Of a DNA stretch of 63,015 bases, positions 1 through 63,015 are shown piece after piece; positions within the stretch are counted from its first letter, which is position 1; each line of letters starts with the position of its first letter. The DNA is from a virus: IMG/VR virus record IMGVR_UViG_3300027983_000014, positions 1 through 63,015 of that record; one strand, written 5' to 3'. The notes below the pieces were generated by a model. It was not told where the DNA came from and did not search any database. It saw nothing but the letters and a program-made list of their open reading frames with translations. Position numbers and translations under genes: made by a program.

Positions 1-204
1 GTCCGGCGGGATGTTAGTACCGACAGCAAGCTTTGCCAAGGTGATGGCGTAATCTTCAATCCCGGCCGTCGGGACCTGACTGCCTCGACCAGAGGCGTGA
101 TCGTGCTCGTCAACACGCGCCCAGTTGTCGGCAAGCTGTCCGCTATCGTAGGGATCAGTAGTAAGGTTCCAAACCTTAAGCCCTAAATTTGGCGTGGTAA
201 TCAT
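1..204 (-). CDS. Tail fibre / minor tail protein, N-terminal part (partial)
   Basis: A 68-codon open frame begins with ATG at 204 and runs off the left edge without a stop. The translation begins MITTPNLGLKVWNLTTD and continues through a segment with NWARVDEHDHASG and QVPTAGI. From family knowledge, such N-termini are typical of tail-fibre or minor tail proteins whose first segment attaches to the baseplate. The start codon directly follows the amidase stop (TAA then ATG), so the two are co-transcribed and probably translationally coupled. The remainder of the protein, including any receptor-binding domain, lies outside the window. Confidence 0.75.
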   Translation of the reverse strand, partial: MITTPNLGLKVWNLTTDPYDSGQLADNWARVDEHDHASGRGSQVPTAGIEDYAITLAKLAVGTNIPPD

Positions 205-1044
205 TTAGACAAAAAGCTTCTTCCAAGTCTCTTTCCCCACTATACCATCAACGGTAAGCTTTTTAGACTTTTGGAATTTTTTAACGGCGGCTTCTGTTTT
301 GGCACCAAATTTGCCGTCTGCTTGGACCTTAAGCTTTTTCTGAATCGCCTCTACGCTCTTGCCTTTGCCACCGAACCTAAGTGTGCGGCCGGGGAATCTA
401 GGCGGGGTTGGTGAGGATTTGGGCTTAGGCTTAGGCTTGGTCGGGGCAGGAGCAAGGGTCCCGCCTGTGTCAGGCTTGGGCTTGGGCTTGACTGCGGCCT
501 TGCCGTCCCGAATTTCTTTGGCGAGCTTGAGCACATGCTGGAACGGATAGCCTTCTCCGCAGTCGCCATGGTTCCCTCCCTCGGCGCCAAGGTAAGAGTG
601 TTGAACGACTCCCGAAAGCAAGACCTTGCCCTTAAACACTCGGCCCCTGCGGATTGGGATGTTATGCTCCTTAGACCAGTAAACGATCCACTCTGCGGTG
701 TTCCGCAACTGCTTCTGATTCTCTTTGAGCCATGTCGATTGAGCAGTAGCCGCAAAGCCGATTTGCTCGATGTTCAAAGAGGCGCTGTTATAGGCCGCGC
801 AGGTCCATGCTTTCTTGCGATCATCGACAAAGCGCGCATCGTTACCCTCAGCGTCATTGCCAACGTGCGAAGAGGCTTGAGCAGACGGATTGCTGAACCA
901 GCTCGCCAAGTTCTTTAAGTCCTCAAGACCCGGGCGATTATGTCCTTCGGTCGTATGCAATACGATTAGCCGGATCTTAGATCCCGGCTGGCGCTCGGAC
1001 TGGTTGGTTACGTAGTTTGTGACTTCTGGTTTGGGGGTCATCAT
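205..1044 (-). CDS. Endolysin: N-acetylmuramoyl-L-alanine amidase with peptidoglycan-binding domain
   Basis: This 279-residue protein should cut the bond between MurNAc and the stem peptide at lysis. Residues about 20-175 fit an amidase_2/PGRP fold. H30 (VLHTTEG), H149 (VVQHS) and C162 (HGDCGEG) match the His-His-Cys zinc ligands of T7-lysozyme-like amidases. A Pro/Lys linker (about 184-215) leads to a PG_binding_1 domain (about 220-279) with the QADGKFGAKTEAAVKKFQ pattern. There is no signal peptide, so export would rely on the holin. It sits in the lysis cassette with the holin and a VanY-like peptidase. The start is MM; either Met is possible. Confidence 0.93.
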   Translation of the reverse strand: MMTPKPEVTNYVTNQSERQPGSKIRLIVLHTTEGHNRPGLEDLKNLASWFSNPSAQASSHVGNDAEGNDARFVDDRKKAWTCAAYNSASLNIEQIGFAATAQSTWLKENQKQLRNTAEWIVYWSKEHNIPIRRGRVFKGKVLLSGVVQHSYLGAEGGNHGDCGEGYPFQHVLKLAKEIRDGKAAVKPKPKPDTGGTLAPAPTKPKPKPKSSPTPPRFPGRTLRFGGKGKSVEAIQKKLKVQADGKFGAKTEAAVKKFQKSKKLTVDGIVGKETWKKLFV

Positions 1045-1088
1045 CCATTACTCCGCAGGTAACGGCCCATTGTTAGGAGAAGCCAGAA

Positions 1089-1176
1089 GGCGACGGCGGT
1101 TTGCCACTCCGCGACTCGCTGGTATACCAGTGCTCTTTTGAAGGAAGACGCCTTCAGGACTCTGAGCTACGTCGCC
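1089..1176 (-). ncRNA. tRNA-like structured RNA
   Basis: Read on the minus strand, the 88-nt element begins GGCGACGTAGCTCAG, a near-perfect tRNA 5' consensus. It ends with CGTCGCC, giving a perfect 7-bp acceptor-like stem (1170-1176 with 1089-1095). Internally GCTC pairs with GAGC (D-arm-like) around an extra hairpin TGAAGG/CCTTCA. A CTGG-TATA-CCAG hairpin occupies the anticodon position, and a GCGG/CCGC hairpin occupies the T-arm position. The anticodon loop and the T-loop consensus are not canonical and no CCA is encoded. It could be a degenerate tRNA or a tRNA mimic. A promoter lies just upstream. Confidence 0.42.
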
Positions 1177-1184
1177 AGCCCTAT

Positions 1185-1214
1185 AGTATAGCAGAACCTA
1201 AAGCAGAATGCGAA
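1185..1214 (-). promoter_or_regulatory. Promoter for the tRNA-like RNA
   Basis: On the minus strand TTCGCA (1214-1209), an 18-nt spacer and TATACT (1190-1185), preceded by TGC, form an extended -10 promoter. It overlaps the 3' end of the upstream small gene. The predicted start (about 1178) falls at the first bases of the tRNA-like element. The CTGCTAT core recurs at other proposed promoters in this window. Confidence 0.5.
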
Positions 1215-1428
1215 GAACTTGATCTTTGGTTGCGCCTGAGTCAAGAAGCTGGCGTACATGATGATGGTCAACCCGGATGGCATAGCGTCGGTTGACCTCT
1301 CCCTTGACCACCGAGGTCCGGAAAGAATCGGACAGCTTGGCCGCATCCTCGTTAGAGAACCCTAGCTCTGCAATCAACATCACTCGATATTCTTCCAGCG
1401 ATGTCATGTTGGTGTCGGTAGTTGCCAT
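1198..1428 (-). CDS. Small hypothetical protein in lysis region
   Basis: This 76-residue protein begins MATTDTNMTSLEEYRVML and is rich in charged residues with a helical look. It has no membrane segment or recognised motif. It lies 23 bp downstream of the holin-like gene and just upstream of the tRNA-like RNA. A role in lysis control would be a guess based only on location. Confidence 0.7.
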   Translation of the reverse strand: MATTDTNMTSLEEYRVMLIAELGFSNEDAAKLSDSFRTSVVKGEVNRRYAIRVDHHHVRQLLDSGATKDQVLRILL

Positions 1429-1451
1429 TGTCTGTTGCCCTCTCTGGCAGA

Positions 1452-1646
1452 TCAGTCTTTCAGATTTTGCTCTGCCCTAACCTTTTGAGGCGGGATGACA
1501 GAGAATGCAGCGTATAATGCTAGCAATGCTACCACAACCCCAGTCAGCGACAAGCTGAGGCCGGGATCGATGACCCGAGCCGCGACTAAAGCGCTTAGTG
1601 TTGCTGCCACTACGCCTTTCAGTGCTTCCACTTTTGATTTGTTCAT
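1452..1646 (-). CDS. Putative holin (two membrane segments)
   Basis: This 64-residue protein has two hydrophobic stretches (about residues 6-24 and 30-46) joined by a short turn (DPGLS). Its tail is charged and ends EQNLKD. The size, topology and position between a peptidase and an amidase suggest a pore-forming holin that releases the lytic enzymes. The start chosen is ATG at 1646, which has a strong GGGGAGAG ribosome site. A longer frame upstream lacks coding character and overlaps the peptidase gene. Confidence 0.72.
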   Translation of the reverse strand: MNKSKVEALKGVVAATLSALVAARVIDPGLSLSLTGVVVALLALYAAFSVIPPQKVRAEQNLKD

Positions 1647-1657
1647 TGTTCTCTCCC

Positions 1658-2113
1658 CTATTTCTTCTTTTTTGCAGCTTTGTAACGGGCAAACCAATAT
1701 GTTGCGCGTGGAGTCATCCCTCCGCGAAACGTCATGTGCCATGGTTCCGACATCGCGTCTGAAGAAAGTTTTCCTCCTGCGATGCCCCACCTAAATCTAT
1801 GACCGTATTTTCTTACCATGGCTTGCATTTGGTCAGACGGCAAGTCGCAGGCCTTGCCCAGACCATGATTGCTGGTTCCGGGTCGAGCGGCTAGAGGTCC
1901 GTTGCCGTTTTGATAGTTGTTGTAGTACTCCACTTGCTTGGCGTAAGTCCTATACGCACTGTTAGGACCAGTTGGAGTAAGCCAGACCCCTGTTTCGCGG
2001 CCGATGAAGTATCTCATCGCCAAGTAGCTGCGTGCCGCTGCCCCAGAAGCAAGCCTTCCTCCCGGGATGCTGGTCAGAGCGCTACTAGGAAATTTTCCAT
2101 TTGAGTAACCCAT
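1658..2113 (-). CDS. VanY-like D-Ala-D-Ala carboxypeptidase / L,D-type peptidase
   Basis: This 151-residue protein carries the peptidase M15/VanY zinc motif SxHxxGxAxD as SNHGLGKACD (H83, D90) and the downstream EPWHM (H126). These supply the usual three metal ligands. It should cleave within the peptidoglycan stem peptide. It has no signal peptide and ends in a lysine run. It is 11 bp upstream of the holin and in the same direction as the amidase, so the phage has a two-enzyme lysis set. It could alternatively be a virion-associated peptidase. Confidence 0.88.
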   Translation of the reverse strand: MGYSNGKFPSSALTSIPGGRLASGAAARSYLAMRYFIGRETGVWLTPTGPNSAYRTYAKQVEYYNNYQNGNGPLAARPGTSNHGLGKACDLPSDQMQAMVRKYGHRFRWGIAGGKLSSDAMSEPWHMTFRGGMTPRATYWFARYKAAKKKK

Positions 2114-2166
2114 TTGTTCTCCTAATATTTACACCACGGAGCAAGGGTAAATTGTTTGCTAGCGAT

Positions 2167-2592
2167 TTAATAAATGTCCTTCACAAATTCATCGAAGCCT
2201 TCGAAGTCAGACATGGCCCCATCGGGATAACCGCCGTGACGCACCGGCAGGGCGTGTTTCTCTGCCACTTTAAGAACTGAGTCGCGCAATTGTGGGTGGG
2301 TTTCAATTATGGCAATCGGCTGGGCATACTCAGCCTGCCAATATGCCCCTCCCACGTCGACCTCGCCCCATCCCATGATGGCCACAACGATGTTGTTCTC
2401 GTTATCTTCTAAGCACAAGTTGGCTCGATATGTGCGGCAACCGATTTTGTCCTGACAGTAGAGCGGTTCTCCAACCGGCCAAACCTCAGCGGGCTTTTTT
2501 AGTGTCTTCAATTGGTGCCCGTTTGTATACCCAAACCACCGGATCCCGACCGCAGGTCGATCTTCAGTAATCGTATAAGTGGTTAAAGGCAC
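2167..2592 (-). CDS. Hypothetical protein
   Basis: This 141-residue soluble protein begins MPLTTYTITEDRPAVGI. It has a mixed alpha/beta look and two Cys in the stretch around residues 46-60. No known domain was recognised. It lies between the Ig-like protein (3 bp gap) and the peptidase and is co-directional with both. Confidence 0.75.
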   Translation of the reverse strand: MPLTTYTITEDRPAVGIRWFGYTNGHQLKTLKKPAEVWPVGEPLYCQDKIGCRTYRANLCLEDNENNIVVAIMGWGEVDVGGAYWQAEYAQPIAIIETHPQLRDSVLKVAEKHALPVRHGGYPDGAMSDFEGFDEFVKDIY

Positions 2593-2595
2593 GAT

Positions 2596-2913
2596 CTAAT
2601 TATACTCAATATCTACGATCTTGTATCGGCCGCCCGAGAAGACTTGAAGAAGCGCCGTCGTAGGGCCGTAAAAAGTGGCACTGTCGACTATCAGCGAGTA
2701 TGATCCGGGGATCACACTCAAAGTGGCGTTGCCGTCGCCGTCGGTAGTGGCGGTCGTGTCTGAATATGTGTCGCCAGTGACATTGGGCGTTCTGGCAGCT
2801 TCCCGAATGGTCACCGTGGCGCCATTGACATTGTCTGTCGTAAAGCGCTCTTTGACATTGATGGTAATGCTTTCGGATCCCGGAAGGATGTTGACGTAAA
2901 CTGTGTCGGCCAT
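2596..2913 (-). CDS. Small Ig-like / prealbumin-like beta protein
   Basis: This 105-residue beta-rich protein contains the pattern GATVTIREA...TDGDGNATLSVIPGSYSLIV. That pattern is typical of carboxypeptidase-regulatory-like or transthyretin-like beta sandwiches. Such domains often decorate phage virions or fibres, so a structural accessory role is likely but inferred. The second of two consecutive ATGs is preferred for its spacing from AAAGG. Expression appears linked to the ribonucleotide reductase gene upstream. Confidence 0.75.
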   Translation of the reverse strand: MADTVYVNILPGSESITINVKERFTTDNVNGATVTIREAARTPNVTGDTYSDTTATTDGDGNATLSVIPGSYSLIVDSATFYGPTTALLQVFSGGRYKIVDIEYN

Positions 2914-2953
2914 CATCCTTTACCGTCTTGCTGCGATAAGCGATCTAGCGCTA

Positions 2954-5900
2954 TCAGATTCCGCAGGACCCGCCTCGACACTTTTCTTCATCTTCTTCAA
3001 AGACTACGCCGATATGATTTATCGCCTGTTCATAAGGAACCGTTGTTAGGGGCTGACCACCACGGCTGCCGTCAGGATAGGCGGTTACGCCGCGAAGCTT
3101 AGGCAGATGCTTATAAAGCATGTCCGCAAACCCCTCGGCCTCCTTTTCATCCTCAATCGCGTAAGGCAGGTTGATAGTAGACGAAATTGCATGATCGACC
3201 CATTGCTGAACCCATGCTTGAAATACAACGCGCTTTTCCACATTATAAGACAAAGCATAAGCGTCTTCGATGCTGTCAGGGTCGACACCATCCCGCTCGA
3301 TCAATCTTTGAGCAGTCGGATCGATGACATATTGGTAGTTGACCTTGTCTTTCCCATTAGTCTGAGCGGTCCGGACGCGACGCTTGAAAGCAACAGCGAA
3401 AATCGGCTCGATGCCTGTAGTTGTCTCCGCAACAATTCCGATGGTGCCGGTCGGAGCGATTGCTCGCGTCTTAACCGGCCTGCTGAGATTGTGCTGATCG
3501 GCCCACTCGGCTGCGTGATCCGTAGACGAAGCATAGAGGTCTAGCCATCCGGCCAGCTCGTCATTCGGTCCGTATTCGTAGCCCTTCTTAAGAAGCCATT
3601 CGTGGATCCCCATGAGGCCTAGGCCAAGGCGTCTGTTCTTTTCACGAACGTCATGGACCTTGTCGTAGGGGAGATCTGAATACACCGTCCCGGCGACGAG
3701 GAAGAGCGTTCCGTATTTGACAAGATCTGCCATCTCTTCCTTACTTTCTACATTAGCCAGATTGATACTGCCCAAGTTGCAGACGTCCGAATCGTCATGG
3801 CTAGTTAATTCTGTGCAATTAGAAATGATCACACCTTCGGCCATAAACGAATGCTCCAAAGCGTGCACATCGGCACAATAAACGTCTTCAACGCCATCTT
3901 CTACAACCTCGATCACCTTCACGAAAGACTGACGGTAGGAGACATAGTCACCCATCTTGGGCTTTAGCCGATGTGTCGGGATGGTTTCAGCAAAATCTTT
4001 GTTTGAGTCCGAGGCGACAACCAATTGATGAATCTGGCCTTTGCCATTGGAGATATGAGACAGGATGCCAACCTGCTCAAGCGCCCTTGACACGCCCCTC
4101 AGGAACCCTCGGTGCTTGGAAGAAAGCCTGATTCTTTGTTGATTGCCTTCGTAGTTTCCGTCAGCATCAAATAAACCGGCGATGAATGATTTTATCGTGT
4201 CGCTATCAGCTTCGTAAAGATCTTCTGGGAACCGGTCTTTAGGGCGCCCAGACCATTTTTCATCAACGCTAAAGTAGAGACGCGTATAACCTCTGCTGTC
4301 AGATTCGTTGACTGAGGCCGCTCCTACAAGCGCCGGGGCGCAGGCCTTGGATTCTTCTGTACAAAGCGTAAGGTCCACTCCGCCAGCCTTATGGAAAGAC
4401 CCGTCTCCATAAATGAATCCGAGCGTATAAGCCTCTTTGTCAATTTGGGTGCTGACAGGGTCCGGCAGAGCGACATGCAGCCGGTCGCTAGGCCGAAGGT
4501 TCTTGGCCTTAACGCGCACGATGGCATCCAGCCTCCTTCTACTTTTGCCTAGCCCCACCCACTTCTCAACCAAGAATTCGTGGTCCGGCTCGCAACGGAT
4601 GTTCCGTCCGCCAGTCATTGTAACCTTGAAAATACGGGCATCTTCGTATGTCTTCGCGAAGACGACATTCTCGGCCCACCGCATCCCGGTCCACACCGTC
4701 GTGGGTTGGTCCACAATTGCCCCTACGGCCTTGTAGCCTTTGTCGGTCAGCACATGGGTCGCCGCCACTACTGGCGCATTCCTTAAGGTCTCGCCAGCAT
4801 TGTCTCCTACGTCAATACTTAGCCCCGGCTCGGCAGTTTTAACCATGTTCTCGACGGTCATTTTGTAGATCTTTTTGGCGATCTCGTGCTTGTCGTGCGA
4901 CTCGTCGTCGTAGGCTTGAAAGAATTCGTCATTGAGGAGAACAGAAATATTCGTGAACTCCATCTCGGCCGGGAAAGAGAAGTCCTTTTCTTTGATCGCC
5001 CGAATTTCATCCGGCCAATTCTTCATGTTGATGAAGTCTTCGCAGTCTTCGTGATCCCACCTAAGACCGGCCCAGATCGCGGAATTGTGAACAAGGTATC
5101 CGTTGGTTACGAATTCACTTTTATCCTCTACCTCGATGTCCCAAGTTTCGACAGAGCGGGCCGGTCCGATTCCAATAACCTTGACCGGAGTGAATGTTTG
5201 TGGACCAAAATCTTTCTCAATTTGGTCGATGGAGATTGATAAGTCGTCCTTGCGCTTGGTGCTAACAAGTTTTCTTGGCAGCGAATATGAATGCTGGCTC
5301 CCGGTGCGGGGAGTGTAGGCGGTCTTATGACCGATGCCTCCCACCATGTCTAGATAGAGTTTAACATTTTTGTTGCTAACAATGTTCAGATGATAGAGGG
5401 ACTTCCAGTTTCCTCGCTCTGATCGGACCAGACAGATCCGGCTTGCAACGCCCAGCGTTGAAAGGAGGATTTGGACTTCCTCAAGGTGTTCCTTGTAGAC
5501 CGATGAGGCAATATTAAACGGTCGAGTATCACAAGATCCGTCTGCGTCTTGTAAGCCAGCCACATAAGCCGCTCGGATTAGCGGTGAACCATTTTGGATA
5601 AATTTAGGAATCGATATGGAGACCCCGCTTTGCTTAAACTGAGACATGTAGGAAGCAAGCTGTACCGAATAGACCATGACAACCGAACAGTCTCCGTCAC
5701 CTTCTACGATCTTGACTCCCTCCGCCCACCTCGAAAGCTCACTAACGGCGGCTTCAATAATTTCTGGACGGTCGTTTGCGCAGGCGATACCGATCCTTCC
5801 ATGTCTTTTGGTCCCAGAACTATTGTCGTCGCGTAAGGATACGTGCCCGTCGCCATGGATCAAACCAAGAAGCCATGCAGACCCTTCATCAAGGTCTGGA

Positions 5901-6814
5901 ACGGTTATACTCTTTACCGACGCCAGCCGCATCGCACGCCAGCTTCCAAGTGCCGGTTTGTCGTATGTGTTTGCTGGCCAACAAGTATCTTGTCCTTCGG
6001 TACAAGCATTCACAAAGTAAAGACTGTCCCCATCTTCAAGGTCCCCCGCTTCTTTCCAAGAGTAGCTCCCGAGTCCGTCAAGAACTGCGACCCTGTGGTT
6101 TGAGGTGCACTCTAGTGCCCCATTCTGTGTTTTTACAAAAATTGTATCTTGGATGCCTTGATTAATAACCCCGGTTACTTTGCGATATCCATCAGAAGTC
6201 ATAACATTATCTCCGACCTGAACTTCAGAGATTGCCTTAGTTTCGTACTGGGTGTGAACGGGAGAATCAAATGGCAAGCACCTTCGAGCACCGCCCTGCA
6301 TGACGCCGCGACCAACCTCATTGACCATGCGCATCAAGCTCAAAGGCCCTGAGGCTACTCCGCCAGTACGACGGATACGGGAACCCGAACAGCGGACCTC
6401 GGAATAGTCTACACCGATACCAGCGCCCGTTTGTAACGCCATGGCCGACCTGTATAGAAGCTCTGCCCAACCCTCGCGACTGTCTTCAGCCTTAAGCAAA
6501 AGGCAATTTTGGATTTGATGAAGCCCTCTGCCGGATGCGTATAGATAACGACCACCGGGCATGAACTTGCGTTGCTCAATGAAAGATAAGATCTTCTGAA
6601 ACTCTTCGTCGTAAGGGCCGTAGCCGAGAGTGCCGAGGACGTTAGAAGTCACTCGAAGGGCTGTCTGTGGCCAATCTTCAACGACATTTCCATCTTCATC
6701 TCGCCAAGCGTATTTCTGTTCGTAGACGCTTCTGGCGAACTCGCTCATCTTGGTCTTGGTCTTGGTCTCTGGAGCCTCTGTCTTTTCTGGCTCCGCTACA
6801 TCTGGTGGCATCAT
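2954..6814 (-). CDS. nrdJ: Class II (B12-dependent) ribonucleotide reductase with two inteins
   Basis: The 1286-residue precursor contains about 568 residues of extein. C104 (IQNCLLL) and C1012 (SDVCNLG) look like the redox pair, C1000 (NACTE after splicing) is the radical cysteine, and APTGTIGI is the substrate-phosphate loop. C1279 and C1284 form the C-terminal reductant pair. The SAIWAGLRWDHEDCEDFI region and the lack of a small-subunit gene nearby point to the adenosylcobalamin-dependent class. It makes deoxynucleotides for phage replication. Intein 1 (residues 179-577) follows GGARR and intein 2 (681-999) precedes C1000. The start could instead be M2 or M23. Confidence 0.93.
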   Translation of the reverse strand: MMPPDVAEPEKTEAPETKTKTKMSEFARSVYEQKYAWRDEDGNVVEDWPQTALRVTSNVLGTLGYGPYDEEFQKILSFIEQRKFMPGGRYLYASGRGLHQIQNCLLLKAEDSREGWAELLYRSAMALQTGAGIGVDYSEVRCSGSRIRRTGGVASGPLSLMRMVNEVGRGVMQGGARRCLPFDSPVHTQYETKAISEVQVGDNVMTSDGYRKVTGVINQGIQDTIFVKTQNGALECTSNHRVAVLDGLGSYSWKEAGDLEDGDSLYFVNACTEGQDTCWPANTYDKPALGSWRAMRLASVKSITVPDLDEGSAWLLGLIHGDGHVSLRDDNSSGTKRHGRIGIACANDRPEIIEAAVSELSRWAEGVKIVEGDGDCSVVMVYSVQLASYMSQFKQSGVSISIPKFIQNGSPLIRAAYVAGLQDADGSCDTRPFNIASSVYKEHLEEVQILLSTLGVASRICLVRSERGNWKSLYHLNIVSNKNVKLYLDMVGGIGHKTAYTPRTGSQHSYSLPRKLVSTKRKDDLSISIDQIEKDFGPQTFTPVKVIGIGPARSVETWDIEVEDKSEFVTNGYLVHNSAIWAGLRWDHEDCEDFINMKNWPDEIRAIKEKDFSFPAEMEFTNISVLLNDEFFQAYDDESHDKHEIAKKIYKMTVENMVKTAEPGLSIDVGDNAGETLRNAPVVAATHVLTDKGYKAVGAIVDQPTTVWTGMRWAENVVFAKTYEDARIFKVTMTGGRNIRCEPDHEFLVEKWVGLGKSRRRLDAIVRVKAKNLRPSDRLHVALPDPVSTQIDKEAYTLGFIYGDGSFHKAGGVDLTLCTEESKACAPALVGAASVNESDSRGYTRLYFSVDEKWSGRPKDRFPEDLYEADSDTIKSFIAGLFDADGNYEGNQQRIRLSSKHRGFLRGVSRALEQVGILSHISNGKGQIHQLVVASDSNKDFAETIPTHRLKPKMGDYVSYRQSFVKVIEVVEDGVEDVYCADVHALEHSFMAEGVIISNCTELTSHDDSDVCNLGSINLANVESKEEMADLVKYGTLFLVAGTVYSDLPYDKVHDVREKNRRLGLGLMGIHEWLLKKGYEYGPNDELAGWLDLYASSTDHAAEWADQHNLSRPVKTRAIAPTGTIGIVAETTTGIEPIFAVAFKRRVRTAQTNGKDKVNYQYVIDPTAQRLIERDGVDPDSIEDAYALSYNVEKRVVFQAWVQQWVDHAISSTINLPYAIEDEKEAEGFADMLYKHLPKLRGVTAYPDGSRGGQPLTTVPYEQAINHIGVVFEEDEEKCRGGSCGI
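3818..4774 (-). mobile_element. Intein 2 in ribonucleotide reductase, non-canonical N-terminus
   Basis: This 319-residue insertion lies between GETLRNA and C1000-TEL. Block A aligns well (VLTDKGYKAVGAI), but position 1 is Pro681, not Cys or Ser. Block B has E in place of the TxxH threonine but keeps the His. The residue before the final N999 is Ser, not His. Block F has Cys980 (DVYCADV). YTLGFIYGDG (796-805) and FIAGLFDADG (877-886) mark a LAGLIDADG endonuclease. It is either a class-3-like splicer using Cys980 or a weakened intein. Confidence 0.85.
5084..6280 (-). mobile_element. Intein 1 in ribonucleotide reductase, with LAGLIDADG endonuclease
   Basis: This 399-residue insertion starts at C179 and ends at H576-N577, followed by S578. 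These are canonical class 1 splice residues. The block B TxxH is T237-S-N-H240. Two dodecapeptides, WLLGLIHGDG (314-323) and YVAGLQDADG (417-426), identify a LAGLIDADG homing endonuclease. The flanking extein reads GGARR then SAIW, a site commonly used by inteins in this enzyme family. All splicing motifs appear intact. Confidence 0.93.
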
Positions 6815-6964
6815 ACTGATCTCTTTTCTGACTTCTATATGTCGCAGACTTATGTCGCGTAACCGTTAGTGGTCGTCCAGCCTTTAGTTGCAGTGGAAAG
6901 CTAGCTTGCTCAAAGCATCCGCAGAGTCTATCAAACTGAATCTAAGATTGAGGCTTGACACGCA

Positions 6965-6973
6965 TGGTATAAT
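6965..6973 (+). promoter_or_regulatory. Extended -10 promoter for the early rightward operon
   Basis: TGG-TATAAT (6965-6973) is an extended -10 element, predicted to start transcription near 6980. No convincing -35 lies 17 bp upstream; a TTGACA at 6955-6960 is only 7 bp from the -10. An imperfect GC palindrome (about 6981-6999, GGGAGCGC/GCGCGCCC) covers the start region and could be an operator. The region is between the leftward reductase and rightward replication genes. Confidence 0.6.
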
Positions 6974-7044
6974 CGCGCACGGGAGCGCGTAGCGCGCCCG
7001 CGCACTGGGCCTCATAGTGAGCGTAAACTACAACTATTATGTTG

Positions 7045-7090
7045 TTTAGATTTTAGAGACACTACAGATAGAATTTTTAGAGAATTTAGA
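7045..7090 (+). repeat. Four TTTAGA copies in AT-rich tract
   Basis: TTTAGA occurs at 7045, 7052, 7076 and 7085 within an AT-rich stretch between the early promoter and the structured leader. The spacing is irregular. It may be a protein-binding cluster or part of a replication origin, or simply low complexity. Confidence 0.3.
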
Positions 7091-7231
7091 TTTGCGTGCT
7101 AACTCATTAGCAACGTTTCCCACAGACCAATGTTTCCCGCCAGCGCAAACGTCCAGTTTGGGGAAACACTTGCATAGCTTCAGTTGGTCTGCTACAGTCG
7201 TCCTGTTGGTAGTTAGTGCCTCCTCGGGAAA

Positions 7232-7259
7232 CGCCTCGGCATGCTGTCGGGGCGTTTTT
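7232..7259 (+). terminator. Intrinsic terminator upstream of the early operon
   Basis: CGCCTCG (7232-7238) pairs with CGGGGCG (7248-7254) with one G-T wobble and a 9-nt loop, followed by five T (7255-7259). It lies 45 bp before the first early gene, so it would act as an attenuator or end a short RNA. Confidence 0.68.
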
Positions 7260-7304
7260 CTGTTTGGGCTTCCAATCTTCGGAGGTTGCTGCTAACATCC
7301 GGTT

Positions 7305-7625
7305 ATGGAGCTTCGCCCATATCAGGCGTGCAGGACTTCAGAGGGCTGGTGGCCAGTTGAAGTCGAGTCGTCAAGAGGCGACGGATCGAAGTATGTCGTC
7401 ATGGTTTGTCCATGGGGCAACGCTGTCGAGAACATCTGCGAATGTGCCGGATACACATATCGCGGGGGCTGTCGGCATCAAACCGAAGCGATGGATGCAC
7501 TTTGCGGCTGGATGGAAATCCATGATCCGCAAAAGTATGTCCAGACAGACGATCAACGACGACTAAAGGTCTGCCCTTGTTGCGGAGGACCGACGGTTTG
7601 GAAAATGGAGGTAGAGGATGAGTAA
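7305..7625 (+). CDS. SWIM-type zinc finger protein
   Basis: This 106-residue protein contains CEC-(8)-CRH (CECAGYTYRGGCRH), matching the SWIM zinc-finger pattern CxCx(n)CxH. It also has a later CPCCGG half zinc-ribbon. SWIM fingers bind DNA or proteins in recombination factors and transposases. As the first gene of the early operon, a regulatory or DNA-binding role is reasonable but inferred. The ribosome site is weak: GGAGG lies 19 bp upstream of the ATG, which may mean control by the leader. It overlaps the next gene by 8 bp. Confidence 0.8.
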   Translation: MELRPYQACRTSEGWWPVEVESSRGDGSKYVVMVCPWGNAVENICECAGYTYRGGCRHQTEAMDALCGWMEIHDPQKYVQTDDQRRLKVCPCCGGPTVWKMEVEDE

Positions 7626-8172
7626 TCTCGATACGGTCACAGAACAATTGGCCACGGCCTACAAAGGATGGAAGTCTGGCGAGAAAGCCAAGAACAAGCT
7701 TCGCGATGAATTCTTTGAGGCTGTCGACTCGCAAATAACAAATGGCAATCTGGCCGAAAAGTATTCGAGCGTGGATGCCCCAGATGAACTTTCGGCCCGG
7801 GACCGGTTCAAGAAACAGAACCCGACTTGGGTGATAACTGAAATCCGAAAAGGCGAAGGGGATGTCTGGGAAGCCGTGCTGACCGAGAACCCGGAGTTCG
7901 TCGCCTTCACCTACGTCAACAAGGATCTAGGCGTCGTATTTCAGAAGCAGGTCAGCTCCGGGTCGGTTTACATTGACGATGAAAGGCTTGCCGAGGAAAA
8001 CCCCGATCTCTATGAGGACGTGACGTTTGTCCCAGAGCCAGAGCGGAGACTTAAAGACCTTGAAAGCCTCCCTCCGAATCTGCTTGCCAAGCTGGCTGAT
8101 TACATCTATGAAGGTCGGCCTACCGTCAAGTTGGCCGCTCCTCGCAAGGCGAAGGATGAAGAGCTTGAATAA
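7618..8172 (+). CDS. Hypothetical early protein
   Basis: This 184-residue acidic protein has a helical N-terminal half (about 1-45) and a middle segment that may form beta strands (EFVAFTYVNKDLGVVF). The tail ends KAKDEELE. No known domain was recognised. The start ATG has GGAGGTAGAGG upstream and overlaps the SWIM gene. The position in the early operon suggests a role in early takeover or replication, but nothing specific can be assigned. Confidence 0.82.
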   Translation: MSNLDTVTEQLATAYKGWKSGEKAKNKLRDEFFEAVDSQITNGNLAEKYSSVDAPDELSARDRFKKQNPTWVITEIRKGEGDVWEAVLTENPEFVAFTYVNKDLGVVFQKQVSSGSVYIDDERLAEENPDLYEDVTFVPEPERRLKDLESLPPNLLAKLADYIYEGRPTVKLAAPRKAKDEELE

Positions 8173-8422
8173 CAAATTCTACTTCACCGTGACGGATCTG
8201 GCCCGGTTCCTTGGCAAGAGTGCCGTGACGCTAAGGGGATGGGAGCGCCAAGGTCTGGTCGTCTTCCCTCGTGATCCGGGCGGAGATCGCAAATTCTCGC
8301 TGACAGATGTCAGGCAAGTAGCAAACGCTGCTCACGAACTTGGTAGAATCAATCTTCAGAGATTGCGCTTAGTAGATGCATCTGTTACGATGCTGTCCAT
8401 GATCGAGAAAGAAAACCGATGA
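8156..8422 (+). CDS. MerR-like helix-turn-helix protein
   Basis: This 88-residue protein begins MKSLNNKFYFTVTDLARFL. A MerR-type winged HTH follows at about 9-55, with TVTDLARFLGKSAVTLRGWE and the wing-like RDPGGDRKFSLTDV. It is small and lacks an effector domain. It probably binds DNA as a regulator or an excisionase-like architectural protein. The start at 8156 is inside the upstream gene and is preferred because upstream residues in this frame are shadow-like. Confidence 0.8.
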   Translation: MKSLNNKFYFTVTDLARFLGKSAVTLRGWERQGLVVFPRDPGGDRKFSLTDVRQVANAAHELGRINLQRLRLVDASVTMLSMIEKENR

Positions 8423-9081
8423 ATCCAGACATGATGGAAACGAGTATCGCAATTGTTGGCGGCCCGCAGAGCGGCAAGTCCGCATTCGCTATCGGCTTGC
8501 AAGAGTCGTTCGCGGACGGCCCGGTGGCCGTGATCGACGACTACGTTGACGGCATCATGGAGCAGATCGACGGCGTCGCAGGATTTCGCGGCAACTACAT
8601 TTCGAACTTGGCAATCGCCTTGGGCCGGATCGGCCTTGAGAAGCACGCCGAGAAAGACCATGCGACGGTTATCACCGTAGGTAGCCTACTTGAGACCTCG
8701 GTTTATGCGGCGATGACCTTCGAGACTTTGCAGAAACAGGTCGACTCGGATGCGGACAAGTCCGACCTGCTGCGTCGCGTTGAGGCGACGATGAAGACCT
8801 TGGCCTGCTTCTACATGGACTCGTTCTTTTACGACTTCGTGTTTTATTGCGGACCGACCGGACACGCCAATCTCGCCGACTTTGAGACGCAGTTTGAAAA
8901 GAACCTTCAGGCATCGTTCCAAGCTTTTGCTCTGGTGCCCGTTATCCCTCTGCCGACCGAGGGTGGAGACCTAAAAGAGATCACAGACAATCGTGTGAAG
9001 ACAGCAATTGCCAATATCGAGGAGGCCAACAGTGAAGGTGACGCTCAAGGGTCAAGAACTCCGCTTAAAAAGGCTGTCTGA
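8419..9081 (+). CDS. P-loop NTPase of unknown role
   Basis: This 220-residue protein has a Walker A motif near the N-terminus (GGPQSGKSAF, about 14-23). A possible switch or acidic motif (VAVIDDYVDG) follows shortly after. The fold suggests a small kinase-like or ParA/G-protein-like NTPase. It overlaps the HTH gene by 4 bp (ATGA) and its 3' end overlaps the helicase-loader gene. It may assist replication or modify nucleotides, but the substrate is unknown. Confidence 0.8.
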   Translation: MNPDMMETSIAIVGGPQSGKSAFAIGLQESFADGPVAVIDDYVDGIMEQIDGVAGFRGNYISNLAIALGRIGLEKHAEKDHATVITVGSLLETSVYAAMTFETLQKQVDSDADKSDLLRRVEATMKTLACFYMDSFFYDFVFYCGPTGHANLADFETQFEKNLQASFQAFALVPVIPLPTEGGDLKEITDNRVKTAIANIEEANSEGDAQGSRTPLKKAV

Positions 9082-9868
9082 CCCTGACTACACAAGGGCC
9101 GAGTCTTTGGCCCAGATGTCTGGGATCCCGCTGGATGTCTGCCCTACATGTGGCGGCAAAGAAGAGGTCATTCCTGACTCCGGCGGCGTCATGGATTTCA
9201 AATGCGGGACCTTCTGGTATATGGGCGAAGAGAACTTTTGCGACTGTCAGGCTCAGATCGCATTGCGTGCGCGCTATCTGTTAGCCAACATCGGAGAGCA
9301 ATACATGCGCCTAGACTGGTCTGGGTACATTGGACCCGACGAGGTCAAAGAGAGCGTCGGCCTTTACTTGGCGCGCTGGCAAGACTTCCGGATCAACGGG
9401 ATGGGACTGGAGTTTGGCGGCAAAGGACTTGGCGTTGGAAAGACTTTTGCGGCAACCCACATCGGCAAGGAGATGGTCAAAAGAGGCCAGAATGTCTTTT
9501 TCATTCCGTTCGTAGAGATGATCAGTGCGTACCAATCCGATAACGTGCGCGAGCTAGAAGAGCGCATTAGGACAACCACATATGTCATCCTCGACGAACT
9601 TCTTCCCCCTCAGTCAGATCGCCAGAACCAGTTCTATGCGACTCGGCTAGAAGCGGTGATCCGTCACCGGACCAACTACAACTTACCCACCATCATCACA
9701 ACCAACCTTGACCAAAACGAATTGCACAAGTTTTATCCTCGGACGTACTCTCTGCTAGCTGCTAAACAGCTCAGAATCGACATGTCAGGTGAAGACGCCA
9801 GAGTCGGTAAAATCGCAGAGCAGAACCTCGAACTCGTGGCTAACGGAGAAGTAAGACCGATTACATGA
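9032..9868 (+). CDS. DnaC-like helicase loader (AAA+ ATPase)
   Basis: This 278-residue protein has an N-terminal cysteine cluster (CPTCGG, then C and CDC) like a zinc module. The AAA+ core follows with Walker A GLGVGKT, Walker B YVILDEL and sensor 1 TIITTNL. It should load the DnaB-like helicase encoded next (4-bp ATGA overlap). The start chosen is GTG at 9032, with GGAGG six bases upstream. An upstream in-frame ATG at 9008 has no such site and overlaps more of the preceding gene. Confidence 0.9.
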   Translation: MKVTLKGQELRLKRLSDPDYTRAESLAQMSGIPLDVCPTCGGKEEVIPDSGGVMDFKCGTFWYMGEENFCDCQAQIALRARYLLANIGEQYMRLDWSGYIGPDEVKESVGLYLARWQDFRINGMGLEFGGKGLGVGKTFAATHIGKEMVKRGQNVFFIPFVEMISAYQSDNVRELEERIRTTTYVILDELLPPQSDRQNQFYATRLEAVIRHRTNYNLPTIITTNLDQNELHKFYPRTYSLLAAKQLRIDMSGEDARVGKIAEQNLELVANGEVRPIT

Positions 9869-11121
9869 CGACCCCGACTGAAGAAATTTTTGCGCTTGAT
9901 CTAGACTGGGATTTGATCCAGCATCTGGCAATCGCCGAATCTGTGATGGCGCTTCAAGGGGAGCGCGTTACCGAGAAGCTGATCGAAGATGAAGTCGCTC
10001 GTCGCGTCCTGATCTTTCAGACTGAACACGTCAGAGAATATGGGACTGCGGCCACGCCATCTGTACTTGAGGACGAATTCCCAGAAATTGAGATCGGCGT
10101 ACCGCAAACAGTAATCGGCGATCTTATCGTACGCCTGCGCGAGCGCTATATGCGCAATCACGGGCGGGGGATTATTAAACGGCTTGCCTTGATCGCCAAT
10201 GACGAACCAGCCGCCGTAGGTGATGAAATGATGAGGCGCGGGCGCGAGCTAGTTGAGCTTACGGCCAAGCGTGGAGAAGTTTTCACCGCAGACGATGTCG
10301 ACCGGGCGATGTCCGGATACCACAAGCGGGCAAGGCTAGGTCAGGGTCCTTCCATCGGCTACAAAGAGCTGGACGAACACTTTTACGGACTCAAGGGCGT
10401 TACCTTCCTGCTGGCCGCTCCGAAAACTTATAAGAGTTGGTTCACAATCAACGCCGTTCTTGAGAATGCCATCCGAGGACAGAACCCCTACCTCTACTCG
10501 CTAGAGCTTCCGGCAGACGAAGCTGACTTCCGTCTCAGGTGCATGGCCGCCAACATCCCGTATTGGAAGTACATCAAGAACTGTCTGACGCCAGACGAAG
10601 AAAATCGCATCAGGGTCGCCACTCAAGAAATCTTGGAGACCGGCAGCTACAAGGTCGGGAAGCCTGAGCCGGGTGAAAGAACGGTAGACATGATGGTCGA
10701 GCGAGCCTTAAATTCCGGGGCGGACTGCATCTTCATCGATCAGCTTCAGTACATGGAAAACCGTAAGGGCGTCAATCTGGGTTCGGCAAACAACACCGGA
10801 GACTACTGGGAGGTTGCAAATGACCTTCGAGACCAATCAGACGAGATCCCCATCTTTGTGGTCCATCAGTTCAACCGCTCCGTGATGAACGCAAAGGAAA
10901 TGCCGGAGATGCAACAAGCAAAAGGATCGTCGGCAATCGAAGAAGTGGCCACGCTGCAACTGGCCCTTTGGTCAAACAAAGAGATGCGGAAGAACAACCT
11001 TGTCCACCTAGGGACATTGGCTTCGCGGAACTTTGGATACGGAACTTGGGAAATCAATGTCCAGCTTTCTTACGGATGCAAGTTTGAGATGATGGGCGCT
11101 GTAGAAGACGAAGGGGAGTAG
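9865..11121 (+). CDS. DnaB-like replicative helicase
   Basis: This 418-residue protein has a helical N-terminal region and a RecA-like motor from about 155. The P-loop is unusual, AAPKTYKS (about 184-191), keeping the K-S pair but lacking the normal glycines. Walker B is FIDQLQY. The later VVHQFNRS and KGSSAIEE segments match DnaB motifs. It should unwind DNA ahead of the DnaE polymerase with the loader and primase on either side. The atypical P-loop recalls DnaB relatives in other phages and does not necessarily mean inactivity. Confidence 0.88.
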   Translation: MTTPTEEIFALDLDWDLIQHLAIAESVMALQGERVTEKLIEDEVARRVLIFQTEHVREYGTAATPSVLEDEFPEIEIGVPQTVIGDLIVRLRERYMRNHGRGIIKRLALIANDEPAAVGDEMMRRGRELVELTAKRGEVFTADDVDRAMSGYHKRARLGQGPSIGYKELDEHFYGLKGVTFLLAAPKTYKSWFTINAVLENAIRGQNPYLYSLELPADEADFRLRCMAANIPYWKYIKNCLTPDEENRIRVATQEILETGSYKVGKPEPGERTVDMMVERALNSGADCIFIDQLQYMENRKGVNLGSANNTGDYWEVANDLRDQSDEIPIFVVHQFNRSVMNAKEMPEMQQAKGSSAIEEVATLQLALWSNKEMRKNNLVHLGTLASRNFGYGTWEINVQLSYGCKFEMMGAVEDEGE

Positions 11122-11123
11122 AG

Positions 11124-11309
11124 ATGAAATACACCCAACCAAATTATGTATATTCTGACGGAAAGAAGTTCATGAATCCTGAGCTATCTGAGATGATTGC
11201 TTGGATCGTTCTGGGTGTCGAAGACGAATGGATCAGGGGCAAAGAATACGACGCCGAGCGCACCTTTTGGGCGGATCGCATCAAAGAGGCCAAGGATAAG
11301 ATCCTGTGA
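11124..11309 (+). CDS. Small hypothetical protein
   Basis: This 61-residue protein begins MKYTQPNYVYSDGKKFMN and is rich in aromatic and charged residues. It lies 2 bp after the helicase and overlaps the primase start (TGATG). GGGGAGTAGAG provides a ribosome site. No motif was recognised. It may be a replisome accessory, judged only by location. Confidence 0.75.
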   Translation: MKYTQPNYVYSDGKKFMNPELSEMIAWIVLGVEDEWIRGKEYDAERTFWADRIKEAKDKIL

Positions 11310-12316
11310 TGACGGAGGTCCCATACAGGGACTTTGTTGACCGCATCGACATTGATGCGTGGGAGGAGGCCATCGGGTTTGTCCCAATCAGCCAAAAGGA
11401 AAACGAAGACCTCGGCTGCTGTTTGGATCCATGGGGACAGCACCAGCACGGTGACAGAACCGGCAAGTTAGCGATCAACCGTGACAAGCGCTTATACAAC
11501 TGCTGGGTTTGCGGCGGAGGCACGATTCTGACATACACGATGGGGGTCAAGGACATCGATGTCGCGGGAGCCACCGCTTGGCTTCATCAGTTCACTCGTA
11601 GGGTCGAAGACACCGCTGAACGCTTTGAGGCTGAGATAGAGCGCCTTCTTTCCGAAGACGGCGCCATCGAGCAGAAGGCCTCCATGCCGTATTTCAATGC
11701 GGCCGTCCTTGACAAGTGGAACGATTATTCAGACGGGATGCTGGAATGGGCACTCAGACGCGGGATATCAATCGAAGTGTTACGCCGTTACCGAGTCGGG
11801 CACAATCCCGATTTGATGATGCGCTACTTCACGGGGCCAGCAGCCGTCTTCCCACACTTTTTAGGTGACCGGCTGGTCGGCTGGCAGTCGAGATGGATAT
11901 GCGACTTCCCCAAAGACATCCCCAAGTACGTTTTCACAAACGACTTTCCAAGGGAGCGCTCCGTATACGGCATCGATCAGATCGAAGGAGGCGCACCTGT
12001 CGTTGTCTGCGAGTCCGTCCCAACTGTCCTTTTTCTGGCTTCGAACGGCTACCCGGCGGTAGCAACCTTCGGGGCCTCAGTAACCAAGGATCAGATTTTG
12101 TGCCTGCGCCGACTACAGCAAGGAGTGATCCTCGCTCCGGACAACGACAAGGCCGGGGATAAGTTTGAGCGCATCCTAACCGAAGGGTTAGAACGATACA
12201 TCGACCTTAGAGTGGCCGAGCGAGTCCCGGACGATGGTGCCGACCTAGGAGACCTAGTTGGTGAACCAGAAGTGCTTCGATACTTGATCGAGACGTCCAC
12301 TATTCCCGGCCTCTGA
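11309..12316 (+). CDS. DnaG-type primase
   Basis: This 335-residue protein begins with a CHC2-type zinc module (C37/C38, H45/H47, C65 and C68 in NCWVCGG). A central region leads into a TOPRIM domain: the acidic VVVCESVP and the later PDNDKAGDKF give the E...DxD metal-binding residues. It should synthesise RNA primers and work with the adjacent helicase. ATG at 11309 overlaps the preceding stop; GTG at 11306 is an alternative. It is shorter than bacterial DnaG and appears to lack the C-terminal helicase-binding domain. Confidence 0.9.
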   Translation: MTEVPYRDFVDRIDIDAWEEAIGFVPISQKENEDLGCCLDPWGQHQHGDRTGKLAINRDKRLYNCWVCGGGTILTYTMGVKDIDVAGATAWLHQFTRRVEDTAERFEAEIERLLSEDGAIEQKASMPYFNAAVLDKWNDYSDGMLEWALRRGISIEVLRRYRVGHNPDLMMRYFTGPAAVFPHFLGDRLVGWQSRWICDFPKDIPKYVFTNDFPRERSVYGIDQIEGGAPVVVCESVPTVLFLASNGYPAVATFGASVTKDQILCLRRLQQGVILAPDNDKAGDKFERILTEGLERYIDLRVAERVPDDGADLGDLVGEPEVLRYLIETSTIPGL

Positions 12317-12333
12317 TCCGTCACGTAAATAGT

Positions 12334-12531
12334 ATGGCAATCCGTAAATATCAGCGCGTCGAGAAGGAGGAGATTCTGTCTCCCGATCAGCACCAGCAGG
12401 TAGGAGATCAACTCCACCGGCTTGGGAAAACCTCCGCCACAGAGCTTAATGCAGATGAGCGCGAGGATCTGAAGATCGATGACGAAGATAGTTTGCAATC
12501 TGAGAAGATTGCTGATACGGTTCCTGAGTAG
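12334..12531 (+). CDS. Small acidic hypothetical protein
   Basis: This 65-residue protein begins MAIRKYQRVEKEEILSPDQ and is predicted helical and acidic toward the C-terminus. No ribosome site is obvious before its ATG. It fills the space between primase and the ssDNA-binding-like gene. Its coding status is likely but not certain. Confidence 0.6.
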   Translation: MAIRKYQRVEKEEILSPDQHQQVGDQLHRLGKTSATELNADEREDLKIDDEDSLQSEKIADTVPE

Positions 12532-12590
12532 ATAGTCAAGTCATGGCGATAGTGCCTGTTTGGCCTAAGCCCTAACCAAAGGAGAAGTAA

Positions 12591-13565
12591 ATGCCGAAGT
12601 TTGAACCACGGCGCGGCTTTGCCGCAATTGAAGAAGCCGCTACCATAAAAAAGGGCGGTAACTTCCGCCCCTTCGTGCCGGAGATCAGTTGGCGCGAAGA
12701 CAACGAGAAGAAGTACATTCTCGTCCTCACCCCCCTCTCTGAAGTGATCACGCTCGATGTGCACGAGTGGGTCCCGGTCGGTCAGGGCGAGAAGGCAAAT
12801 GGCGACACGTACACCAAGTACGAAGCGTTCATTTCCCGCAAGGACGGCAGCATCGGTGAAGATTACGACGACCTTGAGGATCGCCTTAATCGTAAGCCTC
12901 GGACCCGGCACATCGGCGTAGCCGTTGAGCTTGAGCCGATCTTTGAAACCGTCAAGGGTCGTCAGCGGCCTAAGGGGTTCACCGTCAAGACGGATACATA
13001 CACGCGGAAAACAGAGGACGGCGAGGAGGAAGTGACCCAGCCAGTGATTGGTCTGATTGTCCAGTCCGCCCTACTCGTGTGGTCTTCTCTAGGATCCTTA
13101 GACGCGTCTCAAGGTCCGCTGTCGGCGCTACCAATCGAGGTGACGCGACGCGGCAAGGATCGCAACACGAGGTACGACTTCGTCCCATTCGTCGATGCCC
13201 CGGTAGATCTTTCTGCCGTCGTCGACCACGTAGACGGAATCTCGTATCTCAAAGAGAATCTGGCCGATGTTATTGCGGCGGCTGAAGCAGCCGATGACGA
13301 GGTTGGGGCTGCGCAGGGAGTAGCCATGACGCTCTTGGATCTCCGCATGGTCGAACTACGGGACAAGGATCGTTACGACGAGCTTGTGTCTCCGATTCAA
13401 GACCTCCCTGACCGATTTGGAAGCAATAAGACCGCCACCCCGGCACGGTCGGCTAGGCGCTCGCCGCGTCCTGCTGAGAACGATGACGTCCAAGAGGCAG
13501 CGAAGGTAGAGCCGCCTAAGGCGGATCGATTCGCAGCCCTAAAGGCCAAGATCGAAAGCAAGTGA
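12591..13565 (+). CDS. Putative single-stranded DNA-binding protein
   Basis: This 324-residue protein has a mixed N-terminal body (about 1-210). The C-terminal tail is flexible and charged (KTATPARSARRSPRPAENDD, then EPPKADRFAALKAKIESK). Its place between primase and polymerase and its high-quality ribosome site (AAAGGAGAAGTAA-ATG), which suggests abundance, fit an SSB. I do not see a clear OB-fold signature, so the function is inferred mainly from neighbours. It could be another replisome structural protein. Confidence 0.6.
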   Translation: MPKFEPRRGFAAIEEAATIKKGGNFRPFVPEISWREDNEKKYILVLTPLSEVITLDVHEWVPVGQGEKANGDTYTKYEAFISRKDGSIGEDYDDLEDRLNRKPRTRHIGVAVELEPIFETVKGRQRPKGFTVKTDTYTRKTEDGEEEVTQPVIGLIVQSALLVWSSLGSLDASQGPLSALPIEVTRRGKDRNTRYDFVPFVDAPVDLSAVVDHVDGISYLKENLADVIAAAEAADDEVGAAQGVAMTLLDLRMVELRDKDRYDELVSPIQDLPDRFGSNKTATPARSARRSPRPAENDDVQEAAKVEPPKADRFAALKAKIESK

Positions 13566-13575
13566 CAACGGAGCC

Positions 13576-13824
13576 ATGCTCACGCAGGATGCCATCGCAT
13601 GGGCCGGTAGAATGCTTGAAGATTTCTACACGATCCATAAGAACGAGAACGCCCGCGATATGGCGGAGGCCGTCACGACCCTGAGAGAAGGGTACGGTAT
13701 CGACGACGAGATTGCGGATCTATACATTCGTTGGATCCACAAATTCGTCGGCGAAGAATATGACGAGCCAATGCTGTTAGGCCTCCTCGTGGGCGTTATG
13801 GCTTCGGAATACGAAAAGTGGTAA
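13576..13824 (+). CDS. Small hypothetical protein
   Basis: This 82-residue, probably all-helical protein begins MLTQDAIAWAGRMLEDFYT and contains a hydrophobic C-terminal helix (MLLGLLVGVMASEYEKW). It is 10 bp downstream of the putative SSB gene. No motif was recognised. The hydrophobic segment is short and amphipathic, not clearly transmembrane. Confidence 0.75.
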   Translation: MLTQDAIAWAGRMLEDFYTIHKNENARDMAEAVTTLREGYGIDDEIADLYIRWIHKFVGEEYDEPMLLGLLVGVMASEYEKW

Positions 13825-13863
13825 AAATTGGATAATGCGTGACCTTTGCACCGATCCATAACC

Positions 13864-13882
13864 ACAGCGGATACCCCGCTGT
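13864..13882 (+). promoter_or_regulatory. Hairpin abutting the dnaE ribosome-binding site
   Basis: ACAGCGG (13864-13870) pairs with CCGCTGT (13876-13882) around a 5-nt loop. It ends directly against AAGGAGG (13883-13889), the ribosome site of the polymerase gene. A 7-bp hairpin here could tune translation or bind a protein. Confidence 0.45.
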
Positions 13883-13902
13883 AAGGAGGTGGTACGTCCG
13901 AT

Positions 13903-16900
13903 ATGAATTTTGCCCCCATACATAATCATTCGGAGTATTGACTCCGCTCTTGACGGTCTTTCGACTTGTCGAGAAATTGCCATCCGCTGCCAAGAAATCG
14001 GATGCTCATGCTGCGGTCTGAGCGACCATGGCACCGTTTCAGGACACTTGGAGTTTGCTCGTGTAATGGGCGAGTACGGCATCAAGCCGGTATTCGCCGT
14101 CGAGGCCTACCATGGTGTCAAAACGGAGTTCAATAAAAGCGAGCGCGACCAAGCCCATTTCGTGGCCGGAGCGCTAACTGACGAGGGTTTGCGCAATGTG
14201 TGGCGCATAGTCGATGCAGCGTCAGACAACTTCCGCTTTGTCGGTCGCGCCAATTGGGACATCCTTGAAAAGTACAGCGAGGGGGTGTTCGCTACATCGG
14301 CGTGCATTCAGGGTCTTGTCGGACAGGGGGTTCTCAAGGGGGATCCTTATGAGCCTCTGAATAGATACCTTGAGATCTTCAAAGACAACTTTTACATCGA
14401 GATCCACACCTACCCCGGTGAGGAACACGAGCGACTAAATTTGGATCTGGTCAGCATCGCCCAAGAAAGGGGCATCCCGCTGATCTATTCTACAGACGCA
14501 CACTTCGCCGGACCTGACCAATATGAGGTCCACGATGCCTACGTAGCCGCACAAACTGGTGAAGATGTGATGATGGATCCGCAGGACAGGAAGATGTGGC
14601 ATCCGAAGGCGCTGTTTATTCAAGACGAAGAACAGATCCGCGAAAGCCTGAGCTACCTGCCAGACTCGGTAGTCGACGAAGCTCTAAGAAACAGCGGAGA
14701 GCTTGGCGAGAACTGCAACGCTCAACTGCCGGGGGTCGAGCGTCATCTGCCCGCCTTTATCCCTGCTGAGTGCCCATGGTTTGACAAGAAAGACAAGAAG
14801 AGCAGCGCAGCCGCCCTGTTTGTTAGCTTGGTGGAAAGCGGGATGGTCGAGCGCTACGGCGACAATGCTCCGGTCGAGACATGGGAGCGCGCCGAGCAGG
14901 AGCTTGAGGTCTTTCTCGATGCGGGGCTAGAGAATTACTTTCTTCAAACTTGGGATTTCTGCCAGTACTGCGACAACAACAACATCAAGAGGGGTCCGGG
15001 TCGAGGCTCTGCTGCTGGGGCGATTGTCGCATATGCACTTGGCATCACCGATGTCGACCCGATCAAGTACGGACTGATCTTCGAGCGGTTCTACAATCCG
15101 GGTCGCGAAAAAGGGTTTCCTGACATCGACAACGACTTCCCGGTCAAGGACCGTAAGCGCGTGCGCGAATACCTGATGGAGCGCTGGGGTCACGACAAGG
15201 TGCGGACAATCGGGACCATCACCCGAATGAAGCCCAAGGCGACCATCGACCGCACCTACAAAGCTTGCCGCGTCACCTTCGAAGAGAAGGAAGCCCTAAA
15301 GCGCATTGTAAACCGGGTTCCTGACATCGACATTCTGGGACCGGACTCCATCGGCTGGGACGAAGAGCTTGATCCCGGCAAAACGGTTTATGTCCTTGAC
15401 CCTAGTACCGAAATTCCGGGAAGGATTGATGAGTGGTTAAGCGGCCTGCACGAAGACCGTCGCGGAGTCGTCAACTATTGGCTAGAGATTGTGCGCCATG
15501 TTTGCTCCCGGGTATCCGGATATGGGGTTCATCCGTCAGGGGTCGTCGTGTCCGACGTGACCCTGCAAGGCGAACTCCCCTGCATGTGGAACGCCAAACA
15601 GAAGGTGCACGTAACGTGCTTCCCGATGTCCGACGTTGACCGCCGGATGTTTGTCAAGCAGGACCTTCTGGGTCTGCGCAACCTCGACACCCTTCAGGAC
15701 TGGGAGGATCAGGTCTCTCCGCTGGTCGGCGCAATCGACTGGTCGTCATTGTCAGACGACGATTTAGAAGAAGAGGGCTGGAGGCTTTTGGACGTGGGAT
15801 TGACGTTAGGGGTCTTCCAAATCGAGAAGGGTTACGCCCGCCAACTGTGTAAAGACTTCAAGCCTCGTAGCATCGAAGACCTAGGGATCATCGTTGCCCT
15901 CAACCGCCCCGGCCCAATCCGCTCGGGAGCACCTGACTCCTTTATCGCCCGACGCAATGGCGACGAAGCTGTTACCTATGATCACCCCATTCTTGAGGAC
16001 ATTCTGGAGCCGACCTACGGGTGGTTCCTTTATCAGGAGCAGGTGATCGCATTCTTTTCGAAGCTTGGATTCAGCCTAGGCGAAGCAGATGCCGTGCGCA
16101 AAATCCTTGGCAAGAAGAAGCCAGCAGAGATGAAGGCTTTGCGCGACGGCAAGAGAGAGTGGTCTGGCAAGGGGTACTTTGATGCTGCCGAAGCGGCTGG
16201 AGTCGACCCTCAAAGTGCAGACGCCATCTGGGCCAAAGTCGAGGACTTCGCTAAATACTCGTTCAACAAAAGCCACGCGATTGCCTATGCAACAATCGCC
16301 TTTAGAACCTTGTACGCCAAATACAACGCCCCGGCCCAATTCGTTATGGCTTGCATCCGAACGAACCCTGATGATGCGGGTGATTATGTTGGCGAGGGTC
16401 GTCGCATGGGGATCAAGGTGCTGCCTCCTGACATCATGAGGTCAGGCACAGAGGTGGCGGTGGTCAATAGCGACATCTACTTTGGGTTCAGCAATATCAA
16501 GGGCATCGGCAAAGGCAGCGCTGAATTCTTGTGCCGGTTGCGAGACGAATACGATCTGTCTAGCCCTGAGCTTTTGTTTGACGCCATCGAGCACAAACAG
16601 AAGGGTTGGTCTGAAAGGCAGAAAGAGGGCAAGCTCAAGGAAAAGTCGCCCCGGCAACAATTTCGGCAGCACCTCATCCCCCTGTTGGAACAGGCTGGCG
16701 CGTGGCAAGACTATGAGTCTCAAAAGCTAACGATGTCAGAAAAGCAGAAGTTAGAAAAAGAGCTTCTGGGTGTGATCCTTACCGACGACTGCGACAAGAT
16801 CTTTGACAAAAATGCAGACGCCATCGAGAACTGCGACTCTTACGCAGATCTTGAGCTGGGCGACGGGGAAAAGCTGCGCCTCGCGGGAGCCATTTCTTCT

Positions 16901-17104
16901 ATAGTTGGGAAGAAGACCAAGAAGGACGGGAAGGCAATGGGGATCGTCACAATTGAGCATCGAGGCGACTCGACCGAATTCGTTGTCTTCCCTAGGCAGT
17001 GGCAGGACTACAAATTCTTGTGGAAAGAGCGCACACCTGCTATATTTACTCTGCATAAAGGTGACCGAGGGGTGCGCTTTGAAGACGCCATTAAACTGCA
17101 ATAG
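13903..17104 (+). CDS. dnaE: DNA polymerase III alpha subunit (DnaE), apparent +1 frameshift near start
   Basis: About 1066 residues of C-family polymerase are encoded. ATG at 13903 gives MNFAPIHNHSEY, the PHP HxH motif, then TGA at 13939. The following frame from 13940 continues DSALDGLST...GCCGLSDHGTV and on through the enzyme. The two frames join if one T (13939) is skipped. The active-site block GPGRGSAAGA...PDIDNDF is intact, with basic palm and finger segments after it. The only start available in the main frame is a poor TTG at 13910 that loses HxH. It is either recoding at UAU-UGA-C or an indel. Confidence 0.93.
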
Positions 17105-17110
17105 GATTAT

Positions 17111-18187
17111 ATGGATACTGTAAAAAAAAGAGCAGCAGCAGAAGCAGTCAGACTTGAGCACAAGTACGGCATCAAGTCCGGGTCCACAGGCGGCGAAGTC
17201 TTCAAACTGAACGTCGTCCCCACCGGATCTCTAGCCCTCGACTACGCACTGGGCACGGGCGGCTGGCCATTAGGTCATCTTGTCGAGGTGTTCGGCCCCC
17301 CTGACATCGGCAAGTCCTCCGTCATTGGCTTCAACGCGATCAAAAGCGCCCAGAAGATGGGTCTGTTTTGCGGCATCATCGCTTTAGAGCCGGGGTTCGA
17401 TGGAGACTGGGCGCAAAAGAATGGTGTAGACCCAGAGGCCGTCGTTGTGGCCCGCCCCAACAATGGGGAAGAGGCTTTCGAGATGTTGTACGAGTGGGTA
17501 GCTGACGACATCATCGATTTCGTCATTTTCGACTCCATCGGATCCGTCATCACCGCGTCCGAATTAGCGCAGGACGAAATGAAGTCTAGGGTTGGAGGTC
17601 AATCTAAGCTGATTACCGACGGCGTCAAGCGCGTACTGGTCCCCACATGGAAGAACAATAAGGGGATCATCTTGCTTAATCAGGTCCGAGACGACATGCG
17701 CAGCCGGATCCCCGGTCAAGTAGAGTCACCCGGAGGCCATGCCCTGAAGCACACCTGCGCGATTCGGGTTCAGCTTAAGCCCACTGGCGCCCCATTCAAG
17801 GCCAAGGTCGGAGGGGAAGACGTTGTTATTGGTAGGACCATAGTCTCCATCATTAAGCGTAATAAGCTTTCCGAAGGCTCTAATCGGAGAGCCGAGTTCG
17901 ACTTCTATCAGATGGAAACCGACGAACATAGTGTCGGGATCGACATGGCCAAAGACGTGATCGCAACCGGCATCAGGACTCGGGTTATTGAAAAGGCTGG
18001 AGCGTGGTTTCGTCACCACGCCTTCCCCGGCGATAAACAGCAGTTGCAGGGGAAGGATGCAGTCAACGAGTTCTTGCTCAATGATGAAAAGGCCCTAGAG
18101 GGAATCCGTCAGGAGGTCCTAGCGGTCATGTTAAAGAAGCAGCTAGAGGCCACTAGCACAAAGCCGAAGCTAGAGGTCGTTAGTTAA
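17111..18187 (+). CDS. recA: RecA-type recombinase
   Basis: This 358-residue RecA/UvsX-like ATPase has Walker A GPPDIGKS (62-69), which departs from the usual GPESSGKT but keeps G-K-S. ALEPGFD carries the catalytic Glu. The L2/DNA-binding segment is NQVRDD...IPGQVESPGGHALKH. It should catalyse strand exchange in recombination-dependent replication and repair, with the nucleases and RuvC that follow. AGGAT before the ATG is a modest ribosome site. It overlaps the next gene by one base (TAATG). Confidence 0.93.
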   Translation: MDTVKKRAAAEAVRLEHKYGIKSGSTGGEVFKLNVVPTGSLALDYALGTGGWPLGHLVEVFGPPDIGKSSVIGFNAIKSAQKMGLFCGIIALEPGFDGDWAQKNGVDPEAVVVARPNNGEEAFEMLYEWVADDIIDFVIFDSIGSVITASELAQDEMKSRVGGQSKLITDGVKRVLVPTWKNNKGIILLNQVRDDMRSRIPGQVESPGGHALKHTCAIRVQLKPTGAPFKAKVGGEDVVIGRTIVSIIKRNKLSEGSNRRAEFDFYQMETDEHSVGIDMAKDVIATGIRTRVIEKAGAWFRHHAFPGDKQQLQGKDAVNEFLLNDEKALEGIRQEVLAVMLKKQLEATSTKPKLEVVS

Positions 18188-18576
18188 TGGCGAAGCGAGG
18201 CAGCACGAAGGCCCTGTCGGTGGCTCACGAACGGTTCATCGCCGAAGCCTATGGCGGCAGGCGGTCCCCATCTTCGGGCGCGGCCGAACACGACCAAGGA
18301 GACGTCCGTGCAGCGACAGATGGGACGCTGCTGGAGTGTAAGTACAAAGGTTCTCCCGCAGACCCGTTGAAAAGCAAGCCATCAATTTTGACTGTGATGG
18401 AGAAGATAGCCGATGAGGCTTGGTCCGAAGGGAAAGAGCCTGCCGTCGCTTTACGATTCTTCTGGCCAGATAGCCCCCTAGCCAACCGCAACGGCTGGGT
18501 CGATCTCACGGTCCGACTTACTGACGATGACTCGGTCCGATCTGAACTAATGGTCCGATCTATTGCGCGAGGCTGA
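18187..18576 (+). CDS. PD-(D/E)xK nuclease, Holliday-junction-resolvase-like
   Basis: This 129-residue protein has a nuclease core with GDVRA...LLECKYKG, which fits the D...ExK signature of PD-(D/E)xK enzymes. The SPSSGAAEHDQGD lead-in resembles archaeal Hjc and phage VRR-type resolvases. It lies between RecA and an exonuclease, so it probably processes recombination intermediates. Its small size fits a single catalytic domain that acts as a dimer. Confidence 0.72.
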   Translation: MAKRGSTKALSVAHERFIAEAYGGRRSPSSGAAEHDQGDVRAATDGTLLECKYKGSPADPLKSKPSILTVMEKIADEAWSEGKEPAVALRFFWPDSPLANRNGWVDLTVRLTDDDSVRSELMVRSIARG

Positions 18577-19307
18577 TGGTGTCGATCAAACTAGATAAGT
18601 CCAAATTCCTTCGGAACCTTGCGGTGAATCGCAAGCTGGTCCCTCACATAGATAGCGCCTTGGCAAAGGGCGACTTTGTTTGGGAGTACAGCTACTCTCC
18701 TAAACAGGGAGACGACGCATGGCACCCCTCTGGAGATTGCACCCCCAGCCTTAATGAGCTTTTTTGGAAGGTCAAAGACCCAGAACCAGAAAAGATTGGT
18801 TTCGGTCTCTACAAGATCTTTCAGGTCGGCCACTTTTGGCACCAGTATCTCCAATGGATCGTCGAAAAGCAGTTAGAGTTCGCCGGACCAGAAGACATCG
18901 AGCGCAGCGGCAATAAGCGCTGGGGCGAAGGCCCGTTCCATTGGGCCAGAGGCTCTGGCGATATTGCCCCTTGTCGAATCCCCGAGCACGGCGACTATTG
19001 CGTTGACTTCAAGACGATGAACTCTTTCGACTACAAAAAGCAGGGCCTGCCGGATTGGTGCGCCGAAAAATACGAATGTCAGATCAACATCTACATGGAC
19101 TTCTTTGATCTAGATCAGGCGCTGATCGTAGGGATTCTAAAAGATTCGCCGCACGACATGAAGGAGTTCGAATTCAGACGAAACCAGCCACTTATCGATG
19201 CCATTTACCACAAATGGCACCTTGTGTCTGAATGTCTTGATCAGGGAGTGGAGCCACCGGAAAACGAAATCGTAGAGCTGCCCTTGCAGGGACCGGTAGC
19301 CCAATAA
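18576..19307 (+). CDS. Cas4/RecB-like PD-(D/E)xK exonuclease
   Basis: This 243-residue protein carries GSGDIAP, then DYCVDFKTMN (D...DFK) and a later Y-x2-Q-x-NIYM, the order of motifs II, III and QhxxY in RecB/Cas4 nucleases. It probably resects DNA ends for the RecA homologue. No iron-sulphur cysteine set typical of Cas4 is obvious. It overlaps its neighbours by one base on both sides, which indicates translational coupling. Confidence 0.85.
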   Translation: MVSIKLDKSKFLRNLAVNRKLVPHIDSALAKGDFVWEYSYSPKQGDDAWHPSGDCTPSLNELFWKVKDPEPEKIGFGLYKIFQVGHFWHQYLQWIVEKQLEFAGPEDIERSGNKRWGEGPFHWARGSGDIAPCRIPEHGDYCVDFKTMNSFDYKKQGLPDWCAEKYECQINIYMDFFDLDQALIVGILKDSPHDMKEFEFRRNQPLIDAIYHKWHLVSECLDQGVEPPENEIVELPLQGPVAQ

Positions 19308-19852
19308 TGATTGTGATAAGCTTTGACCCGGGTGCCGAGCGGATGGGCTATGCCGTTTTGGAACAGTCCAAAAATAAGGACATCAAAAAACTCGGGTACG
19401 GACAATTAGGAGTCCAACGACAACGTAATAAGCAGAATAAGCTAGAGGCCTATCACGCATACCGAATGCGGTTGATCGATTTTTGGCTTAAAGAAGCACC
19501 AATCCTGATTCGATCTTTCACCCCTGATATCGTCGTTAATGAAATCGTTCCGGTCGTAGGTGGCGGGAATTTTGTCGCGGCGACACAAAGCCAATTGGCC
19601 GGAACCGCCATCACCATTGTCCAAGCAGTCGCCAAGCAGTACGATTTGCCAGTGTCGCAAATCGGGGCCACCACAGTAAAGGCTAAGATCGGTGGAGGTA
19701 AAAAGGCTACAAAAGTAGCCGTTAGAAACGGCGTCTTCAAAATCCTACCGGAACTTGAAGTGCATAAAAAAGAATGGACCAAAGTGTTTGACGTAAGCGA
19801 TGCGTTTGCCATTGGTTTAACCCACCTAGGATGTGACAATGGCCGGGAGTAA
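19307..19852 (+). CDS. RuvC-like Holliday junction resolvase
   Basis: This 181-residue RNase-H-fold protein begins MIVISFDPGAERMGYAV, giving the first catalytic Asp (D7). IVVNEIV gives a central Glu, and VFDVSDAFAIGL gives the C-terminal Asp cluster. It should resolve recombination junctions before packaging. The presence of both this and a PD-(D/E)xK resolvase candidate suggests two distinct resolution or trimming roles. Confidence 0.9.
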   Translation: MIVISFDPGAERMGYAVLEQSKNKDIKKLGYGQLGVQRQRNKQNKLEAYHAYRMRLIDFWLKEAPILIRSFTPDIVVNEIVPVVGGGNFVAATQSQLAGTAITIVQAVAKQYDLPVSQIGATTVKAKIGGGKKATKVAVRNGVFKILPELEVHKKEWTKVFDVSDAFAIGLTHLGCDNGRE

Positions 19853-20234
19853 GAGCCTGCTGCTGGAGCCAATCCCTCCGCATAGAATTTTAAGAGAAGT
19901 ATACAGGCACTACATGGAGTACAAGGCGTGGGTCTCTAGCACCGGAGGGTCTGTCATTGATCATGGGTATTTCGTGTACAATGAAGACGGGACCATTAAA
20001 CAAAAGATCTCGGTCAGCATCTCGTTTTGGGATCTGCATGATGCACTTCACAAGCTTTCAAAGCGCAAGCGAGAGGCCGTTTTCTACAATGTCCTTCTCG
20101 ACTGGAAACAGCGCGACGTGGCCGACAAGATGGGGATCACCACGGTCAGCGTTGGGCAATATGTCGAGCAGGCCATGTTACAATTGAGTGAAAGATACTT
20201 TGCTGAGGAGTTTGAGCACGATGATGCGCCGTAA
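19839..20234 (+). CDS. Sigma-70 region-4-like HTH protein
   Basis: This 131-residue protein has a C-terminal sigma region 4-like segment (about 65-120): LHKLSKRKREAVFYNVLLDW, then the recognition HTH QRDVADKMGITTVSVGQYVEQA. There is no region 2, so it is either a reduced sigma factor or a sigma-like regulator that may redirect host RNA polymerase to late genes. ATG at 19839 has AGGA seven bases upstream and lies within the end of the RuvC gene. Confidence 0.75.
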   Translation: MAGSKSLLLEPIPPHRILREVYRHYMEYKAWVSSTGGSVIDHGYFVYNEDGTIKQKISVSISFWDLHDALHKLSKRKREAVFYNVLLDWKQRDVADKMGITTVSVGQYVEQAMLQLSERYFAEEFEHDDAP

Positions 20235-20688
20235 GCCAGAACGAGTTTCAACCGAAATCATTCCGGGCCAAAAGTATACGCATGGACAACTTGACCTGAT
20301 AGCCGAACAGATTCTACGCGACGACGCCAAGTCAGAGCTTTGCAGAGAGTGCGAAACGCGAGGCGAGATCACTGGCGTTAATAAAACCGAGACTCAAAGC
20401 GCAACCGACGAAGAGGGTAATCGTCTCGTTCTCAACTTCCCAGAGTATGTTTGCGCAGAGGGCCACGCATGGTTTCAGGGGGAGGGGTCGGTTCGAGGCA
20501 TCGGGGGCGACAATCCGGTGCTGTTCGAAGAGCACCTTCAGTCAAGAAAGCGTCGCGAGATTTATACGACCGTCGGCACCCCGGATCCTAACATCGTGTC
20601 TGGGATGTATAATCGGACCCACCCCCAAGGTCGCAAAGTCAACAGCGCAGAACAGCGCAAGAAGAACGGCGCTAGCTATTTTCGTTAA
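20221..20688 (+). CDS. Hypothetical zinc-ribbon-like protein
   Basis: This 155-residue protein has LCRECE and a later YVCAEGHAW, which could give a four-ligand zinc site (C-x2-C...C-x3-H). GAGGAG before the two ATG codons sets the start at 20221. It overlaps the sigma-like gene by 14 bp. The C-terminal half contains SGMYNRTHPQGRKVNS and is basic. Function unknown; a nucleic-acid-binding role is plausible. Confidence 0.75.
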   Translation: MMRRKPERVSTEIIPGQKYTHGQLDLIAEQILRDDAKSELCRECETRGEITGVNKTETQSATDEEGNRLVLNFPEYVCAEGHAWFQGEGSVRGIGGDNPVLFEEHLQSRKRREIYTTVGTPDPNIVSGMYNRTHPQGRKVNSAEQRKKNGASYFR

Positions 20689-20690
20689 AA

Positions 20691-21302
20691 ATGCCCAAAT
20701 TCGATAAATCTCAAACACCCGCCAGCGGTAAGGCGCCGGTCAAACGCGCCGCTGCACCCGGGATCACGGAATCAAGGTGCCACGTCTGTAAGTCCCAATA
20801 TCGCAAGGCGATTGATCGTATGATCGCCATGGGAACTTCTTATGTCGAGATCAGTCGCATTTTCTCTAACGAAGAAGAGACCATGGATCGAAGGTCCATC
20901 GCCAACCATGCCGAAAAACATCTGAATTACGAGGAAGCGGCTATCCGCCGAATCGTAGAACAAGAGGCCCAAGAGGCTCAGCAAAACGTAGAGGACGGCA
21001 TTCAGGGGGCGCTTACTCGCCGCGTCTATCTCAACGTCGGCCTACAGAAGGCGCTGGAAGCCCTGTTAACTGGCGAAGCCATGGTCGAACCGAAGGACGC
21101 TATTGCTATCATCCAGTTGCTAGACAAACTGGACAGTCAGTCTGAGGGGGCCGCCCTTGAGGAGATGCGAGTGCAGTTCCAAGCGTTTGTTCAGGCAATC
21201 AGAGAGCTGCTGCCGCCTGACAAGTGGCAGGCCATTTTGGATCGCACCAAAGAAATCTTGGCGAATAGTGACACCCCAATCCTCGAAACTTCAGATAGTT
21301 GA
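20691..21302 (+). CDS. DNA-binding-like protein, possible small terminase subunit
   Basis: This 203-residue protein has an N-terminal CHVC and an HTH-like segment (AMGTSYVEISRIFS, RRSIANHAEKHL). A central helical coiled region (EQEAQEAQQNVE) and more helices follow. HTH plus coiled oligomerisation helices would fit a small terminase subunit, but no large subunit is nearby, so the call is tentative. It could be a regulator. It starts 2 bp after the preceding stop. Confidence 0.68.
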   Translation: MPKFDKSQTPASGKAPVKRAAAPGITESRCHVCKSQYRKAIDRMIAMGTSYVEISRIFSNEEETMDRRSIANHAEKHLNYEEAAIRRIVEQEAQEAQQNVEDGIQGALTRRVYLNVGLQKALEALLTGEAMVEPKDAIAIIQLLDKLDSQSEGAALEEMRVQFQAFVQAIRELLPPDKWQAILDRTKEILANSDTPILETSDS

Positions 21303-23184
21303 TGACGATCTTGTTCGTCGTTTAACCGACGATGAACAAGAGCGGGCGGTCTGGCTATTTCTGGAGCCGCACCTAGACTTTGACGGCCACTGGTACGTCA
21401 ACGCGTTTGATACGGCCTTTTACCTTGACCTGCACGAGGACGTGGGACCTTACAAGGTGATCTCTCCCAACAACCTAGGAGCTTTCTTGGGTCACTGCCA
21501 AGAGCTGGGATATCGGGTCGCCTTCTTTGAAGACCCGGCAACAATATTAGACACCTATGAAGGGCTGAACGATGCGCCAGAGGTTTCGGTAGAGTCGGAC
21601 ATGCCGGGAACCGTCAAAGGACTGTTCCCCTATCAGGTGCAAGGGTTCAACTTCCTCAAGGAGAAAAGCGGCGCGGTTGCGATGTGGAGCACAGGGACCG
21701 GCAAAACGGTTCTCGCATCGGCTCTTTTAAAATACCGCCTTGACCGTAAAGACTTCGACACGGCTTGGTTTGTCGTCAGGAGTCACAACAAGGTCAATAC
21801 GCAGAGGACCCTGAAGCGCCTTACCGGCATCGACAGCATAATCATCGACGGAGACAAGCGCAAACGCAAAAAGCTCTATGAGCAGATGTCAGAATCTGAC
21901 GAGCCGGTGGTGGTTATCACTAATTACGAAAAGTTTAGGGTAGACGAAGAGCTTTTGATCCCACTATTCGAAGGTCGCGTGTTTTGCATCTGGGACGAGA
22001 TGCCAACGAAACTGAAAACGCGCACAACGAAGCTATACAAGTCTGTGTGCTCTTGCCTTTACACCTGTAAGACCCCGCAGGTCAATGCGGAAAGGGTTCG
22101 CCCTGAGTCTCTTTACCAGCTCATGCTTTCGGCCACCCCAATTGAAAACGACCCGGAGGACTGGTTCAATTGTGTGCGTCTCCTCGACCCCACCGTTTAC
22201 GGCACGGTCAAAGACTTTCGAAACGAGTTTGTGGCCAGTTACAATTGGTTCGACCGCAGCAAGCCCGAGGTCTGGCACCGCCTTGACAAGATGGGGCTTA
22301 TGGCGTCTTCAATCTGTCATCAGGTTGATAAAACCGATCCTGACATCGCCTCTCAGTTCCCCGAGGTAATCGAAACCCCGGTCTATATCGACTGGGACGA
22401 AACAGACCGCAAGATCTACGACAAATTCGCTCAAGAAGTCGCCAAAGCTGACGATGACGAAATAAATGTCTTGGCCGCCATCGGCGTGATGCAGATGCTA
22501 TGTGACGCCCCTACGATGGTCAATAACTCCGCTGCCAGACGACAAGCCTTTGAGGAGGCGTATGAGGCCTTCCTAGAAGAAGGGGGCAAGATGCCTACTG
22601 TCACTGGTTCCGAGGCCGCCATGAGGCTCTTAACGGCGCTAGGAGGCAAGCTGACAGATGAAAGGCACAGCAAGCTGGAAACTCTTCGCCAACTAATCGT
22701 CGAAGACCACCCAAATGAGAAAATTGTGGTGTTCAGCGCGTTCAATGACGGCCTTATGCCGATCCTAGAGGCCAAGCTGACGGAATGGGAGGTTAGCTAT
22801 GTGCGCTATAACGGATCCCCCGACGAAAAGCAAGCCGCACACGACGCATTTTCCGCCGACCCTGACATCCAAGTATTCTTGTCGTCCGACGCAGGATCAG
22901 ACTCCATCAACCTTGAGCAGGCAAGTGTGGTAATCCACTACGACCTTCCGTGGAAATGGTCCACGCTAATTCAGCGCCAGAACCGTATCCATCGCGTCAC
23001 CTCCGGATTTCAGACGGTAACCTTCTACACTTTGCTGATGGCTAATTCAGTTGAAGACCGCAAGCTGGCCTTAGTCAATAGAAAGTTGGGCTATCACGAG
23101 GGGACCTTCAAGGGCGCCATCGCGGACCAATCAGCTTCGGCCCGCATGACCAAAGACGACCTGCTGTACATCCTTACGGGTTAG
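21268..23184 (+). CDS. SNF2-type superfamily 2 helicase / ATPase
   Basis: This protein of about 638 residues has Walker A GTGKT (about 143-147), DExx box IWDEMP, motif III LSATPI and the C-terminal helicase half with QRQNRIHRV. This is the SNF2-like layout. It should translocate on double-stranded DNA and may remodel replication or transcription complexes. GTG at 21268 is the best start; it overlaps the preceding gene by 35 bp. Its end overlaps the convergent PKD gene by 11 bp, marking the border between the early and virion regions. Confidence 0.88.
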   Translation: MTPQSSKLQIVDDDLVRRLTDDEQERAVWLFLEPHLDFDGHWYVNAFDTAFYLDLHEDVGPYKVISPNNLGAFLGHCQELGYRVAFFEDPATILDTYEGLNDAPEVSVESDMPGTVKGLFPYQVQGFNFLKEKSGAVAMWSTGTGKTVLASALLKYRLDRKDFDTAWFVVRSHNKVNTQRTLKRLTGIDSIIIDGDKRKRKKLYEQMSESDEPVVVITNYEKFRVDEELLIPLFEGRVFCIWDEMPTKLKTRTTKLYKSVCSCLYTCKTPQVNAERVRPESLYQLMLSATPIENDPEDWFNCVRLLDPTVYGTVKDFRNEFVASYNWFDRSKPEVWHRLDKMGLMASSICHQVDKTDPDIASQFPEVIETPVYIDWDETDRKIYDKFAQEVAKADDDEINVLAAIGVMQMLCDAPTMVNNSAARRQAFEEAYEAFLEEGGKMPTVTGSEAAMRLLTALGGKLTDERHSKLETLRQLIVEDHPNEKIVVFSAFNDGLMPILEAKLTEWEVSYVRYNGSPDEKQAAHDAFSADPDIQVFLSSDAGSDSINLEQASVVIHYDLPWKWSTLIQRQNRIHRVTSGFQTVTFYTLLMANSVEDRKLALVNRKLGYHEGTFKGAIADQSASARMTKDDLLYILTG

Positions 23185-23602
23185 ACAGATAGACCTGTTT
23201 GCGGGCGTATAGCTGTCGGCCTCGGCTGTCCCGAATTCGCAAAACTGCCTGCACGCTGTAGTGGCTGTTGATCCAAGTTGAATATTGGTGTGTAGCGGGA
23301 CTACCCCAGCCTTCGATGCCGTCTCCAAAGTCCCAGTGGTATTCTAAAATTGTTGCGTCTGACACCGACGCCGTGGCAGTAAAAGTGATCTCGGTGTTGA
23401 TGGGCGTATAATCATAATCAGTGGTATAGGTTTCCGATCCCACGGCGTAGGAATATGGGACCAGCGCCTCCGCATGCGAAACCTCAAATGAGACCTCTAC
23501 GTTTGGAGCCTTGGTCGGCCCCGTGAGAGACGGTAGGTCTGGCACGACCAAACTGCCACTGCGCGCCGAAAAGCTGAACGCGCCCTTGTCGTAAGCGGTC
23601 AT
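23174..23602 (-). CDS. PKD-domain virion protein
   Basis: This 142-residue beta-rich protein has a PKD-like domain with YHWDFGDGIEGWG followed by HQYS. It is the last gene of the leftward virion operon in this window and overlaps the LamG/PKD protein by 4 bp. It probably decorates the tail fibre or capsid and may bind host surface polymers. Its last 11 bp overlap the convergent helicase gene. Confidence 0.85.
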   Translation of the reverse strand: MTAYDKGAFSFSARSGSLVVPDLPSLTGPTKAPNVEVSFEVSHAEALVPYSYAVGSETYTTDYDYTPINTEITFTATASVSDATILEYHWDFGDGIEGWGSPATHQYSTWINSHYSVQAVLRIRDSRGRQLYARKQVYLSNP

Positions 23603-26466
23603 ACTATCGCCACCGTTGTTTGACTGGCATCTTGCCGCCCCTGATCGTCGGTTACGGTCAGGCTAACGTCGTAGGTTCCCGGCAGCTTGTAATAGTGTTT
23701 GACTTTAGGACCGAAATCGTTAGTGCCATCTCCGAATGACCAATACCAAGCGACATTGGTCCCGCCCGTATTTGAAGAGCCGGTGCCGTTGAACGTCGCG
23801 GTATTCCCACTGGCCGTCGCAGAGATGCTGGCGGCGGGTGATGTAGACGGAGGTTCGGGGTGGGCGTCTGGCCAATATAGACGACCAAGCTCTGAATACT
23901 TGGGAAGCGTCTTCACCTCTGTAACGAAGGAGTTTTGTCGCAAGGCCTTGCCTCGGATCTGCACCTCTTTGCCGCGCTCTTTGAAAACGGTCCCGCCATC
24001 AACGGTGTTAGTGGTGTTCTTAAACTCTGTCCATCCGTCTGGCGCCATCCCCCAAGGATCTGGACGGCGTGATCGACCGCCCCACTCAAGAGAGCGCGCT
24101 GTGATGGAGAACCTGTCGATGTACCATGTTGTATCAAGGGAGGGTAACGACTGTATGAGCATAAAACGGTAGTCGCCAGACTGCAAGAGGTCGTTCTTTA
24201 GAAAGAACTTGACCGTACGCCATTTGTCGGGCGCGGACCCGCCGATAGACAGGGGCACGATGCGTGCGTTTTCGCCATACAGAAATGCTTCTAGAGAGGA
24301 GCCGGGGGAGCTGACACTTGGGAAGAACAGGTCGAATGTTATTTCAGTGTGGCTGAAGTCGTCAACGACAAATTTGTTAGTTTGGATTCCTTGGTGGGGG
24401 CGCCCCGCTGATGTGACAACTTCGAACCCGTCTTTAGACGGAGTTTTGTCGCGGCTAGTCGTAACGGTTGTCCCGCCCCACGGAGCGGCCGCGATAGATT
24501 CAAATAGTCGCCTGTCCGAGGATCCGGCGACCTGTAACTGCGCTCCATCAACGGGGGTGATGCTTTGGAAGCCTTGGGTCACCACCTCACCATAAGACTG
24601 GGACCTTGGCTGGATGCTTGCCAGATAGGCATCGCCGTCGGCAAAATTGGCGTACCAACCGAACCGGCCTTTACGCCGTTTCAAAATTGCGTCATCAGTA
24701 ACCACGGTGCTGTCGAACACCTTGCCGTAGGCGTCTGGGTTGCCGAAGGACCCCGCTTCGTCTAGCCGGTATATGCGCGCCCTAATGCTGTTATTTTCAA
24801 GGTCAACGATCAAGTAGTAATGCCTGCTTGCCGACAAAGAAAACCCGGAGAAAGTCTGCCCGTCTCCGTTTGCATTTTGAATGGTCACGCTAGCATCGCC
24901 GGAATACCAAGTTAGCCTCACCTCAATGAAGAAATCAGACACATAGTCAGGAAGCCTCTCTATGTCAAACTGGGTGTCTCCATCCAAGGTTGCCTGTGTT
25001 TCAATGCTGAGGTCGGCTTGAGTTCTGGAGTTATACTTTGCTACGTCGTAGTCAAGCTGATTCCCAGCCGAATCTAATTCAGCCATCGTGGTCCCGTCGA
25101 CATCAAGCTGAGTTTGCAGATCTAGAGGGATTTCCCGAAAATAGAGTGAAATGCTGTTTTTGGCAGAATCGGTAGAAGCGCCTAGACCGAGTGCCCCCTC
25201 CACATGTTGGAAGGCCACAGAGTAGGTCCCGTCATGCGCATTGATCGAGTCGATTATGTTGGCGGCGCCCACTGCTTCATCCAGACGCCAGTAGCCCTCG
25301 GGAGAATCTAAAAGAACCTCGTCGTAATAGCGCCCCGGAATCGCCCGTGCCGTTTGATAATGCTGTCGTACTCGTCCCGCCGAAAGAGCACTGGGGTATA
25401 CGGCGACCTCATCGACGCTACCAAGAAAGCTGCTGGAGGCAATTTTCAAAGGTTGGCTTGTACTGGCAACGGCCTGATTAGAAACGGAGGTGGAACCTAC
25501 GTTTTCGCCGTTGTGATAAAAGGTAATCACAGTGCTGCCGGACACCGGTTTGTAAAAGGTGACGACGATATGATTCCACTCGCTAATCGTGATGATGTCG
25601 GTTTGGCTAACGGCTTGGTTTGGCGAGTTTCCATCTGTGGTCCAGTCGAAGACAATCTGTCCGTCGGCATCAAGAGACATTTGGTAGCCGCGCTGATCGG
25701 CAGCGACGTCCCACTTGGTGATAAGCGCTGCAAGTCCCTCAATGCTAGACGGATTGGCCCATATTTCCAAAGAAAAAGAGCCTGAAAAGTCTAGGGCGGC
25801 GTCATCCGGAACGCTAATGAAGTCTCCTGCCTCAATCGTAAAGGCGTAATCCTGATCGCCGGTTGCAGCAAGCAGCGAACCAGATGCAAAGGAGGCGCCC
25901 ACGGACATGTCGATGGGCATGGGGTCCTTTGAAGACGAAGGCTCGTCAGACCGATACAGAACTGGCCATTCGGAGACGCTGGATGGAAACTCGTACGGAT
26001 CGTAAAGCGCACCGTTAGGAGAAACGGGCCTAGAGGCCCTGTTGTACAGGGTGTTCATGTCAATCGGAGCGTGCACCCAATCGGCAGCGACGCAACGAAT
26101 GGCTGTGGCCCTAAAGGTGCATATGTCGGATGCCTCAATGCGAAACCGGATCCCTGTGACAGCAGATAGATCGATAGTCGCCAGAAGCGATAGCGAGAAA
26201 CGAAACTCGCTGTCACCAGCGATTAGACTGATGGTCGAGCTGCTAAAAGAGACGCTGTCTGTGGGTCCGGCATCAAAGTCTCCTTCAGGGTTTGAAGTGA
26301 GATCAACATAAGACAGCGCAGGGTCGATATCAGAAAGCGGGAAGTCCGGGCAGGCTATGCTGACGAAGTCTTCATCTGTAAACGAGGTGAGGTCGATCCC
26401 AACCACGCCCCCGGTCCCCGTGAAGGATAAAAGCGCTTGGGGATCTAAAACGATGACCTGAGTCAT
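23599..26466 (-). CDS. LamG and PKD domain tail fibre / adhesin
   Basis: This 955-residue protein has an N-terminal beta region and a concanavalin/LamG domain at about 205-370 (FSGSFSLEIWANPSS, WNHIVVTFYK, GSVDEVAVYPSALS). A second similar region starts at about 395 (SPEGYWRLDEAVG). A C-terminal PKD domain contains YWSFGDGTNDFGP. LamG and PKD domains bind glycans or proteins, so a receptor-binding or decoration role in the tail is likely. It is directly upstream of the small PKD protein. Confidence 0.88.
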   Translation of the reverse strand: MTQVIVLDPQALLSFTGTGGVVGIDLTSFTDEDFVSIACPDFPLSDIDPALSYVDLTSNPEGDFDAGPTDSVSFSSSTISLIAGDSEFRFSLSLLATIDLSAVTGIRFRIEASDICTFRATAIRCVAADWVHAPIDMNTLYNRASRPVSPNGALYDPYEFPSSVSEWPVLYRSDEPSSSKDPMPIDMSVGASFASGSLLAATGDQDYAFTIEAGDFISVPDDAALDFSGSFSLEIWANPSSIEGLAALITKWDVAADQRGYQMSLDADGQIVFDWTTDGNSPNQAVSQTDIITISEWNHIVVTFYKPVSGSTVITFYHNGENVGSTSVSNQAVASTSQPLKIASSSFLGSVDEVAVYPSALSAGRVRQHYQTARAIPGRYYDEVLLDSPEGYWRLDEAVGAANIIDSINAHDGTYSVAFQHVEGALGLGASTDSAKNSISLYFREIPLDLQTQLDVDGTTMAELDSAGNQLDYDVAKYNSRTQADLSIETQATLDGDTQFDIERLPDYVSDFFIEVRLTWYSGDASVTIQNANGDGQTFSGFSLSASRHYYLIVDLENNSIRARIYRLDEAGSFGNPDAYGKVFDSTVVTDDAILKRRKGRFGWYANFADGDAYLASIQPRSQSYGEVVTQGFQSITPVDGAQLQVAGSSDRRLFESIAAAPWGGTTVTTSRDKTPSKDGFEVVTSAGRPHQGIQTNKFVVDDFSHTEITFDLFFPSVSSPGSSLEAFLYGENARIVPLSIGGSAPDKWRTVKFFLKNDLLQSGDYRFMLIQSLPSLDTTWYIDRFSITARSLEWGGRSRRPDPWGMAPDGWTEFKNTTNTVDGGTVFKERGKEVQIRGKALRQNSFVTEVKTLPKYSELGRLYWPDAHPEPPSTSPAASISATASGNTATFNGTGSSNTGGTNVAWYWSFGDGTNDFGPKVKHYYKLPGTYDVSLTVTDDQGRQDASQTTVAIV

Positions 26467-26468
26467 CG

Positions 26469-26876
26469 TTACGGCCTAAGGTTGCCGTACTGCTCGGGCA
26501 GGCTGTCTTCTTCGCTGATGTCTACGAAGTAGTCATCAGGGGTGTCGCCACGGACAAAGCCACACTCGGCGATAAGACCTCGCATGGTTTCATTAGCTGA
26601 GATGACCGCCAATTGAGTCGCCCCTTGATCACGCGCCCAACCGGGGAAGAACGCGGCAGCCGATTTGAAAACGCCCTGACGCTGCCGACTGTCCTCTAGC
26701 CAAAAGCTTAGCATGTAAAGGACGTCGTCTTTGCGCTTAATACAAATGTTGCCGACGGTTTTATTTTCGACCTTCCAGTCAATGTGGATAAAGCCGTTGT
26801 CTTCTTGGCGAACCGAGCTTTGAGCATCTTTGATGTGTTCTTCAGCCCAGCCTTCAAGTTCCGCGTGGCTGCTCAT
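26469..26876 (-). CDS. GNAT-family acetyltransferase-like protein in the tail cassette
   Basis: This 135-residue protein fits a GNAT fold: strand pair HIDWKVENKTVGNIC, then YMLSFWLEDSRQRQGVFKSA, the acetyl-CoA-binding strand-loop-helix with Q-x3-G. The closing block is NETMRGLIAECGFVRG. It lies between two fibre genes with 2-4 bp spacing, so it is co-expressed with virion proteins. The target is unknown; fibre or host-surface acetylation is conceivable. The RQRQG loop is less typical than R/QxxGxG/A. Confidence 0.75.
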   Translation of the reverse strand: MSSHAELEGWAEEHIKDAQSSVRQEDNGFIHIDWKVENKTVGNICIKRKDDVLYMLSFWLEDSRQRQGVFKSAAAFFPGWARDQGATQLAVISANETMRGLIAECGFVRGDTPDDYFVDISEEDSLPEQYGNLRP

Positions 26877-28036
26877 AGGTTCCTAACTTTCATAATTTTA
26901 AGAACCCCAATGCTCAGCGAACGATTATCCCAGTGCGCAGAAGGGTTACCTGTCGTGGCAAAAGCGGTGTTAGCATCGGTCTCTGATTTAGTGACCGCTG
27001 TGGTAGAAGCATCCCCGTTGGAATCGACATAGGTTCGAGTGCCAGCATCCGTAGAACTACCAGAGCTGCCCGTATCCGACGCCCTGCTGTACCAGTTATA
27101 CGCACCGTTGTCGTTATTGTGCGATATCGTCTTGCCCGCGATACTGTGGGTGTGTCCGTAAACGCCGTGCGTGTGTGACATGTAATGAGAATGCGAAGAC
27201 ACCGTGTGCTGATGGGTCATCCCGTGCTGATGACCGCCCACGGTATGAGAATGAGACTGGTCTGTCGTATTCGAACCAGCTTGGCCGCCAACTCCCGGTC
27301 CGGTTGTCTCGCCAGCGACAGGATTATGGGTCCCATTAGCCCATCGTACTGAGGCGGCCACTGCGCCAATCGTAACGCGGTTAACTAGGTTTGGAATGTT
27401 GCCGCTTGAATAACCCAAATCGTTGACGATGTCCGACCAAGGGGATCCATCGCACAGCGCATAATCTGATGGTAACACAGAAGACCAAGGCGCAGAGGCC
27501 GACGCAGGGGGGAACCAATCTAAAATTGTGCCAAGAGGGACGATGGCGATACTGTCGTCGATCTTAGCGGAAGTGACAGCGTCATCTTCGATCTTTGCAG
27601 TCGTTACGGCACCAGCCGCAATCTCCGCTGTGTCAACAGCAAGAGCGTCGATCTTCTCAGTCGTAACAGCATCGGTCCCGAGCTTCGCGGCAGTAACCGC
27701 GCCCGTGTCAAGCTTAGCCGTGGTAATCGACCCGTCTTCAATCCACGCAGTATCAATGGAGCTGTCGCCCCCCGGGCTGGCCTCAAAGTAGTCGGTATAG
27801 ACTGGACGCCCCGGGATGGAGACCTCTAATTCATACGAGCCTCGATCTACCCAACCGTCGACGCGACCTGATGCGTCGGTAAGCAGTGGCTGAGTGCGTA
27901 CTGTGCCAGAAGAAGACGTCGTATAGACAACGGCAGCCAAACTGGTAAGGCGGTCCACCATTGACACTTGGGCGTCCTCTACCGGGTTGTAAGGTGAGAC
28001 CGGATTGAGGACTACTACTGGAATCTCGACGCGCAT
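26873..28036 (-). CDS. Tail fibre with repeat shaft, collar domain and His-x-His tip
   Basis: This 387-residue protein has four regions. Residues 1-90 form a beta N-terminus. Residues 103-162 hold five or six repeats of about 10-11 residues like AVTTAKIEDD, an apparent trimeric shaft. Residues about 165-230 are a collar domain (IVPLGTILDWFPP...DYALCDG). Residues 262-297 hold six HxH motifs (HSH, HQH, HQH, HSH, HTH, HTH), as in the iron-binding tip of T4 gp37. It is probably a receptor-binding fibre. It overlaps the acetyltransferase gene by 4 bp. Confidence 0.9.
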   Translation of the reverse strand: MRVEIPVVVLNPVSPYNPVEDAQVSMVDRLTSLAAVVYTTSSSGTVRTQPLLTDASGRVDGWVDRGSYELEVSIPGRPVYTDYFEASPGGDSSIDTAWIEDGSITTAKLDTGAVTAAKLGTDAVTTEKIDALAVDTAEIAAGAVTTAKIEDDAVTSAKIDDSIAIVPLGTILDWFPPASASAPWSSVLPSDYALCDGSPWSDIVNDLGYSSGNIPNLVNRVTIGAVAASVRWANGTHNPVAGETTGPGVGGQAGSNTTDQSHSHTVGGHQHGMTHQHTVSSHSHYMSHTHGVYGHTHSIAGKTISHNNDNGAYNWYSRASDTGSSGSSTDAGTRTYVDSNGDASTTAVTKSETDANTAFATTGNPSAHWDNRSLSIGVLKIMKVRNL

Positions 28037-28402
28037 TTAGGCAGCCTTTAGTACTGATTGTGTTGTGTTGACACCAGCGACGCACGAAAGCTCTAGCCCG
28101 CTGATGTTGTTGCGGTCAACGTTTGTGCCCACTGTGCCCCGGGTCCACTGTTCGCCATACCGAACCGTTGTCGCTCCGGCCAAAGATCCGACCTGCTCTA
28201 GGTCTACAAGATTCATGCTTAGCAGGTCTAGATAAAGCATTGGGACCAAGGCGGTGACGTCTTCATTGATGAAGCTACGGATGTCGGCATGGGACTGTTT
28301 GTACAGTTGTCCTCTTTGAGATAGCGATGCCGCGTCGTAATTTCTGAAACGACCAGATTCGCTGTCAAAGTTTTCGCTTATAGAAATATCAGCTAGTTGC
28401 AT
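28037..28402 (-). CDS. Hypothetical virion-associated protein
   Basis: This 121-residue protein begins MQLADISISENFDSES. It contains a helical middle (HADIRSFINEDVTALVPMLYLDLLSMN) and a beta tail. It lies immediately between a large baseplate protein (14-bp overlap) and the collar fibre (adjacent). No domain was recognised; it may connect the two in the virion. Confidence 0.78.
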   Translation of the reverse strand: MQLADISISENFDSESGRFRNYDAASLSQRGQLYKQSHADIRSFINEDVTALVPMLYLDLLSMNLVDLEQVGSLAGATTVRYGEQWTRGTVGTNVDRNNISGLELSCVAGVNTTQSVLKAA

Positions 28403-30365
28403 GCGTCACCCAATTGAAATCGACCAGTTCAAAATCGTTACTCTCAACATTTATGTTGTCGCCTGCGCTCTCGATGTAGGCTGAGTTGTCATTCTTAGAT
28501 GCGTAGTGGTCTCGCAAGAAGGCGATTTCTTTGACTCCTGCGTAGTAGGCCAGATCCTGAGAATAAGATGCAGATGCGACCCGATAGCGATGGCGGCACT
28601 CAATCGGGAAGGACATTACTGGGAAGTTTTTCTCTACCAGCACTAGCTCCCGGTCCAAACTAGACACCTCGGTTGTCATCGCTCGTTGGCGGGCAATCTG
28701 TTCACGCGGATAGTCCGTGTCGTCAGTGAACCCGTAGTCATATAGAATGTTTCCGTCTTTGCCCAAATCAAATGGCCGCTTAAGGTAAGGCCTGAACAGG
28801 GTCTTGATCTTAAACAGAGTGTCTGGGTCCACCTGATCGGCCAAAGAAGACTGAGCGCTGTTGAACTGGTTGACGATATCGGCGTTTGGCCTATTGTCGA
28901 CGACATCGAAGGACGAGAACTGGTTGCGGATATCGTCAAGGAAGTAATTGTAAGCCAATTGCATAAGGTCATAGCGCAGGTGGCTGACATTTTTCACGTA
29001 TTTCCCTGCGCTCACTTGGTCCGCATACACTTGCATGAAGTAGTCGAACACCCACTTTGGATGCTTCTTGTAAATGGTGGGAGTCTGAAAGTTTCCGGGC
29101 GAGTAATACTTCCCCTGAAGGTGCGTGAATTCAATTTTCACGTATTTTGCAGTGATGGGTCGAGGAAGCGTGTGACGGTCTTTCCGAGCTGCCAAAAAAG
29201 TGGCAGGAACGCGCTCCCAGAGCAAGTTGTTCCAACTGCTTTCGTCTGCGCCCGGAATCGGGTCGTTCGAGTAGTAGACATGGAACCATACTCCGGGGGT
29301 GACCGGGTCTAGCAGCAACTGGTCGACTACGACAGGGTCTTGTCCGTCGCGCAGATCAAAATAGAGACTTTCAACAGCAAATCGAGAGGGGTTGGGTTTT
29401 GAAAGCCAGAACCCGTCTCCGGACCCGGCGTTGCGATTGCTGTTGCGTACAAGAACGCTTCGGTAATTGTTTCCTAAAAAGTCGATGCCATCGTCAGCGA
29501 TTCCTGCCAGAATGCGGAAGCGCAACGAGACCGTGGCGGCGCCTTCCAGAATCTCGGTTACGCCATCAGCCTCAAAGGCCCGACCGCGACCTTGTAGTTC
29601 AAGAGGGTTAGGAGAAGAATACCAAGCCTTGTCAGCTCCTTGTTGGATGCTGTAGATCACTTCGTTAGATCCCGGCACCATTGAAAGAAGCGCGGGAGTT
29701 CCAAAAAAGTCAAACGGGTACTGCCTCCCCGGCCTCAGAGGGCTTTCGCTGATGTCGGGCACAAGCTTAATCTTTGCACTACCAATGGTCACATGGGTCC
29801 CGTCATAGACGTCCACCGGCTGGTTATGAACCCCCGTGTTTGAACGCCCGCGAATCCCCAGACGCCATCTGTAGCGCCATTTGTCGCCCACATCATAAGG
29901 ATCAAAGTAGGCGGAGATCCAAGCGCCCTCTTCAGCAGACCCTGAGGAAGCCGAATGAGAGGCCCCAAAAGATTGACCCTTGATCCCTCCGGTCCATCCG
30001 CTTGCAGGAACGTAGTAGTCAAGCCTCCAGTCTAGGCTCGCTATGTCTTCCATGTCTTCTGCAACCGATACGAAAACTTGAAGGCCCGTCAGGGGAGGAG
30101 TCTTGACCGCCGTGTAACGGTCAGTTGTTAAGTTGGGATCGTCTGTCCCCCGTGGATAATCGCTGGGCAGCAGGAACTCTTGATAAACCCATTCTCCGCT
30201 GGTCAGATCCACATAATGGTTATCGTTTGCCGCAAACTGATTTTGGTTGACAATGATCCCGCTAAGAGTCTCGCTGATTTGGCTAGACGGTCTCGAAGTC
30301 GGCTTTGCTACAGAAAACGTGGTCGACCCGATTAAAGAATCTAGCGTTCCCGTAAAGTCAGCCAT
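28389..30365 (-). CDS. Large baseplate / tail protein
   Basis: This 658-residue protein begins MADFTGTLDSLIGSTTFSV; ATG at 30365 has AAGG upstream. It is rich in beta segments and aromatic residues, with a helical C-terminal part containing YAGVKEIAFLRDHYASKN. No named domain was recognised. It lies between a second large protein of similar style and the fibre genes, so it likely forms an outer baseplate or fibre-attachment layer. Similar blocks (KYVKIEFT; compare IFARFIRISFT upstream) suggest distant relation to its neighbour. Confidence 0.82.
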   Translation of the reverse strand: MADFTGTLDSLIGSTTFSVAKPTSRPSSQISETLSGIIVNQNQFAANDNHYVDLTSGEWVYQEFLLPSDYPRGTDDPNLTTDRYTAVKTPPLTGLQVFVSVAEDMEDIASLDWRLDYYVPASGWTGGIKGQSFGASHSASSGSAEEGAWISAYFDPYDVGDKWRYRWRLGIRGRSNTGVHNQPVDVYDGTHVTIGSAKIKLVPDISESPLRPGRQYPFDFFGTPALLSMVPGSNEVIYSIQQGADKAWYSSPNPLELQGRGRAFEADGVTEILEGAATVSLRFRILAGIADDGIDFLGNNYRSVLVRNSNRNAGSGDGFWLSKPNPSRFAVESLYFDLRDGQDPVVVDQLLLDPVTPGVWFHVYYSNDPIPGADESSWNNLLWERVPATFLAARKDRHTLPRPITAKYVKIEFTHLQGKYYSPGNFQTPTIYKKHPKWVFDYFMQVYADQVSAGKYVKNVSHLRYDLMQLAYNYFLDDIRNQFSSFDVVDNRPNADIVNQFNSAQSSLADQVDPDTLFKIKTLFRPYLKRPFDLGKDGNILYDYGFTDDTDYPREQIARQRAMTTEVSSLDRELVLVEKNFPVMSFPIECRHRYRVASASYSQDLAYYAGVKEIAFLRDHYASKNDNSAYIESAGDNINVESNDFELVDFNWVTHATS

Positions 30366-32370
30366 TTCGACCAACCCTTAGGTTTTTGACTTCAACACTA
30401 AACCCATGCTGGGTGTCGGTCTTAGCGTCATACAAAAAGCGGCTATCAAGGTTGGTGCTAATGTTCATGCGAGTGAAGGAGATCCGAATAAATCGCGCAA
30501 AGATTACTTGCCCCGCGTTATCAGTAAAATTGTACTTGGCGTAGCTCCACGGCAGAGTGTCATTGTAACGAAAAGACTTTGAAAATTCGACACTGGGCGC
30601 TGGCTTTACGTCAACAAACCGGCGGAGCGGAGCGGCGTCTAAAGTGTCGTAAGATATCCCAACGTCAAATGGTTTGTTAGTGATTTCGAATGTCATAAAG
30701 TTGACTGGTTGAGGGGACCCTAGGTCGATTTCTAGATAGTCGGTCCCCTCGGGGCGCTCTATGGAGGCCCAAAACTGATCGTCTTTGTACTTGATTTGAG
30801 GCACGTTTTGGAGAAACGCGTGGTCGGCGGGATAGATTCCGTTCACAAGCGACTTGCCGTTAGACTGCGCTGACACCGTCAGCGGCTCAGCGTAATCGGC
30901 CATTGCTCGGTCAGCCGTCAATCGTTCGGTCGGATTGATTTGAGTGAAACGAAGAGGCAACGCCTTGATCTGCTCATCGCTAAAGACGCCAACGTGCTCG
31001 GAAGTTATTCCCGGTACGTAATTTCCGTCCCATGGAACGTTCGTGCCTTCGGCGTAACTGGTCGCGTCGTCTAGAACGGCGTCCGTGTAAGCGGTAACAG
31101 AAGAGGCGGAGTGGAAGCCGACATAGTGTTCCGGCCTGTCTTGACGGATTCGCGGAGCCTCCTTTTCTTTGCCCGCCTCTATCCAATAGAAAGAGTTGAC
31201 GGCGGGCCAGTTAATGTCAGGATTACCACGAACGTAGCGCAAGATTTCGTAGGATTCGCTAGTAGACGCAACAGACTTCCACGGTTGGGATGTACGAGTA
31301 CCAGACCCAGCCGAAACACTAAAGAAAGTGTCGACGGGCTTTAGGTAGTCCAGAGCGGACTGGAGGTTGTGCTGTAGTTCGGGATCTATGACCGCGGCTT
31401 CGTCGACAGATGGGACCCCGTCAGCAATCGTTGTGATTTCAATGGTCGGAGACACCCCGCCAGTCAAAGCAGAGAACGACTTCAGCCTAGGAAGATCCTG
31501 ACCGGCTAGATCGCCCGTGAAGGTGACGACATAAGGCTCTAGATATGTAGAGGCAGAGATGGTGCCCGGGCCACCCGAAACGCGCACATTGTCATCTCCG
31601 ATGTTCTGGAGCGCCTGAAGCGCAGATTGGACTTCGTTGGCGGTTGCGTCCCAGTCAAGCGTCGATGTCGTCTGACCGTTGAAAATTAACACCCAGTTCC
31701 CGGCAGTAGGGGCACCCATGATCTCGACCTTTTGTTGCTCGGACCGGCTGACATCAAGCCTTGGGACCACAATAAATTCAGACGTAGATAAGGTGCTGCC
31801 AAAGTATTCATACCCCTTGGGGTCATCTGAATGGATATCAAAGAGGGATTGGTAGTTTTCGACAATGCGAACATTGCGGCCAATGCCAGAGCGCGCAGCA
31901 AGCTCCATTCCGAAGAGAGTGTTGCCAGCACGGGCTGCATTGAAGTACTCGGTGACGCGACTGCGATAGGATTCGTCTTGCGCCCTGATGAGGTCCCACT
32001 GTTCGCGTGGCAGCAATCCGGTGGGGTCTTCCTCATGGCTCTCGGCCAGTACGCGGCCAAACCGAAACGGGTTGGCGAAGTACTTTTCAAGGTCGAACAC
32101 CTCGACATTGTTGTCGGCAAGGTAAAGGCGAGCCTCTAGGGCGTTCTGCCGAAGCCATCCGACTCCAGCGGGACCCAGCAGCGTGTACATGAACCTGATA
32201 AAGTGCGTATCAGGGGCCTTGTTGTAAATAGAATCCGGGAAACGATCAAGATAATTTTGAGGATGGGTCGGACCACTTAGCGGTTCAACAAAGAACTCTT
32301 GTCGGATGGCGTCTGTGAAAGACGGGAGGTTGGTTGTCCTACCGACAGGAGTAAATGCCGTGTTTGCCAT
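30358..32370 (-). CDS. Large baseplate / tail protein with small beta domain
   Basis: This 670-residue protein starts MANTAFTPVGRTTN at 32370 (TAATG overlap with the J-like gene). The N-terminal 200 residues are helical. At about 220-320 there is a beta domain with NWVLIFNGQTTSTLDWDATA and later YVVTFTGDLAGQD, a domain repeated in many phage tail proteins. The C-terminal part has FARFIRISFTRM, like discoidin-type beta strands. It is probably a baseplate wedge partner. Confidence 0.82.
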   Translation of the reverse strand: MANTAFTPVGRTTNLPSFTDAIRQEFFVEPLSGPTHPQNYLDRFPDSIYNKAPDTHFIRFMYTLLGPAGVGWLRQNALEARLYLADNNVEVFDLEKYFANPFRFGRVLAESHEEDPTGLLPREQWDLIRAQDESYRSRVTEYFNAARAGNTLFGMELAARSGIGRNVRIVENYQSLFDIHSDDPKGYEYFGSTLSTSEFIVVPRLDVSRSEQQKVEIMGAPTAGNWVLIFNGQTTSTLDWDATANEVQSALQALQNIGDDNVRVSGGPGTISASTYLEPYVVTFTGDLAGQDLPRLKSFSALTGGVSPTIEITTIADGVPSVDEAAVIDPELQHNLQSALDYLKPVDTFFSVSAGSGTRTSQPWKSVASTSESYEILRYVRGNPDINWPAVNSFYWIEAGKEKEAPRIRQDRPEHYVGFHSASSVTAYTDAVLDDATSYAEGTNVPWDGNYVPGITSEHVGVFSDEQIKALPLRFTQINPTERLTADRAMADYAEPLTVSAQSNGKSLVNGIYPADHAFLQNVPQIKYKDDQFWASIERPEGTDYLEIDLGSPQPVNFMTFEITNKPFDVGISYDTLDAAPLRRFVDVKPAPSVEFSKSFRYNDTLPWSYAKYNFTDNAGQVIFARFIRISFTRMNISTNLDSRFLYDAKTDTQHGFSVEVKNLRVGRNG

Positions 32371-34703
32371 TACAACTGGTTCCAAACATTCTGCGCACGC
32401 GGCCTTAGGATCAGGCCAGCGACTGAATCGCCGGTAGCAGCCACCGTCGGGAGGCTTGGAAGCTCATCATCTTGTAGATAAAAGTCGCTATTGAAAACAT
32501 AATCACCGCCAGTTAGACCAGTTGGGTCAGATGTAATCAGGGGGCGCTCACCGGCACTTGAAAAGGTGACCACAAACGGGGCGGTAGGAGTCCCGTACCC
32601 CGTGACAGAGGTCACCGGGAACGATGCGGCAGTCATAGCATTAAGGACTGGGGTGACGCCATCGTCGAAGTTGATAGCGCCTGTTTCGTTCCCCTCATGA
32701 GACAGTGTAAATGTGCCGCCCGTTGGGCTTCCGACAATGTAAAATTGTTGTACGGCTGTTGCGGTGGCGTTGCCCCCTACCCGATGGTCAACCAAAACAT
32801 TCAAAAGCGGATTGCCATAGATATCACATTCGACCAAAGAGTCTCGACTCGTAGTCAAATCGCGAGACCAGCGAACGTTATCTACCCCGGAGACATTGTG
32901 AACAACTTGCAGAAGGTCAGACAGTTGGATAACTGACCCAAAATATTGGCCAGACAGATAAGAGTTCACTGAGTCTGATATCGATTGGCTGATGTCACTA
33001 ATGCCGACTCCGGTGGAAAACATAACGGTGACATCTAATTTGAAGAACCTAGTCTTAGCGCGGTGCGCAAGCACATCTGCCGTGACCTGCTTCTGCCCTT
33101 CCAGCGCCACCTGAAGATCTATGACATTACGGTCATACCGATAATTATCGATGGAGACCGCAGAATCCGTCGTACCGGCAATGGTGGTGCCAGAGTACGG
33201 GCCTTCGCTGTAATCTGCTTCGACAAGTCCACCTACCCCGGTGGCCCATTCGATTCCGTTGCGGGCACGGACCGTGTTCCCGATCTCGGTCACATCCTCT
33301 ACCGCCCAATAGTGGATGTCTTTGGTATATGTGGCATCAGATGTGGTGATCGTGTCCGGCAAATCTGTCGTGGGCTGCCAGAAAAGTGGCGTAAAAATGT
33401 TTCCGACGACAGGCCGACGGTTGGGCTGTCCCACCCTGCGGAAGTTTTCAACGCTAAGAAGTGCGCTTTCATTGCTCACAAAAATGTTCTGGGAGCCTTC
33501 GGGCCTTGGGATAACGGCGCTTGCTGTGACTTCGTTGCTTCCGTTGATAAACACATCTACACAATTGAGGACCTGTCGGTCCCAGTCATTGCGCGAAGCA
33601 GTAGACATATAGCTATGTTCAAATAGCGCGATGTCCTGCGGGCGGACAGCTTGGACCGTTGTGTCTGACCCCGAGAAAACATTGGTAAATGTCAGGTTGG
33701 GTTGATAAAGCGTAGACGCATCGAGGGCACTTGGTCCAGTCTCTGCTATGCGCCCCCTGTAAGCGTCGCCTCGATCTTTGGATGCGTCAGTAGCATTAAG
33801 TGAAAAGTCGACCCCAGTGCGATAGAAAGTTGCCCCGGCCCCGCTCTCGCCATTTGACACAAAGTAAGGAATGGTGTCGTAAACATGCTTCGAGTAGGGA
33901 ACCATAGACAAGGCCGTTGTGTAATCTCCAGCGGAGCCGTTTCCGATAATAGAGCTATCGGGATCTGCGGTTGCGTCGTCTACATCTGGCACCTGAATGT
34001 ATTCGCGGTAGCGGCTGATCGGGCCGACCACATTTGCCTTGGTCGTATTTTGCGTAGATACAGCAAGAGCCAGATACTGGTCTTCGGTCCCCGCCAGATT
34101 GCGAAAGACGGTATTTTTAAAGCGGATCTTATACTCATCGTCCGACTCTCGCTCGACCCCACCTTCGGTCGGGACATCGTTGGTTACTCCGACGATGCCA
34201 AGAATCGGCGTAGTCCCAAACTGGCTAATCGATCCGGCAGAGACATTGCCTAGGGCACCGGCCACACCGCTACGGACGGGGACGGTGACCTTAAGGGACC
34301 CAGCAGGCAAAGTAACGGGTTCTGAGGTCAAGAAAATGAGAGATGTGACTCCCGGGCCTCCGTCTACCGAGACGCTGGGAGCGATAACCTGCGTGTTGCG
34401 AGGGATCGGGACATCGTAAACGGAAGCGGTTGTGCGCCTGAAGGTGACATAACCGGTAGCGCCTCGCGCCTGCTGACGCCCGAAGCCAAACATGCCTAAG
34501 AATTTGTCGACATCGGTCCCGAACTTGGCGTCCAAGTCAAAGGCCCCGGTCAATATGTTCATGTCGACTTGGTTCTCGGCCAAGGCCTGTGCAACCGTGT
34601 CGATGATCTTGCGCTCTGGCGTGCCAACTTCTCCCGACAAGTTGGGGTCAAGCAGCCGGAGCTGCTGGAGCATTTGTAGAGCTAGATCTCTTTGTGTAGC
34701 CAT
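32370..34703 (-). CDS. Baseplate J-like wedge protein
   Basis: This 777-residue protein has the baseplate J pattern. The N-terminal half contains LDPNLSGEVGTPERKIIDTVAQ, VPIPRNTQVIAP and GGVERESDDEYKIRF. In T4 and Mu, gp6 and gp47 homologues form the wedge ring. Near the C-terminus (about 670-750) is a beta domain (GGTFTLSHEGNETGAINFDD, then FVVTFSSAG) like the one in the next gene downstream. It overlaps the gp25-like gene by one base. Confidence 0.92.
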   Translation of the reverse strand: MATQRDLALQMLQQLRLLDPNLSGEVGTPERKIIDTVAQALAENQVDMNILTGAFDLDAKFGTDVDKFLGMFGFGRQQARGATGYVTFRRTTASVYDVPIPRNTQVIAPSVSVDGGPGVTSLIFLTSEPVTLPAGSLKVTVPVRSGVAGALGNVSAGSISQFGTTPILGIVGVTNDVPTEGGVERESDDEYKIRFKNTVFRNLAGTEDQYLALAVSTQNTTKANVVGPISRYREYIQVPDVDDATADPDSSIIGNGSAGDYTTALSMVPYSKHVYDTIPYFVSNGESGAGATFYRTGVDFSLNATDASKDRGDAYRGRIAETGPSALDASTLYQPNLTFTNVFSGSDTTVQAVRPQDIALFEHSYMSTASRNDWDRQVLNCVDVFINGSNEVTASAVIPRPEGSQNIFVSNESALLSVENFRRVGQPNRRPVVGNIFTPLFWQPTTDLPDTITTSDATYTKDIHYWAVEDVTEIGNTVRARNGIEWATGVGGLVEADYSEGPYSGTTIAGTTDSAVSIDNYRYDRNVIDLQVALEGQKQVTADVLAHRAKTRFFKLDVTVMFSTGVGISDISQSISDSVNSYLSGQYFGSVIQLSDLLQVVHNVSGVDNVRWSRDLTTSRDSLVECDIYGNPLLNVLVDHRVGGNATATAVQQFYIVGSPTGGTFTLSHEGNETGAINFDDGVTPVLNAMTAASFPVTSVTGYGTPTAPFVVTFSSAGERPLITSDPTGLTGGDYVFNSDFYLQDDELPSLPTVAATGDSVAGLILRPRAQNVWNQL

Positions 34704-35170
34704 CAGACTGACGCCTGCACGGGAATCGAAATTTGGATAGGGTCATTACGCCCGGTAGTGATCTCTATCGTGACGGTGACCGTGTCTTCCTTGGGATTGA
34801 TAATGATGCCGTTGATTTCGTACAAGATCTCGTCCTTAGTCAAAGTGGCGTTTTTGAACGCAAACCTATCGGATTTGGCTCTGGTGAATTGAGTGGATCT
34901 GTAATCTTGAAGGATGCGGCTAATTTCAGCACGGATTTTAAGCAAGGCGGAGTCGTCTTGTCTAAGACCAATCATGCTTGGCCGCTCCATGCCGTTTTCC
35001 ATTCCGCCATCGATCAAAGACCCGTACCGGATGTGCAAATTATCAGTGCCCATAGGCTCTAGTACCCAGTGGGCCAGATCTTGTGCGACTTTCTGATGAC
35101 CAGTTGCGATGCCCAATTGGGCACCAGTGGTCGTAAAATCGCCGTTACGTATTTGCAGGCTCCAACTCAT
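34703..35170 (-). CDS. gp25/gpW-like baseplate wedge protein
   Basis: This 155-residue protein has the gp25-like fold. The N-terminal QIRNGDFTTTGAQLGIATGHQKVAQDLAHWVL is followed by DDSALLKIRAEISRILQDYRSTQ and beta segments near the end (VTVTIEITTG). It should initiate sheath polymerisation on the baseplate. It is immediately upstream of the J-like gene, the canonical gpW-gpJ order. Confidence 0.9.
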   Translation of the reverse strand: MSWSLQIRNGDFTTTGAQLGIATGHQKVAQDLAHWVLEPMGTDNLHIRYGSLIDGGMENGMERPSMIGLRQDDSALLKIRAEISRILQDYRSTQFTRAKSDRFAFKNATLTKDEILYEINGIIINPKEDTVTVTIEITTGRNDPIQISIPVQASV

Positions 35171-35654
35171 CCTGACTATTACCGGTCGGTTTCGAGTAGA
35201 TCGCTAGTGGCACGCCCCCAGCCATTATCGGGCGATCACAAGTTTTGAAGCCATGGCGCTCAAACATAGGGGCACTTGTAGGGGTCCCACCGATCCTTCC
35301 CTCCCTGACTCCGATTGTATGCCAAACGCCAAGCGCTCTGACAACGGAGGTAAAAATCCCCTGACCTTGGTGCTCTTTTTCGATGTAAAGCCCTTGGAAT
35401 TGCACCACAGAAGTGTCAGCTTCGTCGATGATGGCCCATCCGTGCCCCACCCTCTCTAAGTCTAGGATCCACTCAAACTGGACCTCTACCCTGTTACGCA
35501 GACCGTTGCCATCCCCGGGATTGTGCATCTCGGATTTAGACTGCACTTTACACAAAAACTCATCACAAGAAAAGGCTTTGGCCAATGCATATTCTGCTCC
35601 GGGATAGTCTAATAGTATATCAAGGTCGGCCATTCGATCACGCAACGCCTTCAA
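35145..35654 (-). CDS. GNAT-family acetyltransferase-like protein (second)
   Basis: This 169-residue protein carries a GNAT-like core: FQGLYIEKEHQGQGIFTSVVRAL (motif A with Q-x-G-x-G), then PMFERHGFKTCDRPIM. TTG at 35654 has AAGGAG five bases before it; ATG at 35633 is an alternative. It overlaps the gp25-like gene by 26 bp. This places an acetyltransferase in the middle of the baseplate operon, as at 26469. The substrate is unknown. Confidence 0.75.
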   Translation of the reverse strand: MKALRDRMADLDILLDYPGAEYALAKAFSCDEFLCKVQSKSEMHNPGDGNGLRNRVEVQFEWILDLERVGHGWAIIDEADTSVVQFQGLYIEKEHQGQGIFTSVVRALGVWHTIGVREGRIGGTPTSAPMFERHGFKTCDRPIMAGGVPLAIYSKPTGNSQDELEPANT

Positions 35655-35702
35655 CGATTCTCCTTGCGGTGCCGGACGATCATTAGCTAACCCTCACTGG
35701 CG

Positions 35703-35972
35703 TTATCGCCATAAACTTCTCAGAAGAACTAATCGAGATGCTTTCCAGAGATAGTATATATTGTCGCCTGTCTGCTGCTGCGCAATGATTGCCCCGTTAT
35801 TAGAAGCCCGGTGAAGGTGCGAACCAGCACCAGCAGTAGTGCCAGTGTGAGTGTGAGGGACAGACTGACCACCAGATTGATTGCCGCTGGCGCCAACACT
35901 ATGGGCGTGTGACAAAAGCGTCTCCAACCCGTCAGCGCCCTTAACGTTAGGGTTAGGTAATTGAAGAGTCAC
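35703..35972 (-). CDS. Short His-rich tail protein
   Basis: This 89-residue protein begins MTLQLPNPNVKGADGLETLL. It has HAH, HTH and HLH pairs within a Gly/Ser-rich middle, recalling the HxH region of the collar fibre. It overlaps the spike gene by one base. The C-terminus (LVLLRSLWR) looks unlike the rest and could reflect a truncated frame. It may cap the spike or chelate metal. Confidence 0.65.
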   Translation of the reverse strand: MTLQLPNPNVKGADGLETLLSHAHSVGASGNQSGGQSVPHTHTGTTAGAGSHLHRASNNGAIIAQQQTGDNIYYLWKASRLVLLRSLWR

Positions 35973-36877
35973 TACGCGACACCAGTAACTATAAGATTAC
36001 GAGTTATCCAATTGTTAAGGCCCCCACCGCACTTATAGGCCAGTGTAAACTTATTAGTTCCTGCTGTTAGTCCAGTAATAATATATGAGCGCCCCAACCC
36101 TACGTAAGTTGACGCCGGAACGCTAACAAGCACCCCGTTTGCGTCGGTGGCGCCCACGGCGTTTAACTGAACAGAAAGACGAGATGGGTTTGCGGTACCA
36201 TTAACCACGGTCGCAGTCATGTCAATCCTTGCTGTCGTACCTGTTACAAGCGAAACACTAACCGCCGTCGAGTCACTACTAAGCGTTGTGACATACGAGG
36301 CCGAGGACGAATTGGCAGAAGTGTTAGAGAACGCGCCCAACGAAGTCACACAAACCCAAACGGTCCCATTATAGATCGTCTGGATGCCCGTAGGAACGGC
36401 GTTCGTGGCTCCCGTTGCTGCCGGTACGGTCGGGGCTGTCAAATAAACAATCATTCCCTCGGTTGGAGAACCAATGGCTGAGTCACGCGCAGCCTCGTTT
36501 GTAAAAACTGACGTAGCAGTGATAAGGGTCTTGTCGGGTCCAACAACCAAATCGCCTTCAATGGATAGGCTCCCTGCAACCAAGGTGTTGCCCGTAATCT
36601 TGGTGTCTCCGGGATTAAGCGTTGAGACATCGCCAAGACCATCCTCAGGGATTTCGATTCGGCTATCTAGAATCCAGTAACCGTCATCTCGGCGGATTGT
36701 CCAAACCTCTCCTTCTGCTGGCCAACGGAACACAGCTCCGACTTCCGTAGCTCGGATCTGAACCATCGCGCCGTCTTTCAGTGTCCCCTCGATACGACGG
36801 GTGGCGGGATCGACAGTGATGATGCGTGTCGCCAATTTGCGACCATATCCGCCCTGTAGGTATCTGCTGACTGGCAT
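35972..36877 (-). CDS. Baseplate spike / gpV-like protein with OB-fold
   Basis: This 301-residue protein has an N-terminal OB-like domain (about 15-75: RIEGTLKDGAMVQIRATEV...GEVWTIRRDDGYWI), as in baseplate V or gp5 spikes. A repetitive beta stretch and a C-terminal beta domain (about 185-301, TLAYKCGGGLNNWITRNL) follow. It should sit below the hub and pierce the envelope or wall. It is the first gene after the hub genes on the same strand. Confidence 0.8.
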   Translation of the reverse strand: MPVSRYLQGGYGRKLATRIITVDPATRRIEGTLKDGAMVQIRATEVGAVFRWPAEGEVWTIRRDDGYWILDSRIEIPEDGLGDVSTLNPGDTKITGNTLVAGSLSIEGDLVVGPDKTLITATSVFTNEAARDSAIGSPTEGMIVYLTAPTVPAATGATNAVPTGIQTIYNGTVWVCVTSLGAFSNTSANSSSASYVTTLSSDSTAVSVSLVTGTTARIDMTATVVNGTANPSRLSVQLNAVGATDANGVLVSVPASTYVGLGRSYIITGLTAGTNKFTLAYKCGGGLNNWITRNLIVTGVA

Positions 36878-36911
36878 CGTCTATTAACTCTCCTGATCGA
36901 TTGGGTTTTGA

Positions 36912-38309
36912 TCAATCCGCTTGCGTTGAGAGCACCCCGGCCCTTACCATCCCGGCACTAGCGTTTTGGCGTGTTCCCATCTTGGCATCGGCTGGAGCGA
37001 CAAATTTGACCTGAGTCTCAAAGCCAGTCTCGTAATCGAAGGTGTGAGTGACCTCGTCAACATACATTTGCAAGTCATGCTGAGGGAAGCGCACAATGCC
37101 GCCGGGATAAATCTCAGGCATAAAGGTGAGCGAAAAGTCTGCGTTAAACTGCTGGCTCCACATCAAAGAAAACTTCTGGTATGCCAAGAAGGTCTCATAG
37201 TAAGGGGAACGGACCATCGGGGCCTCTTCGAAATGCGGACGAGCGCCGTACTTGCGTAAAAACGCGATGGCTTTATGTTTCTCAGCTAGCGTAGGGCTGT
37301 CCAGAGAGACAGGAGGCTCGTCTGGTTTATCGCCATCTTCGCCGATCTGAACGGCATTCTCGTCTTTCGGATTCATAAAGCCCGCTGCAAATGCGTCAAA
37401 AACTGTAACGATCCCGTTAGTCTGAACGCGATCAAACATGTTGACGCCATCATAAAGACCAGCGATGTCACCAACCACATAAACATGAGTGGCTAAAGCA
37501 TCATCTGTTAAGTCGACCTGACCGCTCAGTATTTCGATGTCTTCGATATCCCAGTAGGGAGTTCTATGATTTTGTCCCCCGAAGTAGTCTGGGTAAAAGG
37601 CAAAAAAGTCGCCATTCGGCAAAGACTGGATGTTCCGCAAGCAAGCCTGAGCAAGCTGTTGCACAAATGGGAACAGGGGCTGATCATTCATAAGCGACTT
37701 CTTGCCGCGAAGAGCCAGACTTTCTACGTTATTAAAAAGTCCGGGAAGATCAATATAAGTTACAAAGGCAGTGGATTTAGAAAGTTTTTCGACGGTCCGA
37801 AGGTCTACTCCTCCTTCCGGGGTTCCCGGGGTAGCCGATTCCTCGTCCGACCCGGTCCGAGGCGAAAACCCATTTGTGCTACGAGCCTCTCGCCAACCAA
37901 CAGGAATGAGCTTGTTGCCGCTACCGCCAGACTCAGCGAACTTCCTGCCACCGTCCATCTCGAAAGTCATAAACGCGTGTGAGTCACTCGGATTACCGGG
38001 GATTTCGTTCACCCAAACCGTGAACTCCTTACCTTCCCCAGCCTTACCCCACACATTCAAGCCGGTAGTCGTCTGAGGCGATGTGAGCAAGCCACCAGCG
38101 TTCAACACAGACGAAACGAACCCGGAGCAATCGTACCCGTTCGGATCATTGAAGCTACCGTGGCCGCCACCCCACAAGTACAACTGCTGTCTCTTATGGA
38201 TTTCGTCAACACGAGCAATCATCCGCTCAACAAGCGCGCTTGACTGATTGGCTGGCTGCCCGCGAGGACCAGTAGTGGAACCTTCATGGTTGCGATCAAT
38301 CGCTGGCAT
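36912..38309 (-). CDS. Hub-family protein A1 with NlpC/P60 endopeptidase domain
   Basis: This 465-residue modular protein has an N-terminal NlpC/P60 domain: C61 in NGYDCSGFVSSVL and H111 in DSHAFMTF. NlpC/P60 enzymes cut stem-peptide bonds. From about 190 on it shares a domain with the next two genes (LALRGKKSLMNDQPLFPFVQQL, NHRTPYWDIEDIEIL, FLRKYGARPHFEEAPMVRSP). That part is presumably a baseplate hub component. It overlaps the paralogue by one base. Local wall digestion during infection is inferred. Confidence 0.9.
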   Translation of the reverse strand: MPAIDRNHEGSTTGPRGQPANQSSALVERMIARVDEIHKRQQLYLWGGGHGSFNDPNGYDCSGFVSSVLNAGGLLTSPQTTTGLNVWGKAGEGKEFTVWVNEIPGNPSDSHAFMTFEMDGGRKFAESGGSGNKLIPVGWREARSTNGFSPRTGSDEESATPGTPEGGVDLRTVEKLSKSTAFVTYIDLPGLFNNVESLALRGKKSLMNDQPLFPFVQQLAQACLRNIQSLPNGDFFAFYPDYFGGQNHRTPYWDIEDIEILSGQVDLTDDALATHVYVVGDIAGLYDGVNMFDRVQTNGIVTVFDAFAAGFMNPKDENAVQIGEDGDKPDEPPVSLDSPTLAEKHKAIAFLRKYGARPHFEEAPMVRSPYYETFLAYQKFSLMWSQQFNADFSLTFMPEIYPGGIVRFPQHDLQMYVDEVTHTFDYETGFETQVKFVAPADAKMGTRQNASAGMVRAGVLSTQAD

Positions 38310-39862
38310 TACTCTTCGCTTCCTTGCAATCGCATCGACCCCGCCCTGATCATCCCTTCGTGAGCCTTCAGGCGGCCCACACGGTTCCCGTCGCCACTGT
38401 TGATGGCTGCCGGGGCGCTTAGCTGAGCTTTAGTCATGAACCCCTGCTCCATGTCTGCGATATGTTCGACTGAATCGATATAGCATTGGATGCCATGAGA
38501 CGGAAAAGATACTATGCCGCCGGGATACAGCTCGGGCATGTAGGTAAACGTGAAGCCTGTGACAAACTGTCGTGACCACATCAGCATGAACGTTTGGTAG
38601 GCAAGAAAGACTTCGAAGTAGGGGGAGCGGACCATTGGGGCTTCTTCAAAGTATGGACGGGCGCCGTACTTGCGCAAAAACGCCAGCGTTTCGTCTACGG
38701 CAGCTTTAGCCTGCGCTGACGGCGGGTTACCATCTTCTGTTTCTATGCTTTCATCGTTGCCAGTATCGTCTTTTAGGGCCACCTGCCCTGCCGGACTGAA
38801 ATTGTCTGATATGAAGTTTGACTGGAAGGCCTCAAACACTGAAATAACCCCAGCAGTTTGAATCTTGTCAATCAGATTCACTCCATCGAAGTTGGCGATG
38901 TCACCAACTACATATACATGGGTCGCCAAACTGTCGTCAGTCAATTGCATATTGGCGTCAATAATTTCGATGTCTTCAATTTCCCAGTATGGCGTTCTAT
39001 GATTAAGGCCGCCAAAGTAGTCCGGATAAAAGGCAAAGAACCCCCCGTTTGGCAAAGATTGAAAGCTTCTAAGAGAGGCCTTGCACAACTGCTGGACAAA
39101 CGGAAGGAGCGGTTGATCGTTCATAAGGGATTTTTCTCCCCTAAGGGCTAGCGATTCCGCCATTTCCATAATGCCGGGAAGATCAATGAAAGTTGCAAAT
39201 GCAGCGGCTTTAGCAGTCCCGATGATTTGTTCAAGAGAGGCCGTGTCCACATCGGCATCAGTAGAGCTTGGGGCCGTGTCACCAAGTTGGACGACCTCTC
39301 CGTTTTGGGCGCCTTTGACCCAGCTTGTTGGGTCAGTGTTTCCGTTTCCGCCCGGACCATACCGAGCGCTCCCCGGCTTGGAAATGAACATGTGGATATG
39401 CTGGCTTCCGCCAAGGCTTCCCGTTCTGCCAAGCGGCGTCCCGGCCGGGACCTTTTGTCCCTTCTGAACGCGCACAGAGGACGGAAGCATGTGGCCGTAA
39501 CCAAGATATGAGCGGGCGGGCAAGCCCGTCTCTTCGGGCTTAGTTGGAGTGATACTAACCATCGCTTTACCCGTTCTTGATCCTGACCCCGTGTACCAGC
39601 TCTTGTCCACTGTCGCGATTTCACAATCAAACGCCGCAACTAGAACCGATCCGACATCACACACAACATCGACCCCACGATGGCCGCCCGAGTAGTTAGA
39701 GCGTGCGGCTCCATATTCGCATCCGCTACAGTTGCCGACGGCCTTCGCCCCTACGCTTGGTATAGGCCTGACTACGGCAGAAGGGCTGTCTGGCTGCCCG
39801 CGAGGACCGTCTGGCTGCGCACGAGGATAACGAGGAGCCGCTGGTCTAGTAGGTCCGGGCAT
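38309..39862 (-). CDS. Hub-family protein A2 with M23 metallopeptidase domain
   Basis: This 517-residue paralogue of the flanking genes has an N-terminal Pro-rich start (MPGPTRPAAPRYPRAQPDGP). An M23/lysostaphin-type domain follows with H61 and D65 (HRGVD), H124 and H155-x-H157 (QHIHM). A CSGC pair precedes it. The shared hub domain starts at about 225. The zinc-binding residues are present, so the enzyme is probably active on cross-bridges. Parts of its DNA are identical to the neighbour, a sign of recent duplication or conversion. Confidence 0.9.
   Translation of the reverse strand: MPGPTRPAAPRYPRAQPDGPRGQPDSPSAVVRPIPSVGAKAVGNCSGCEYGAARSNYSGGHRGVDVVCDVGSVLVAAFDCEIATVDKSWYTGSGSRTGKAMVSITPTKPEETGLPARSYLGYGHMLPSSVRVQKGQKVPAGTPLGRTGSLGGSQHIHMFISKPGSARYGPGGNGNTDPTSWVKGAQNGEVVQLGDTAPSSTDADVDTASLEQIIGTAKAAAFATFIDLPGIMEMAESLALRGEKSLMNDQPLLPFVQQLCKASLRSFQSLPNGGFFAFYPDYFGGLNHRTPYWEIEDIEIIDANMQLTDDSLATHVYVVGDIANFDGVNLIDKIQTAGVISVFEAFQSNFISDNFSPAGQVALKDDTGNDESIETEDGNPPSAQAKAAVDETLAFLRKYGARPYFEEAPMVRSPYFEVFLAYQTFMLMWSRQFVTGFTFTYMPELYPGGIVSFPSHGIQCYIDSVEHIADMEQGFMTKAQLSAPAAINSGDGNRVGRLKAHEGMIRAGSMRLQGSEE
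38874..38938 (-). repeat. 65-bp direct repeat, copy 1 (in A2)
   Basis: This 65-bp segment within the hub domain of A2 is identical to 40517-40581 in A3. It encodes part of the DDSLATHVYVVGDIANFDGVN region. Perfect identity, including third codon positions, suggests recent duplication or gene conversion. Confidence 0.85.
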
Positions 39863-39865
39863 TAC
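39807..39865 (-). repeat. 59-bp direct repeat, copy 1 (start of A2)
   Basis: The first 56 bases of the A2 coding region plus three upstream bases are identical to 41363-41421 at the start of A3. This encodes the shared Pro-rich leader. Confidence 0.88.
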
Positions 39866-41418
39866 TCTCCTTTTACACTCGGAGGAGCTGGGGACGGACC
39901 ATTGCCCACCGTAGGAGCCTTGTTCATTGCCATGCTCCCGGCTCTAATCATTCCCTCATGGGCAGAAAGGTTGCCAGTTCTAACGGTTTGCCCATTCTGA
40001 TTTCGCGTGATGGCTGCCGGGGCACTTAACTGCGCGGTTGTGTGGAAGCCGCTTCCAAAGTCGGCGACATGGCTGACTGAATCGATATAGCACTGTATCC
40101 CGTGCCGAGGAAACGAAACGATGCCCCCCGGATACAGCTCGGGCATATACGTGAACTCAAACGTAGTCACAAACTGTCGTGACCACATCAGCATGAACTT
40201 TTGATAAGCAAGAAAAGCCTCGAAGTAGGGGGAGCGGATCATTGGAGCTTCTTCGAAATAGGGACGGGCGCCATACTTCTTCAAAAAGTTGATGGCCTGC
40301 TCATTATTAATGTTAATTTGAGCGCTAGAATCATCTTTGTACTTATTGTTATCCTGATTGTCGCTCATTGGCTTTCCTGCAAGGGGTCCGTGATGGTACG
40401 GATCTGCTTCAATTTCAGTTTGGTCGCTTGTCGCAGAGGTCGGGTTGCCAGACAGGAAGTCTGCTTGAAATGCAGTAAAAACTGTGGCCACTCCGCCACT
40501 TTGGATTTTGTCGAATAGATTCACTCCATCGAAGTTGGCGATGTCACCAACTACATATACATGGGTCGCCAAACTGTCGTCTGAAAGATCAATCTCTCCG
40601 TTCAATATTTCGATGTCTTCAATCTCCCAGTATGGGGTCCTATGATTGAGGCCGCCAAAGTAATCGGGGAAGAAAGCAAAGAAGCCTCCGTCTGGCAGCG
40701 ACTGAAAATTACGTAGCGATGCTGCACATAGCTGCTGCACGAAGGGCATGAGCGGCTGATCGTTAAGAAGAGACCTTTCGCCTCGCAAAGCCATCGACTC
40801 TGCCATATCCATAATGCCGGGGACGGCGATGAATGTGGCAAAGGCGCTAGCCTTGGCGACCCCGGCAATTTGGGCGAGGGTGGCTTGAGTGGCGTCGTCG
40901 CCCGGAACCGCCGCGCCCCCGTCTTGTGTGTCCGAGCCATCAAGCCACGGCTCAGGGTCAACCAACGTGCCATTACGCTTTAGACCAAAGTGCAGGTGCG
41001 GCCCGGTGGAGTTGCCCGTGCTCCCAACCGCACCGATGGTGTCGCCCTTCTTAACGCCCTTTCTAACCTGAACAGACATCTTACTAAGGTGCAGATATTG
41101 TGTGACAGTCCCGCCGCCATGATCAATTTCAATCATCTTGCCCGCGTCGCCTGCTATCGCGGCAAAAGTAACACGTCCGTCTTTGACGGCAAAAACGGGC
41201 GTCCCTTCTGGAGCTTGGATGTCGATGCCTTTATGATCGCTAGACGCTCCGGCAGTAGGCGAAGTCCTAGGTCCGAAGTCAGAACCGTCGCCTGTGCCCA
41301 TTTTGTATTTGCCGGGGACAGGCCACATGGGCTTGTTGCTCTCAGTCGGCGGAGTTCGAGGGCCGTCTGGCTGCGCACGAGGATAACGAGGAGCCGCTGG
41401 TCTAGTAGGTCCGGGCAT
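39862..41418 (-). CDS. Hub-family protein A3 with M23 metallopeptidase domain
   Basis: This 518-residue paralogue starts with the same Pro-rich leader as A2. An M23 domain follows: H62 and D66 (HKGID), H110 (YLHLS) and H141-L-H143 (PHLHF), all conserved. The shared hub domain starts at about 190 (MALRGERSLLNDQPLMPFVQ). It is one base from the transglycosylase-bearing hub protein. Compared with A2 the M23 domain is more canonical, so the two could have different bond specificity. Confidence 0.92.
   Translation of the reverse strand: MPGPTRPAAPRYPRAQPDGPRTPPTESNKPMWPVPGKYKMGTGDGSDFGPRTSPTAGASSDHKGIDIQAPEGTPVFAVKDGRVTFAAIAGDAGKMIEIDHGGGTVTQYLHLSKMSVQVRKGVKKGDTIGAVGSTGNSTGPHLHFGLKRNGTLVDPEPWLDGSDTQDGGAAVPGDDATQATLAQIAGVAKASAFATFIAVPGIMDMAESMALRGERSLLNDQPLMPFVQQLCAASLRNFQSLPDGGFFAFFPDYFGGLNHRTPYWEIEDIEILNGEIDLSDDSLATHVYVVGDIANFDGVNLFDKIQSGGVATVFTAFQADFLSGNPTSATSDQTEIEADPYHHGPLAGKPMSDNQDNNKYKDDSSAQININNEQAINFLKKYGARPYFEEAPMIRSPYFEAFLAYQKFMLMWSRQFVTTFEFTYMPELYPGGIVSFPRHGIQCYIDSVSHVADFGSGFHTTAQLSAPAAITRNQNGQTVRTGNLSAHEGMIRAGSMAMNKAPTVGNGPSPAPPSVKGE
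40517..40581 (-). repeat. 65-bp direct repeat, copy 2 (in A3)
   Basis: Identical to 38874-38938. It lies in the same position of the homologous hub domain. Confidence 0.85.
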
Positions 41419-41421
41419 TAC
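41363..41421 (-). repeat. 59-bp direct repeat, copy 2 (start of A3)
   Basis: Identical to 39807-39865, covering the start of A3 and three bases before it. Confidence 0.88.
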
Positions 41422-42560
41422 CGATACTTGCCCCAGCCGCCGCCGTCTCCGGCATTACGTGAAGACTCCCATGGCTGCATCCCGCCCGACTTGAAGAGGG
41501 AGAGAGCCGCCTTGGCGTTGTTGAAAGGGTTGCGCATGTCGCCATGTAAGCGGACTAGATCCGGATGCACCTTAACATAAATTTGCCACAAGCCCTCGCA
41601 GCCGATGCTGTTAACCAGACCGGGCTTGAGTGATGACTCAGCGAAGGCCACGCGACGAAATAGCTTTGCGTCCTTCTCGCTAAAGCCAACATACTTCGCT
41701 ATAGAAAACACCTGACTGGGGTCCAAAACGTCAGACCCATTTTCAGGGTACACTCGATCTAGGCCTTGGAGTTCAGCATCTTGGACATTGTTGTCCCCGC
41801 TATCACCACCACCATTGTCAAGTGCGCTGCCGTAAGACCCGCCACCGAGCGCCCCCTCCAAGAAATAATTGAGGTCGGCGCGGGCCGACGCCTCGGCCGT
41901 TAATGCCATTTCCTTGTAGATGTTTTCTACGGTGTCGACGATGCCGTCAGGCAAACTTTCAATGAAAATTGTTTCATCAGACCAGCCGCCGATTTCAATA
42001 AGTGTGTCAAATAGCAATCCGCCTATCGAACCATCGGTTTGCTTTACATACGGGGTTCCGTCGGGCCTGAACTTTTTCGCAGGGGCTGTTTCTTCTTGGG
42101 GATTTGTGATTCCGCCAAGCTGCGCGTTGACCTGCCACCCGTGAGACTGAAGAAACTCCCAAACAAAAGGAAGCCCCGGATCGAAATAGGTGTAGAGAAG
42201 GCGCTTAATAGTGCAACTGGCTTTGATCTTGCATGTCCCGGGGAATAGCTGGATGTACGGGGTCGTATCACAAAACCCAGTGAACACTTGCATGGGCCGA
42301 TCTTTGATCCTAGTCATTGTGATCACGATAGGGTCCATGGGATGGAAAATTGGTCCCCGTGTCGACGTCTTTGAAACCGAGTCGTAAGTCTTGCTGTCCG
42401 TCCAGATAAACTGAGGGTTGCGGAACTCTACTTCGGCCGTGCTGACTGCGTCGATTTGGCGATTAACCGAACAGCTTGTCACGTAGGGGCTTAGATCGTA
42501 AATGCCAGAATCTGTTTTGACAAATACATCGACTCTTGGAGTGTAAACTAGGCGTTTCAA
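41418..42560 (-). CDS. Hub-family protein B1 with lytic transglycosylase domain
   Basis: This 380-residue protein has an N-terminal hub-like domain shared with the next gene (MKRLVYTPRVD...IKDRPMQVFTGF...RLLYTYFDPGLPFV). A linker precedes a C-terminal SLT-type domain (about 283-380): E308 in VAFAESS, then GCEGLWQI and PFNNAKAAL. It should cut the glycan backbone. The catalytic Glu and the surrounding motifs look intact. It overlaps B2 by 4 bp and A3 by one base. Confidence 0.9.
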   Translation of the reverse strand: MKRLVYTPRVDVFVKTDSGIYDLSPYVTSCSVNRQIDAVSTAEVEFRNPQFIWTDSKTYDSVSKTSTRGPIFHPMDPIVITMTRIKDRPMQVFTGFCDTTPYIQLFPGTCKIKASCTIKRLLYTYFDPGLPFVWEFLQSHGWQVNAQLGGITNPQEETAPAKKFRPDGTPYVKQTDGSIGGLLFDTLIEIGGWSDETIFIESLPDGIVDTVENIYKEMALTAEASARADLNYFLEGALGGGSYGSALDNGGGDSGDNNVQDAELQGLDRVYPENGSDVLDPSQVFSIAKYVGFSEKDAKLFRRVAFAESSLKPGLVNSIGCEGLWQIYVKVHPDLVRLHGDMRNPFNNAKAALSLFKSGGMQPWESSRNAGDGGGWGKYR

Positions 42561-43705
42561 TCTGCTCTCCTAATCTCTACGTCCCCTTTGCCCGAGAACT
42601 TAAGGGCCTTGGTGATTCCCGGTTCAAGGTCGATTTTATAATGTGCGTCACCCGCTTGCCCCGAGCCGTTGTCTACCTTAGTGATGAACCAAGTCTTGCT
42701 GGGTTTTTTGGGGTCTCGAATCTCTAGCTTAAAGCGGCATTTCAAACCGGTCGGGGTCCCGTCGGTCACTTCGCCCTTGATATCAAACAAATCCGCTAAA
42801 AACCCTCCGTTACGGGCCAATTTCAATTTTTTATTGGTGCCAGCAACGCCCAGTTCAGCATAACTGAATCCATTGTTCTTGGCTTCGTTCCCGCAGGAAA
42901 CATCTCCTCCGCTGTAATCATCCGTAGTGGCCCCAACCTTAACCCATTCGCCCTTGCCGACCCCAGACGTAACCGATCCGCCATCCTCATTCACAGCGTA
43001 GCCGCTTAGTGTGGCGGTCCCAATCATTTCTTTTAGCAGGAGTTTGATGTCTTTGAATGCTTCTTCGCTGGTCGTTTCGCGATCCGTGACCATGGCGGCC
43101 ACTAAGCTGATGATGCCCTCTGGTAATCCTTCTATGAAAATGGATTCAGGATCCCAGCCGCCGATTTCATTCAACACATCAAACAGTAGTTTGCCAATGC
43201 TTGCGTCATTTAGGCGAAGGGATTCATCTTCTACGCTTTTTTCTCCGCCGAGCTGCGTCAAGCCGGTTTGAGTATTAGTTTGCCAACCCTTTTCCTCAAG
43301 CCAAGTGTGGACAAAAGGAAGTCCCGGATCGAAGTAAGTATAAAGAAGTCGCTTCAATGTGCAAGAAGCGGTTAGTTCTACAACGCCCGGGTAAGCGGAG
43401 ATGTAGGGGGTCGTGTCTAGGAACCCAGTGAACACCTGCATAGGACGATCTTTGATGCGGGTAAGCGTAACGGTGATCTTATCCATAGGATGGAACACGG
43501 GAGCCAAAACCTTAGACCCATCGGAGTCTGTGCGCTCGCCATCGGTCCACATAAACTGCGGATTGCGCAGCGTTAAGTTAACCGTACTGACGGCGTTCTG
43601 GCGGCGAGTGACGCTACCCTTAGTGATGTATGGGCTGACATCATACAAACCCGTGTCAGTCTGAATAAAGGCGTCGACCCTAGGAGTGTAGACGAGTCTT
43701 TTCAT
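42557..43705 (-). CDS. Hub-family protein B2 with RlpA-like double-psi barrel
   Basis: This 382-residue paralogue of B1 has residues 1-230 alignable with it (shared VYTPRVD, LRNPQF, IKDRPMQVFTGF, YTYFDPGLPFV, IFIEGLP). Residues about 278-380 differ and resemble a double-psi beta-barrel: FSYAELG near the start, ITKVDNGSGQ and HYKIDL near the end, giving D345 and D359. RlpA and expansin-like proteins with this fold act on glycan strands. The assignment of this domain is less certain than the others. Confidence 0.78.
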   Translation of the reverse strand: MKRLVYTPRVDAFIQTDTGLYDVSPYITKGSVTRRQNAVSTVNLTLRNPQFMWTDGERTDSDGSKVLAPVFHPMDKITVTLTRIKDRPMQVFTGFLDTTPYISAYPGVVELTASCTLKRLLYTYFDPGLPFVHTWLEEKGWQTNTQTGLTQLGGEKSVEDESLRLNDASIGKLLFDVLNEIGGWDPESIFIEGLPEGIISLVAAMVTDRETTSEEAFKDIKLLLKEMIGTATLSGYAVNEDGGSVTSGVGKGEWVKVGATTDDYSGGDVSCGNEAKNNGFSYAELGVAGTNKKLKLARNGGFLADLFDIKGEVTDGTPTGLKCRFKLEIRDPKKPSKTWFITKVDNGSGQAGDAHYKIDLEPGITKALKFSGKGDVEIRRAD

Positions 43706-43711
43706 AATCCC

Positions 43712-44518
43712 TTAGAGATTCGGGGCAGTTGGCGTCCCCCAAAGTCCAGTGGACGGAGTTTCGCGAAGCGGACCCCGTCCTTCCGTCGGCTTGGGTGGTT
43801 TGGGTGGTTTGGTTGGTTTTGTTATCTCCTGAAACTCGTTTCTTGGACGCGCCGCAAAAAGGGTCATAAAATCCGTCATCTCTTTTGGCTTCCAGCTTCC
43901 GTCTTCTAAGCGACCGGGGCCTGTGACCATCTCGGCGACTAGAAACTCAAACTCAAATGTGGGAGCGGGATCAAAACGCTTAGCGCCAGCCTGAATGTTT
44001 TTGATGTACCCCTTGGCGACCCACTGGTGAGGGCGCCCTTTGCGTGCAGTATTTGAGCCGGGGTTGGCTTCTCCCCTCAGGTCTTCATCGCTTTTTCGTC
44101 CGTTGATGCTTAGCTCGATGAGCGGATCGAAGTCTGCGTCATCTTGCGAATAATATCGCGACGATAATGCGTTGTACTGGGATTCACGCACAAAAATGGC
44201 AAACAGGTTTCTTCTGTAGCTGTCAGCGTGTCTGCCCCTGATCGTGATGCTAGGCTGAGACAGGTTGTGAGGGAAGAATTGACGAACGCTACGGCTCTGC
44301 CCAGTCGATCCGTTGATGTTGATGGTAATGTCCATGTCCTCGATCCAGAAATAGATCTCACGATTAAATTGGTCCGTCAGCTTTGCGGTGTAATTGTTGG
44401 TCGACGGATCGGTTTCCGAAATGTATCTGACCCCGTAACCTTTGCGTATGGGTAGTTCGGCCCCCGGCACATGTTTCTGGCCGTGTTTGTCGCCAGACGG
44501 GGTCCAATAATTACTCAT
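43712..44518 (-). CDS. Baseplate / tail protein
   Basis: This 268-residue protein begins MSNYWTPSGDKHGQKH; ATG at 44518 has GGAGGCGGGCAAG before it and overlaps the upstream gene. It contains IYFWIEDMDITININGSTG and a C-terminal Pro/Lys linker (KPTKPPKPPKPTE). Its strand pattern resembles the LysM-less gp53-like or tail-tube-initiator proteins, but no firm family is named. It lies between the tape-measure region and the hub genes. Confidence 0.78.
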   Translation of the reverse strand: MSNYWTPSGDKHGQKHVPGAELPIRKGYGVRYISETDPSTNNYTAKLTDQFNREIYFWIEDMDITININGSTGQSRSVRQFFPHNLSQPSITIRGRHADSYRRNLFAIFVRESQYNALSSRYYSQDDADFDPLIELSINGRKSDEDLRGEANPGSNTARKGRPHQWVAKGYIKNIQAGAKRFDPAPTFEFEFLVAEMVTGPGRLEDGSWKPKEMTDFMTLFAARPRNEFQEITKPTKPPKPPKPTEGRGPLRETPSTGLWGTPTAPNL

Positions 44519-45335
44519 CTTGCCCGCCTCCGCTAGGCGGATTAGGAGTCGGAGCAGGAGCGCTAGGCGGATCTGTTCCTTTGCCGCCGCCACTTAGGAA
44601 CGCCGGTTTTGAATAATCGGCATTCAGACTCCGGAAGTCAGCAGCCAAGTAGGCTGGGATCAATTGTTTATAGGTCTCGGACAGATCTTTATAATGTCCT
44701 CGGACCTTGCCTTCCTCGTACTGCTTTGTGGTCGGACCAGAAAACGGGTCGTCTACCTTGAAATCGAATGCAGTGTCCTTTCCATCTGCAACGGAGCTAG
44801 TATTGAGCGTCGCTTTCCCAAAGAGAGACACCTTTTGGGTGGTCATATAAGTCTTCCCCGACTCCGGTAGGATCGCTTCTCCTAGCTCCTTATAAGCCTG
44901 CTGGCCAATGCCCCAGTCAGGTTCTACTACGGCGGCCTGCATGGTCCATTCAGGGACGACGATGTCGCGCCCATATTTGAAGGAGGGGAGGGACTTAGGG
45001 ATTAAGTGGAAAGTCCAGCCTCGTTCTTCGTAATACATGTGGACGGGAGTAGACTTGTATCCGTCTGCCCCCTGCCCCGTGTTACCTTGGGTGGCGCCCT
45101 CCATGTATTCTACAAACCAAGCAAAAATTTCTTCCATCTCCCGGTAGCTTCCAATACTTCCAGTAATGGTCATGTCTTCAATGAAGACAGACAGGATCTG
45201 AATCACCTCTCCACCATAAGTTGGGTAATTAGCCGTGTTGAGCTGATAAGACCATTCTATAGAGTTTGGTTTTACCTGTACACTAAGCGTGTTGTCTTCT
45301 CCTCTACTGGGATCTCTAAACTGAATTCCAGCCAT
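44511..45335 (-). CDS. Baseplate / tail initiator-like protein
   Basis: This 274-residue protein begins MAGIQFRDPSRGEDNTLS. Its body contains IEWSYQLNTANYPTYGGEVIQIL and FIEDMTITGSIGSYREM, similar in style to the following gene. The tail is a flexible Pro/Gly segment. It is immediately downstream of the tape measure, where tail-tube initiator proteins usually lie. No enzyme motif is seen. Confidence 0.78.
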   Translation of the reverse strand: MAGIQFRDPSRGEDNTLSVQVKPNSIEWSYQLNTANYPTYGGEVIQILSVFIEDMTITGSIGSYREMEEIFAWFVEYMEGATQGNTGQGADGYKSTPVHMYYEERGWTFHLIPKSLPSFKYGRDIVVPEWTMQAAVVEPDWGIGQQAYKELGEAILPESGKTYMTTQKVSLFGKATLNTSSVADGKDTAFDFKVDDPFSGPTTKQYEEGKVRGHYKDLSETYKQLIPAYLAADFRSLNADYSKPAFLSGGGKGTDPPSAPAPTPNPPSGGGQDE

Positions 45336-47530
45336 TATCGACCCCCCCCGGCGAAACGGTATTTGCTTGTAGACCCGGCGCTTGCGGCATCATCATTGGC
45401 CCGCCCGTCGCCTCGGTTGGCGTCGTCCTTGGAAGTCACTAACCGGAAGTGCTTCGCCGCCTCTCCTCTTAGCTCGATATAAGTCTTATTAGGGTCGGCA
45501 GCATCGGGCAGCAGTCCGTCAGGCAACCCCTTATCCGTAACAAAGCGTTCCATTTCTTGCTGCTGCTCAGATATGATCTGCTCAAGCCGATCCCACTCTT
45601 TGTTGTGGACCCCGCCCTTCCTGATTTGGGCAATGTCGGCACTCCTATAATTGGCGATTTCATCTATCTCTTTCTTGTATTTCTGGCCGACTATGAAGTC
45701 AGGCTCGCCCTTCTCGCCCGGGATTCGCGCCTGACGGATTTCGTTAAATGCCTCGCCCTTCGTAAAGATGTTGGGATCGTTGTCAGTGGTCCTCCCATCT
45801 AAGAGAGCTTCGACAGGAGTTTTGCCCCCCCAGCGCACCTCCCGGCTTTCAGCATTGAATTGATCGGCGTACCCCCCGCTGCCAAGCATCGCTTGCATCA
45901 ATTGCGAGTAGCCCTTTTTGACCTGCCTAGTCTGCGGGTCCATAAGCTGTCTCAATACGTCCGGAGACATATCCGTGTGTTGAGCCATGAGTCCGATCTG
46001 CTGCTCCCATCCCCCAGAGATAGTTTTAAGACCCATATCTCCAAGCTTCCCCGGAGCTTTATTCACCAAAGTTTCGAAGCCGCTTGTGGCAGTTCCAAGT
46101 TCGTTGACAGACTGGATCATGGCGGATATCTTCTGGCCGCCGCTCATGCTTGCCTGAGCGTTAGGCATAAGTCCAGTTGATCTAAACGCTGCGGACTGGT
46201 AGAACGGGTTCTGCATGTATTGCTCCATAACGGCAGGGGGCAAGCCTCCCACTCCGGTAAAATACTCCGTGTCCTTGACGGCTTGCATTGCCGTTCCGCC
46301 CATTTTTTCATAGGTCTCGGCAAGCTGCAAGGCATCTTGAACCATCTGCTCTTGAGTTACATGAGCGACATCGGCAGCCTTTGGATAACCCTCGGTCAAA
46401 AGCGTGAAGAATTCATTCATGTCGGCGTTGCCGTATCGAAGCGCCTTATCCATAAGCAAAGGGGTATTCGGATTTTGAGCCATCCGCTTGTTGGACTGCA
46501 TCATGCCGTCGTAGCCTTCTCGGTAACGATCTACCAAGTTGTCAGAAGGGGACCCGCCACCCTGTCCTCCAGTATAACCTAGCGCGCTAAGCTGCTGATC
46601 AATGAAACCCACTTGCTCACTGTTGATGCCGCCCTTGGAAGCCGACCTTTTAACCTGTTGAAATTTTTCTTCTACGCCCTTGGTAAAGGTTTGGTTGAGG
46701 AAGGGAACGCTGAGTGGCCCGAACTGTCCTCCTGTCCCGTAAGCATTGGCTGCTAGGCCACGGTCGAGGGTCGGGGCCATGGCAGTGTGATAGTTGCTGG
46801 CGTACTGTTGGGCAATTTTGTAATTTGGGATATATTCTGCCGCTTTATAAAGGCCATAGGCTGCTTGAGCAGATCTTAGACCGGCGCCCTCGGTGTCAGG
46901 GTTGTTACGATGACGTCTTTCTGCCGTCCTTTGCGCGATTCCGCCCATTGTTCTCAAAAGAGAGTCTGCTTGAAACTCTCCGAATTGAGGGATCAGCAGC
47001 GGCTCGGGAGCCTCAGGAAGCTGTGCGAACGGCCTTGAGGCACCAGAACTTGCTCCTCCTGTCCCGCCTCCGCCTCCGCCTCCGCCTCCGCCCCTGCCCG
47101 GATTTGAATACCCTCCCTGAGACACATTCGGCAAGTCGATAGGCGTCATATTACCCCACAAGGCCTCGCGCCCACTCGCTGTTAGACTTTGGCGCAGGCT
47201 GTTGAAGAAGCCAGAGGAGTGGCCTTCGCTCGGCCCCATCCCTGCGCTAGAGATCGGCTGACCGTCAGGGCCTAGTAGACCGCCGCCGCTCCTAGAGGCC
47301 TGTGCAGAATGGCCCGACTTGTAGAAGTCTGCATTGATCCCCTCGGCAAGATTCTTCTGCGCCCTTGTGGCTTCGGCTATATTGACGGAAAGCGCATCAA
47401 TACTTGCCTTGAGCTGGTCGATCTCTTGACGAAACGACCCCATGTTCTCGGTTAGCTGCTGAAGGTTTACGGACCCCAAAAGGTCTACAATCCTTACGTC
47501 AAGTGGATTTTTGTCGTCGCCGAGGGCCAT
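45335..47530 (-). CDS. Tape measure protein
   Basis: This 731-residue protein has an N-terminal helical coiled-coil (about 10-60, LQQLTENMGSFRQEIDQLKA). A Gly-rich linker with a run of glycines (about 145-160) and long helical segments follow. There is no evident muralytic motif. It lies between the chaperone genes and the baseplate genes, which is the tape-measure position. At the usual ratio the length would imply a tail of roughly 110 nm (inference). ATG at 47530 lacks a good ribosome site. Confidence 0.82.
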   Translation of the reverse strand: MALGDDKNPLDVRIVDLLGSVNLQQLTENMGSFRQEIDQLKASIDALSVNIAEATRAQKNLAEGINADFYKSGHSAQASRSGGGLLGPDGQPISSAGMGPSEGHSSGFFNSLRQSLTASGREALWGNMTPIDLPNVSQGGYSNPGRGGGGGGGGGGTGGASSGASRPFAQLPEAPEPLLIPQFGEFQADSLLRTMGGIAQRTAERRHRNNPDTEGAGLRSAQAAYGLYKAAEYIPNYKIAQQYASNYHTAMAPTLDRGLAANAYGTGGQFGPLSVPFLNQTFTKGVEEKFQQVKRSASKGGINSEQVGFIDQQLSALGYTGGQGGGSPSDNLVDRYREGYDGMMQSNKRMAQNPNTPLLMDKALRYGNADMNEFFTLLTEGYPKAADVAHVTQEQMVQDALQLAETYEKMGGTAMQAVKDTEYFTGVGGLPPAVMEQYMQNPFYQSAAFRSTGLMPNAQASMSGGQKISAMIQSVNELGTATSGFETLVNKAPGKLGDMGLKTISGGWEQQIGLMAQHTDMSPDVLRQLMDPQTRQVKKGYSQLMQAMLGSGGYADQFNAESREVRWGGKTPVEALLDGRTTDNDPNIFTKGEAFNEIRQARIPGEKGEPDFIVGQKYKKEIDEIANYRSADIAQIRKGGVHNKEWDRLEQIISEQQQEMERFVTDKGLPDGLLPDAADPNKTYIELRGEAAKHFRLVTSKDDANRGDGRANDDAASAGSTSKYRFAGGGR

Positions 47531-47555
47531 CAATGTTTACGTGCCAGTAACATCC

Positions 47556-47584
47556 TTGTAAGTTCGGTGCCAATCTGCTATCAT
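47556..47584 (+). promoter_or_regulatory. Promoter of the plus-strand gene at 47613
   Basis: TTGTAA (47556-47561), a 17-bp spacer ending CTGC and TATCAT (47579-47584) form a promoter with the recurring extended -10 core. A strong AAGGAG (47601) follows before the ATG. Confidence 0.65.
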
Positions 47585-47612
47585 AATTACAAACCAACAC
47601 AAGGAGAAACAC

Positions 47613-47936
47613 ATGGGGAAGATTATTGACTGGGTACTCACCTTGATTAACGTCGTCTTGGATGAGCTTAACTACTCAATCGGCAATCCTCACTTCCAGA
47701 AAGATCCTGACGGCTCTATCGTCTACAGGCCCTCATGGGTCAGTTCAGGCCACTACCGTGGACGTCATTTCATCCCTGACGAGCAACAGGGACCCGTAAA
47801 CGAAATGGCCGTTCGGTACTTCCATAGGTGCACGCTTCGAGGCTGCGGCTGCGGATACGATGGGATTTGGATCTATCCATCGGGCTGTTCGGCGTTGCGT
47901 GAGGACATCCTGTATAATCGCTATAAGGGCTACTAG
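47613..47936 (+). CDS. Moron-like gene between chaperone and tape measure
   Basis: This 107-residue protein begins MGKIIDWVLTLINVVLDEL, with a hydrophobic amphipathic N-terminus. It has a Cys cluster CTLRGCGCGYDG and a basic middle. It is transcribed against the surrounding virion genes, with its own promoter and AAGGAG ribosome site. Its stop shares the sequence CTAG with the convergent chaperone stop. A moron expressed independently of the late operon is the best reading. Function unknown; a membrane-associated role is possible. Confidence 0.8.
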   Translation: MGKIIDWVLTLINVVLDELNYSIGNPHFQKDPDGSIVYRPSWVSSGHYRGRHFIPDEQQGPVNEMAVRYFHRCTLRGCGCGYDGIWIYPSGCSALREDILYNRYKGY

Positions 47937-48163
47937 AAGGCTCCCATCCGCTTCATGTCGTCGACCATCGCCTGAAGCTCGTCCACGTTGTCCGGCTGCA
48001 TCTCAATGAACTCCATGTCATCGACCTGAGCCATCTCGTCTTTGAAGATTTGATTGTAAAGCTCAGGACTGTTAGCGAACACAAGCCCTTTGAACTCAGC
48101 GTCGCTGGTCTCGAACTGAGACTCATCTTCCTTACGAATAAGGAACGAGAGCAGCTTGGACAT
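47933..48163 (-). CDS. Second tail assembly chaperone-like protein
   Basis: This 76-residue acidic helical protein begins MSKLLSFLIRKEDESQFET and contains AQVDDMEFIEMQPDNVDELQAMV. It lies directly downstream of the first chaperone gene, starting 9 bp after its stop. This matches the G-T position that many tailed phages use before the tape measure. No convincing slippery heptamer was seen, so it is probably started independently and not by frameshift. Confidence 0.7.
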   Translation of the reverse strand: MSKLLSFLIRKEDESQFETSDAEFKGLVFANSPELYNQIFKDEMAQVDDMEFIEMQPDNVDELQAMVDDMKRMGAF

Positions 48164-48171
48164 TAGGGAGT

Positions 48172-48714
48172 TTAGTCCTCCAGAAGATCCAGCGTTTCGT
48201 CCGCCTTCTCCGAATCCGGCTCCGAATCGCCCTTGTCTGTCGAGGAATCTGCAAAGGGCGTAAACATAGGCAGGTTCCCTTGCGATAAATCCTCTGCTGC
48301 TTGCATGGCTTCAGATTGTCGCTCTTGGAGATCGGTATAAGTCTGGAAGACAGCCGCTGCAACTGGCCAGAACCAATTCTGCGTAATGTATTTGAAACGC
48401 GCTCTGGCGTAAGCCATACGGTCTGGACCGGCCTGAGGACAAAAGGACTCGTTGCCGTCAACAGAAACCAAAGCAAGACTGATAACTGCCCATACCCACG
48501 CTCGGGACTGCCCCAGAGTCTCAACGTACTCCTTCATGAGGGCGGAAGCCATAAGCTCTTCGTCGCCGCGCAATGTGCGGACCACAAAGCTGTGTCCGCA
48601 GAACTCAAGATCTTCCTGTAGATGTCCGAGCCAAATCAGACCGTCAACGGCCTGCTGAGTCTCTGGCGGGAACTGTGCCAGACCTTCAGGTTCCTGTACT
48701 TCACTTGTCTCCAT
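48172..48714 (-). CDS. Tail assembly chaperone
   Basis: This 180-residue protein begins METSEVQEPEGLAQFPPET. It is helical with a Trp-rich centre (SRAWVWAVISLALV, NWFWPVAAAVFQTYTDL) and a Glu/Asp-rich tail. The position between tube and tape measure is that of the gpG-type chaperone that holds the tape measure before assembly. Confidence 0.78.
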   Translation of the reverse strand: METSEVQEPEGLAQFPPETQQAVDGLIWLGHLQEDLEFCGHSFVVRTLRGDEELMASALMKEYVETLGQSRAWVWAVISLALVSVDGNESFCPQAGPDRMAYARARFKYITQNWFWPVAAAVFQTYTDLQERQSEAMQAAEDLSQGNLPMFTPFADSSTDKGDSEPDSEKADETLDLLED

Positions 48715-48756
48715 ATACTTTCCTTTATGCTCCGTTTTAGGAGCTTATCTTTTATA

Positions 48757-49416
48757 TCAGGAGTAAGACTTCGGCTGAGGAGAGACGTTGCTTTCCGCAT
48801 CACCCAGTTGGTTACCGGCGAGCAGGTGGTTCCTGCCGCTGCGCGTTAGGTGGGTGTAGTTTACGACAATCTGCTTCAGGACTTCCATGGTCCCGACTTC
48901 AATCGTTTCGCCATCCTGAAGTTGCGAAATGACGCAGTTCCTGTACTCTTCTGTGTAGTAGCCAAGTGCGTTCCCCACCGCCGGGTTGAGACCGACAGCA
49001 CGGTTGGGCGGCTTGATGTACTTGATAATGTTGATTGGAGTACCAAGGCGGGCGACATTGTCAAAAATACCAGCAAGATCTACAGGACCGCTAGTCTCGT
49101 TGCCCGGACTTGTGTTCAAATATCCAGCAAGGCGCTCCCAAACATTTGATCCGTAAAGCTCGTAAAGCTCAAGCGTGAGCGTACCCATGCTTGTCGCCTG
49201 TGGGGTCACAAGCTCGACCGGGTACGGAGTATCCATCGGGTGGATCGGCACAGTGCCCGGACCGACAGGGGCAGGGGACTGATGGCTGATCTGACGAGCG
49301 TACAGAATGGGACTTCCATCCCACCAGAATACGGTGAATCCAGAGCCGCCAACGCGAGCGCGTGTGCTGTTGCTGATGCCCCCCGTGAAAGACCCGTTTC
49401 CTGTGGGAAATGCCAT
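48757..49416 (-). CDS. Tail tube protein
   Basis: This 219-residue protein begins MAFPTGNGSFTGGISN and is beta-rich, containing PYPVELVTPQATSMGTLTLELYELYG and INIIKYIKPP. It follows the sheath gene with a one-base overlap, the expected position of the inner tube. Many copies should form the tube around the tape measure. Confidence 0.85.
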   Translation of the reverse strand: MAFPTGNGSFTGGISNSTRARVGGSGFTVFWWDGSPILYARQISHQSPAPVGPGTVPIHPMDTPYPVELVTPQATSMGTLTLELYELYGSNVWERLAGYLNTSPGNETSGPVDLAGIFDNVARLGTPINIIKYIKPPNRAVGLNPAVGNALGYYTEEYRNCVISQLQDGETIEVGTMEVLKQIVVNYTHLTRSGRNHLLAGNQLGDAESNVSPQPKSYS

Positions 49417-50909
49417 TAGCCGACCTCAGCAGTTGTGTTCGTAGTTGTAAGCGACCCGGTATTAAGATTGAGCGAGAACCCAACATTGATGTAATTGACC
49501 GGGAAGGCGGGCCGGTAAGAGAACCGTACCTCGATGGTTGTTGGATCCAAGGACAATGTGCGAGCCTGAACATCACCGAAATCCACAATGTCCTTGACGA
49601 AGCGCAAGTTGCTCAGTACACTGATAACGGCGGTTCGTACTACCGTAGGGGCGGCGCTATCAGCGATGACCTTGCCGATAACCTGAGTCTCCAGCGTGTC
49701 GCGCACCGACTCGATGACACGATGCTTGGCGCGGACAATTGAGATCTCACGGGTGGCAGACCCTCCGGCAGTGTCCAAAGTGATTCCGTGACGGATGAGT
49801 ACCGACCGACCGCGCTGTTCGATTACAGTCAGGCCAACCTCAGCATCAGCGTTCTTGTCAGCTTTGGACCGGTAATCGGCGACTGACTGGAAGCCAGAAA
49901 GGCGCTTACGGGTGAGCGGAGCCGATACGGGCTGAGCAGCAAGCACCCCAGCGATTGCGGCAGCCACATACTGGCCGCCAACATGGATCGTCCCGCTGAT
50001 GGCGGGAGTCGACCTAGTGAACTTGGATGGGGATACGAAAACCATCTGCTCAGATATTTCGCCGTTATAGCGAGAAGCGACCGTGCTAGCGTGCGTGCGG
50101 ATCGTTTCCTGTTGAGCCACAGATGAAGACGCCGAAGAGTCTTCGCCGACAACGCCGATGATGTACTGCTGCTCGGTCTTCATAAACTTGATGTGGTCCT
50201 GAAGCGTCTGGATAACGGACAGTTGTGTCGAATCGCCAACGCTAGCGTGCGACTGACCAATGATTGGGACAATGATATTAATGTCAACAAGGTCTCTTAG
50301 GGCTTCGTAATTAGAAGCCCATGTTGTGGCTGAAGCGGCTTGGCCATCAGCGGGCGACTGACGAGTTCCGCTATTGTTGTAAAAGAGCGGGAGCAGCGTT
50401 AGCTCTTGGGCGCCGTTTTCAAATGCGATCTGAGCCGCGTATGTCAAGCGAGAATTAATCTCTGTTCCGGCATCGTTGTAGGCTGTGCCAAAGCGATCTT
50501 CAATGTCGGACAGGGTGTTAAGCTTGATCGGGAAGTAGTAGTCGGCAGGAGTGAACGTATAGGTAACGTAAACGGTGGCTCCATCAGGGATGTCACCGTC
50601 TTCATCACGGGCCAGAGTATGAGCAGAGGCGTCAAGATCCCAGTCGTCGTCACTGACATAACCCTCCGGAGCTAGGCCCGGGTTGGTTGCGTCCATGACT
50701 GAAACAATCGACCCAGAGGTCATGGTCGCATCGACGGGAGCGCTCGGTAGCACCACGGCTGTCTCGCCAGCCAGAGTGATAACATCAGTGCGCTGCTGAG
50801 TCCCTTGGGCCTGTCCGATAATACAAACGTTTGCAGGGGCAGCTAGCAGCGGATTGATCACCGGCTCGGTGAACTCGGTTACTTTTACGCCCGGTGGTGT
50901 ATAAGCCAT
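49416..50909 (-). CDS. Contractile tail sheath protein
   Basis: This 497-residue protein has sheath hallmarks. The N-terminal start is MAYTPPGVKVTEFTEPVINP. A central region contains QEQTIRTHAST-like and GGQYVAAAIAGVLAAQPVSAPLTRKRLSG elements, with the latter typical of sheath domain cores. The C-terminus contains IEVRFSYRPAFPVNYI. It defines the phage as a myovirus. The upstream gap of 53 bp holds no other gene. Confidence 0.95.
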   Translation of the reverse strand: MAYTPPGVKVTEFTEPVINPLLAAPANVCIIGQAQGTQQRTDVITLAGETAVVLPSAPVDATMTSGSIVSVMDATNPGLAPEGYVSDDDWDLDASAHTLARDEDGDIPDGATVYVTYTFTPADYYFPIKLNTLSDIEDRFGTAYNDAGTEINSRLTYAAQIAFENGAQELTLLPLFYNNSGTRQSPADGQAASATTWASNYEALRDLVDINIIVPIIGQSHASVGDSTQLSVIQTLQDHIKFMKTEQQYIIGVVGEDSSASSSVAQQETIRTHASTVASRYNGEISEQMVFVSPSKFTRSTPAISGTIHVGGQYVAAAIAGVLAAQPVSAPLTRKRLSGFQSVADYRSKADKNADAEVGLTVIEQRGRSVLIRHGITLDTAGGSATREISIVRAKHRVIESVRDTLETQVIGKVIADSAAPTVVRTAVISVLSNLRFVKDIVDFGDVQARTLSLDPTTIEVRFSYRPAFPVNYINVGFSLNLNTGSLTTTNTTAEVG

Positions 50910-50962
50910 CTAGTCTTTACCTTGTAGAGGATCATCATAAGATAGGTCATCATTCTGATTTG

Positions 50963-51697
50963 CTATCCCGATGGAAATTCGTTTAGCGGGTCGTTAAGAA
51001 CCGGCGTCCATTCGCCTCCGTCGCCGACATCTCCGGTAGGGACTTCTTCCGGACCTTCTAGATACGGATACGCCAAGACCTGCTCGATGAACGGAGCTGG
51101 TAGGTCTGGGGGCAAACTATAGAATTCGCCGAACACCGGGATGCGATAATTGGACAAGTAGAGCAGGTCGTCTTCGCTCTGCCACGGCACATTCTGCTGT
51201 GTCTCTCCAAAGCCCATAATGTTGTCAGAATTGATGTTGATGTAGTGACTGGCCGAGTCTGGGTATTGTTGCTGGTTGCTCGTGTAAATTCGACTAAAGA
51301 AGCGATTGGTGTAGGCTTCTAAGTCGCCCATGGCAATTGTTTGCACGAGGCTGTCAGTGATGAGGTCGCGATCTAAAGACGACAGAGAGTAAGTCGCAAG
51401 CTCGATGTCGCCCTTATAGAAATAGTGTTTGAATTTGAACGTCCCGGCGTAGCTTCCATCCGCGTTGCTTAGCTGGATCAGCTCTTCATGTCCGATCCCG
51501 GCGTTTATGATCTCTTTTTCAAAGAAACGAACAATGACTGAAGGGTAGTCTGATTCGGTTCTAGGAAAGTCAATAGTCACCTTGGTGCGGGCTAGATGCT
51601 CGTCTACGTGGTGATCAAAAACGTCACGCAGAGCATCTACTGCCGCCGTTTTGATATACGTTTTGTACTTGATGGTTTGTTGAGGTAAATAATTCAT
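50963..51697 (-). CDS. Tail completion / connector-like protein
   Basis: This 244-residue protein begins MNYLPQQTIKYKTYIKTAAVDAL. It contains a beta-rich centre (SYAGTFKFKHYFYKGDIELATYSL) and an acidic Pro/Gly tail. It lies just before the sheath gene and after connector-like genes, where neck or tail-terminator proteins occur. It overlaps the next upstream gene by 4 bp. No specific family was recognised. Confidence 0.72.
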   Translation of the reverse strand: MNYLPQQTIKYKTYIKTAAVDALRDVFDHHVDEHLARTKVTIDFPRTESDYPSVIVRFFEKEIINAGIGHEELIQLSNADGSYAGTFKFKHYFYKGDIELATYSLSSLDRDLITDSLVQTIAMGDLEAYTNRFFSRIYTSNQQQYPDSASHYININSDNIMGFGETQQNVPWQSEDDLLYLSNYRIPVFGEFYSLPPDLPAPFIEQVLAYPYLEGPEEVPTGDVGDGGEWTPVLNDPLNEFPSG

Positions 51698-52584
51698 CGG
51701 TCGACGTTGACATCATAAAGGACATGTTGACGCGGAAGCAGGACCATTTGGAACCCTTGGTTGATGACATAGCGGTTTCCTAGGTCTCCGCCATATTCTT
51801 GGCTCCCTCGATGGTCAAGCCCACGGAGCGAGACCGGATTGACCATCTTTGCCTGATACCTTTCGAAAGTGTCAACAATGTCGCCACTGCTGTCAAGTTC
51901 GACATGGATTATGAGATCATTATCGTTAATGTCAGGCCACCACAGAGATTGCGCAGTCGCGGTCTGGATGCGCACAAGGACCCCCTCTGGAGTATGCTTG
52001 TAAAAGTCTTCAGCAACGTCAGGCTCGACGATGTAAGTCAAATATCCCGGCCCATAACCTCTGTACTTGGGGGCCTTGGTTCCTCCGGGCACATTTAATT
52101 CAGAGGTATAAATCGTCCCGTTGGTGTTGATATATTCGTTCTCAGATTTAAGCATTGAGACATACCCAGTACCGAGAGAAAGCGGGTCACGGTTGCGCGT
52201 TTGCCCATAAACGTCGTTGAAGTTAGGAGACTTTTCGGCGACCCCAAGGTTTGCGTCGCGATCCGTGAACATCCGTTTGATGATTACGGGGGTCCCCATT
52301 CGCCGCATCGTTTCGCTTGAGGAGCGCCTCAGCCGCTTGATGTCACCGGGCACGTTTGGCTCCCCGACATACCGGAGCACCCTAAACACTCCCTGAGGAT
52401 GCCTGCGGACCTGAAGCCCTTGTACGACAAACGTCCCGGAGGATGTCATGGTCGGCATGCTGCTGGGCGCGCCAACAAGCATTTCCGCCTCTGCCACAAG
52501 GTCCGAAGACCGAGTTTGGTTTCCCCCTACGAAAAGTCCAGACTCCCCGCTAAGTGGTTCCAGTGCCGTCCCGTACTCAGTCAT
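51694..52584 (-). CDS. Neck / connector-like structural protein
   Basis: This 296-residue protein begins MTEYGTALEPLSGESG. It has a basic segment (GDIKRLRRSSSETMRRMG) and beta-rich portions (IIHVELDSSGDIVDTFERYQ). It lies among connector genes between the capsid and sheath. A structural role is likely from position, with no motif to support a narrower call. Confidence 0.72.
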   Translation of the reverse strand: MTEYGTALEPLSGESGLFVGGNQTRSSDLVAEAEMLVGAPSSMPTMTSSGTFVVQGLQVRRHPQGVFRVLRYVGEPNVPGDIKRLRRSSSETMRRMGTPVIIKRMFTDRDANLGVAEKSPNFNDVYGQTRNRDPLSLGTGYVSMLKSENEYINTNGTIYTSELNVPGGTKAPKYRGYGPGYLTYIVEPDVAEDFYKHTPEGVLVRIQTATAQSLWWPDINDNDLIIHVELDSSGDIVDTFERYQAKMVNPVSLRGLDHRGSQEYGGDLGNRYVINQGFQMVLLPRQHVLYDVNVDR

Positions 52585-52594
52585 TGGAGCGGGA

Positions 52595-52996
52595 TCAGTC
52601 TAGAGTCAGAGTTAGTCCACCTGAGGTAATACTGAACGAGTCGCCAGTGCCGACAGTGACACTAGCCGAAAGCGGCCCGTACCAGAGCAGATTGCCGCCA
52701 GTCAAGGCGTCGGATACGCCAACGGCGACGATGGTTCCCCAAGACCCGGTGGCGGATCCGGACGAAGGCCAATTGATGGCAGACGAATTGGCGATAGCTC
52801 CGTTAGAGGCGCTGCCCCAAGCAATTTGTTGGCGCGCATACCCATCGGAAGCCGTAACCTCGGTTCCAGATGCGCTGTCGCTAGGGGCGACAACATAAAG
52901 CGCCGCATAAGTGTCTGTGGGCTTAGTCCAAAGGGTCTTGCCCGTGGAGTGCTCTAGTAGAGCATTTTCAAGATAATTTGTTAGATTGCCAGCCAT
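52595..52996 (-). CDS. Beta-rich virion protein, paralogue 1
   Basis: This 133-residue protein has the pattern GYARQQIAWGSASNGAIANSS, SWGTIVAVGVSDA and SASVTVGTGDSFSI, a beta-sandwich repeat. The neighbour at 53014 has the same layout (GYDREELAAGNWGSASGGSI, DWGTVDGVGIYTA, PVTVANGDTLVV). The pair arose by duplication. Such proteins are probably decoration or fibre-attachment components. The gap of 17 bp between them is short. Confidence 0.8.
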   Translation of the reverse strand: MAGNLTNYLENALLEHSTGKTLWTKPTDTYAALYVVAPSDSASGTEVTASDGYARQQIAWGSASNGAIANSSAINWPSSGSATGSWGTIVAVGVSDALTGGNLLWYGPLSASVTVGTGDSFSITSGGLTLTLD

Positions 52997-53013
52997 GGTC
53001 TGTCCATTACACG

Positions 53014-53415
53014 TCAGTCAAGTGCCAGTGTGAAGGGTCCGACAACCAACGTATCTCCATTAGCAACGGTGACCGGTTCATCGAAATAAGCAAACCAAGC
53101 TAAAACTCCTGCTGCTGTGTAGATCCCCACTCCGTCGACAGTGCCCCAGTCTGCGGTTGCTGCACCAAAGGTCACGCTTGACGAACGGGTTATAGAGCCG
53201 CCGCTTGCGGACCCCCAATTCCCAGCGGCAAGCTCTTCTCTATCGTATCCGTCTCCGGCCGGAAGCTCTCCCAGACTTGTGGTCCCAACGGAGACCCCTT
53301 CTACGTCGCCGCTTTTGAAAAGCAGTCCGGCAAGCATGATGTTATGGCTGTATTCGCCAACCCCTGTCAGATAGTTCAGAAGAACATTAGAATATGCGTT
53401 GGTAATGCCAGCCAT
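53014..53415 (-). CDS. Beta-rich virion protein, paralogue 2
   Basis: This 133-residue protein begins MAGITNAYSNVLLNYLTG at 53415, overlapping the upstream stop (TAATG). It is the duplicated partner of the protein at 52595 with the same beta-strand block order. The N-terminal ~40 residues differ more than the rest. Probable virion decoration or connector. Confidence 0.8.
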   Translation of the reverse strand: MAGITNAYSNVLLNYLTGVGEYSHNIMLAGLLFKSGDVEGVSVGTTSLGELPAGDGYDREELAAGNWGSASGGSITRSSSVTFGAATADWGTVDGVGIYTAAGVLAWFAYFDEPVTVANGDTLVVGPFTLALD

Positions 53416-54263
53416 TACCAAAATCCACGCCCTACATTCCGAGTCCGCATCGGAGCCGGGATAAGGCGCCCCGCCTTAGCAGAGACGAGCAGGCGGGACT
53501 GGCCGAGTCCGAGGAACCGGCGCTTGAATAGGGCCAAGATCCGCCTGTACTGCTCTTGCTCAATGGCGTAAACGGTTTGCCAGCGCTGGAGGTAGTCTCG
53601 ACGGTCATGCCATGCGATCTGTGCTCCAACCGGATTGGGCTGCTCAGCGTAAGAGCGCATTAGGTGCCGAAGCACCGCCATAAATACGGCTTGAGAGATG
53701 AGAGGAAGGTCCGCCGTTGCGTATGTCTCTGCCCCTCTTTGATGTACGAAAGCGCCTTCTCCGAGGTCGGTGGGAGGATGCTGGACGTTAATGTCGAATA
53801 GGGCTTCGCTGATAAATGCTTCCATCTTGTCCTTGTTGAAGTAGTTCAGCGTCATGTCGCGCAACCACGGACCCTCGTCTTCTGCGTCGAAACAGTCTTC
53901 CAGCTTTCTCCAAGCCGCGTCAGCAATAACCCAAGACGGAGAAGGAGAGGCATCATCGAAGGGGTCGGCGACCTCAAAGTCGGAGCGAGCCGACTGCCTC
54001 CCTTGCAGGGTCGTGAAAGCGGCTACGACTAAGTACTGTCCGACCTCGTCGGTCCCGTTCCACCGCAGGGTCCCGGTGCCGTCGTTTTCGACGGTCCCGA
54101 TAACCGGACCCACCTTAGTTTTGTCCGGCTTTTGGATCGTAAAGTTGACGCCAAGGACATTCGTTGTGATCTGCTCATCGTTGCTGTCATAGATGCCGAC
54201 ACTGATCTCAGCGGTGTCGTTGAGGCTAACCAGATTCTTTTCTCTGTCGTAACCGAGACTCAT
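53415..54263 (-). CDS. Head-tail connector-like protein with Ig-like N-terminus
   Basis: This 282-residue protein begins with an Ig-like domain (about 15-100: AEISVGIYDSNDEQITTNVLGV, GTLRWNGTDEVGQYLVVAAF). A helical C-terminal half contains LPLISQAVFMAVLRHLMRSYAEQ and a basic end (FKRRFLGLGQSRL). It may join head to tail. The upstream region contains the antisense zinc protein at 54303. Confidence 0.75.
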   Translation of the reverse strand: MSLGYDREKNLVSLNDTAEISVGIYDSNDEQITTNVLGVNFTIQKPDKTKVGPVIGTVENDGTGTLRWNGTDEVGQYLVVAAFTTLQGRQSARSDFEVADPFDDASPSPSWVIADAAWRKLEDCFDAEDEGPWLRDMTLNYFNKDKMEAFISEALFDINVQHPPTDLGEGAFVHQRGAETYATADLPLISQAVFMAVLRHLMRSYAEQPNPVGAQIAWHDRRDYLQRWQTVYAIEQEQYRRILALFKRRFLGLGQSRLLVSAKAGRLIPAPMRTRNVGRGFW

Positions 54264-54286
54264 CGTAGATTACATGCTCGATGCGG

Positions 54287-54295
54287 TGCTATAAC
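54287..54295 (+). promoter_or_regulatory. Extended -10 promoter for the plus-strand gene at 54303
   Basis: TGC-TATAAC (54287-54295) lies 7 bp before the ATG, which suggests a leaderless or nearly leaderless transcript. No clear -35 is seen. Confidence 0.45.
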
Positions 54296-54302
54296 CTCTG
54301 AC

Positions 54303-54470
54303 ATGAAATGTGAAGATTGCGAAGGCAAAGGCCAGATTCGTGAAATGACCATTATGGGCGTGTCGCTATTTCGTTGTCCGGTGTGCCGGGGGACTGGGAC
54401 AGTCCATCGTGCACAGACACAGGCGCGTAGTGCGGATTCCGCATCTGCCAAGTCTGTACGCCCTGCTTAG
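54303..54470 (+). CDS. Small DnaJ-like zinc-finger protein
   Basis: This 55-residue protein has two CxxCxGxG-type repeats: CEDCEGKGQI (3-12) and CPVCRGTGTV (25-34), joined by a short spacer. A basic C-terminal tail follows. It resembles the DnaJ cysteine-rich finger and small phage zinc proteins. It is transcribed from its own promoter against the surrounding virion operon. Its last 119 bp overlap the coding region of the gene on the opposite strand at 54352. A moron is the likely interpretation. Confidence 0.68.
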   Translation: MKCEDCEGKGQIREMTIMGVSLFRCPVCRGTGTVHRAQTQARSADSASAKSVRPA

Positions 54471-54711
54471 ACTCTTTTACGACGGTCAGCATAGGCTCGT
54501 TAATCGCTTCTGCGGTTAAAGTTCCCGTCTGCTTGAAGTGGCTGTCGTTTTCCGGAGTATCCTCAGCAAAAGCCGTCACAGCGTCGTAGGGGTCCCCTGA
54601 GACGACGCGAGGGATGTCGGTGGCAACGGGTCCAGATTCCATGTACTTGCGCACAGCAAGTGCTGCATTGCCCTGTGAGGGGACATAGATCGTGTACTTG
54701 GCCTTTGCCAT
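54352..54711 (-). CDS. Hypothetical head-region protein
   Basis: This 119-residue protein begins MAKAKYTIYVPSQGNAALAV. It has a beta/alpha N-terminal half and a Pro-rich C-terminus ending NEIATRP. It is downstream of the terminator at 54740, so expression would need readthrough or another promoter. The C-terminal third lies antisense to the zinc protein. Coding character is reasonable on this strand. Function unknown. Confidence 0.68.
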   Translation of the reverse strand: MAKAKYTIYVPSQGNAALAVRKYMESGPVATDIPRVVSGDPYDAVTAFAEDTPENDSHFKQTGTLTAEAINEPMLTVVKESKQGVQTWQMRNPHYAPVSVHDGLSQSPGTPDNEIATRP

Positions 54712-54739
54712 CACCTTTTATGGCGCAGGAGGCGGTAAC

Positions 54740-54773
54740 AAAAAGCCCCGCCGATAAGGGCGGGGCCTTTCTT
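54740..54773. terminator. Bidirectional intrinsic terminator
   Basis: GCCCCGCC (54745-54752) pairs with GGCGGGGC (54759-54766). On the minus strand it is followed by five T; on the plus strand by TTTCTTT. It lies between the minus-strand genes at 54773 and 54711 and can stop transcription both ways. Confidence 0.8.
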
Positions 54774-54955
54774 TATTCGCCCTTCTTCCGGTGGCACGAA
54801 CAGCAACAGAGCGAACCACAATGCTCACATTCGACGTCGTCAGCCTCAAAGTCTGACGTTGCGTGATCAAACGACTCGCAACACTTGCAGACGTGATCAG
54901 ACTCGTGCAAATGAGTTCTTTTCAGATTGTTACCGGTCTGTTGAAAAAACTTCAT
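54773..54955 (-). CDS. Small Cys-rich zinc-binding protein
   Basis: This 60-residue protein has CKCC (23-26), CEHC (43-46) and CCCSCH (50-55), which could bind two zinc ions. It is co-directional with the small lysine-rich gene upstream (ATGA-type overlap) and ends at the terminator. No known family was recognised. It is probably a protein- or nucleic-acid-binding adaptor. Confidence 0.75.
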   Translation of the reverse strand: MKFFQQTGNNLKRTHLHESDHVCKCCESFDHATSDFEADDVECEHCGSLCCCSCHRKKGE

Positions 54956-55110
54956 TCGTCGATACTTGCTTCAAGGCGCTTGATTTCAGCCTTATGTCGC
55001 TCAATCAGAACGTTTATCTGATGATTGTGTGACTGCACGACGGGATCGATGTCCTTAGTCGGGGCCTTAGGCTTTTCAGCGTTGACCTTCTTCTTCTTCT
55101 TAGGAGCCAT
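54952..55110 (-). CDS. Small lysine-rich helical protein
   Basis: This 52-residue protein begins MAPKKKKKVNAEKPKAP and ends in a helical segment (HQINVLIERHKAEIKRLEASIDE). Its ATG at 55110 directly follows the stop of the upstream gene. Its stop overlaps the next start. The tight coupling supports it as a real gene despite its size. The basic N-terminus could bind DNA; the upstream protein has a similar start (MAPKKVTPRG). Confidence 0.78.
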   Translation of the reverse strand: MAPKKKKKVNAEKPKAPTKDIDPVVQSHNHQINVLIERHKAEIKRLEASIDE

Positions 55111-55755
55111 TTAATTCCTTTGCGTCGGCTGCACGCTTACATTGAAAGCCGAGCGGAGCGAATCTCCGTCCGCGTCACGAGCAAGCTGATCTAGCTGGCC
55201 CTCTGTGACTTCGTTACCACGGGCACCGGGAGGGGAAACAACCTCAGGAGATTCGCCGGAACTGCGAACGAGCTGATGGTTGTTCTGCGTGAAACGACCG
55301 TCTCCGGTGTTTTCCACTGTGGCCACTACCTCTCCCTGCTTTTCGAATACCTTCTCGACAGTGGCTTCGCCCTCATATGGCTTGCCGTACTCGTTGAGAA
55401 GCTGATCAAAAGCCGTAGGATTCACACTTTGGTTTGTGGCCTGCTTGTGTAGGATGTCTTGAGCCTGTTCAGATTCCAAGATCTCCCAGATCATGCCGAC
55501 GTTCTCGATAACGCGAGCGTCATCCATCTCGTCCTTGGTCAGCGAGGCCATGTCGCCGCGCTCTCCACGAGGCTTCAGCTCAATGCGTCGGCCATTCTCT
55601 AGAGTACACCGGACAATGATGTTCCGGATGTTGCGAACGAACTTCGCGACATTCTTCTTCTTAGGAGCCGCCTTCCTAGGGGCGGGCCTGTTAGCTGCAA
55701 CCGGGCGTTCTGGGGTTGCGGCTTTTCCTCTGGGTGTTACTTTCTTCGGTGCCAT
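55111..55755 (-). CDS. Hypothetical protein with basic N-terminus, capsid region
   Basis: This 214-residue protein has an Ala/Pro/Lys/Arg-rich N-terminal 40 residues like a histone tail. A globular domain follows (about 40-115, NIIVRCTLENGRRIELKPRGERGD, ENVGMIWEILESEQAQDIL). The C-terminus is acidic and flexible. AAAGGAG precedes the ATG. It may be a minor capsid or DNA-contacting protein. It is separated from the capsid gene by a block of plus-strand genes. Confidence 0.75.
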   Translation of the reverse strand: MAPKKVTPRGKAATPERPVAANRPAPRKAAPKKKNVAKFVRNIRNIIVRCTLENGRRIELKPRGERGDMASLTKDEMDDARVIENVGMIWEILESEQAQDILHKQATNQSVNPTAFDQLLNEYGKPYEGEATVEKVFEKQGEVVATVENTGDGRFTQNNHQLVRSSGESPEVVSPPGARGNEVTEGQLDQLARDADGDSLRSAFNVSVQPTQRN

Positions 55756-55858
55756 TTGGCACTCCTTTCCCTTGTCAATATAGAACTGGGCTTGGTGACC
55801 TTGCGGTCCTTACTGATTACTTGACGGAGACCGGGCTAAATATAACGGTTGCCCTTTC

Positions 55859-55867
55859 TGCTATAAT
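55859..55867 (+). promoter_or_regulatory. Extended -10 promoter, leaderless gene
   Basis: TGC-TATAAT (55859-55867) is followed by 6 bp and then the ATG at 55874, the expected position of the transcription start. A -35 is not evident. Confidence 0.65.
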
Positions 55868-55873
55868 GTGGTT

Positions 55874-56092
55874 ATGCATAGATTCATTGCTTATGTCGAT
55901 GATCAAAAGATCTACGGTGGCCGCTCGCTAGAAACAGCGGTCAAGTTGGCGCACGCTCAAAGCCGCGAAGGCAAGCACAATGTGATCGTATACGACAACG
56001 ATTACGCCGACGACGGGATCGGCGCTGTATATGTCGACCGCTGGGATCAGTCCGATATCGATAAATACAAGCGCGATCACCCTCCAGCTTGA
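55874..56092 (+). CDS. Small hypothetical protein, probably leaderless
   Basis: This 72-residue protein begins MHRFIAYVDDQKIYGGRSLETAV. It is a mixed alpha/beta protein ending YVDRWDQSDIDKYKRDHPPA. There is no ribosome-binding site; the ATG sits at the predicted transcription start. It is transcribed against the virion operon and followed at once by another promoter. Function unknown; the layout is moron-like. Confidence 0.75.
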   Translation: MHRFIAYVDDQKIYGGRSLETAVKLAHAQSREGKHNVIVYDNDYADDGIGAVYVDRWDQSDIDKYKRDHPPA

Positions 56093-56117
56093 CTTATAGG
56101 CCTGCCCCTGCTATAAT
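56089..56117 (+). promoter_or_regulatory. Promoter of the second plus-strand gene set
   Basis: TTGACT (56089-56094), a 17-bp spacer ending CTGC and TATAAT (56112-56117) form the best promoter in the window. The -35 overlaps the preceding gene's stop codon. The predicted start is about 56124. Confidence 0.82.
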
Positions 56118-56150
56118 ATGCTTATGAGCAACGCAGACAAGGAGAACGAA

Positions 56151-56399
56151 ATGGACCTCACCCAAACGATGACCACAACGCAACTCGCGATCCCAGAGGG
56201 GTTCAAGACCGGCACGGCAGGACGGCAAGGCAAGAAGGTTCACATCGCCTACCCGAATACGCCCGACCCGACACGCCCGCAGCATTATCGCGCAGTCTGC
56301 GATCAGTGGCTTGACCTCCATCACTTCGTCGAGCCGACCGACGCATCGATCTGTAACCGATGCCTGCAATCCCGATGCCTGCCGATTACAAATGCGTGA
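56151..56399 (+). CDS. Small hypothetical protein with Cys/His pairs
   Basis: This 82-residue protein begins MDLTQTMTTTQLAIPEGF; AAGGAG six bases upstream of the ATG at 56151 makes this the best start. It contains a C-terminal C-x2-C (ICNRCLQSRC) that could bind zinc with the nearby LHHF. It is the first gene of a plus-strand set that continues to 57099. Function unknown. Confidence 0.75.
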   Translation: MDLTQTMTTTQLAIPEGFKTGTAGRQGKKVHIAYPNTPDPTRPQHYRAVCDQWLDLHHFVEPTDASICNRCLQSRCLPITNA

Positions 56400-56724
56400 T
56401 AACTACTGGGACCTAGTGGACTCCGACCCTCGGCCGTGGTCACGCGATCAAAAGATCCTCTTCTGGTGGGTGGCCTTGCTGCTGCATAAGGTTGTCCAAG
56501 GCGGAATCATTGCCGCCCCTGATCCGGCCCCTCTCAAAGACGATGAGGTCGTTCAGGTTTTCAATGAACTCCTCCCCAAGGAAGGTACAAACGAGCGTAG
56601 CTACTTGGACGTGATCTGGGTTTACAAAAACCAAACTGTCATCATCCCCACTTCGGAAGGCAACATGGCTACCATCAAAAGCGGCAAGATCGAAGTAAAT
56701 TTCTTACTGAACCTTGCGCTCTAA
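56392..56724 (+). CDS. Small hypothetical protein
   Basis: This 110-residue protein begins MRDNYWDLVDSDPRPWSRDQ. It has a hydrophobic helix (LFWWVALLLHKVVQGGII, about 23-40) and ends EVNFLLNLAL. It overlaps the preceding gene by 8 bp. The hydrophobic helix could associate with membrane, but no signal peptide is evident. It ends in a region of inverted and direct repeats. Confidence 0.68.
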   Translation: MRDNYWDLVDSDPRPWSRDQKILFWWVALLLHKVVQGGIIAAPDPAPLKDDEVVQVFNELLPKEGTNERSYLDVIWVYKNQTVIIPTSEGNMATIKSGKIEVNFLLNLAL

Positions 56725-56755
56725 AGTTCAGTAACAGAGATTCTTACTGAACCTT
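56701..56755 (+). repeat. TTACTGAAC direct and inverted repeats
   Basis: TTCTTACTGAACCTT occurs at 56701-56715 and 56741-56755. Between them AAAGTTCAGTAA (56723-56734) is the inverse of both. Two alternative hairpins are therefore possible, one at the end of the upstream gene and one before the micro-gene. No T-run follows. It may be an RNA switch or a processing site. Confidence 0.55.
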
Positions 56756-56776
56756 ACTCACACCGACAGGAGAACC

Positions 56777-56845
56777 ATGATCATCAAGACCAACAAAGTC
56801 CACACAATCAAGATCAATGCTGACAGCATTGAGGATCAGCTATGA
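56777..56845 (+). CDS. 22-residue micro-protein, coupled to the next gene
   Basis: The frame encodes MIIKTNKVHTIKINADSIED followed by two more residues. It has a strong ACAGGAG six to seven bases before the ATG and a stop that overlaps the next start (ATGA). The arrangement is typical of translational coupling; the peptide itself may or may not have a function. Confidence 0.55.
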   Translation: MIIKTNKVHTIKINADSIEDQL

Positions 56846-57099
56846 GCGCGTTGTCAAATAGCGCAGCTCTATGGCTGCTCACCGCGTCCTGCGGCAACAA
56901 CGGAGGAGGCCTCCCGGACTGTGGCCACCTCTACGGGGAAACGGACTGCGGGCGCTCCTGCGAGGCTCCAGACGGAGAGCCGTGCCTGCACGGATACTTG
57001 GGCGCACGGGATAGTGCGGAAGCCCTAGGCTGGATCACCAACGAGGACAACGTCACGGATGCAGGAGTCGCCGCGATGGTGTCCATATCGTTAGTTTAG
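56842..57099 (+). CDS. Small Cys-rich hypothetical protein
   Basis: This 85-residue protein contains eight to nine residues of Cys/His in a Gly-rich centre (CGNNGGGLPDCGHLYGETDC, CEAPDGEPCLHG). They could bind metal. The N-terminal ~16 residues are hydrophobic (AALWLLTASC) and could be a weak signal. It is coupled to the micro-gene and is the last plus-strand gene before the capsid terminator. Confidence 0.65.
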   Translation: MSALSNSAALWLLTASCGNNGGGLPDCGHLYGETDCGRSCEAPDGEPCLHGYLGARDSAEALGWITNEDNVTDAGVAAMVSISLV

Positions 57100-57113
57100 C
57101 TCGCCCTAGAAAC

Positions 57114-57140
57114 AAAAAGACCCCCGCTTTCGCGGGGGCC
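57114..57140 (-). terminator. Strong terminator after the major capsid gene
   Basis: CCCCCGC (57121-57127) pairs with GCGGGGG (57132-57138) around TTTC. On the minus strand five T follow (57118-57114). It is 28 bp past the capsid stop and should end the capsid transcript. Confidence 0.85.
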
Positions 57141-57167
57141 TTGAATGCGTCCTATTCAGCTATCTGC

Positions 57168-58241
57168 TTACGCTAGACCGCTGATGTCGAGCTTGTCCGG
57201 GGCAGCAGTGCTGCTAGCCTTGACGATACGCGAGAGACCGCGACCGTTAAGGATAAGCATACCTACCAGCTCGTCCATAACCCAACCCTTGTAGAACTGC
57301 TCAACCTGATGGTTCTCTTCAACGTCAAGTGAATACATGACGGGGAAGACACCAACGAAGTCAGGCTCGGCTGTTAGGAACACCTCGCCCTGCGGGACAA
57401 TGATGGACTTCTGTAGCTGGAACTCACCGAACTGGGTGATCTTCTGGCCATTGAAAACCTCATCCTTGAACGCCATACCAGTGACGTTGATGTCCCAACT
57501 GTAGAGATCGCGAGCATCAGCCGGATGGATGAGCACACGATTCGCCTCTAGCTGGTTGACCTCGATCTGCGATACGGCAGTGTAGAAGTCCTGCGGCTCT
57601 AGCGCGCTGCCAGAACCGACAAGGACAGTCTGCTCGTACCCGTTCGAACCCGAACCGACAACAACGTTGCCGGTACTACCGAGCTTACCACCAGTCGGCG
57701 CAGTGCCGACTGTGCCGCCGTCGCGAGCGCCGCCCAGATCCTGAATCGCAGCCTCTAGAAGAAGGACAAGACGTGCGTCTTCCTGCTTCTGGATGGCCTG
57801 ACGAGTCTCGTCCTGAGCATACTCAACGGCATTGACACGGAGGTAGTACAGGTCCTCCTTGCGAATCCGGGGGAAAGAAGCGATCCTGAAAAGCTGCGGG
57901 AACGCCTGCTTGCCCTCGAATGGGGTGATCTTGACTTCAGAGTCCGTGCTGTTAAGGATATACGCACGTCCTAGGTCGTCAAGGATATCATACGGCATGA
58001 GCGGGCCTCGCTCAAGCGTATCCTCGACAAGAACGTTACGTACGATTCCCTCGTAGCGTAGACGGATCTGGATAGGACCAATCATACCTTGGCCGATACG
58101 CCTCATGGCGCTCTGCTTATCGGCAAGGATGGCCTCTAGCCTCTTAGCCTTCGCTTGCTTCGTCAGCTTCGGAAGGTCCTTGATTTTCTCCTCATAGTCA
58201 GCCGAGGAAATGGCTGTGCGTGCAGTTAGTTCAAGTGACAT
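57168..58241 (-). CDS. Major capsid protein
   Basis: This 357-residue protein has a helical N-terminal arm (about 10-55, DYEEKIKDLPKLTKQAKAKRL). The body contains LERGPLMPYDILDDLG, FPRIRKEDLYYLRVNAVEYAQD and a C-terminal part with SIIVPQGEVFLTAEPDFVGV. This is an HK97-fold type sequence as found in large myoviruses. It lies after a protease-scaffold gene and a small head protein, which fits capsid order, and has its own strong terminator. It is the most confident head gene here. Confidence 0.9.
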   Translation of the reverse strand: MSLELTARTAISSADYEEKIKDLPKLTKQAKAKRLEAILADKQSAMRRIGQGMIGPIQIRLRYEGIVRNVLVEDTLERGPLMPYDILDDLGRAYILNSTDSEVKITPFEGKQAFPQLFRIASFPRIRKEDLYYLRVNAVEYAQDETRQAIQKQEDARLVLLLEAAIQDLGGARDGGTVGTAPTGGKLGSTGNVVVGSGSNGYEQTVLVGSGSALEPQDFYTAVSQIEVNQLEANRVLIHPADARDLYSWDINVTGMAFKDEVFNGQKITQFGEFQLQKSIIVPQGEVFLTAEPDFVGVFPVMYSLDVEENHQVEQFYKGWVMDELVGMLILNGRGLSRIVKASSTAAPDKLDISGLA

Positions 58242-58256
58242 CTAAATCATTCCTTT

Positions 58257-58898
58257 CTATACCGCTAGGTCGATTACGATGCGGCTTGCGCTAACACGCT
58301 CGATGAGATACGCGACAAACGGAGTGTCGGCGTCAGCCGAACCTCCATCAAGCTGCGAACCAGCACACAGGCGGCCATCTTCGCCAGCATAAAGCTTGAC
58401 GTAGTTACCCGTTGTGGCAGGAGTCGCGGTCGCGGCAGCAGCGAGACCGGCGTCATTAAAGGCGGGGGCCAGCAGTTCGAAAACTGCATCCGGACCGCGC
58501 CAGACACCGACGTTCTCCTCATCACCGATGTCGTCAAGGTCTCCCCCGACGAAATTGGCCAGAAGGCCGAACGGACGCTCCACTGTACCATCGTTGATCC
58601 CGGTAGCAATGGCCACCGTATCGCCGACAGTGCGGACAACAACAAGTCCAGCGGCAAGGCTAGTCTTAGTGATGAACGCATCAGCAGTGCGTGTATTAAG
58701 CGGGCTTGTATCGCCGCTCTTTGATAGATAACGAGAACCGTCAGCGTTGCGGAACGAAGTACGTCCCGTATCAGCATTAGGACCCGTTAGGGTCTGCGCA
58801 TCAAGAGTCGCAGCATACGGCGTGGCCTGAGTTTGTGCGTACAGGGGCCGGATGAGGCGCTTTTGATACTTATTGCTTAGATTTTTTAGTCTGAGCAT
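58257..58898 (-). CDS. Head decoration / capsid-associated protein
   Basis: This 213-residue protein begins MLRLKNLSNKYQKRLIRPLYAQ. It is beta-rich, with AAGLVVVRTVGDTVAIATG and FVAYLIERVSASRIVIDL, and lies 15 bp before the major capsid gene. Such genes often encode decoration or cement proteins. The start has AAAGGATACC before it. A candidate promoter lies upstream at 58950. Confidence 0.78.
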   Translation of the reverse strand: MLRLKNLSNKYQKRLIRPLYAQTQATPYAATLDAQTLTGPNADTGRTSFRNADGSRYLSKSGDTSPLNTRTADAFITKTSLAAGLVVVRTVGDTVAIATGINDGTVERPFGLLANFVGGDLDDIGDEENVGVWRGPDAVFELLAPAFNDAGLAAAATATPATTGNYVKLYAGEDGRLCAGSQLDGGSADADTPFVAYLIERVSASRIVIDLAV

Positions 58899-58949
58899 GG
58901 TATCCTTTTCCTTGGTGTGGGTTTCACGCCTAGTTCTGACGCTACGCCG

Positions 58950-58979
58950 TCATAGATTCTCATAACGGCGAAATGTCAA
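58950..58979 (-). promoter_or_regulatory. Candidate promoter for the capsid cassette
   Basis: A perfect TTGACA (58979-58974 on the minus strand) lies just past the protease gene. Possible -10s are weak: TATGAC at 19-bp spacing or TCTATG at 17. An inverted repeat CGCCGT/ACGGCG lies within the spacer region. The cassette it would drive ends at the terminator at 57114. Confidence 0.42.
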
Positions 58980-58990
58980 AAATAAGTGAA

Positions 58991-61123
58991 TTACGCTCCG
59001 AAGAGAAATTCCGGAACTTCTTCACTTACCGGCTCTTCCTGCTGAACCGACGCGCTACGACCTAGGGCCGGGAGCCGACTAGCGACTTTCCGACTCTTGC
59101 GTAGACCGGCGGTCTTTACGCGCTGTGCATAACCAAGAGAGGCTGCGACCACTACGGTCGTCTCCTTCTCCAGCTCAGCTACTCGCTCATACTTCCGGGC
59201 GCTATCGAGCAGACCAAGATCAACTTCAAGGTCGGCAAGTTTAAACGCCATGAAAATGTGCGAACTCTTGACACCATCTTCGCCCTCTAGGGACTCGTTG
59301 GTGACAGGAGACTGCTGCATGGTGACACCATTACCTTCAGTGCCGCTCCATGTGTTAGTCGGACCCGAACTGTTGGCGGGCGAGGTGACGTGATCAAGCA
59401 CATCAACACGCTCGTCAGGGGTTCCTATCGGGTCAGCAGGGGTGACTCCTTGAACGGCAACTCCGCCGCCTAGGCCGCCATCTTCGCTGGGGAAGGCAAC
59501 GTCATCGCTTGCTTCAATGCTCCAAGCGCTTGACTTGACGCCGTCCTCGCTAGCGGGGAAGGGCTGGCCGGAAACAGGGTCCGCCTGCTTCTCGACGGCA
59601 GAAGAGCCGTCAGTGTAGGTCTGCGTAGGGATGGCCTCGATATTCTTCGAGTGCTCATCTCCAGTACTGACCGTATCAGAAGAAACATCGCCGTCCCCGA
59701 CACCCTCAACTCCGCCAACGCCTTCAACGCTGGTCTGAGCATCGGCCTTTGACGCTTCTTCATTGGATGCATCCAAAGCGCCGCCAACACCATCAACATC
59801 AACATTTCTGTCAGGCGTAGCGACTGCTGGTGCTCCACTAGCTGCATCAGCAGTGTGGTCCATGTTATTTCTCCTTATCGAGCCAGCAGCCGCAATGAAA
59901 TCTTCAGCGGTTCTGACAGACGTAGTGACAGGCTTGTCCTGATCTTCTAAAATCTCTTCTTTAGGCTCTTCGGTAGCCGGAGCGTTGTTTGGAACAACTT
60001 CCGTCTCCTCAGCAGCGATACGAGAAGGAATAGATGTAATCCATGCCATGTCGTTGTTTACGTGAGCGAAGGTTTGCACATTATTAGTAGGGGCTTCGTC
60101 ATCTTCGAAAGCCTCTTGGCCTTCTTCGCCGCCCTTTGCCTTGGTCAGATCGGGATTATCTAGTCCCTCCGGAGGACGCATGTAACCGCACACGTCGCAC
60201 TCCTCATCATCCATGGTGGACCCGCAGACTGGGCAGATTACCTCTTCGCGCAAAGTATCTACTTCGCTCGGGGCTTTAACCATCTCTGCCTGAGGGATTT
60301 CGTTTTCGGAAGTTTTTACCGACGACGTGCGCACTTCCTTAAGCAAAGCGGTTTCATCGGCAGGATCAAAAACGGCTGATATCTCAAAAAACTGGACCCC
60401 AAAACAATTTTCGTAACTCTTGCGTGATTCTTTCTTCCCGGTCTTAGGGTTGACGTAATCGAAATGAGCGCCCTTCATCTTAATGTGATTGCAGTACTCA
60501 TCGGGAGAGGTCGCGCTGTTCTTGCAGATGTTGCATTCGCTGCGCTGAACATCGGCGCCCATCGAAAATCCATCAATGCCCGTGTCGGCGCTCTTACTCC
60601 CCTCGACAATAGCCTTAGCAAGCCGGGGAAAGCTCTTAGCGTCGACCTCTAGCAAAAGCTCTACCCATGTACCGGGCAGGTGGTCTCTATCTACTCCATC
60701 AGACGAGTAGTACGGATCAAGCGAAGCGGTCTTGTGATCGTCGACATGGAGCTTCGCATCTACAATCACGCCACGGGCACGCTCAGGGTTAGAATTATGA
60801 TGATCGACAAAGATTGGCTTACCGAGGAAGGTGCTATAGCCAAACTCGGCATTGGAGTCAGCCTCTACGGTGAATCCCTCGCTAGCCGTATGACGATCAA
60901 AAACGTCCGGTCCGCCAGCCAGCTCTACAGAAGGCCAACCATCATGGTTCTTATTGACGCGGGAAGAAATGGCGCGGATACGAGCATACAGATAACCATC
61001 ATCAGTTCGGTAATCCTCAAATTCGGCGATCTTAGAAAGCGAAGCCGTCTTAGAACGATTCTTAGAACCCTTAAGGTCTAAAACCTGAGTTGACTCAAGC
61101 GCTGCGTATTTAGTGAAAGCCAT
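58991..61123 (-). CDS. Prohead protease-scaffold fusion with zinc modules
   Basis: This 710-residue protein has an N-terminal U35/S78-like protease (about 40-265): H108/H109 (FVDHHN), S187 in GFSMGADV and VFDPADETALL. Between and after these lie Cys pairs C197-x2-C200 and C211-N-H213. A zinc ribbon follows at C297-x2-C300 and C309-x2-C312. The remaining 390 residues are acidic and Gly/Ser-rich, typical of scaffold, with a helical C-terminus. It should mature the capsid. The zinc modules are unusual for the family. Confidence 0.85.
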   Translation of the reverse strand: MAFTKYAALESTQVLDLKGSKNRSKTASLSKIAEFEDYRTDDGYLYARIRAISSRVNKNHDGWPSVELAGGPDVFDRHTASEGFTVEADSNAEFGYSTFLGKPIFVDHHNSNPERARGVIVDAKLHVDDHKTASLDPYYSSDGVDRDHLPGTWVELLLEVDAKSFPRLAKAIVEGSKSADTGIDGFSMGADVQRSECNICKNSATSPDEYCNHIKMKGAHFDYVNPKTGKKESRKSYENCFGVQFFEISAVFDPADETALLKEVRTSSVKTSENEIPQAEMVKAPSEVDTLREEVICPVCGSTMDDEECDVCGYMRPPEGLDNPDLTKAKGGEEGQEAFEDDEAPTNNVQTFAHVNNDMAWITSIPSRIAAEETEVVPNNAPATEEPKEEILEDQDKPVTTSVRTAEDFIAAAGSIRRNNMDHTADAASGAPAVATPDRNVDVDGVGGALDASNEEASKADAQTSVEGVGGVEGVGDGDVSSDTVSTGDEHSKNIEAIPTQTYTDGSSAVEKQADPVSGQPFPASEDGVKSSAWSIEASDDVAFPSEDGGLGGGVAVQGVTPADPIGTPDERVDVLDHVTSPANSSGPTNTWSGTEGNGVTMQQSPVTNESLEGEDGVKSSHIFMAFKLADLEVDLGLLDSARKYERVAELEKETTVVVAASLGYAQRVKTAGLRKSRKVASRLPALGRSASVQQEEPVSEEVPEFLFGA

Positions 61124-61320
61124 TACTCTTTACCGGCGGGCTGTTGATCTTGTATAAGGTCTGACAACCGGGCTTGGGCGTCATAAGTTAACGACTTAAA
61201 CGTCGCTTTAGCGCCCTGTTCCTGCCTCTCGGGCAGACCCCAAGACTCAATGAGTCCTAGGATCCGTCCTCGAAGCGTGTTGAACTCAACGATAAGCAGA
61301 TCTTCCTTCTGCTTTGTCAT
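61123..61320 (-). CDS. Small helical protein in the head operon
   Basis: This 65-residue protein begins MTKQKEDLLIVEFNTLRGRI and is predicted helical throughout. It overlaps the protease gene by one base and the acidic protein by 4 bp. The name and function are unknown; a scaffold or assembly helper is plausible by location. Confidence 0.72.
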   Translation of the reverse strand: MTKQKEDLLIVEFNTLRGRILGLIESWGLPERQEQGAKATFKSLTYDAQARLSDLIQDQQPAGKE

Positions 61321-62042
61321 CGCCTGCTTACAAGCGCCTTCAGTACACTGCCTTGGCGCTTGATCTTCTTGACCTCGTATCCCTGCGGTCCGAACTCAGC
61401 GTCAAGCTCGGCCTTCGCCTGCTTGATCGTGACATTAGCTGGGCGCGATGCTACAAATGTAGCCGTTCGCCTGCTAGAGAAAGCCGGAACCCCAATCGGG
61501 GTGGCTCCCGGACCCGGCTTACCTGCCGGAGCCTTTGGAGGAGCCGAAAAGGCTTTTGGCTCCCCAAGGTCCATCTCTGGACCCATGCCCATATCTGAAT
61601 CAAGCCCATGGTGCTTATCCTCAAGGTCCGGGTGAGGCTTAACCGCATCCAGAACCTGCTCAAGTAGCATCAGGATCTTGTCTTCCTTGCTGCCCTCGTC
61701 GTCAGTGAGGTCGTCGATCTCGTTCAGCTCTTCGTCCGGATTATCCTCACCGCTTTCTTCCTTGTCCTCAGATTCGTCCTCAGGGAACTCGTTTTCAAGA
61801 AGCTCGTCGTCACCCTCGGAGTCTTCTACCTCGCCTTTGGGGAAGTCCGTCTCTTCATCATCAGAGGGCGGGAATACAGCCGTCTTCGGCTCTAGGATGT
61901 CGGCCACCCAGACCTTGCCGCGCTTACGAATCGAAGCAATTTTGGAACCAGACTTAAACATCGAGTGATCTTGTAGTGATTCAAGAGCCTGCTCCTGCGT
62001 CATGCCGGGGCGACTCTTGACAGTGCGTCGTGTTACCTTCAT
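61317..62042 (-). CDS. Acidic scaffold-like head protein
   Basis: This 241-residue protein has a small basic N-terminal domain (about 1-50), then a Glu/Asp-rich stretch (about 60-130). A Gly/Pro-rich part (AFSAPPKAPAGKPGPGATP) and a basic C-terminal domain (about 190-241) follow. The charge pattern and location suggest a head assembly or scaffold component. A vertex-protein or portal-partner role cannot be excluded. Confidence 0.72.
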   Translation of the reverse strand: MKVTRRTVKSRPGMTQEQALESLQDHSMFKSGSKIASIRKRGKVWVADILEPKTAVFPPSDDEETDFPKGEVEDSEGDDELLENEFPEDESEDKEESGEDNPDEELNEIDDLTDDEGSKEDKILMLLEQVLDAVKPHPDLEDKHHGLDSDMGMGPEMDLGEPKAFSAPPKAPAGKPGPGATPIGVPAFSSRRTATFVASRPANVTIKQAKAELDAEFGPQGYEVKKIKRQGSVLKALVSRR

Positions 62043-62061
62043 TTTTTAATCTCCTGTCGAG

Positions 62062-63015
62062 TTACAGTCCAAAGAGAAAGAAGTCGTCGTCTACCTCGAC
62101 ACGGGCCTCGTAATGCGTCCCAGATAGATCGAGCTTGTCGGCGTTACGAGCAACGCCCGCTTCCTCGATGAAATTTCGTTGTTCCATGGGGGTAAATTTG
62201 GCACCACTCTCCTTAAGCCAGTCGCGAGACAGCTTAGAGGACCCCATTACAGAATGTGGGCGGGAAAGATCGGTCTGATCTACACCAACAGTGGGCCTAC
62301 CAATATCGTCCATGTTTTCTTCTAGTCCCGGGTCATTACTTCCAGATTCAACATCATCCGGATGGTTTTGATTTACGGGAACGAAGCTTAGTTGTTCCAA
62401 TAGAGCTTCCTCATGAGAAATTTCGGTCCTGTGCTCAAGACCATATTCGCCAGTGAGGGTGTATTCGATTGAATCCGGCTTGACCGCCTCAACGCGGATC
62501 ATGTCAGGAATGTCATAGTTCGCGCTAAACATCTCATATTCCTGACCGGTCTTCAGTGGATCGCCATCTTCATCAGCCCAAGTGTGGCTGCTGTCTTGCT
62601 CCTCAGACGAATCTTCGACTTGGATCTCGTCAGCGGGCGATACGCCCAAATCGTTGTCAAAGTGGTCGCCGTGCTCTTGAAGGTGGTCCTTGTCAGCCCG
62701 CTTGAGTACGTTGGCCATGGCCTGCTGGGGATCTTGCGGCACCTGCATATTGGGCACCGGCATATTCTCACCCGGAGGGGCCTCCTCGATGGCAGGCTCA
62801 GGCTCCCCGCGACCTTCAGGCGGAGCGTCCCGGCCGATAACATCAGAAAGCTCCGCAGCATACTTCCACGGCTCCATGATCATAGACGGGATTTCGGTTT
62901 CGCGGCCCTTATCTTGCAGGTATTGAGCTACAAGAGCCTTCTGATCATCGTTTTGGGGGCCTTGCAGTTGGTCAGCAGTCTTGGCGACCTGATGCATCGC
63001 GTTGCTGTTAGAAGT
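62062..63015 (-). CDS. Head-region protein (5' end outside window)
   Basis: An open frame of at least 317 codons ends at 62062. Upstream of the first Met (62997) the frame stays open with no ribosome site, so the protein almost certainly begins beyond the window. The visible part has a Pro/Glu-rich acidic middle (EPEPAIEEAPPGENMPVPNM) and later beta-like segments (IEYTLTGEYGLEHRTEISHEE). It may be the C-terminal part of a portal or a related head protein; no motif decides. Confidence 0.7.
   Translation of the reverse strand, partial: TSNSNAMHQVAKTADQLQGPQNDDQKALVAQYLQDKGRETEIPSMIMEPWKYAAELSDVIGRDAPPEGRGEPEPAIEEAPPGENMPVPNMQVPQDPQQAMANVLKRADKDHLQEHGDHFDNDLGVSPADEIQVEDSSEEQDSSHTWADEDGDPLKTGQEYEMFSANYDIPDMIRVEAVKPDSIEYTLTGEYGLEHRTEISHEEALLEQLSFVPVNQNHPDDVESGSNDPGLEENMDDIGRPTVGVDQTDLSRPHSVMGSSKLSRDWLKESGAKFTPMEQRNFIEEAGVARNADKLDLSGTHYEARVEVDDDFFLFGL

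Follow-up and report, generated by a model that had tools for sequence, protein, structure and literature searches.

The dnaE gene of this phage is broken within the DNA for its PHP motif I, where a duplicated gene start is parted from the rest of the coding sequence by a small stop-bearing scar; the same motif is a hotspot for such breaks among phage dnaE loci, in which the gene persists together with its metal ligands. The best explanation, which we hold tentatively and with somewhat less than even confidence, is that the motif is a recurrent insertion site of homing-type elements and that the resulting scar is skipped by the ribosome, an endonuclease being the probable cause and ribosomal skipping the probable rescue. 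Around the break, the window (the whole stretch of 63,015 nucleotides analysed, IMG/VR record IMGVR_UViG_3300027983_000014) carries the following features.

13576..13824, + strand: small upstream ORF of 82 aa, directly 5' of dnaE in relatives as well
13839..13880, + strand: copy 1 of the dnaE start; GTG; VTFAPIHNHSGYPA; frame 0; aligned with TTG-STFAPIHNHTEYSA of the intact relative L001
13839..13925, + strand: ORF of copy 1, 28 codons, which enters copy 2 and stops at TAA
13864..13882, + strand: hairpin where copy 1 ends, ACAGCGG-AUACC-CCGCUGU (whole 136 nt, z = -2.43)
13882..13891, + strand: UAAGGAGGUG, a 10-mer extended Shine-Dalgarno (SD) sequence, single occurrence in the window
13885..13945, + strand: predicted long hairpin, with the SD GGAG paired to CUCC just past the UGA
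13903..13938, + strand: copy 2 of the dnaE start; ATG; MNFAPIHNHSEY; frame 1; bears HxH
13939..13942, + strand: UGA-C, a 4-nt surplus relative to homologues (alternative choices of the 4 nt are equivalent)
13943..17104, + strand: remainder of DnaE (polymerase III alpha), frame 2

The encoded protein is a C-family polymerase III alpha in which the PHP, polymerase NTPase and finger domains are all present, and the PDB structures closest to it are solved DnaE structures. The arrangement of frames is as originally predicted: the ATG at 13903-13905 opens MNFAPIHNHSEY with its HxH, TGA at 13939-13941 ends it with C as the next base, and DnaE goes on in the +1 frame, reading SALDGLSTCREIAIRC... from 13943 to 17104 (TATTGACTCC gives the letters across the break as recorded, surplus bases included). 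The DnaE frame is open from 13907 and reads SALDGLSTCREI... past the break; taken alone it has TTG 13910 as its sole start and lacks HxH, as had been noted. The proposal that skipping one T repairs the gene holds only in part: the main frame is regained, but the product would be HSEY-D-SALDG, with one extra Asp, where intact homologues read HSEY-SALDG, and relative to the family the window has 4 extra nt, HSEY[TGAC]SALDG, rather than 1.

The ATG at 13903 is itself the second copy of the dnaE start, a point overlooked in the original prediction. A native-type start, GTG 13839 (TFAPIHNHSGYPA), lies 64 nt 5' of it, and in relatives the normal dnaE start codon likewise falls just past the stop of the small upstream ORF. 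Most codons of the two copies in the window differ synonymously, and copy 1 is altered at conserved positions (E to G, S to P). A special recoding of copy 2 was considered and is weakened as an idea, synonymous divergence between these lineages being high anyway. Second upstream copies of the start are confined to broken genes, those of the window and of a second locus, L075, and occur in none of the 46 intact ones. A further broken locus, L013, shares with the window both UAAGGAGGUG and the ATG copy, the 10-mer occurring once in its record, at the same place. The 10-mer is absent from the records of four intact relatives (G002-G005), and a search of viral contigs for the SD followed by ATGAAYTTYGC returned L013 as the only dnaE. 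The only other TAAGGAGGTG found lies near position 1500 on the reverse strand of L138 (record G010), ahead of an ORF, MIDTLPPDQGKFQILAKRSNYQ..., of about 40 codons. No fold matching the 13885..13945 hairpin was found in L013 or L075, nor any common RNA structure around the stop, upstream or downstream, in these two loci.

Among 50 phage dnaE loci surveyed, near-duplicates included (the main survey comprised 48), four carry a stop between the HxH and the Asp of PHP motif I, a stretch of seven codons.

Window: net +4 nt, UGA-C
L013: net +1 nt, UGA-C (GCA CTC TGA C GGT)
L075: net +6 nt, in-frame UGA-C (TCC CTT TGA CTC GAC)
L002: net +9 nt, in-frame UAG (CAC ACT CAT TAG GTT AGC TCA GAT)

The homologues to which the original prediction had looked for a decision thus give a divided answer: most are unbroken (46 of 48 in the main survey), but this motif is interrupted in L013, L075 and L002 as well, with other net lengths. 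The HxH(x6)D spacing is invariant in 46 of the 48, the exceptions being the broken L013 and L075; intact relatives include L001, L004, L005, L011, L016, L063, L064, L067, L070, L072 and L073. Four breaks within seven codons, together with the absence of any premature stop 3' of the motif in 46,646 codons (50 loci, some near-duplicates), mark the motif as a break hotspot; were breaks evenly distributed, the probability that all four fell within some 350 of 47,000 codons would be near 3e-9, a rough a posteriori estimate. All four scars hold a stop, and no sense in-frame insertion was seen at the motif. Similar breaks were absent from phage records among the matches listed, all of which align from residue 1-6. 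L002 encodes a far more distant phage DnaE, in which the TAG just after HLHTH (4974-5010) is the gene's only stop and no duplicated start was found; we regard it as a possible fourth case. By a measure picked after the fact, a random insertion of the observed length between the His and Asp codons would create UGA-C with a probability of 0.13 in the window, 0.010 in L013 and 0.009 in L075, the first value being high because CTT-GAC itself conceals UGA-C in the +1 frame. Since the net lengths in L013, L075 and L002 are +1, +6 and +9, against +4 in the window, the suggestion of one conserved +1 frameshift that sets polymerase dose is not upheld. What is seen instead resembles short insertions that have recurred at a single position in the DNA, associated with a duplicated start and, in L075, with the insertion of a putative endonuclease gene.

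In L070, the sibling of L075 (DnaE about 95% identical), the site is uninterrupted. The native start of L075 at 1541, MSLHVHSEYSSLD, continues as an ORF of 67 aa; next, at 1743 (SEYSSL), comes a third copy of the start, which is partial, and inside it begins a 245-aa ORF that matches phage endonuclease families (E 1.6e-8, 4.2e-8), with the second full copy and its UGA-C lying 3' of this putative endonuclease. A 17-nt dnaE stretch, AGYGAGTAYTCNTCNCT, is present in three copies (1559, 1743, 2480); all are interrupted immediately past the Leu 'CT', each by a different following sequence, as expected if insertion had occurred repeatedly at a single position in the DNA. A homing-type endonuclease may well have caused these insertions. 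Searches with the L075 protein retrieved no homologue but itself in viral contigs and none in phages, and its AlphaFold model (pLDDT 43) is too poor for confirmation of the fold. An HNH endonuclease ORF (5899-6318) lies directly 3' of the broken gene, so that the L075 dnaE is flanked by two endonuclease-like genes. Elsewhere in the window, a 1286-aa ribonucleotide reductase (2954-6814, - strand) matches the insertion domain of the B12-dependent class and contains an intein that encodes a LAGLIDADG homing endonuclease, a further homing element of the phage; two adjoining ORFs at 41418-43705 (- strand) begin near-identically (KRLVYTPR) and are probably paralogous tail genes.

In the explanation we favour, the DNA for PHP motif I in these phage dnaE genes would be struck repeatedly by homing-type mobile elements. 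A strike in the window, as in L075, would have duplicated the gene start, yielding a dead copy 1, a spacer with a strong SD and copy 2, and would also have left the small stop-bearing scar between copy 2 and the remainder of the gene. Ribosomes initiating on copy 2 would then pause at the UGA, a fraction of them shifting or hopping over the scar, and those that skip would return to the main reading frame and complete a full-length, HxH-bearing DnaE.

Judged from the sequence, recoding at UGA-C is probably the best decoding model. A +1 shift in L013 would give exactly SALDG and a hop across CUU-UGA-CUC in L075 exactly SSLDG, each restoring the HxH(x6)D spacing. The latter is a textbook stop-hop arrangement, and by analogy a hop may be expected there: stop hops between matched codons over 9 nt, nine bases standing for one amino acid, have been shown with synthetic constructs in E. 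coli (PMC5009743), and L075 likewise offers 9 nt for one Leu with an exact product, although as a predicted hop in a natural gene. The window is the hardest case, its route the least clear; hopping 4 nt from UAU to GAC would preserve pairing at only two of the three bases but yield the exact product, and the strong SD upstream could offset a low skipping efficiency. L002 has no evident matched hop. Given that length, frame and stop codon vary from scar to scar, there is no single conserved recoding signal. Reassignment of UGA was rejected, as copy 2 in the window would stay in the wrong frame, and so was reassignment of UAG in L002, where TAG ends normal ORFs too. No suppressor tRNA was found in the window, and no group I or II intron ribozyme core was matched in Rfam in the window, L075, L013, L070 or L080.

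Frameshifting of the RF2 (prfB) type combines a CUU (or UUU) shift codon, an SD-like sequence about 3 nt upstream and UGA-C. The resemblance originally drawn to it stands as regards the UGA-C early in the gene and the +1-frame product in the window and L013. It fails at the shift codon, which is UAU (window) or CUC (L013) and not one that re-pairs in +1 as CUU or UUU does; re-pairing of the Tyr tRNA from UAU to AUU is indeed poor, as anticipated. It also fails at the SD, since none lies 3 nt 5' of the shift codon and the GGAG described as directly upstream abuts UAU with 0 nt of spacing, and in the exactness of the product. Moreover, the net length is not +1 in the window, L075 or L002, and the site is not conserved, 46 of 48 relatives being intact and the others broken at other positions and lengths.

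For dnaE, between L013 and L027, of its intact sister lineage L016/L027 (DnaE 96% identical), dN/dS is 0.03, with non-synonymous to synonymous private codons of 6:83 in L013 and 5:102 in the sister; between L075 and L070 it is 0.09, with 14:66 and 9:52, respectively. DnaE is under strong purifying selection in both L013 and L075, and no clear non-synonymous excess was found on these broken branches, which gives no sign of decay, on branches along which the data do not date the break; in the window itself, synonymous positions have reached saturation. All seven PHP ligands 3' of the break (D15, H40, E65, H83, C132, D196 and H198 in the window frame, by alignment) are kept in the window, L013 and L075. 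Apart from D23, E73 and D226, the mapping of ligands to residues is putative. The ligand role itself is drawn from PMC5636811 and PDB 5lew; in Mtb DnaE1 nine residues bind three zinc ions, and loss of a PHP ligand destabilises the protein, while E. coli DnaE works with five of the nine altered (PMC5636811).

These observations bear on the possibility that no recoding occurs, translation ending at the stop, an HxH-less DnaE being made from an internal start and copy 2 serving as a short upstream ORF that tunes initiation. The long open frames, the ATGs 3' of the stop in L075 (2540) and L002 (5061) and the tolerance of E. coli DnaE (PMC5636811) would accommodate it, but no start position is common to the loci and HxH is retained in copy 2. 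Were the two histidines never supplied, one would expect drift at the seven other ligands, as has happened in E. coli; they are invariant, including the Asp after the scar, and loss of a ligand of this kind destabilises the Mtb enzyme (PMC5636811). We therefore consider an internal start unlikely. Much the same holds for a scar that is not programmed at all, left by recent cleavage and faulty repair in alleles that are impaired or helper-dependent, or in phages using the host polymerase. Lengths that vary at one site (+4, +1, +6, +9) and the differently interrupted target copies of L075, which look like repeated insertion, are what it would predict; a stop in all four scars with no sense in-frame insertion, and branches of L013 and L075 free of a clear non-synonymous excess, make it improbable.

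A long bypass resembling that of T4 gene 60, starting from GTG 13839 and jumping 68 nt into the main frame (AGC 13866 to AGU 13934, or GCU 13878 to GCU 13946), would explain the matched codons, the exact HxH(x6)D spacing and the hairpin at the take-off site. It is nevertheless very unlikely: take-off would occur without a slow or stop codon, conserved residues are lost in copy 1 (E to G, S to P), the GCU match may reflect descent, and a jump of about 920 nt in L075 is implausible. Least probable of all is an error of sequencing, raised at the outset, or of assembly in what is a single metagenome-derived record, because unrelated contigs (homologues on three others) break at the same motif, an indel error cannot account for a duplication whose codons have diverged, and the neighbouring genes are unbroken, thirteen of them aligning to relatives in single frames, so that the contig is not indel-prone.

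To our knowledge very few natural translational bypasses have gained acceptance, T4 gene 60 being the main phage case. There, an essential replication gene was the target of endonuclease insertion, noncoding inserted DNA that includes a stop lies near the target site, and the ribosome skips it (PMC5009743, PMC2988022). The dnaE loci resemble it in the stop-bearing insertion near a target site in a replication gene and, probably, in skipping by the ribosome; they differ in the length of the scar (1-9 nt against 50), in the duplicated gene start and in that no endonuclease was found beside the window dnaE. A neighbouring endonuclease of the gene 60 type may be represented by the putative one in L075, and none homologous to it is present in the records of the window and L013. 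Insertions of HNH sequences out of frame into phage methylase genes (PMC11855218) are similar as homing insertions in a phage gene that are neither intron nor intein, but there the host frame stays open, whereas in dnaE the start is re-supplied and the stop remains.

A stronger form of the preferred explanation, which we consider doubtful, is that endonuclease elements target an essential polymerase motif by homing and restore the gene's start with a codon-diverged, cut-resistant copy of their own, the stop-bearing scars persisting through hops of 1, 4, 6 or 9 nt whose length is set by each scar. Related phages that carry short stop-bearing scars at a single motif, several of them with exact-product hop solutions, alongside intact sisters, would make the link from homing endonuclease to scar to ribosome hopping directly testable. 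For annotation, the case is also a warning that a phage polymerase gene that looks "broken" may be expressed.

What the first reader, a model, noticed from the sequence alone, without database searches (positions are those of the whole stretch)
36912..41418. Three tandem hub paralogues, each with its own N-terminal peptidoglycan hydrolase
Three adjacent genes share a C-terminal domain (LALRG, NHRTPYW, FLRKYGARP, EEAPM) but carry NlpC/P60, M23 and M23 domains at the front with intact catalytic residues. gpD/gp27-type hubs are normally homotrimers of one gene, so three paralogues raise the possibility of a heterotrimeric hub with a three-enzyme drill, or alternative hubs per particle.
Basis: partly seen in the sequence, partly recalled or inferred. 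Interest (0 to 1): 0.85.

Follow-up and report, generated by a model that had tools for sequence, protein, structure and literature searches.

The report
Split phage tail hub, many enzymes
This virus of bacteria has cut its tail-tip 'hub' protein into two kinds of half, made two copies of one and three of the other, and given each copy its own wall-targeting domain, which suggests a drill head built from interchangeable parts.

Summary
The three genes at 36912-41418 (-) share a C-terminal domain and carry NlpC/P60, M23 and M23 domains in front, with active-site motifs present. That domain is only the second half of a gp27/gpD-type hub. The two genes just upstream (41418-42560, 42557-43705) are paralogues of the first half; one carries an SLT lysozyme-like domain, the other a double-psi-barrel-like domain. 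In Myrna, Skog and Rhodococcus phage E3 both halves lie in one gene, as in 82 distinct hub proteins; ten genomes have split hubs. The split forms differ: seven relatives have three first halves and one second half, one has 1+1, one has 1+1 plus a fused gene, and the window has 2+3. First halves within a genome are kept alike by concerted evolution while their enzyme domains diverge and swap. One relative keeps a first half with no enzyme. The best reading is a mosaic quasi-sixfold hub whose slots accept interchangeable half-subunits. A strictly ordered heterotrimer is less likely; co-assembly itself is inferred, not shown. It is a new variant of a known hub family; V. cholerae VgrG1/2/3 is the closest functional analogue.

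The parts
42557..43705 (-). HubN-a, 382 aa: first hub half (tube-like domain 1) with C-terminal DPBB/RlpA-like domain (about 42557-42868)
   Evidence: phrog_2810 positions 47-267, E 3.7e-40; AF2 model confident for most of aa 1-120, Foldseek to hub/spike proteins; tail 38% identical to L014 N3 tail, E 4e-11, which matches Pfam DPBB_1 at E 1.3e-05, 25.7 bits, cut-off 28.8
41418..42560 (-). HubN-b, 380 aa, TTG start overlapping the stop of HubN-a by 4 nt: first hub half with C-terminal SLT_3 lysozyme-like domain (about 41469-41702)
   Evidence: phrog_2810 E 1.3e-33; Pfam SLT_3 33.8 bits, cut-off 27; 'AES' at aa 307; N-SLT order as in Rhodococcus phage E3 gp119; junction read
39862..41418 (-). 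HubC-a, 518 aa: N-terminal M23 peptidase (40954-41238) and second hub half (40012-40851)
   Evidence: Pfam M23 E 2.8e-33; HKGID/YLHL/HLH; phrog_2810 E 1.7e-53; model matches hub proteins
38309..39862 (-). HubC-b, 517 aa: N-terminal M23 (39374-39685) and second hub half (38405-39232); a run of 21 identical codons shared with HubC-a (HubC-a aa 280-300) points to gene conversion
   Evidence: Pfam M23 E 3.3e-06, 27.6 bits vs 28.7; HRGVD/YGH/HIH; phrog_2810 E 7.5e-51; run-length shuffle P 0.0002
36912..38309 (-). HubC-c, 465 aa: N-terminal NlpC/P60-like (about 37935-38231) and second hub half (36987-37790)
   Evidence: phrog_2810 E 8e-57; NlpC E 0.0012, phrog_1015 E 0.0012; DCSGF/SHA; aligns with E3 gp119 across NlpC and hub, E 9e-53
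43712..44593 (-). Baseplate protein upstream of the hub (phrog_2777); its counterpart in L022 carries an NlpC-like domain
44511..45335 (-). Baseplate protein (phrog_2786), context
35972..36877 (-). Possible spike (OB-fold-like start judged by eye), context
   Evidence: sequence; no family match
34703..35170 (-). gp25-like baseplate protein, context
   Evidence: phrog_2669 E 6.5e-22
32370..34703 (-). Baseplate wedge subunit, context
   Evidence: phrog_6 E 2.5e-45

Best explanation
The five genes 36912-43705 encode the two halves of one gp27/gpD-family tail hub (phrog_2810). The ancestral single gene ran first tube domain - wall enzymes - second tube domain. Here it has been cut between the enzymes and the halves multiplied to two first halves (HubN-a, HubN-b) and three second halves (HubC-a, -b, -c), each with its own wall-targeting domain: DPBB-like, SLT, M23, M23, NlpC/P60. 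In a normal hub three identical chains give a quasi-sixfold ring of three first and three second tube domains. I propose that here three HubN and three HubC half-subunits fill the six places, so one particle carries a mixture of wall-cutting domains instead of three copies of one set. Slots of one type are probably filled interchangeably rather than in a fixed order. On tail contraction the enzyme domains would open the wall of an (inferred) actinobacterial host. Shown: split, copy numbers, domains, hub kinship, concerted evolution and enzyme swapping. Inferred: ring geometry, co-assembly in one particle, occupancy, enzyme activity.
For: Halves match opposite ends of phrog_2810 and of Myrna gp132, Skog gp186, Pupper gp123, E3 gp119 and Phrappuccino gp82; E3 gp119 is N-SLT_3-NlpC-C on one chain, the order of HubN-b + HubC-c. 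Both models hit hub/spike proteins and share hits (7b5h, 7aef, 3cdd, 9rku, 6u5h). The same place between tape measure and gp25/wedge holds the fused gene in relatives. Seven relatives have 3N+1C, one 1N+1C, one N + C + fused NC; 82 distinct hub proteins are fused, and no further copies were found elsewhere on the records searched. N paralogues are 65-78% identical within a 3N genome against 51-66% between lineages. Slot-specific residues survive only between close genomes (L014-L026 P 0.007, L016-L026 0 of 300 shuffles), so the three copies are older than that split and were then homogenised. Enzyme tails swap: L016 N3 tail is 55% identical to L017 N2 (hub 54%); L014 N2/L016 N2 hub 93%, tail 38%. 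L020 keeps a 246-aa enzyme-less N under purifying selection (dN/dS 0.045). The five window genes overlap by 1-4 bases, while in all seven 3N+1C genomes the C gene is set apart by 18-54 bases from closely joined N genes, fitting a different dose. Trimeric hubs with two tube folds and quasi-C6 symmetry: PMC7048315.
Against: No multimer prediction, virion proteomics or structure was possible. 2 N genes for 3 N places means no simple 1:1:1 in the window. If N and C alternate in the ring, identical C subunits cannot tell N paralogues apart, so ordered occupancy lacks an obvious mechanism. The 3N count may be inherited once, so it is not seven independent events. Concerted evolution also fits alternative homotypic hubs. 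AF2 models are of modest confidence (mean pLDDT 65 and 64, pTM 0.41 and 0.50) and Foldseek TM-scores are low (about 0.2 on the query).
Confidence: 0.6

Rival explanations
1. Alternative homotypic hubs: each particle carries three copies of one HubN and one HubC, and the progeny are a mixture of particle types with different enzymes (bet-hedging over wall chemistry).
For: Paralogues are kept alike and can presumably all dock on the same partner; enzyme domains are diverse.
Against: Needs a sorting mechanism that keeps similar paralogues from mixing; an enzyme-less N in L020 would then be a pointless hub version; tight coupling of all genes gives no sign of switching.
Confidence: 0.18
2. Strictly ordered heterotrimer: HubC-a:HubC-b:HubC-c at 1:1:1 in fixed places.
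For: Exactly three C genes here and exactly three N genes in seven relatives, matching a trimeric hub.
Against: Only two N genes in the window; slot-specific residues are not kept between distant genomes and gene order differs (L019 N1 corresponds to L020 N2); HubC-a/HubC-b show gene conversion.
Confidence: 0.15
3. Only one HubN/HubC pair is structural; the rest are surplus copies, free lysins or decaying duplicates.
For: One split pair, HubN-b + HubC-c, has the full ancestral domain order and would suffice, as in L027 (1N+1C).
Against: All five ORFs are intact with conserved hub domains; orthologous N hub domains in relatives have dN/dS 0.04-0.08; copy number three is seen in seven relatives.
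Confidence: 0.07

Closest known systems
phrog_2810 single-gene hubs (Mycobacterium phage Myrna gp132, Gordonia phages Skog/Pupper, Rhodococcus phage E3 gp119)
   Same: Homologous first and second hub halves, wall enzymes between them, same place between tape measure and gp25/wedge genes
   Different: One gene, both halves on one chain; NlpC/P60 by Pfam, plus SLT_3 in E3
gp27 (T4) / gpD (P2) / gp44 (Mu) baseplate hub family
   Same: Predicted fold of each half hits hub proteins; two tube folds per subunit, quasi-C6 trimer (PMC7048315)
   Different: Tube folds on separate chains, each multiplied and enzyme-bearing
Bacillus phage 0305phi8-36 gp147 ('hyperplastic' gp27 homologue)
   Same: Conserved hub domains with exchangeable peptidoglycan-cleaving domains (PMC2147016)
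   Different: Single gene, no paralogous half-subunits reported in the passages read
Vibrio cholerae T6SS VgrG1/2/3 spike (works like; not tested for membership)
   Same: Paralogous hub-spike proteins with different C-terminal effector domains thought to form mixed trimers; the one with virtually no extension (VgrG-2) is required (PMC3166118, PMC8668125)
   Different: Whole VgrG chains, scattered loci; in Aeromonas dhakensis multiple effectors rather than a heterotrimer as such are required
Mycobacteriophage Mysterious gp35/gp36/gp37
   Same: Three separate phage genes forming a heterotrimer seen by cryo-EM (preprint PMC13252515)
   Different: Baseplate accessory protein (listed as inner tail fiber), not the hub and not described there as enzymatic

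Membership tests
gp27/gpD-type hub (phrog_2810) | First tube-like domain | tested here: met
   HubN-a/-b match profile positions 46-267; Foldseek hits to hub/spike proteins, best E 8e-05
gp27/gpD-type hub (phrog_2810) | Second tube-like domain | tested here: met
   HubC-a/-b/-c match positions 621-925; Foldseek E 1.8e-06 to Neisseria MC58 tail protein, 5e-04 to Mu gp44
gp27/gpD-type hub (phrog_2810) | Both domains on one polypeptide | tested here: not met
   Split over five genes in the window; fused in 82 distinct relatives. It is a split variant, not a standard member
gp27/gpD-type hub (phrog_2810) | Place between tape measure and gp25/wedge genes | tested here: met
gp27/gpD-type hub (phrog_2810) | Homotrimer | not testable with these tools
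   No multimer prediction or virion data
M23 peptidase (HubC-a, HubC-b) | HxxxD and HxH zinc/catalytic motifs | tested here: met
   Pfam passes in HubC-a, 1.1 bits short in HubC-b
NlpC/P60 (HubC-c) | Catalytic Cys-His plus third polar residue | tested here: inconclusive
   Cys and His present; third residue unclear; Pfam score below cut-off
SLT lysozyme-like (HubN-b) | Catalytic Glu in the SLT_3 fold | tested here: met
   Pfam SLT_3 above cut-off; AES at 307
DPBB/RlpA-like (HubN-a) | Double-psi beta-barrel with catalytic residues | tested here: inconclusive
   Only through homology to L014 N3, itself 3 bits under the DPBB_1 cut-off; model of this part has low confidence
VgrG-type mixed trimer | Different paralogues in one spike | not testable with these tools
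   Analogy only

The most novel reading that the evidence does not exclude
A combinatorial tail hub: the quasi-sixfold ring is assembled from separately encoded half-subunits drawn from paralogue pools (2 N + 3 C here, 3 N + 1 C in sister phages), so each virion carries its own mix of wall-cutting domains, and the pools evolve by homogenising the ring part and swapping the enzymes.
Probability: 0.45. Interest if true: 0.85.

Novelty: new variant of a known kind. Interest (0 to 1): 0.7.

Why it matters
If the halves co-assemble, this would be, as far as I know, the first phage hub in which the two tube folds are separate chains and several paralogues share one ring. It would give a tractable test of how contractile machines load several enzymes per shot, a question still argued for VgrG spikes, and natural evidence that hub slots are modular. 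It also offers a design principle for tail-borne lysins. The lineage is divergent from sequenced isolates (best isolate matches about 35% identical), so it would not be met through cultured phages alone.

Tried and rejected
Single-protein scan of viral contigs found nothing; family alignments were needed. Sequencing error or a broken single gene was rejected: five intact, coupled ORFs, seven relatives with a different split, and clear paralogue divergence. Stop read-through or a fused product was not considered further, since each gene has its own start. A solved relative was sought by sequence and not found for the hub halves, apart from a marginal stretch in a phage phi812 baseplate protein. 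The idea that the fronts of C subunits without a Pfam match in L014/L016/L019/L020/L026/L027 are dead M23 domains stayed inconclusive (hhalign probability 62%). Ribosome-binding strength did not separate gene types. First tries at enzyme-part scans failed on frame. Host is inferred only: relatives infect Mycobacterium, Gordonia and Rhodococcus, and one fused homologue lies on a Candidatus Solirubrobacter contig. No paper describing such split hubs was found in eight searches of an open-access library, which is not proof of absence.

Full report
What is there. The window is a 63,015-base virus record. Tail genes run on the minus strand: sheath 49416-50909, a 732-aa ORF in tape-measure position at 45335-47533, phrog_2786 and phrog_2777 proteins, then five overlapping genes, a possible spike gene, an acetyltransferase, gp25 and wedge. 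The three genes of the finding are confirmed with their fronts and motifs.

The shared C-terminal domain matches only positions ~621-925 of the 952-position family phrog_2810. The two genes upstream, 45% identical to each other, match positions ~46-267 of the same family. In Myrna, Skog, Pupper, Rhodococcus phage E3 and Phrappuccino one gene of 806-973 aa holds both ends. In E3 the chain is first half - SLT_3 - NlpC/P60 - second half, which equals HubN-b followed by HubC-c here. HubN-a ends in a domain related to the third N subunit of L014, which weakly matches DPBB_1. So the window has five hub genes, each with a wall-related domain.

Fold. With alignments of 56 and 45 relatives, AlphaFold2 gives confident regions for the hub parts (most of aa 1-120 of HubN-a; about aa 260-320 and 370-470 of HubC-a) and poor ones for linkers and enzymes. 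Foldseek places both halves with hub/spike proteins: Algoriphagus and Anabaena injection systems, MuSo2, Pa193, E217 for the first; Neisseria MC58, 7-7-1, Milano, Mu and Pyocin R2 for the second; several entries hit both. Hubs of this family are trimers with two tube folds each, giving quasi-C6 symmetry (PMC7048315).

Relatives. Profile-guided scans of IMG/VR gave 82 distinct fused hubs and ten genomes with split hubs counting the window. Split forms: three N + one C in L014 (same as L015), L016, L017, L018, L019, L020, L026; one N + one C in L027; N, C and a fused gene in L013; two N + three C in the window. On the records searched no further copies exist elsewhere, though records may be incomplete. 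All the split N genes but L013's fall in one supported group with the window; in the C tree the window groups with them and with a fused hub from a Candidatus Solirubrobacter contig.

Enzymes move, rings stay. N subunits of the relatives end in Amidase_2, SLT, M23, NlpC-like, VanY/GDSL-like or DPBB-like domains. Between L014 and L016 the N hub parts are 88-93% identical while the tails are 35-71%; L016 N3 shares its tail with L017 N2 at 55% although the hubs are 54% alike. The NlpC-like domain sits at the end of N subunits in L013, L014, L019 and L026 but at the front of a C subunit in the window. Within a 3N genome the N hub parts are 65-78% identical, more than to other lineages. A test on residues shared privately by pairs of paralogues finds slot memory between L014/L016 and L026 in gene order, and none between more distant genomes (power is low at that distance). 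So the triplication is older than the split between those two lineages and the ring parts have been homogenised since. In the window, HubC-a and HubC-b share a run of 21 identical codons among their identical residues (P 0.0002), a sign of gene conversion.

Two natural experiments. L020 has a first half without any enzyme (246 aa, clean stop after the linker), yet the gene is intact and its hub part shows dN/dS 0.045 against L019 N2 (a pairwise value that includes time before the loss). That suggests the half-subunit itself matters. In all seven 3N+1C genomes the N genes are joined with gaps of -4 to +9 bases, but C is set off by 18-54 bases; in the window, L013 and L027 all junctions overlap. 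A separate dose for C is what one N1:N2:N3 set plus three C would need. This is suggestive only.

How it likely works. Three N and three C half-subunits fill the six places of the ring below the tail tube; enzymes hang from linkers toward the wall. If N and C alternate, N subunits touch C, not each other, so paralogues of one type should be exchangeable, and occupancy may vary between particles. I give mixed hubs 0.6, homotypic alternative hubs 0.18, a strictly ordered heterotrimer 0.15, surplus copies 0.07. The ring geometry, co-assembly and activity are inferred.

Known kin. By descent it is a split variant of phrog_2810 hubs; one defining feature, both folds on one chain, is tested and not met. 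It works like the VgrG1/2/3 spike, where paralogues with different extensions are thought to mix and the one with virtually no extension is the one required (PMC3166118, PMC8668125). Exchangeable wall-cutting domains on a single hub gene were described for 0305phi8-36 (PMC2147016), and a three-gene heterotrimer in another mycobacteriophage baseplate protein (PMC13252515). I found no report of a hub split and multiplied in this way.

Noticed in passing
window 2954-6814 (-): Ribonucleotide reductase large subunit of 1286 aa, interrupted by HNH- and endonuclease-like stretches (about aa 313-358 and 793-945), probably one or two inteins.
   Followed up: no
window 35145-35654 (-): GNAT-type acetyltransferase (weak Pfam hits below cut-off) inside the baseplate operon, overlapping the gp25-like gene.
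   Followed up: no
window 32370-34703 (-): The wedge protein has a stretch at aa ~646-735 shared with sheath and major tail protein families.
   Followed up: no
L022:6795-8111 and 8111-11335: Single-chain hub of 1074 aa with M23-like, SLT-like and an SGNH/GDSL-like insert within the first half (by eye), and the upstream baseplate protein carries an NlpC-like domain: enzymes also sit on other baseplate proteins.
   Followed up: partly
L025 / L169 (NZ_AUEK01000007.1): A fused hub relative on a Candidatus Solirubrobacter pratensis contig, the only hit in the genome-contig scan; possible prophage and host clue.
   Followed up: partly
window 26873-28036 (-) and 35703-35972 (-): His-rich repeats (HSHTVGGHQHGMTHQH...; SHAHSVGASG...HTHTG) that look like tail fibre/collar sequences.
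   Followed up: no
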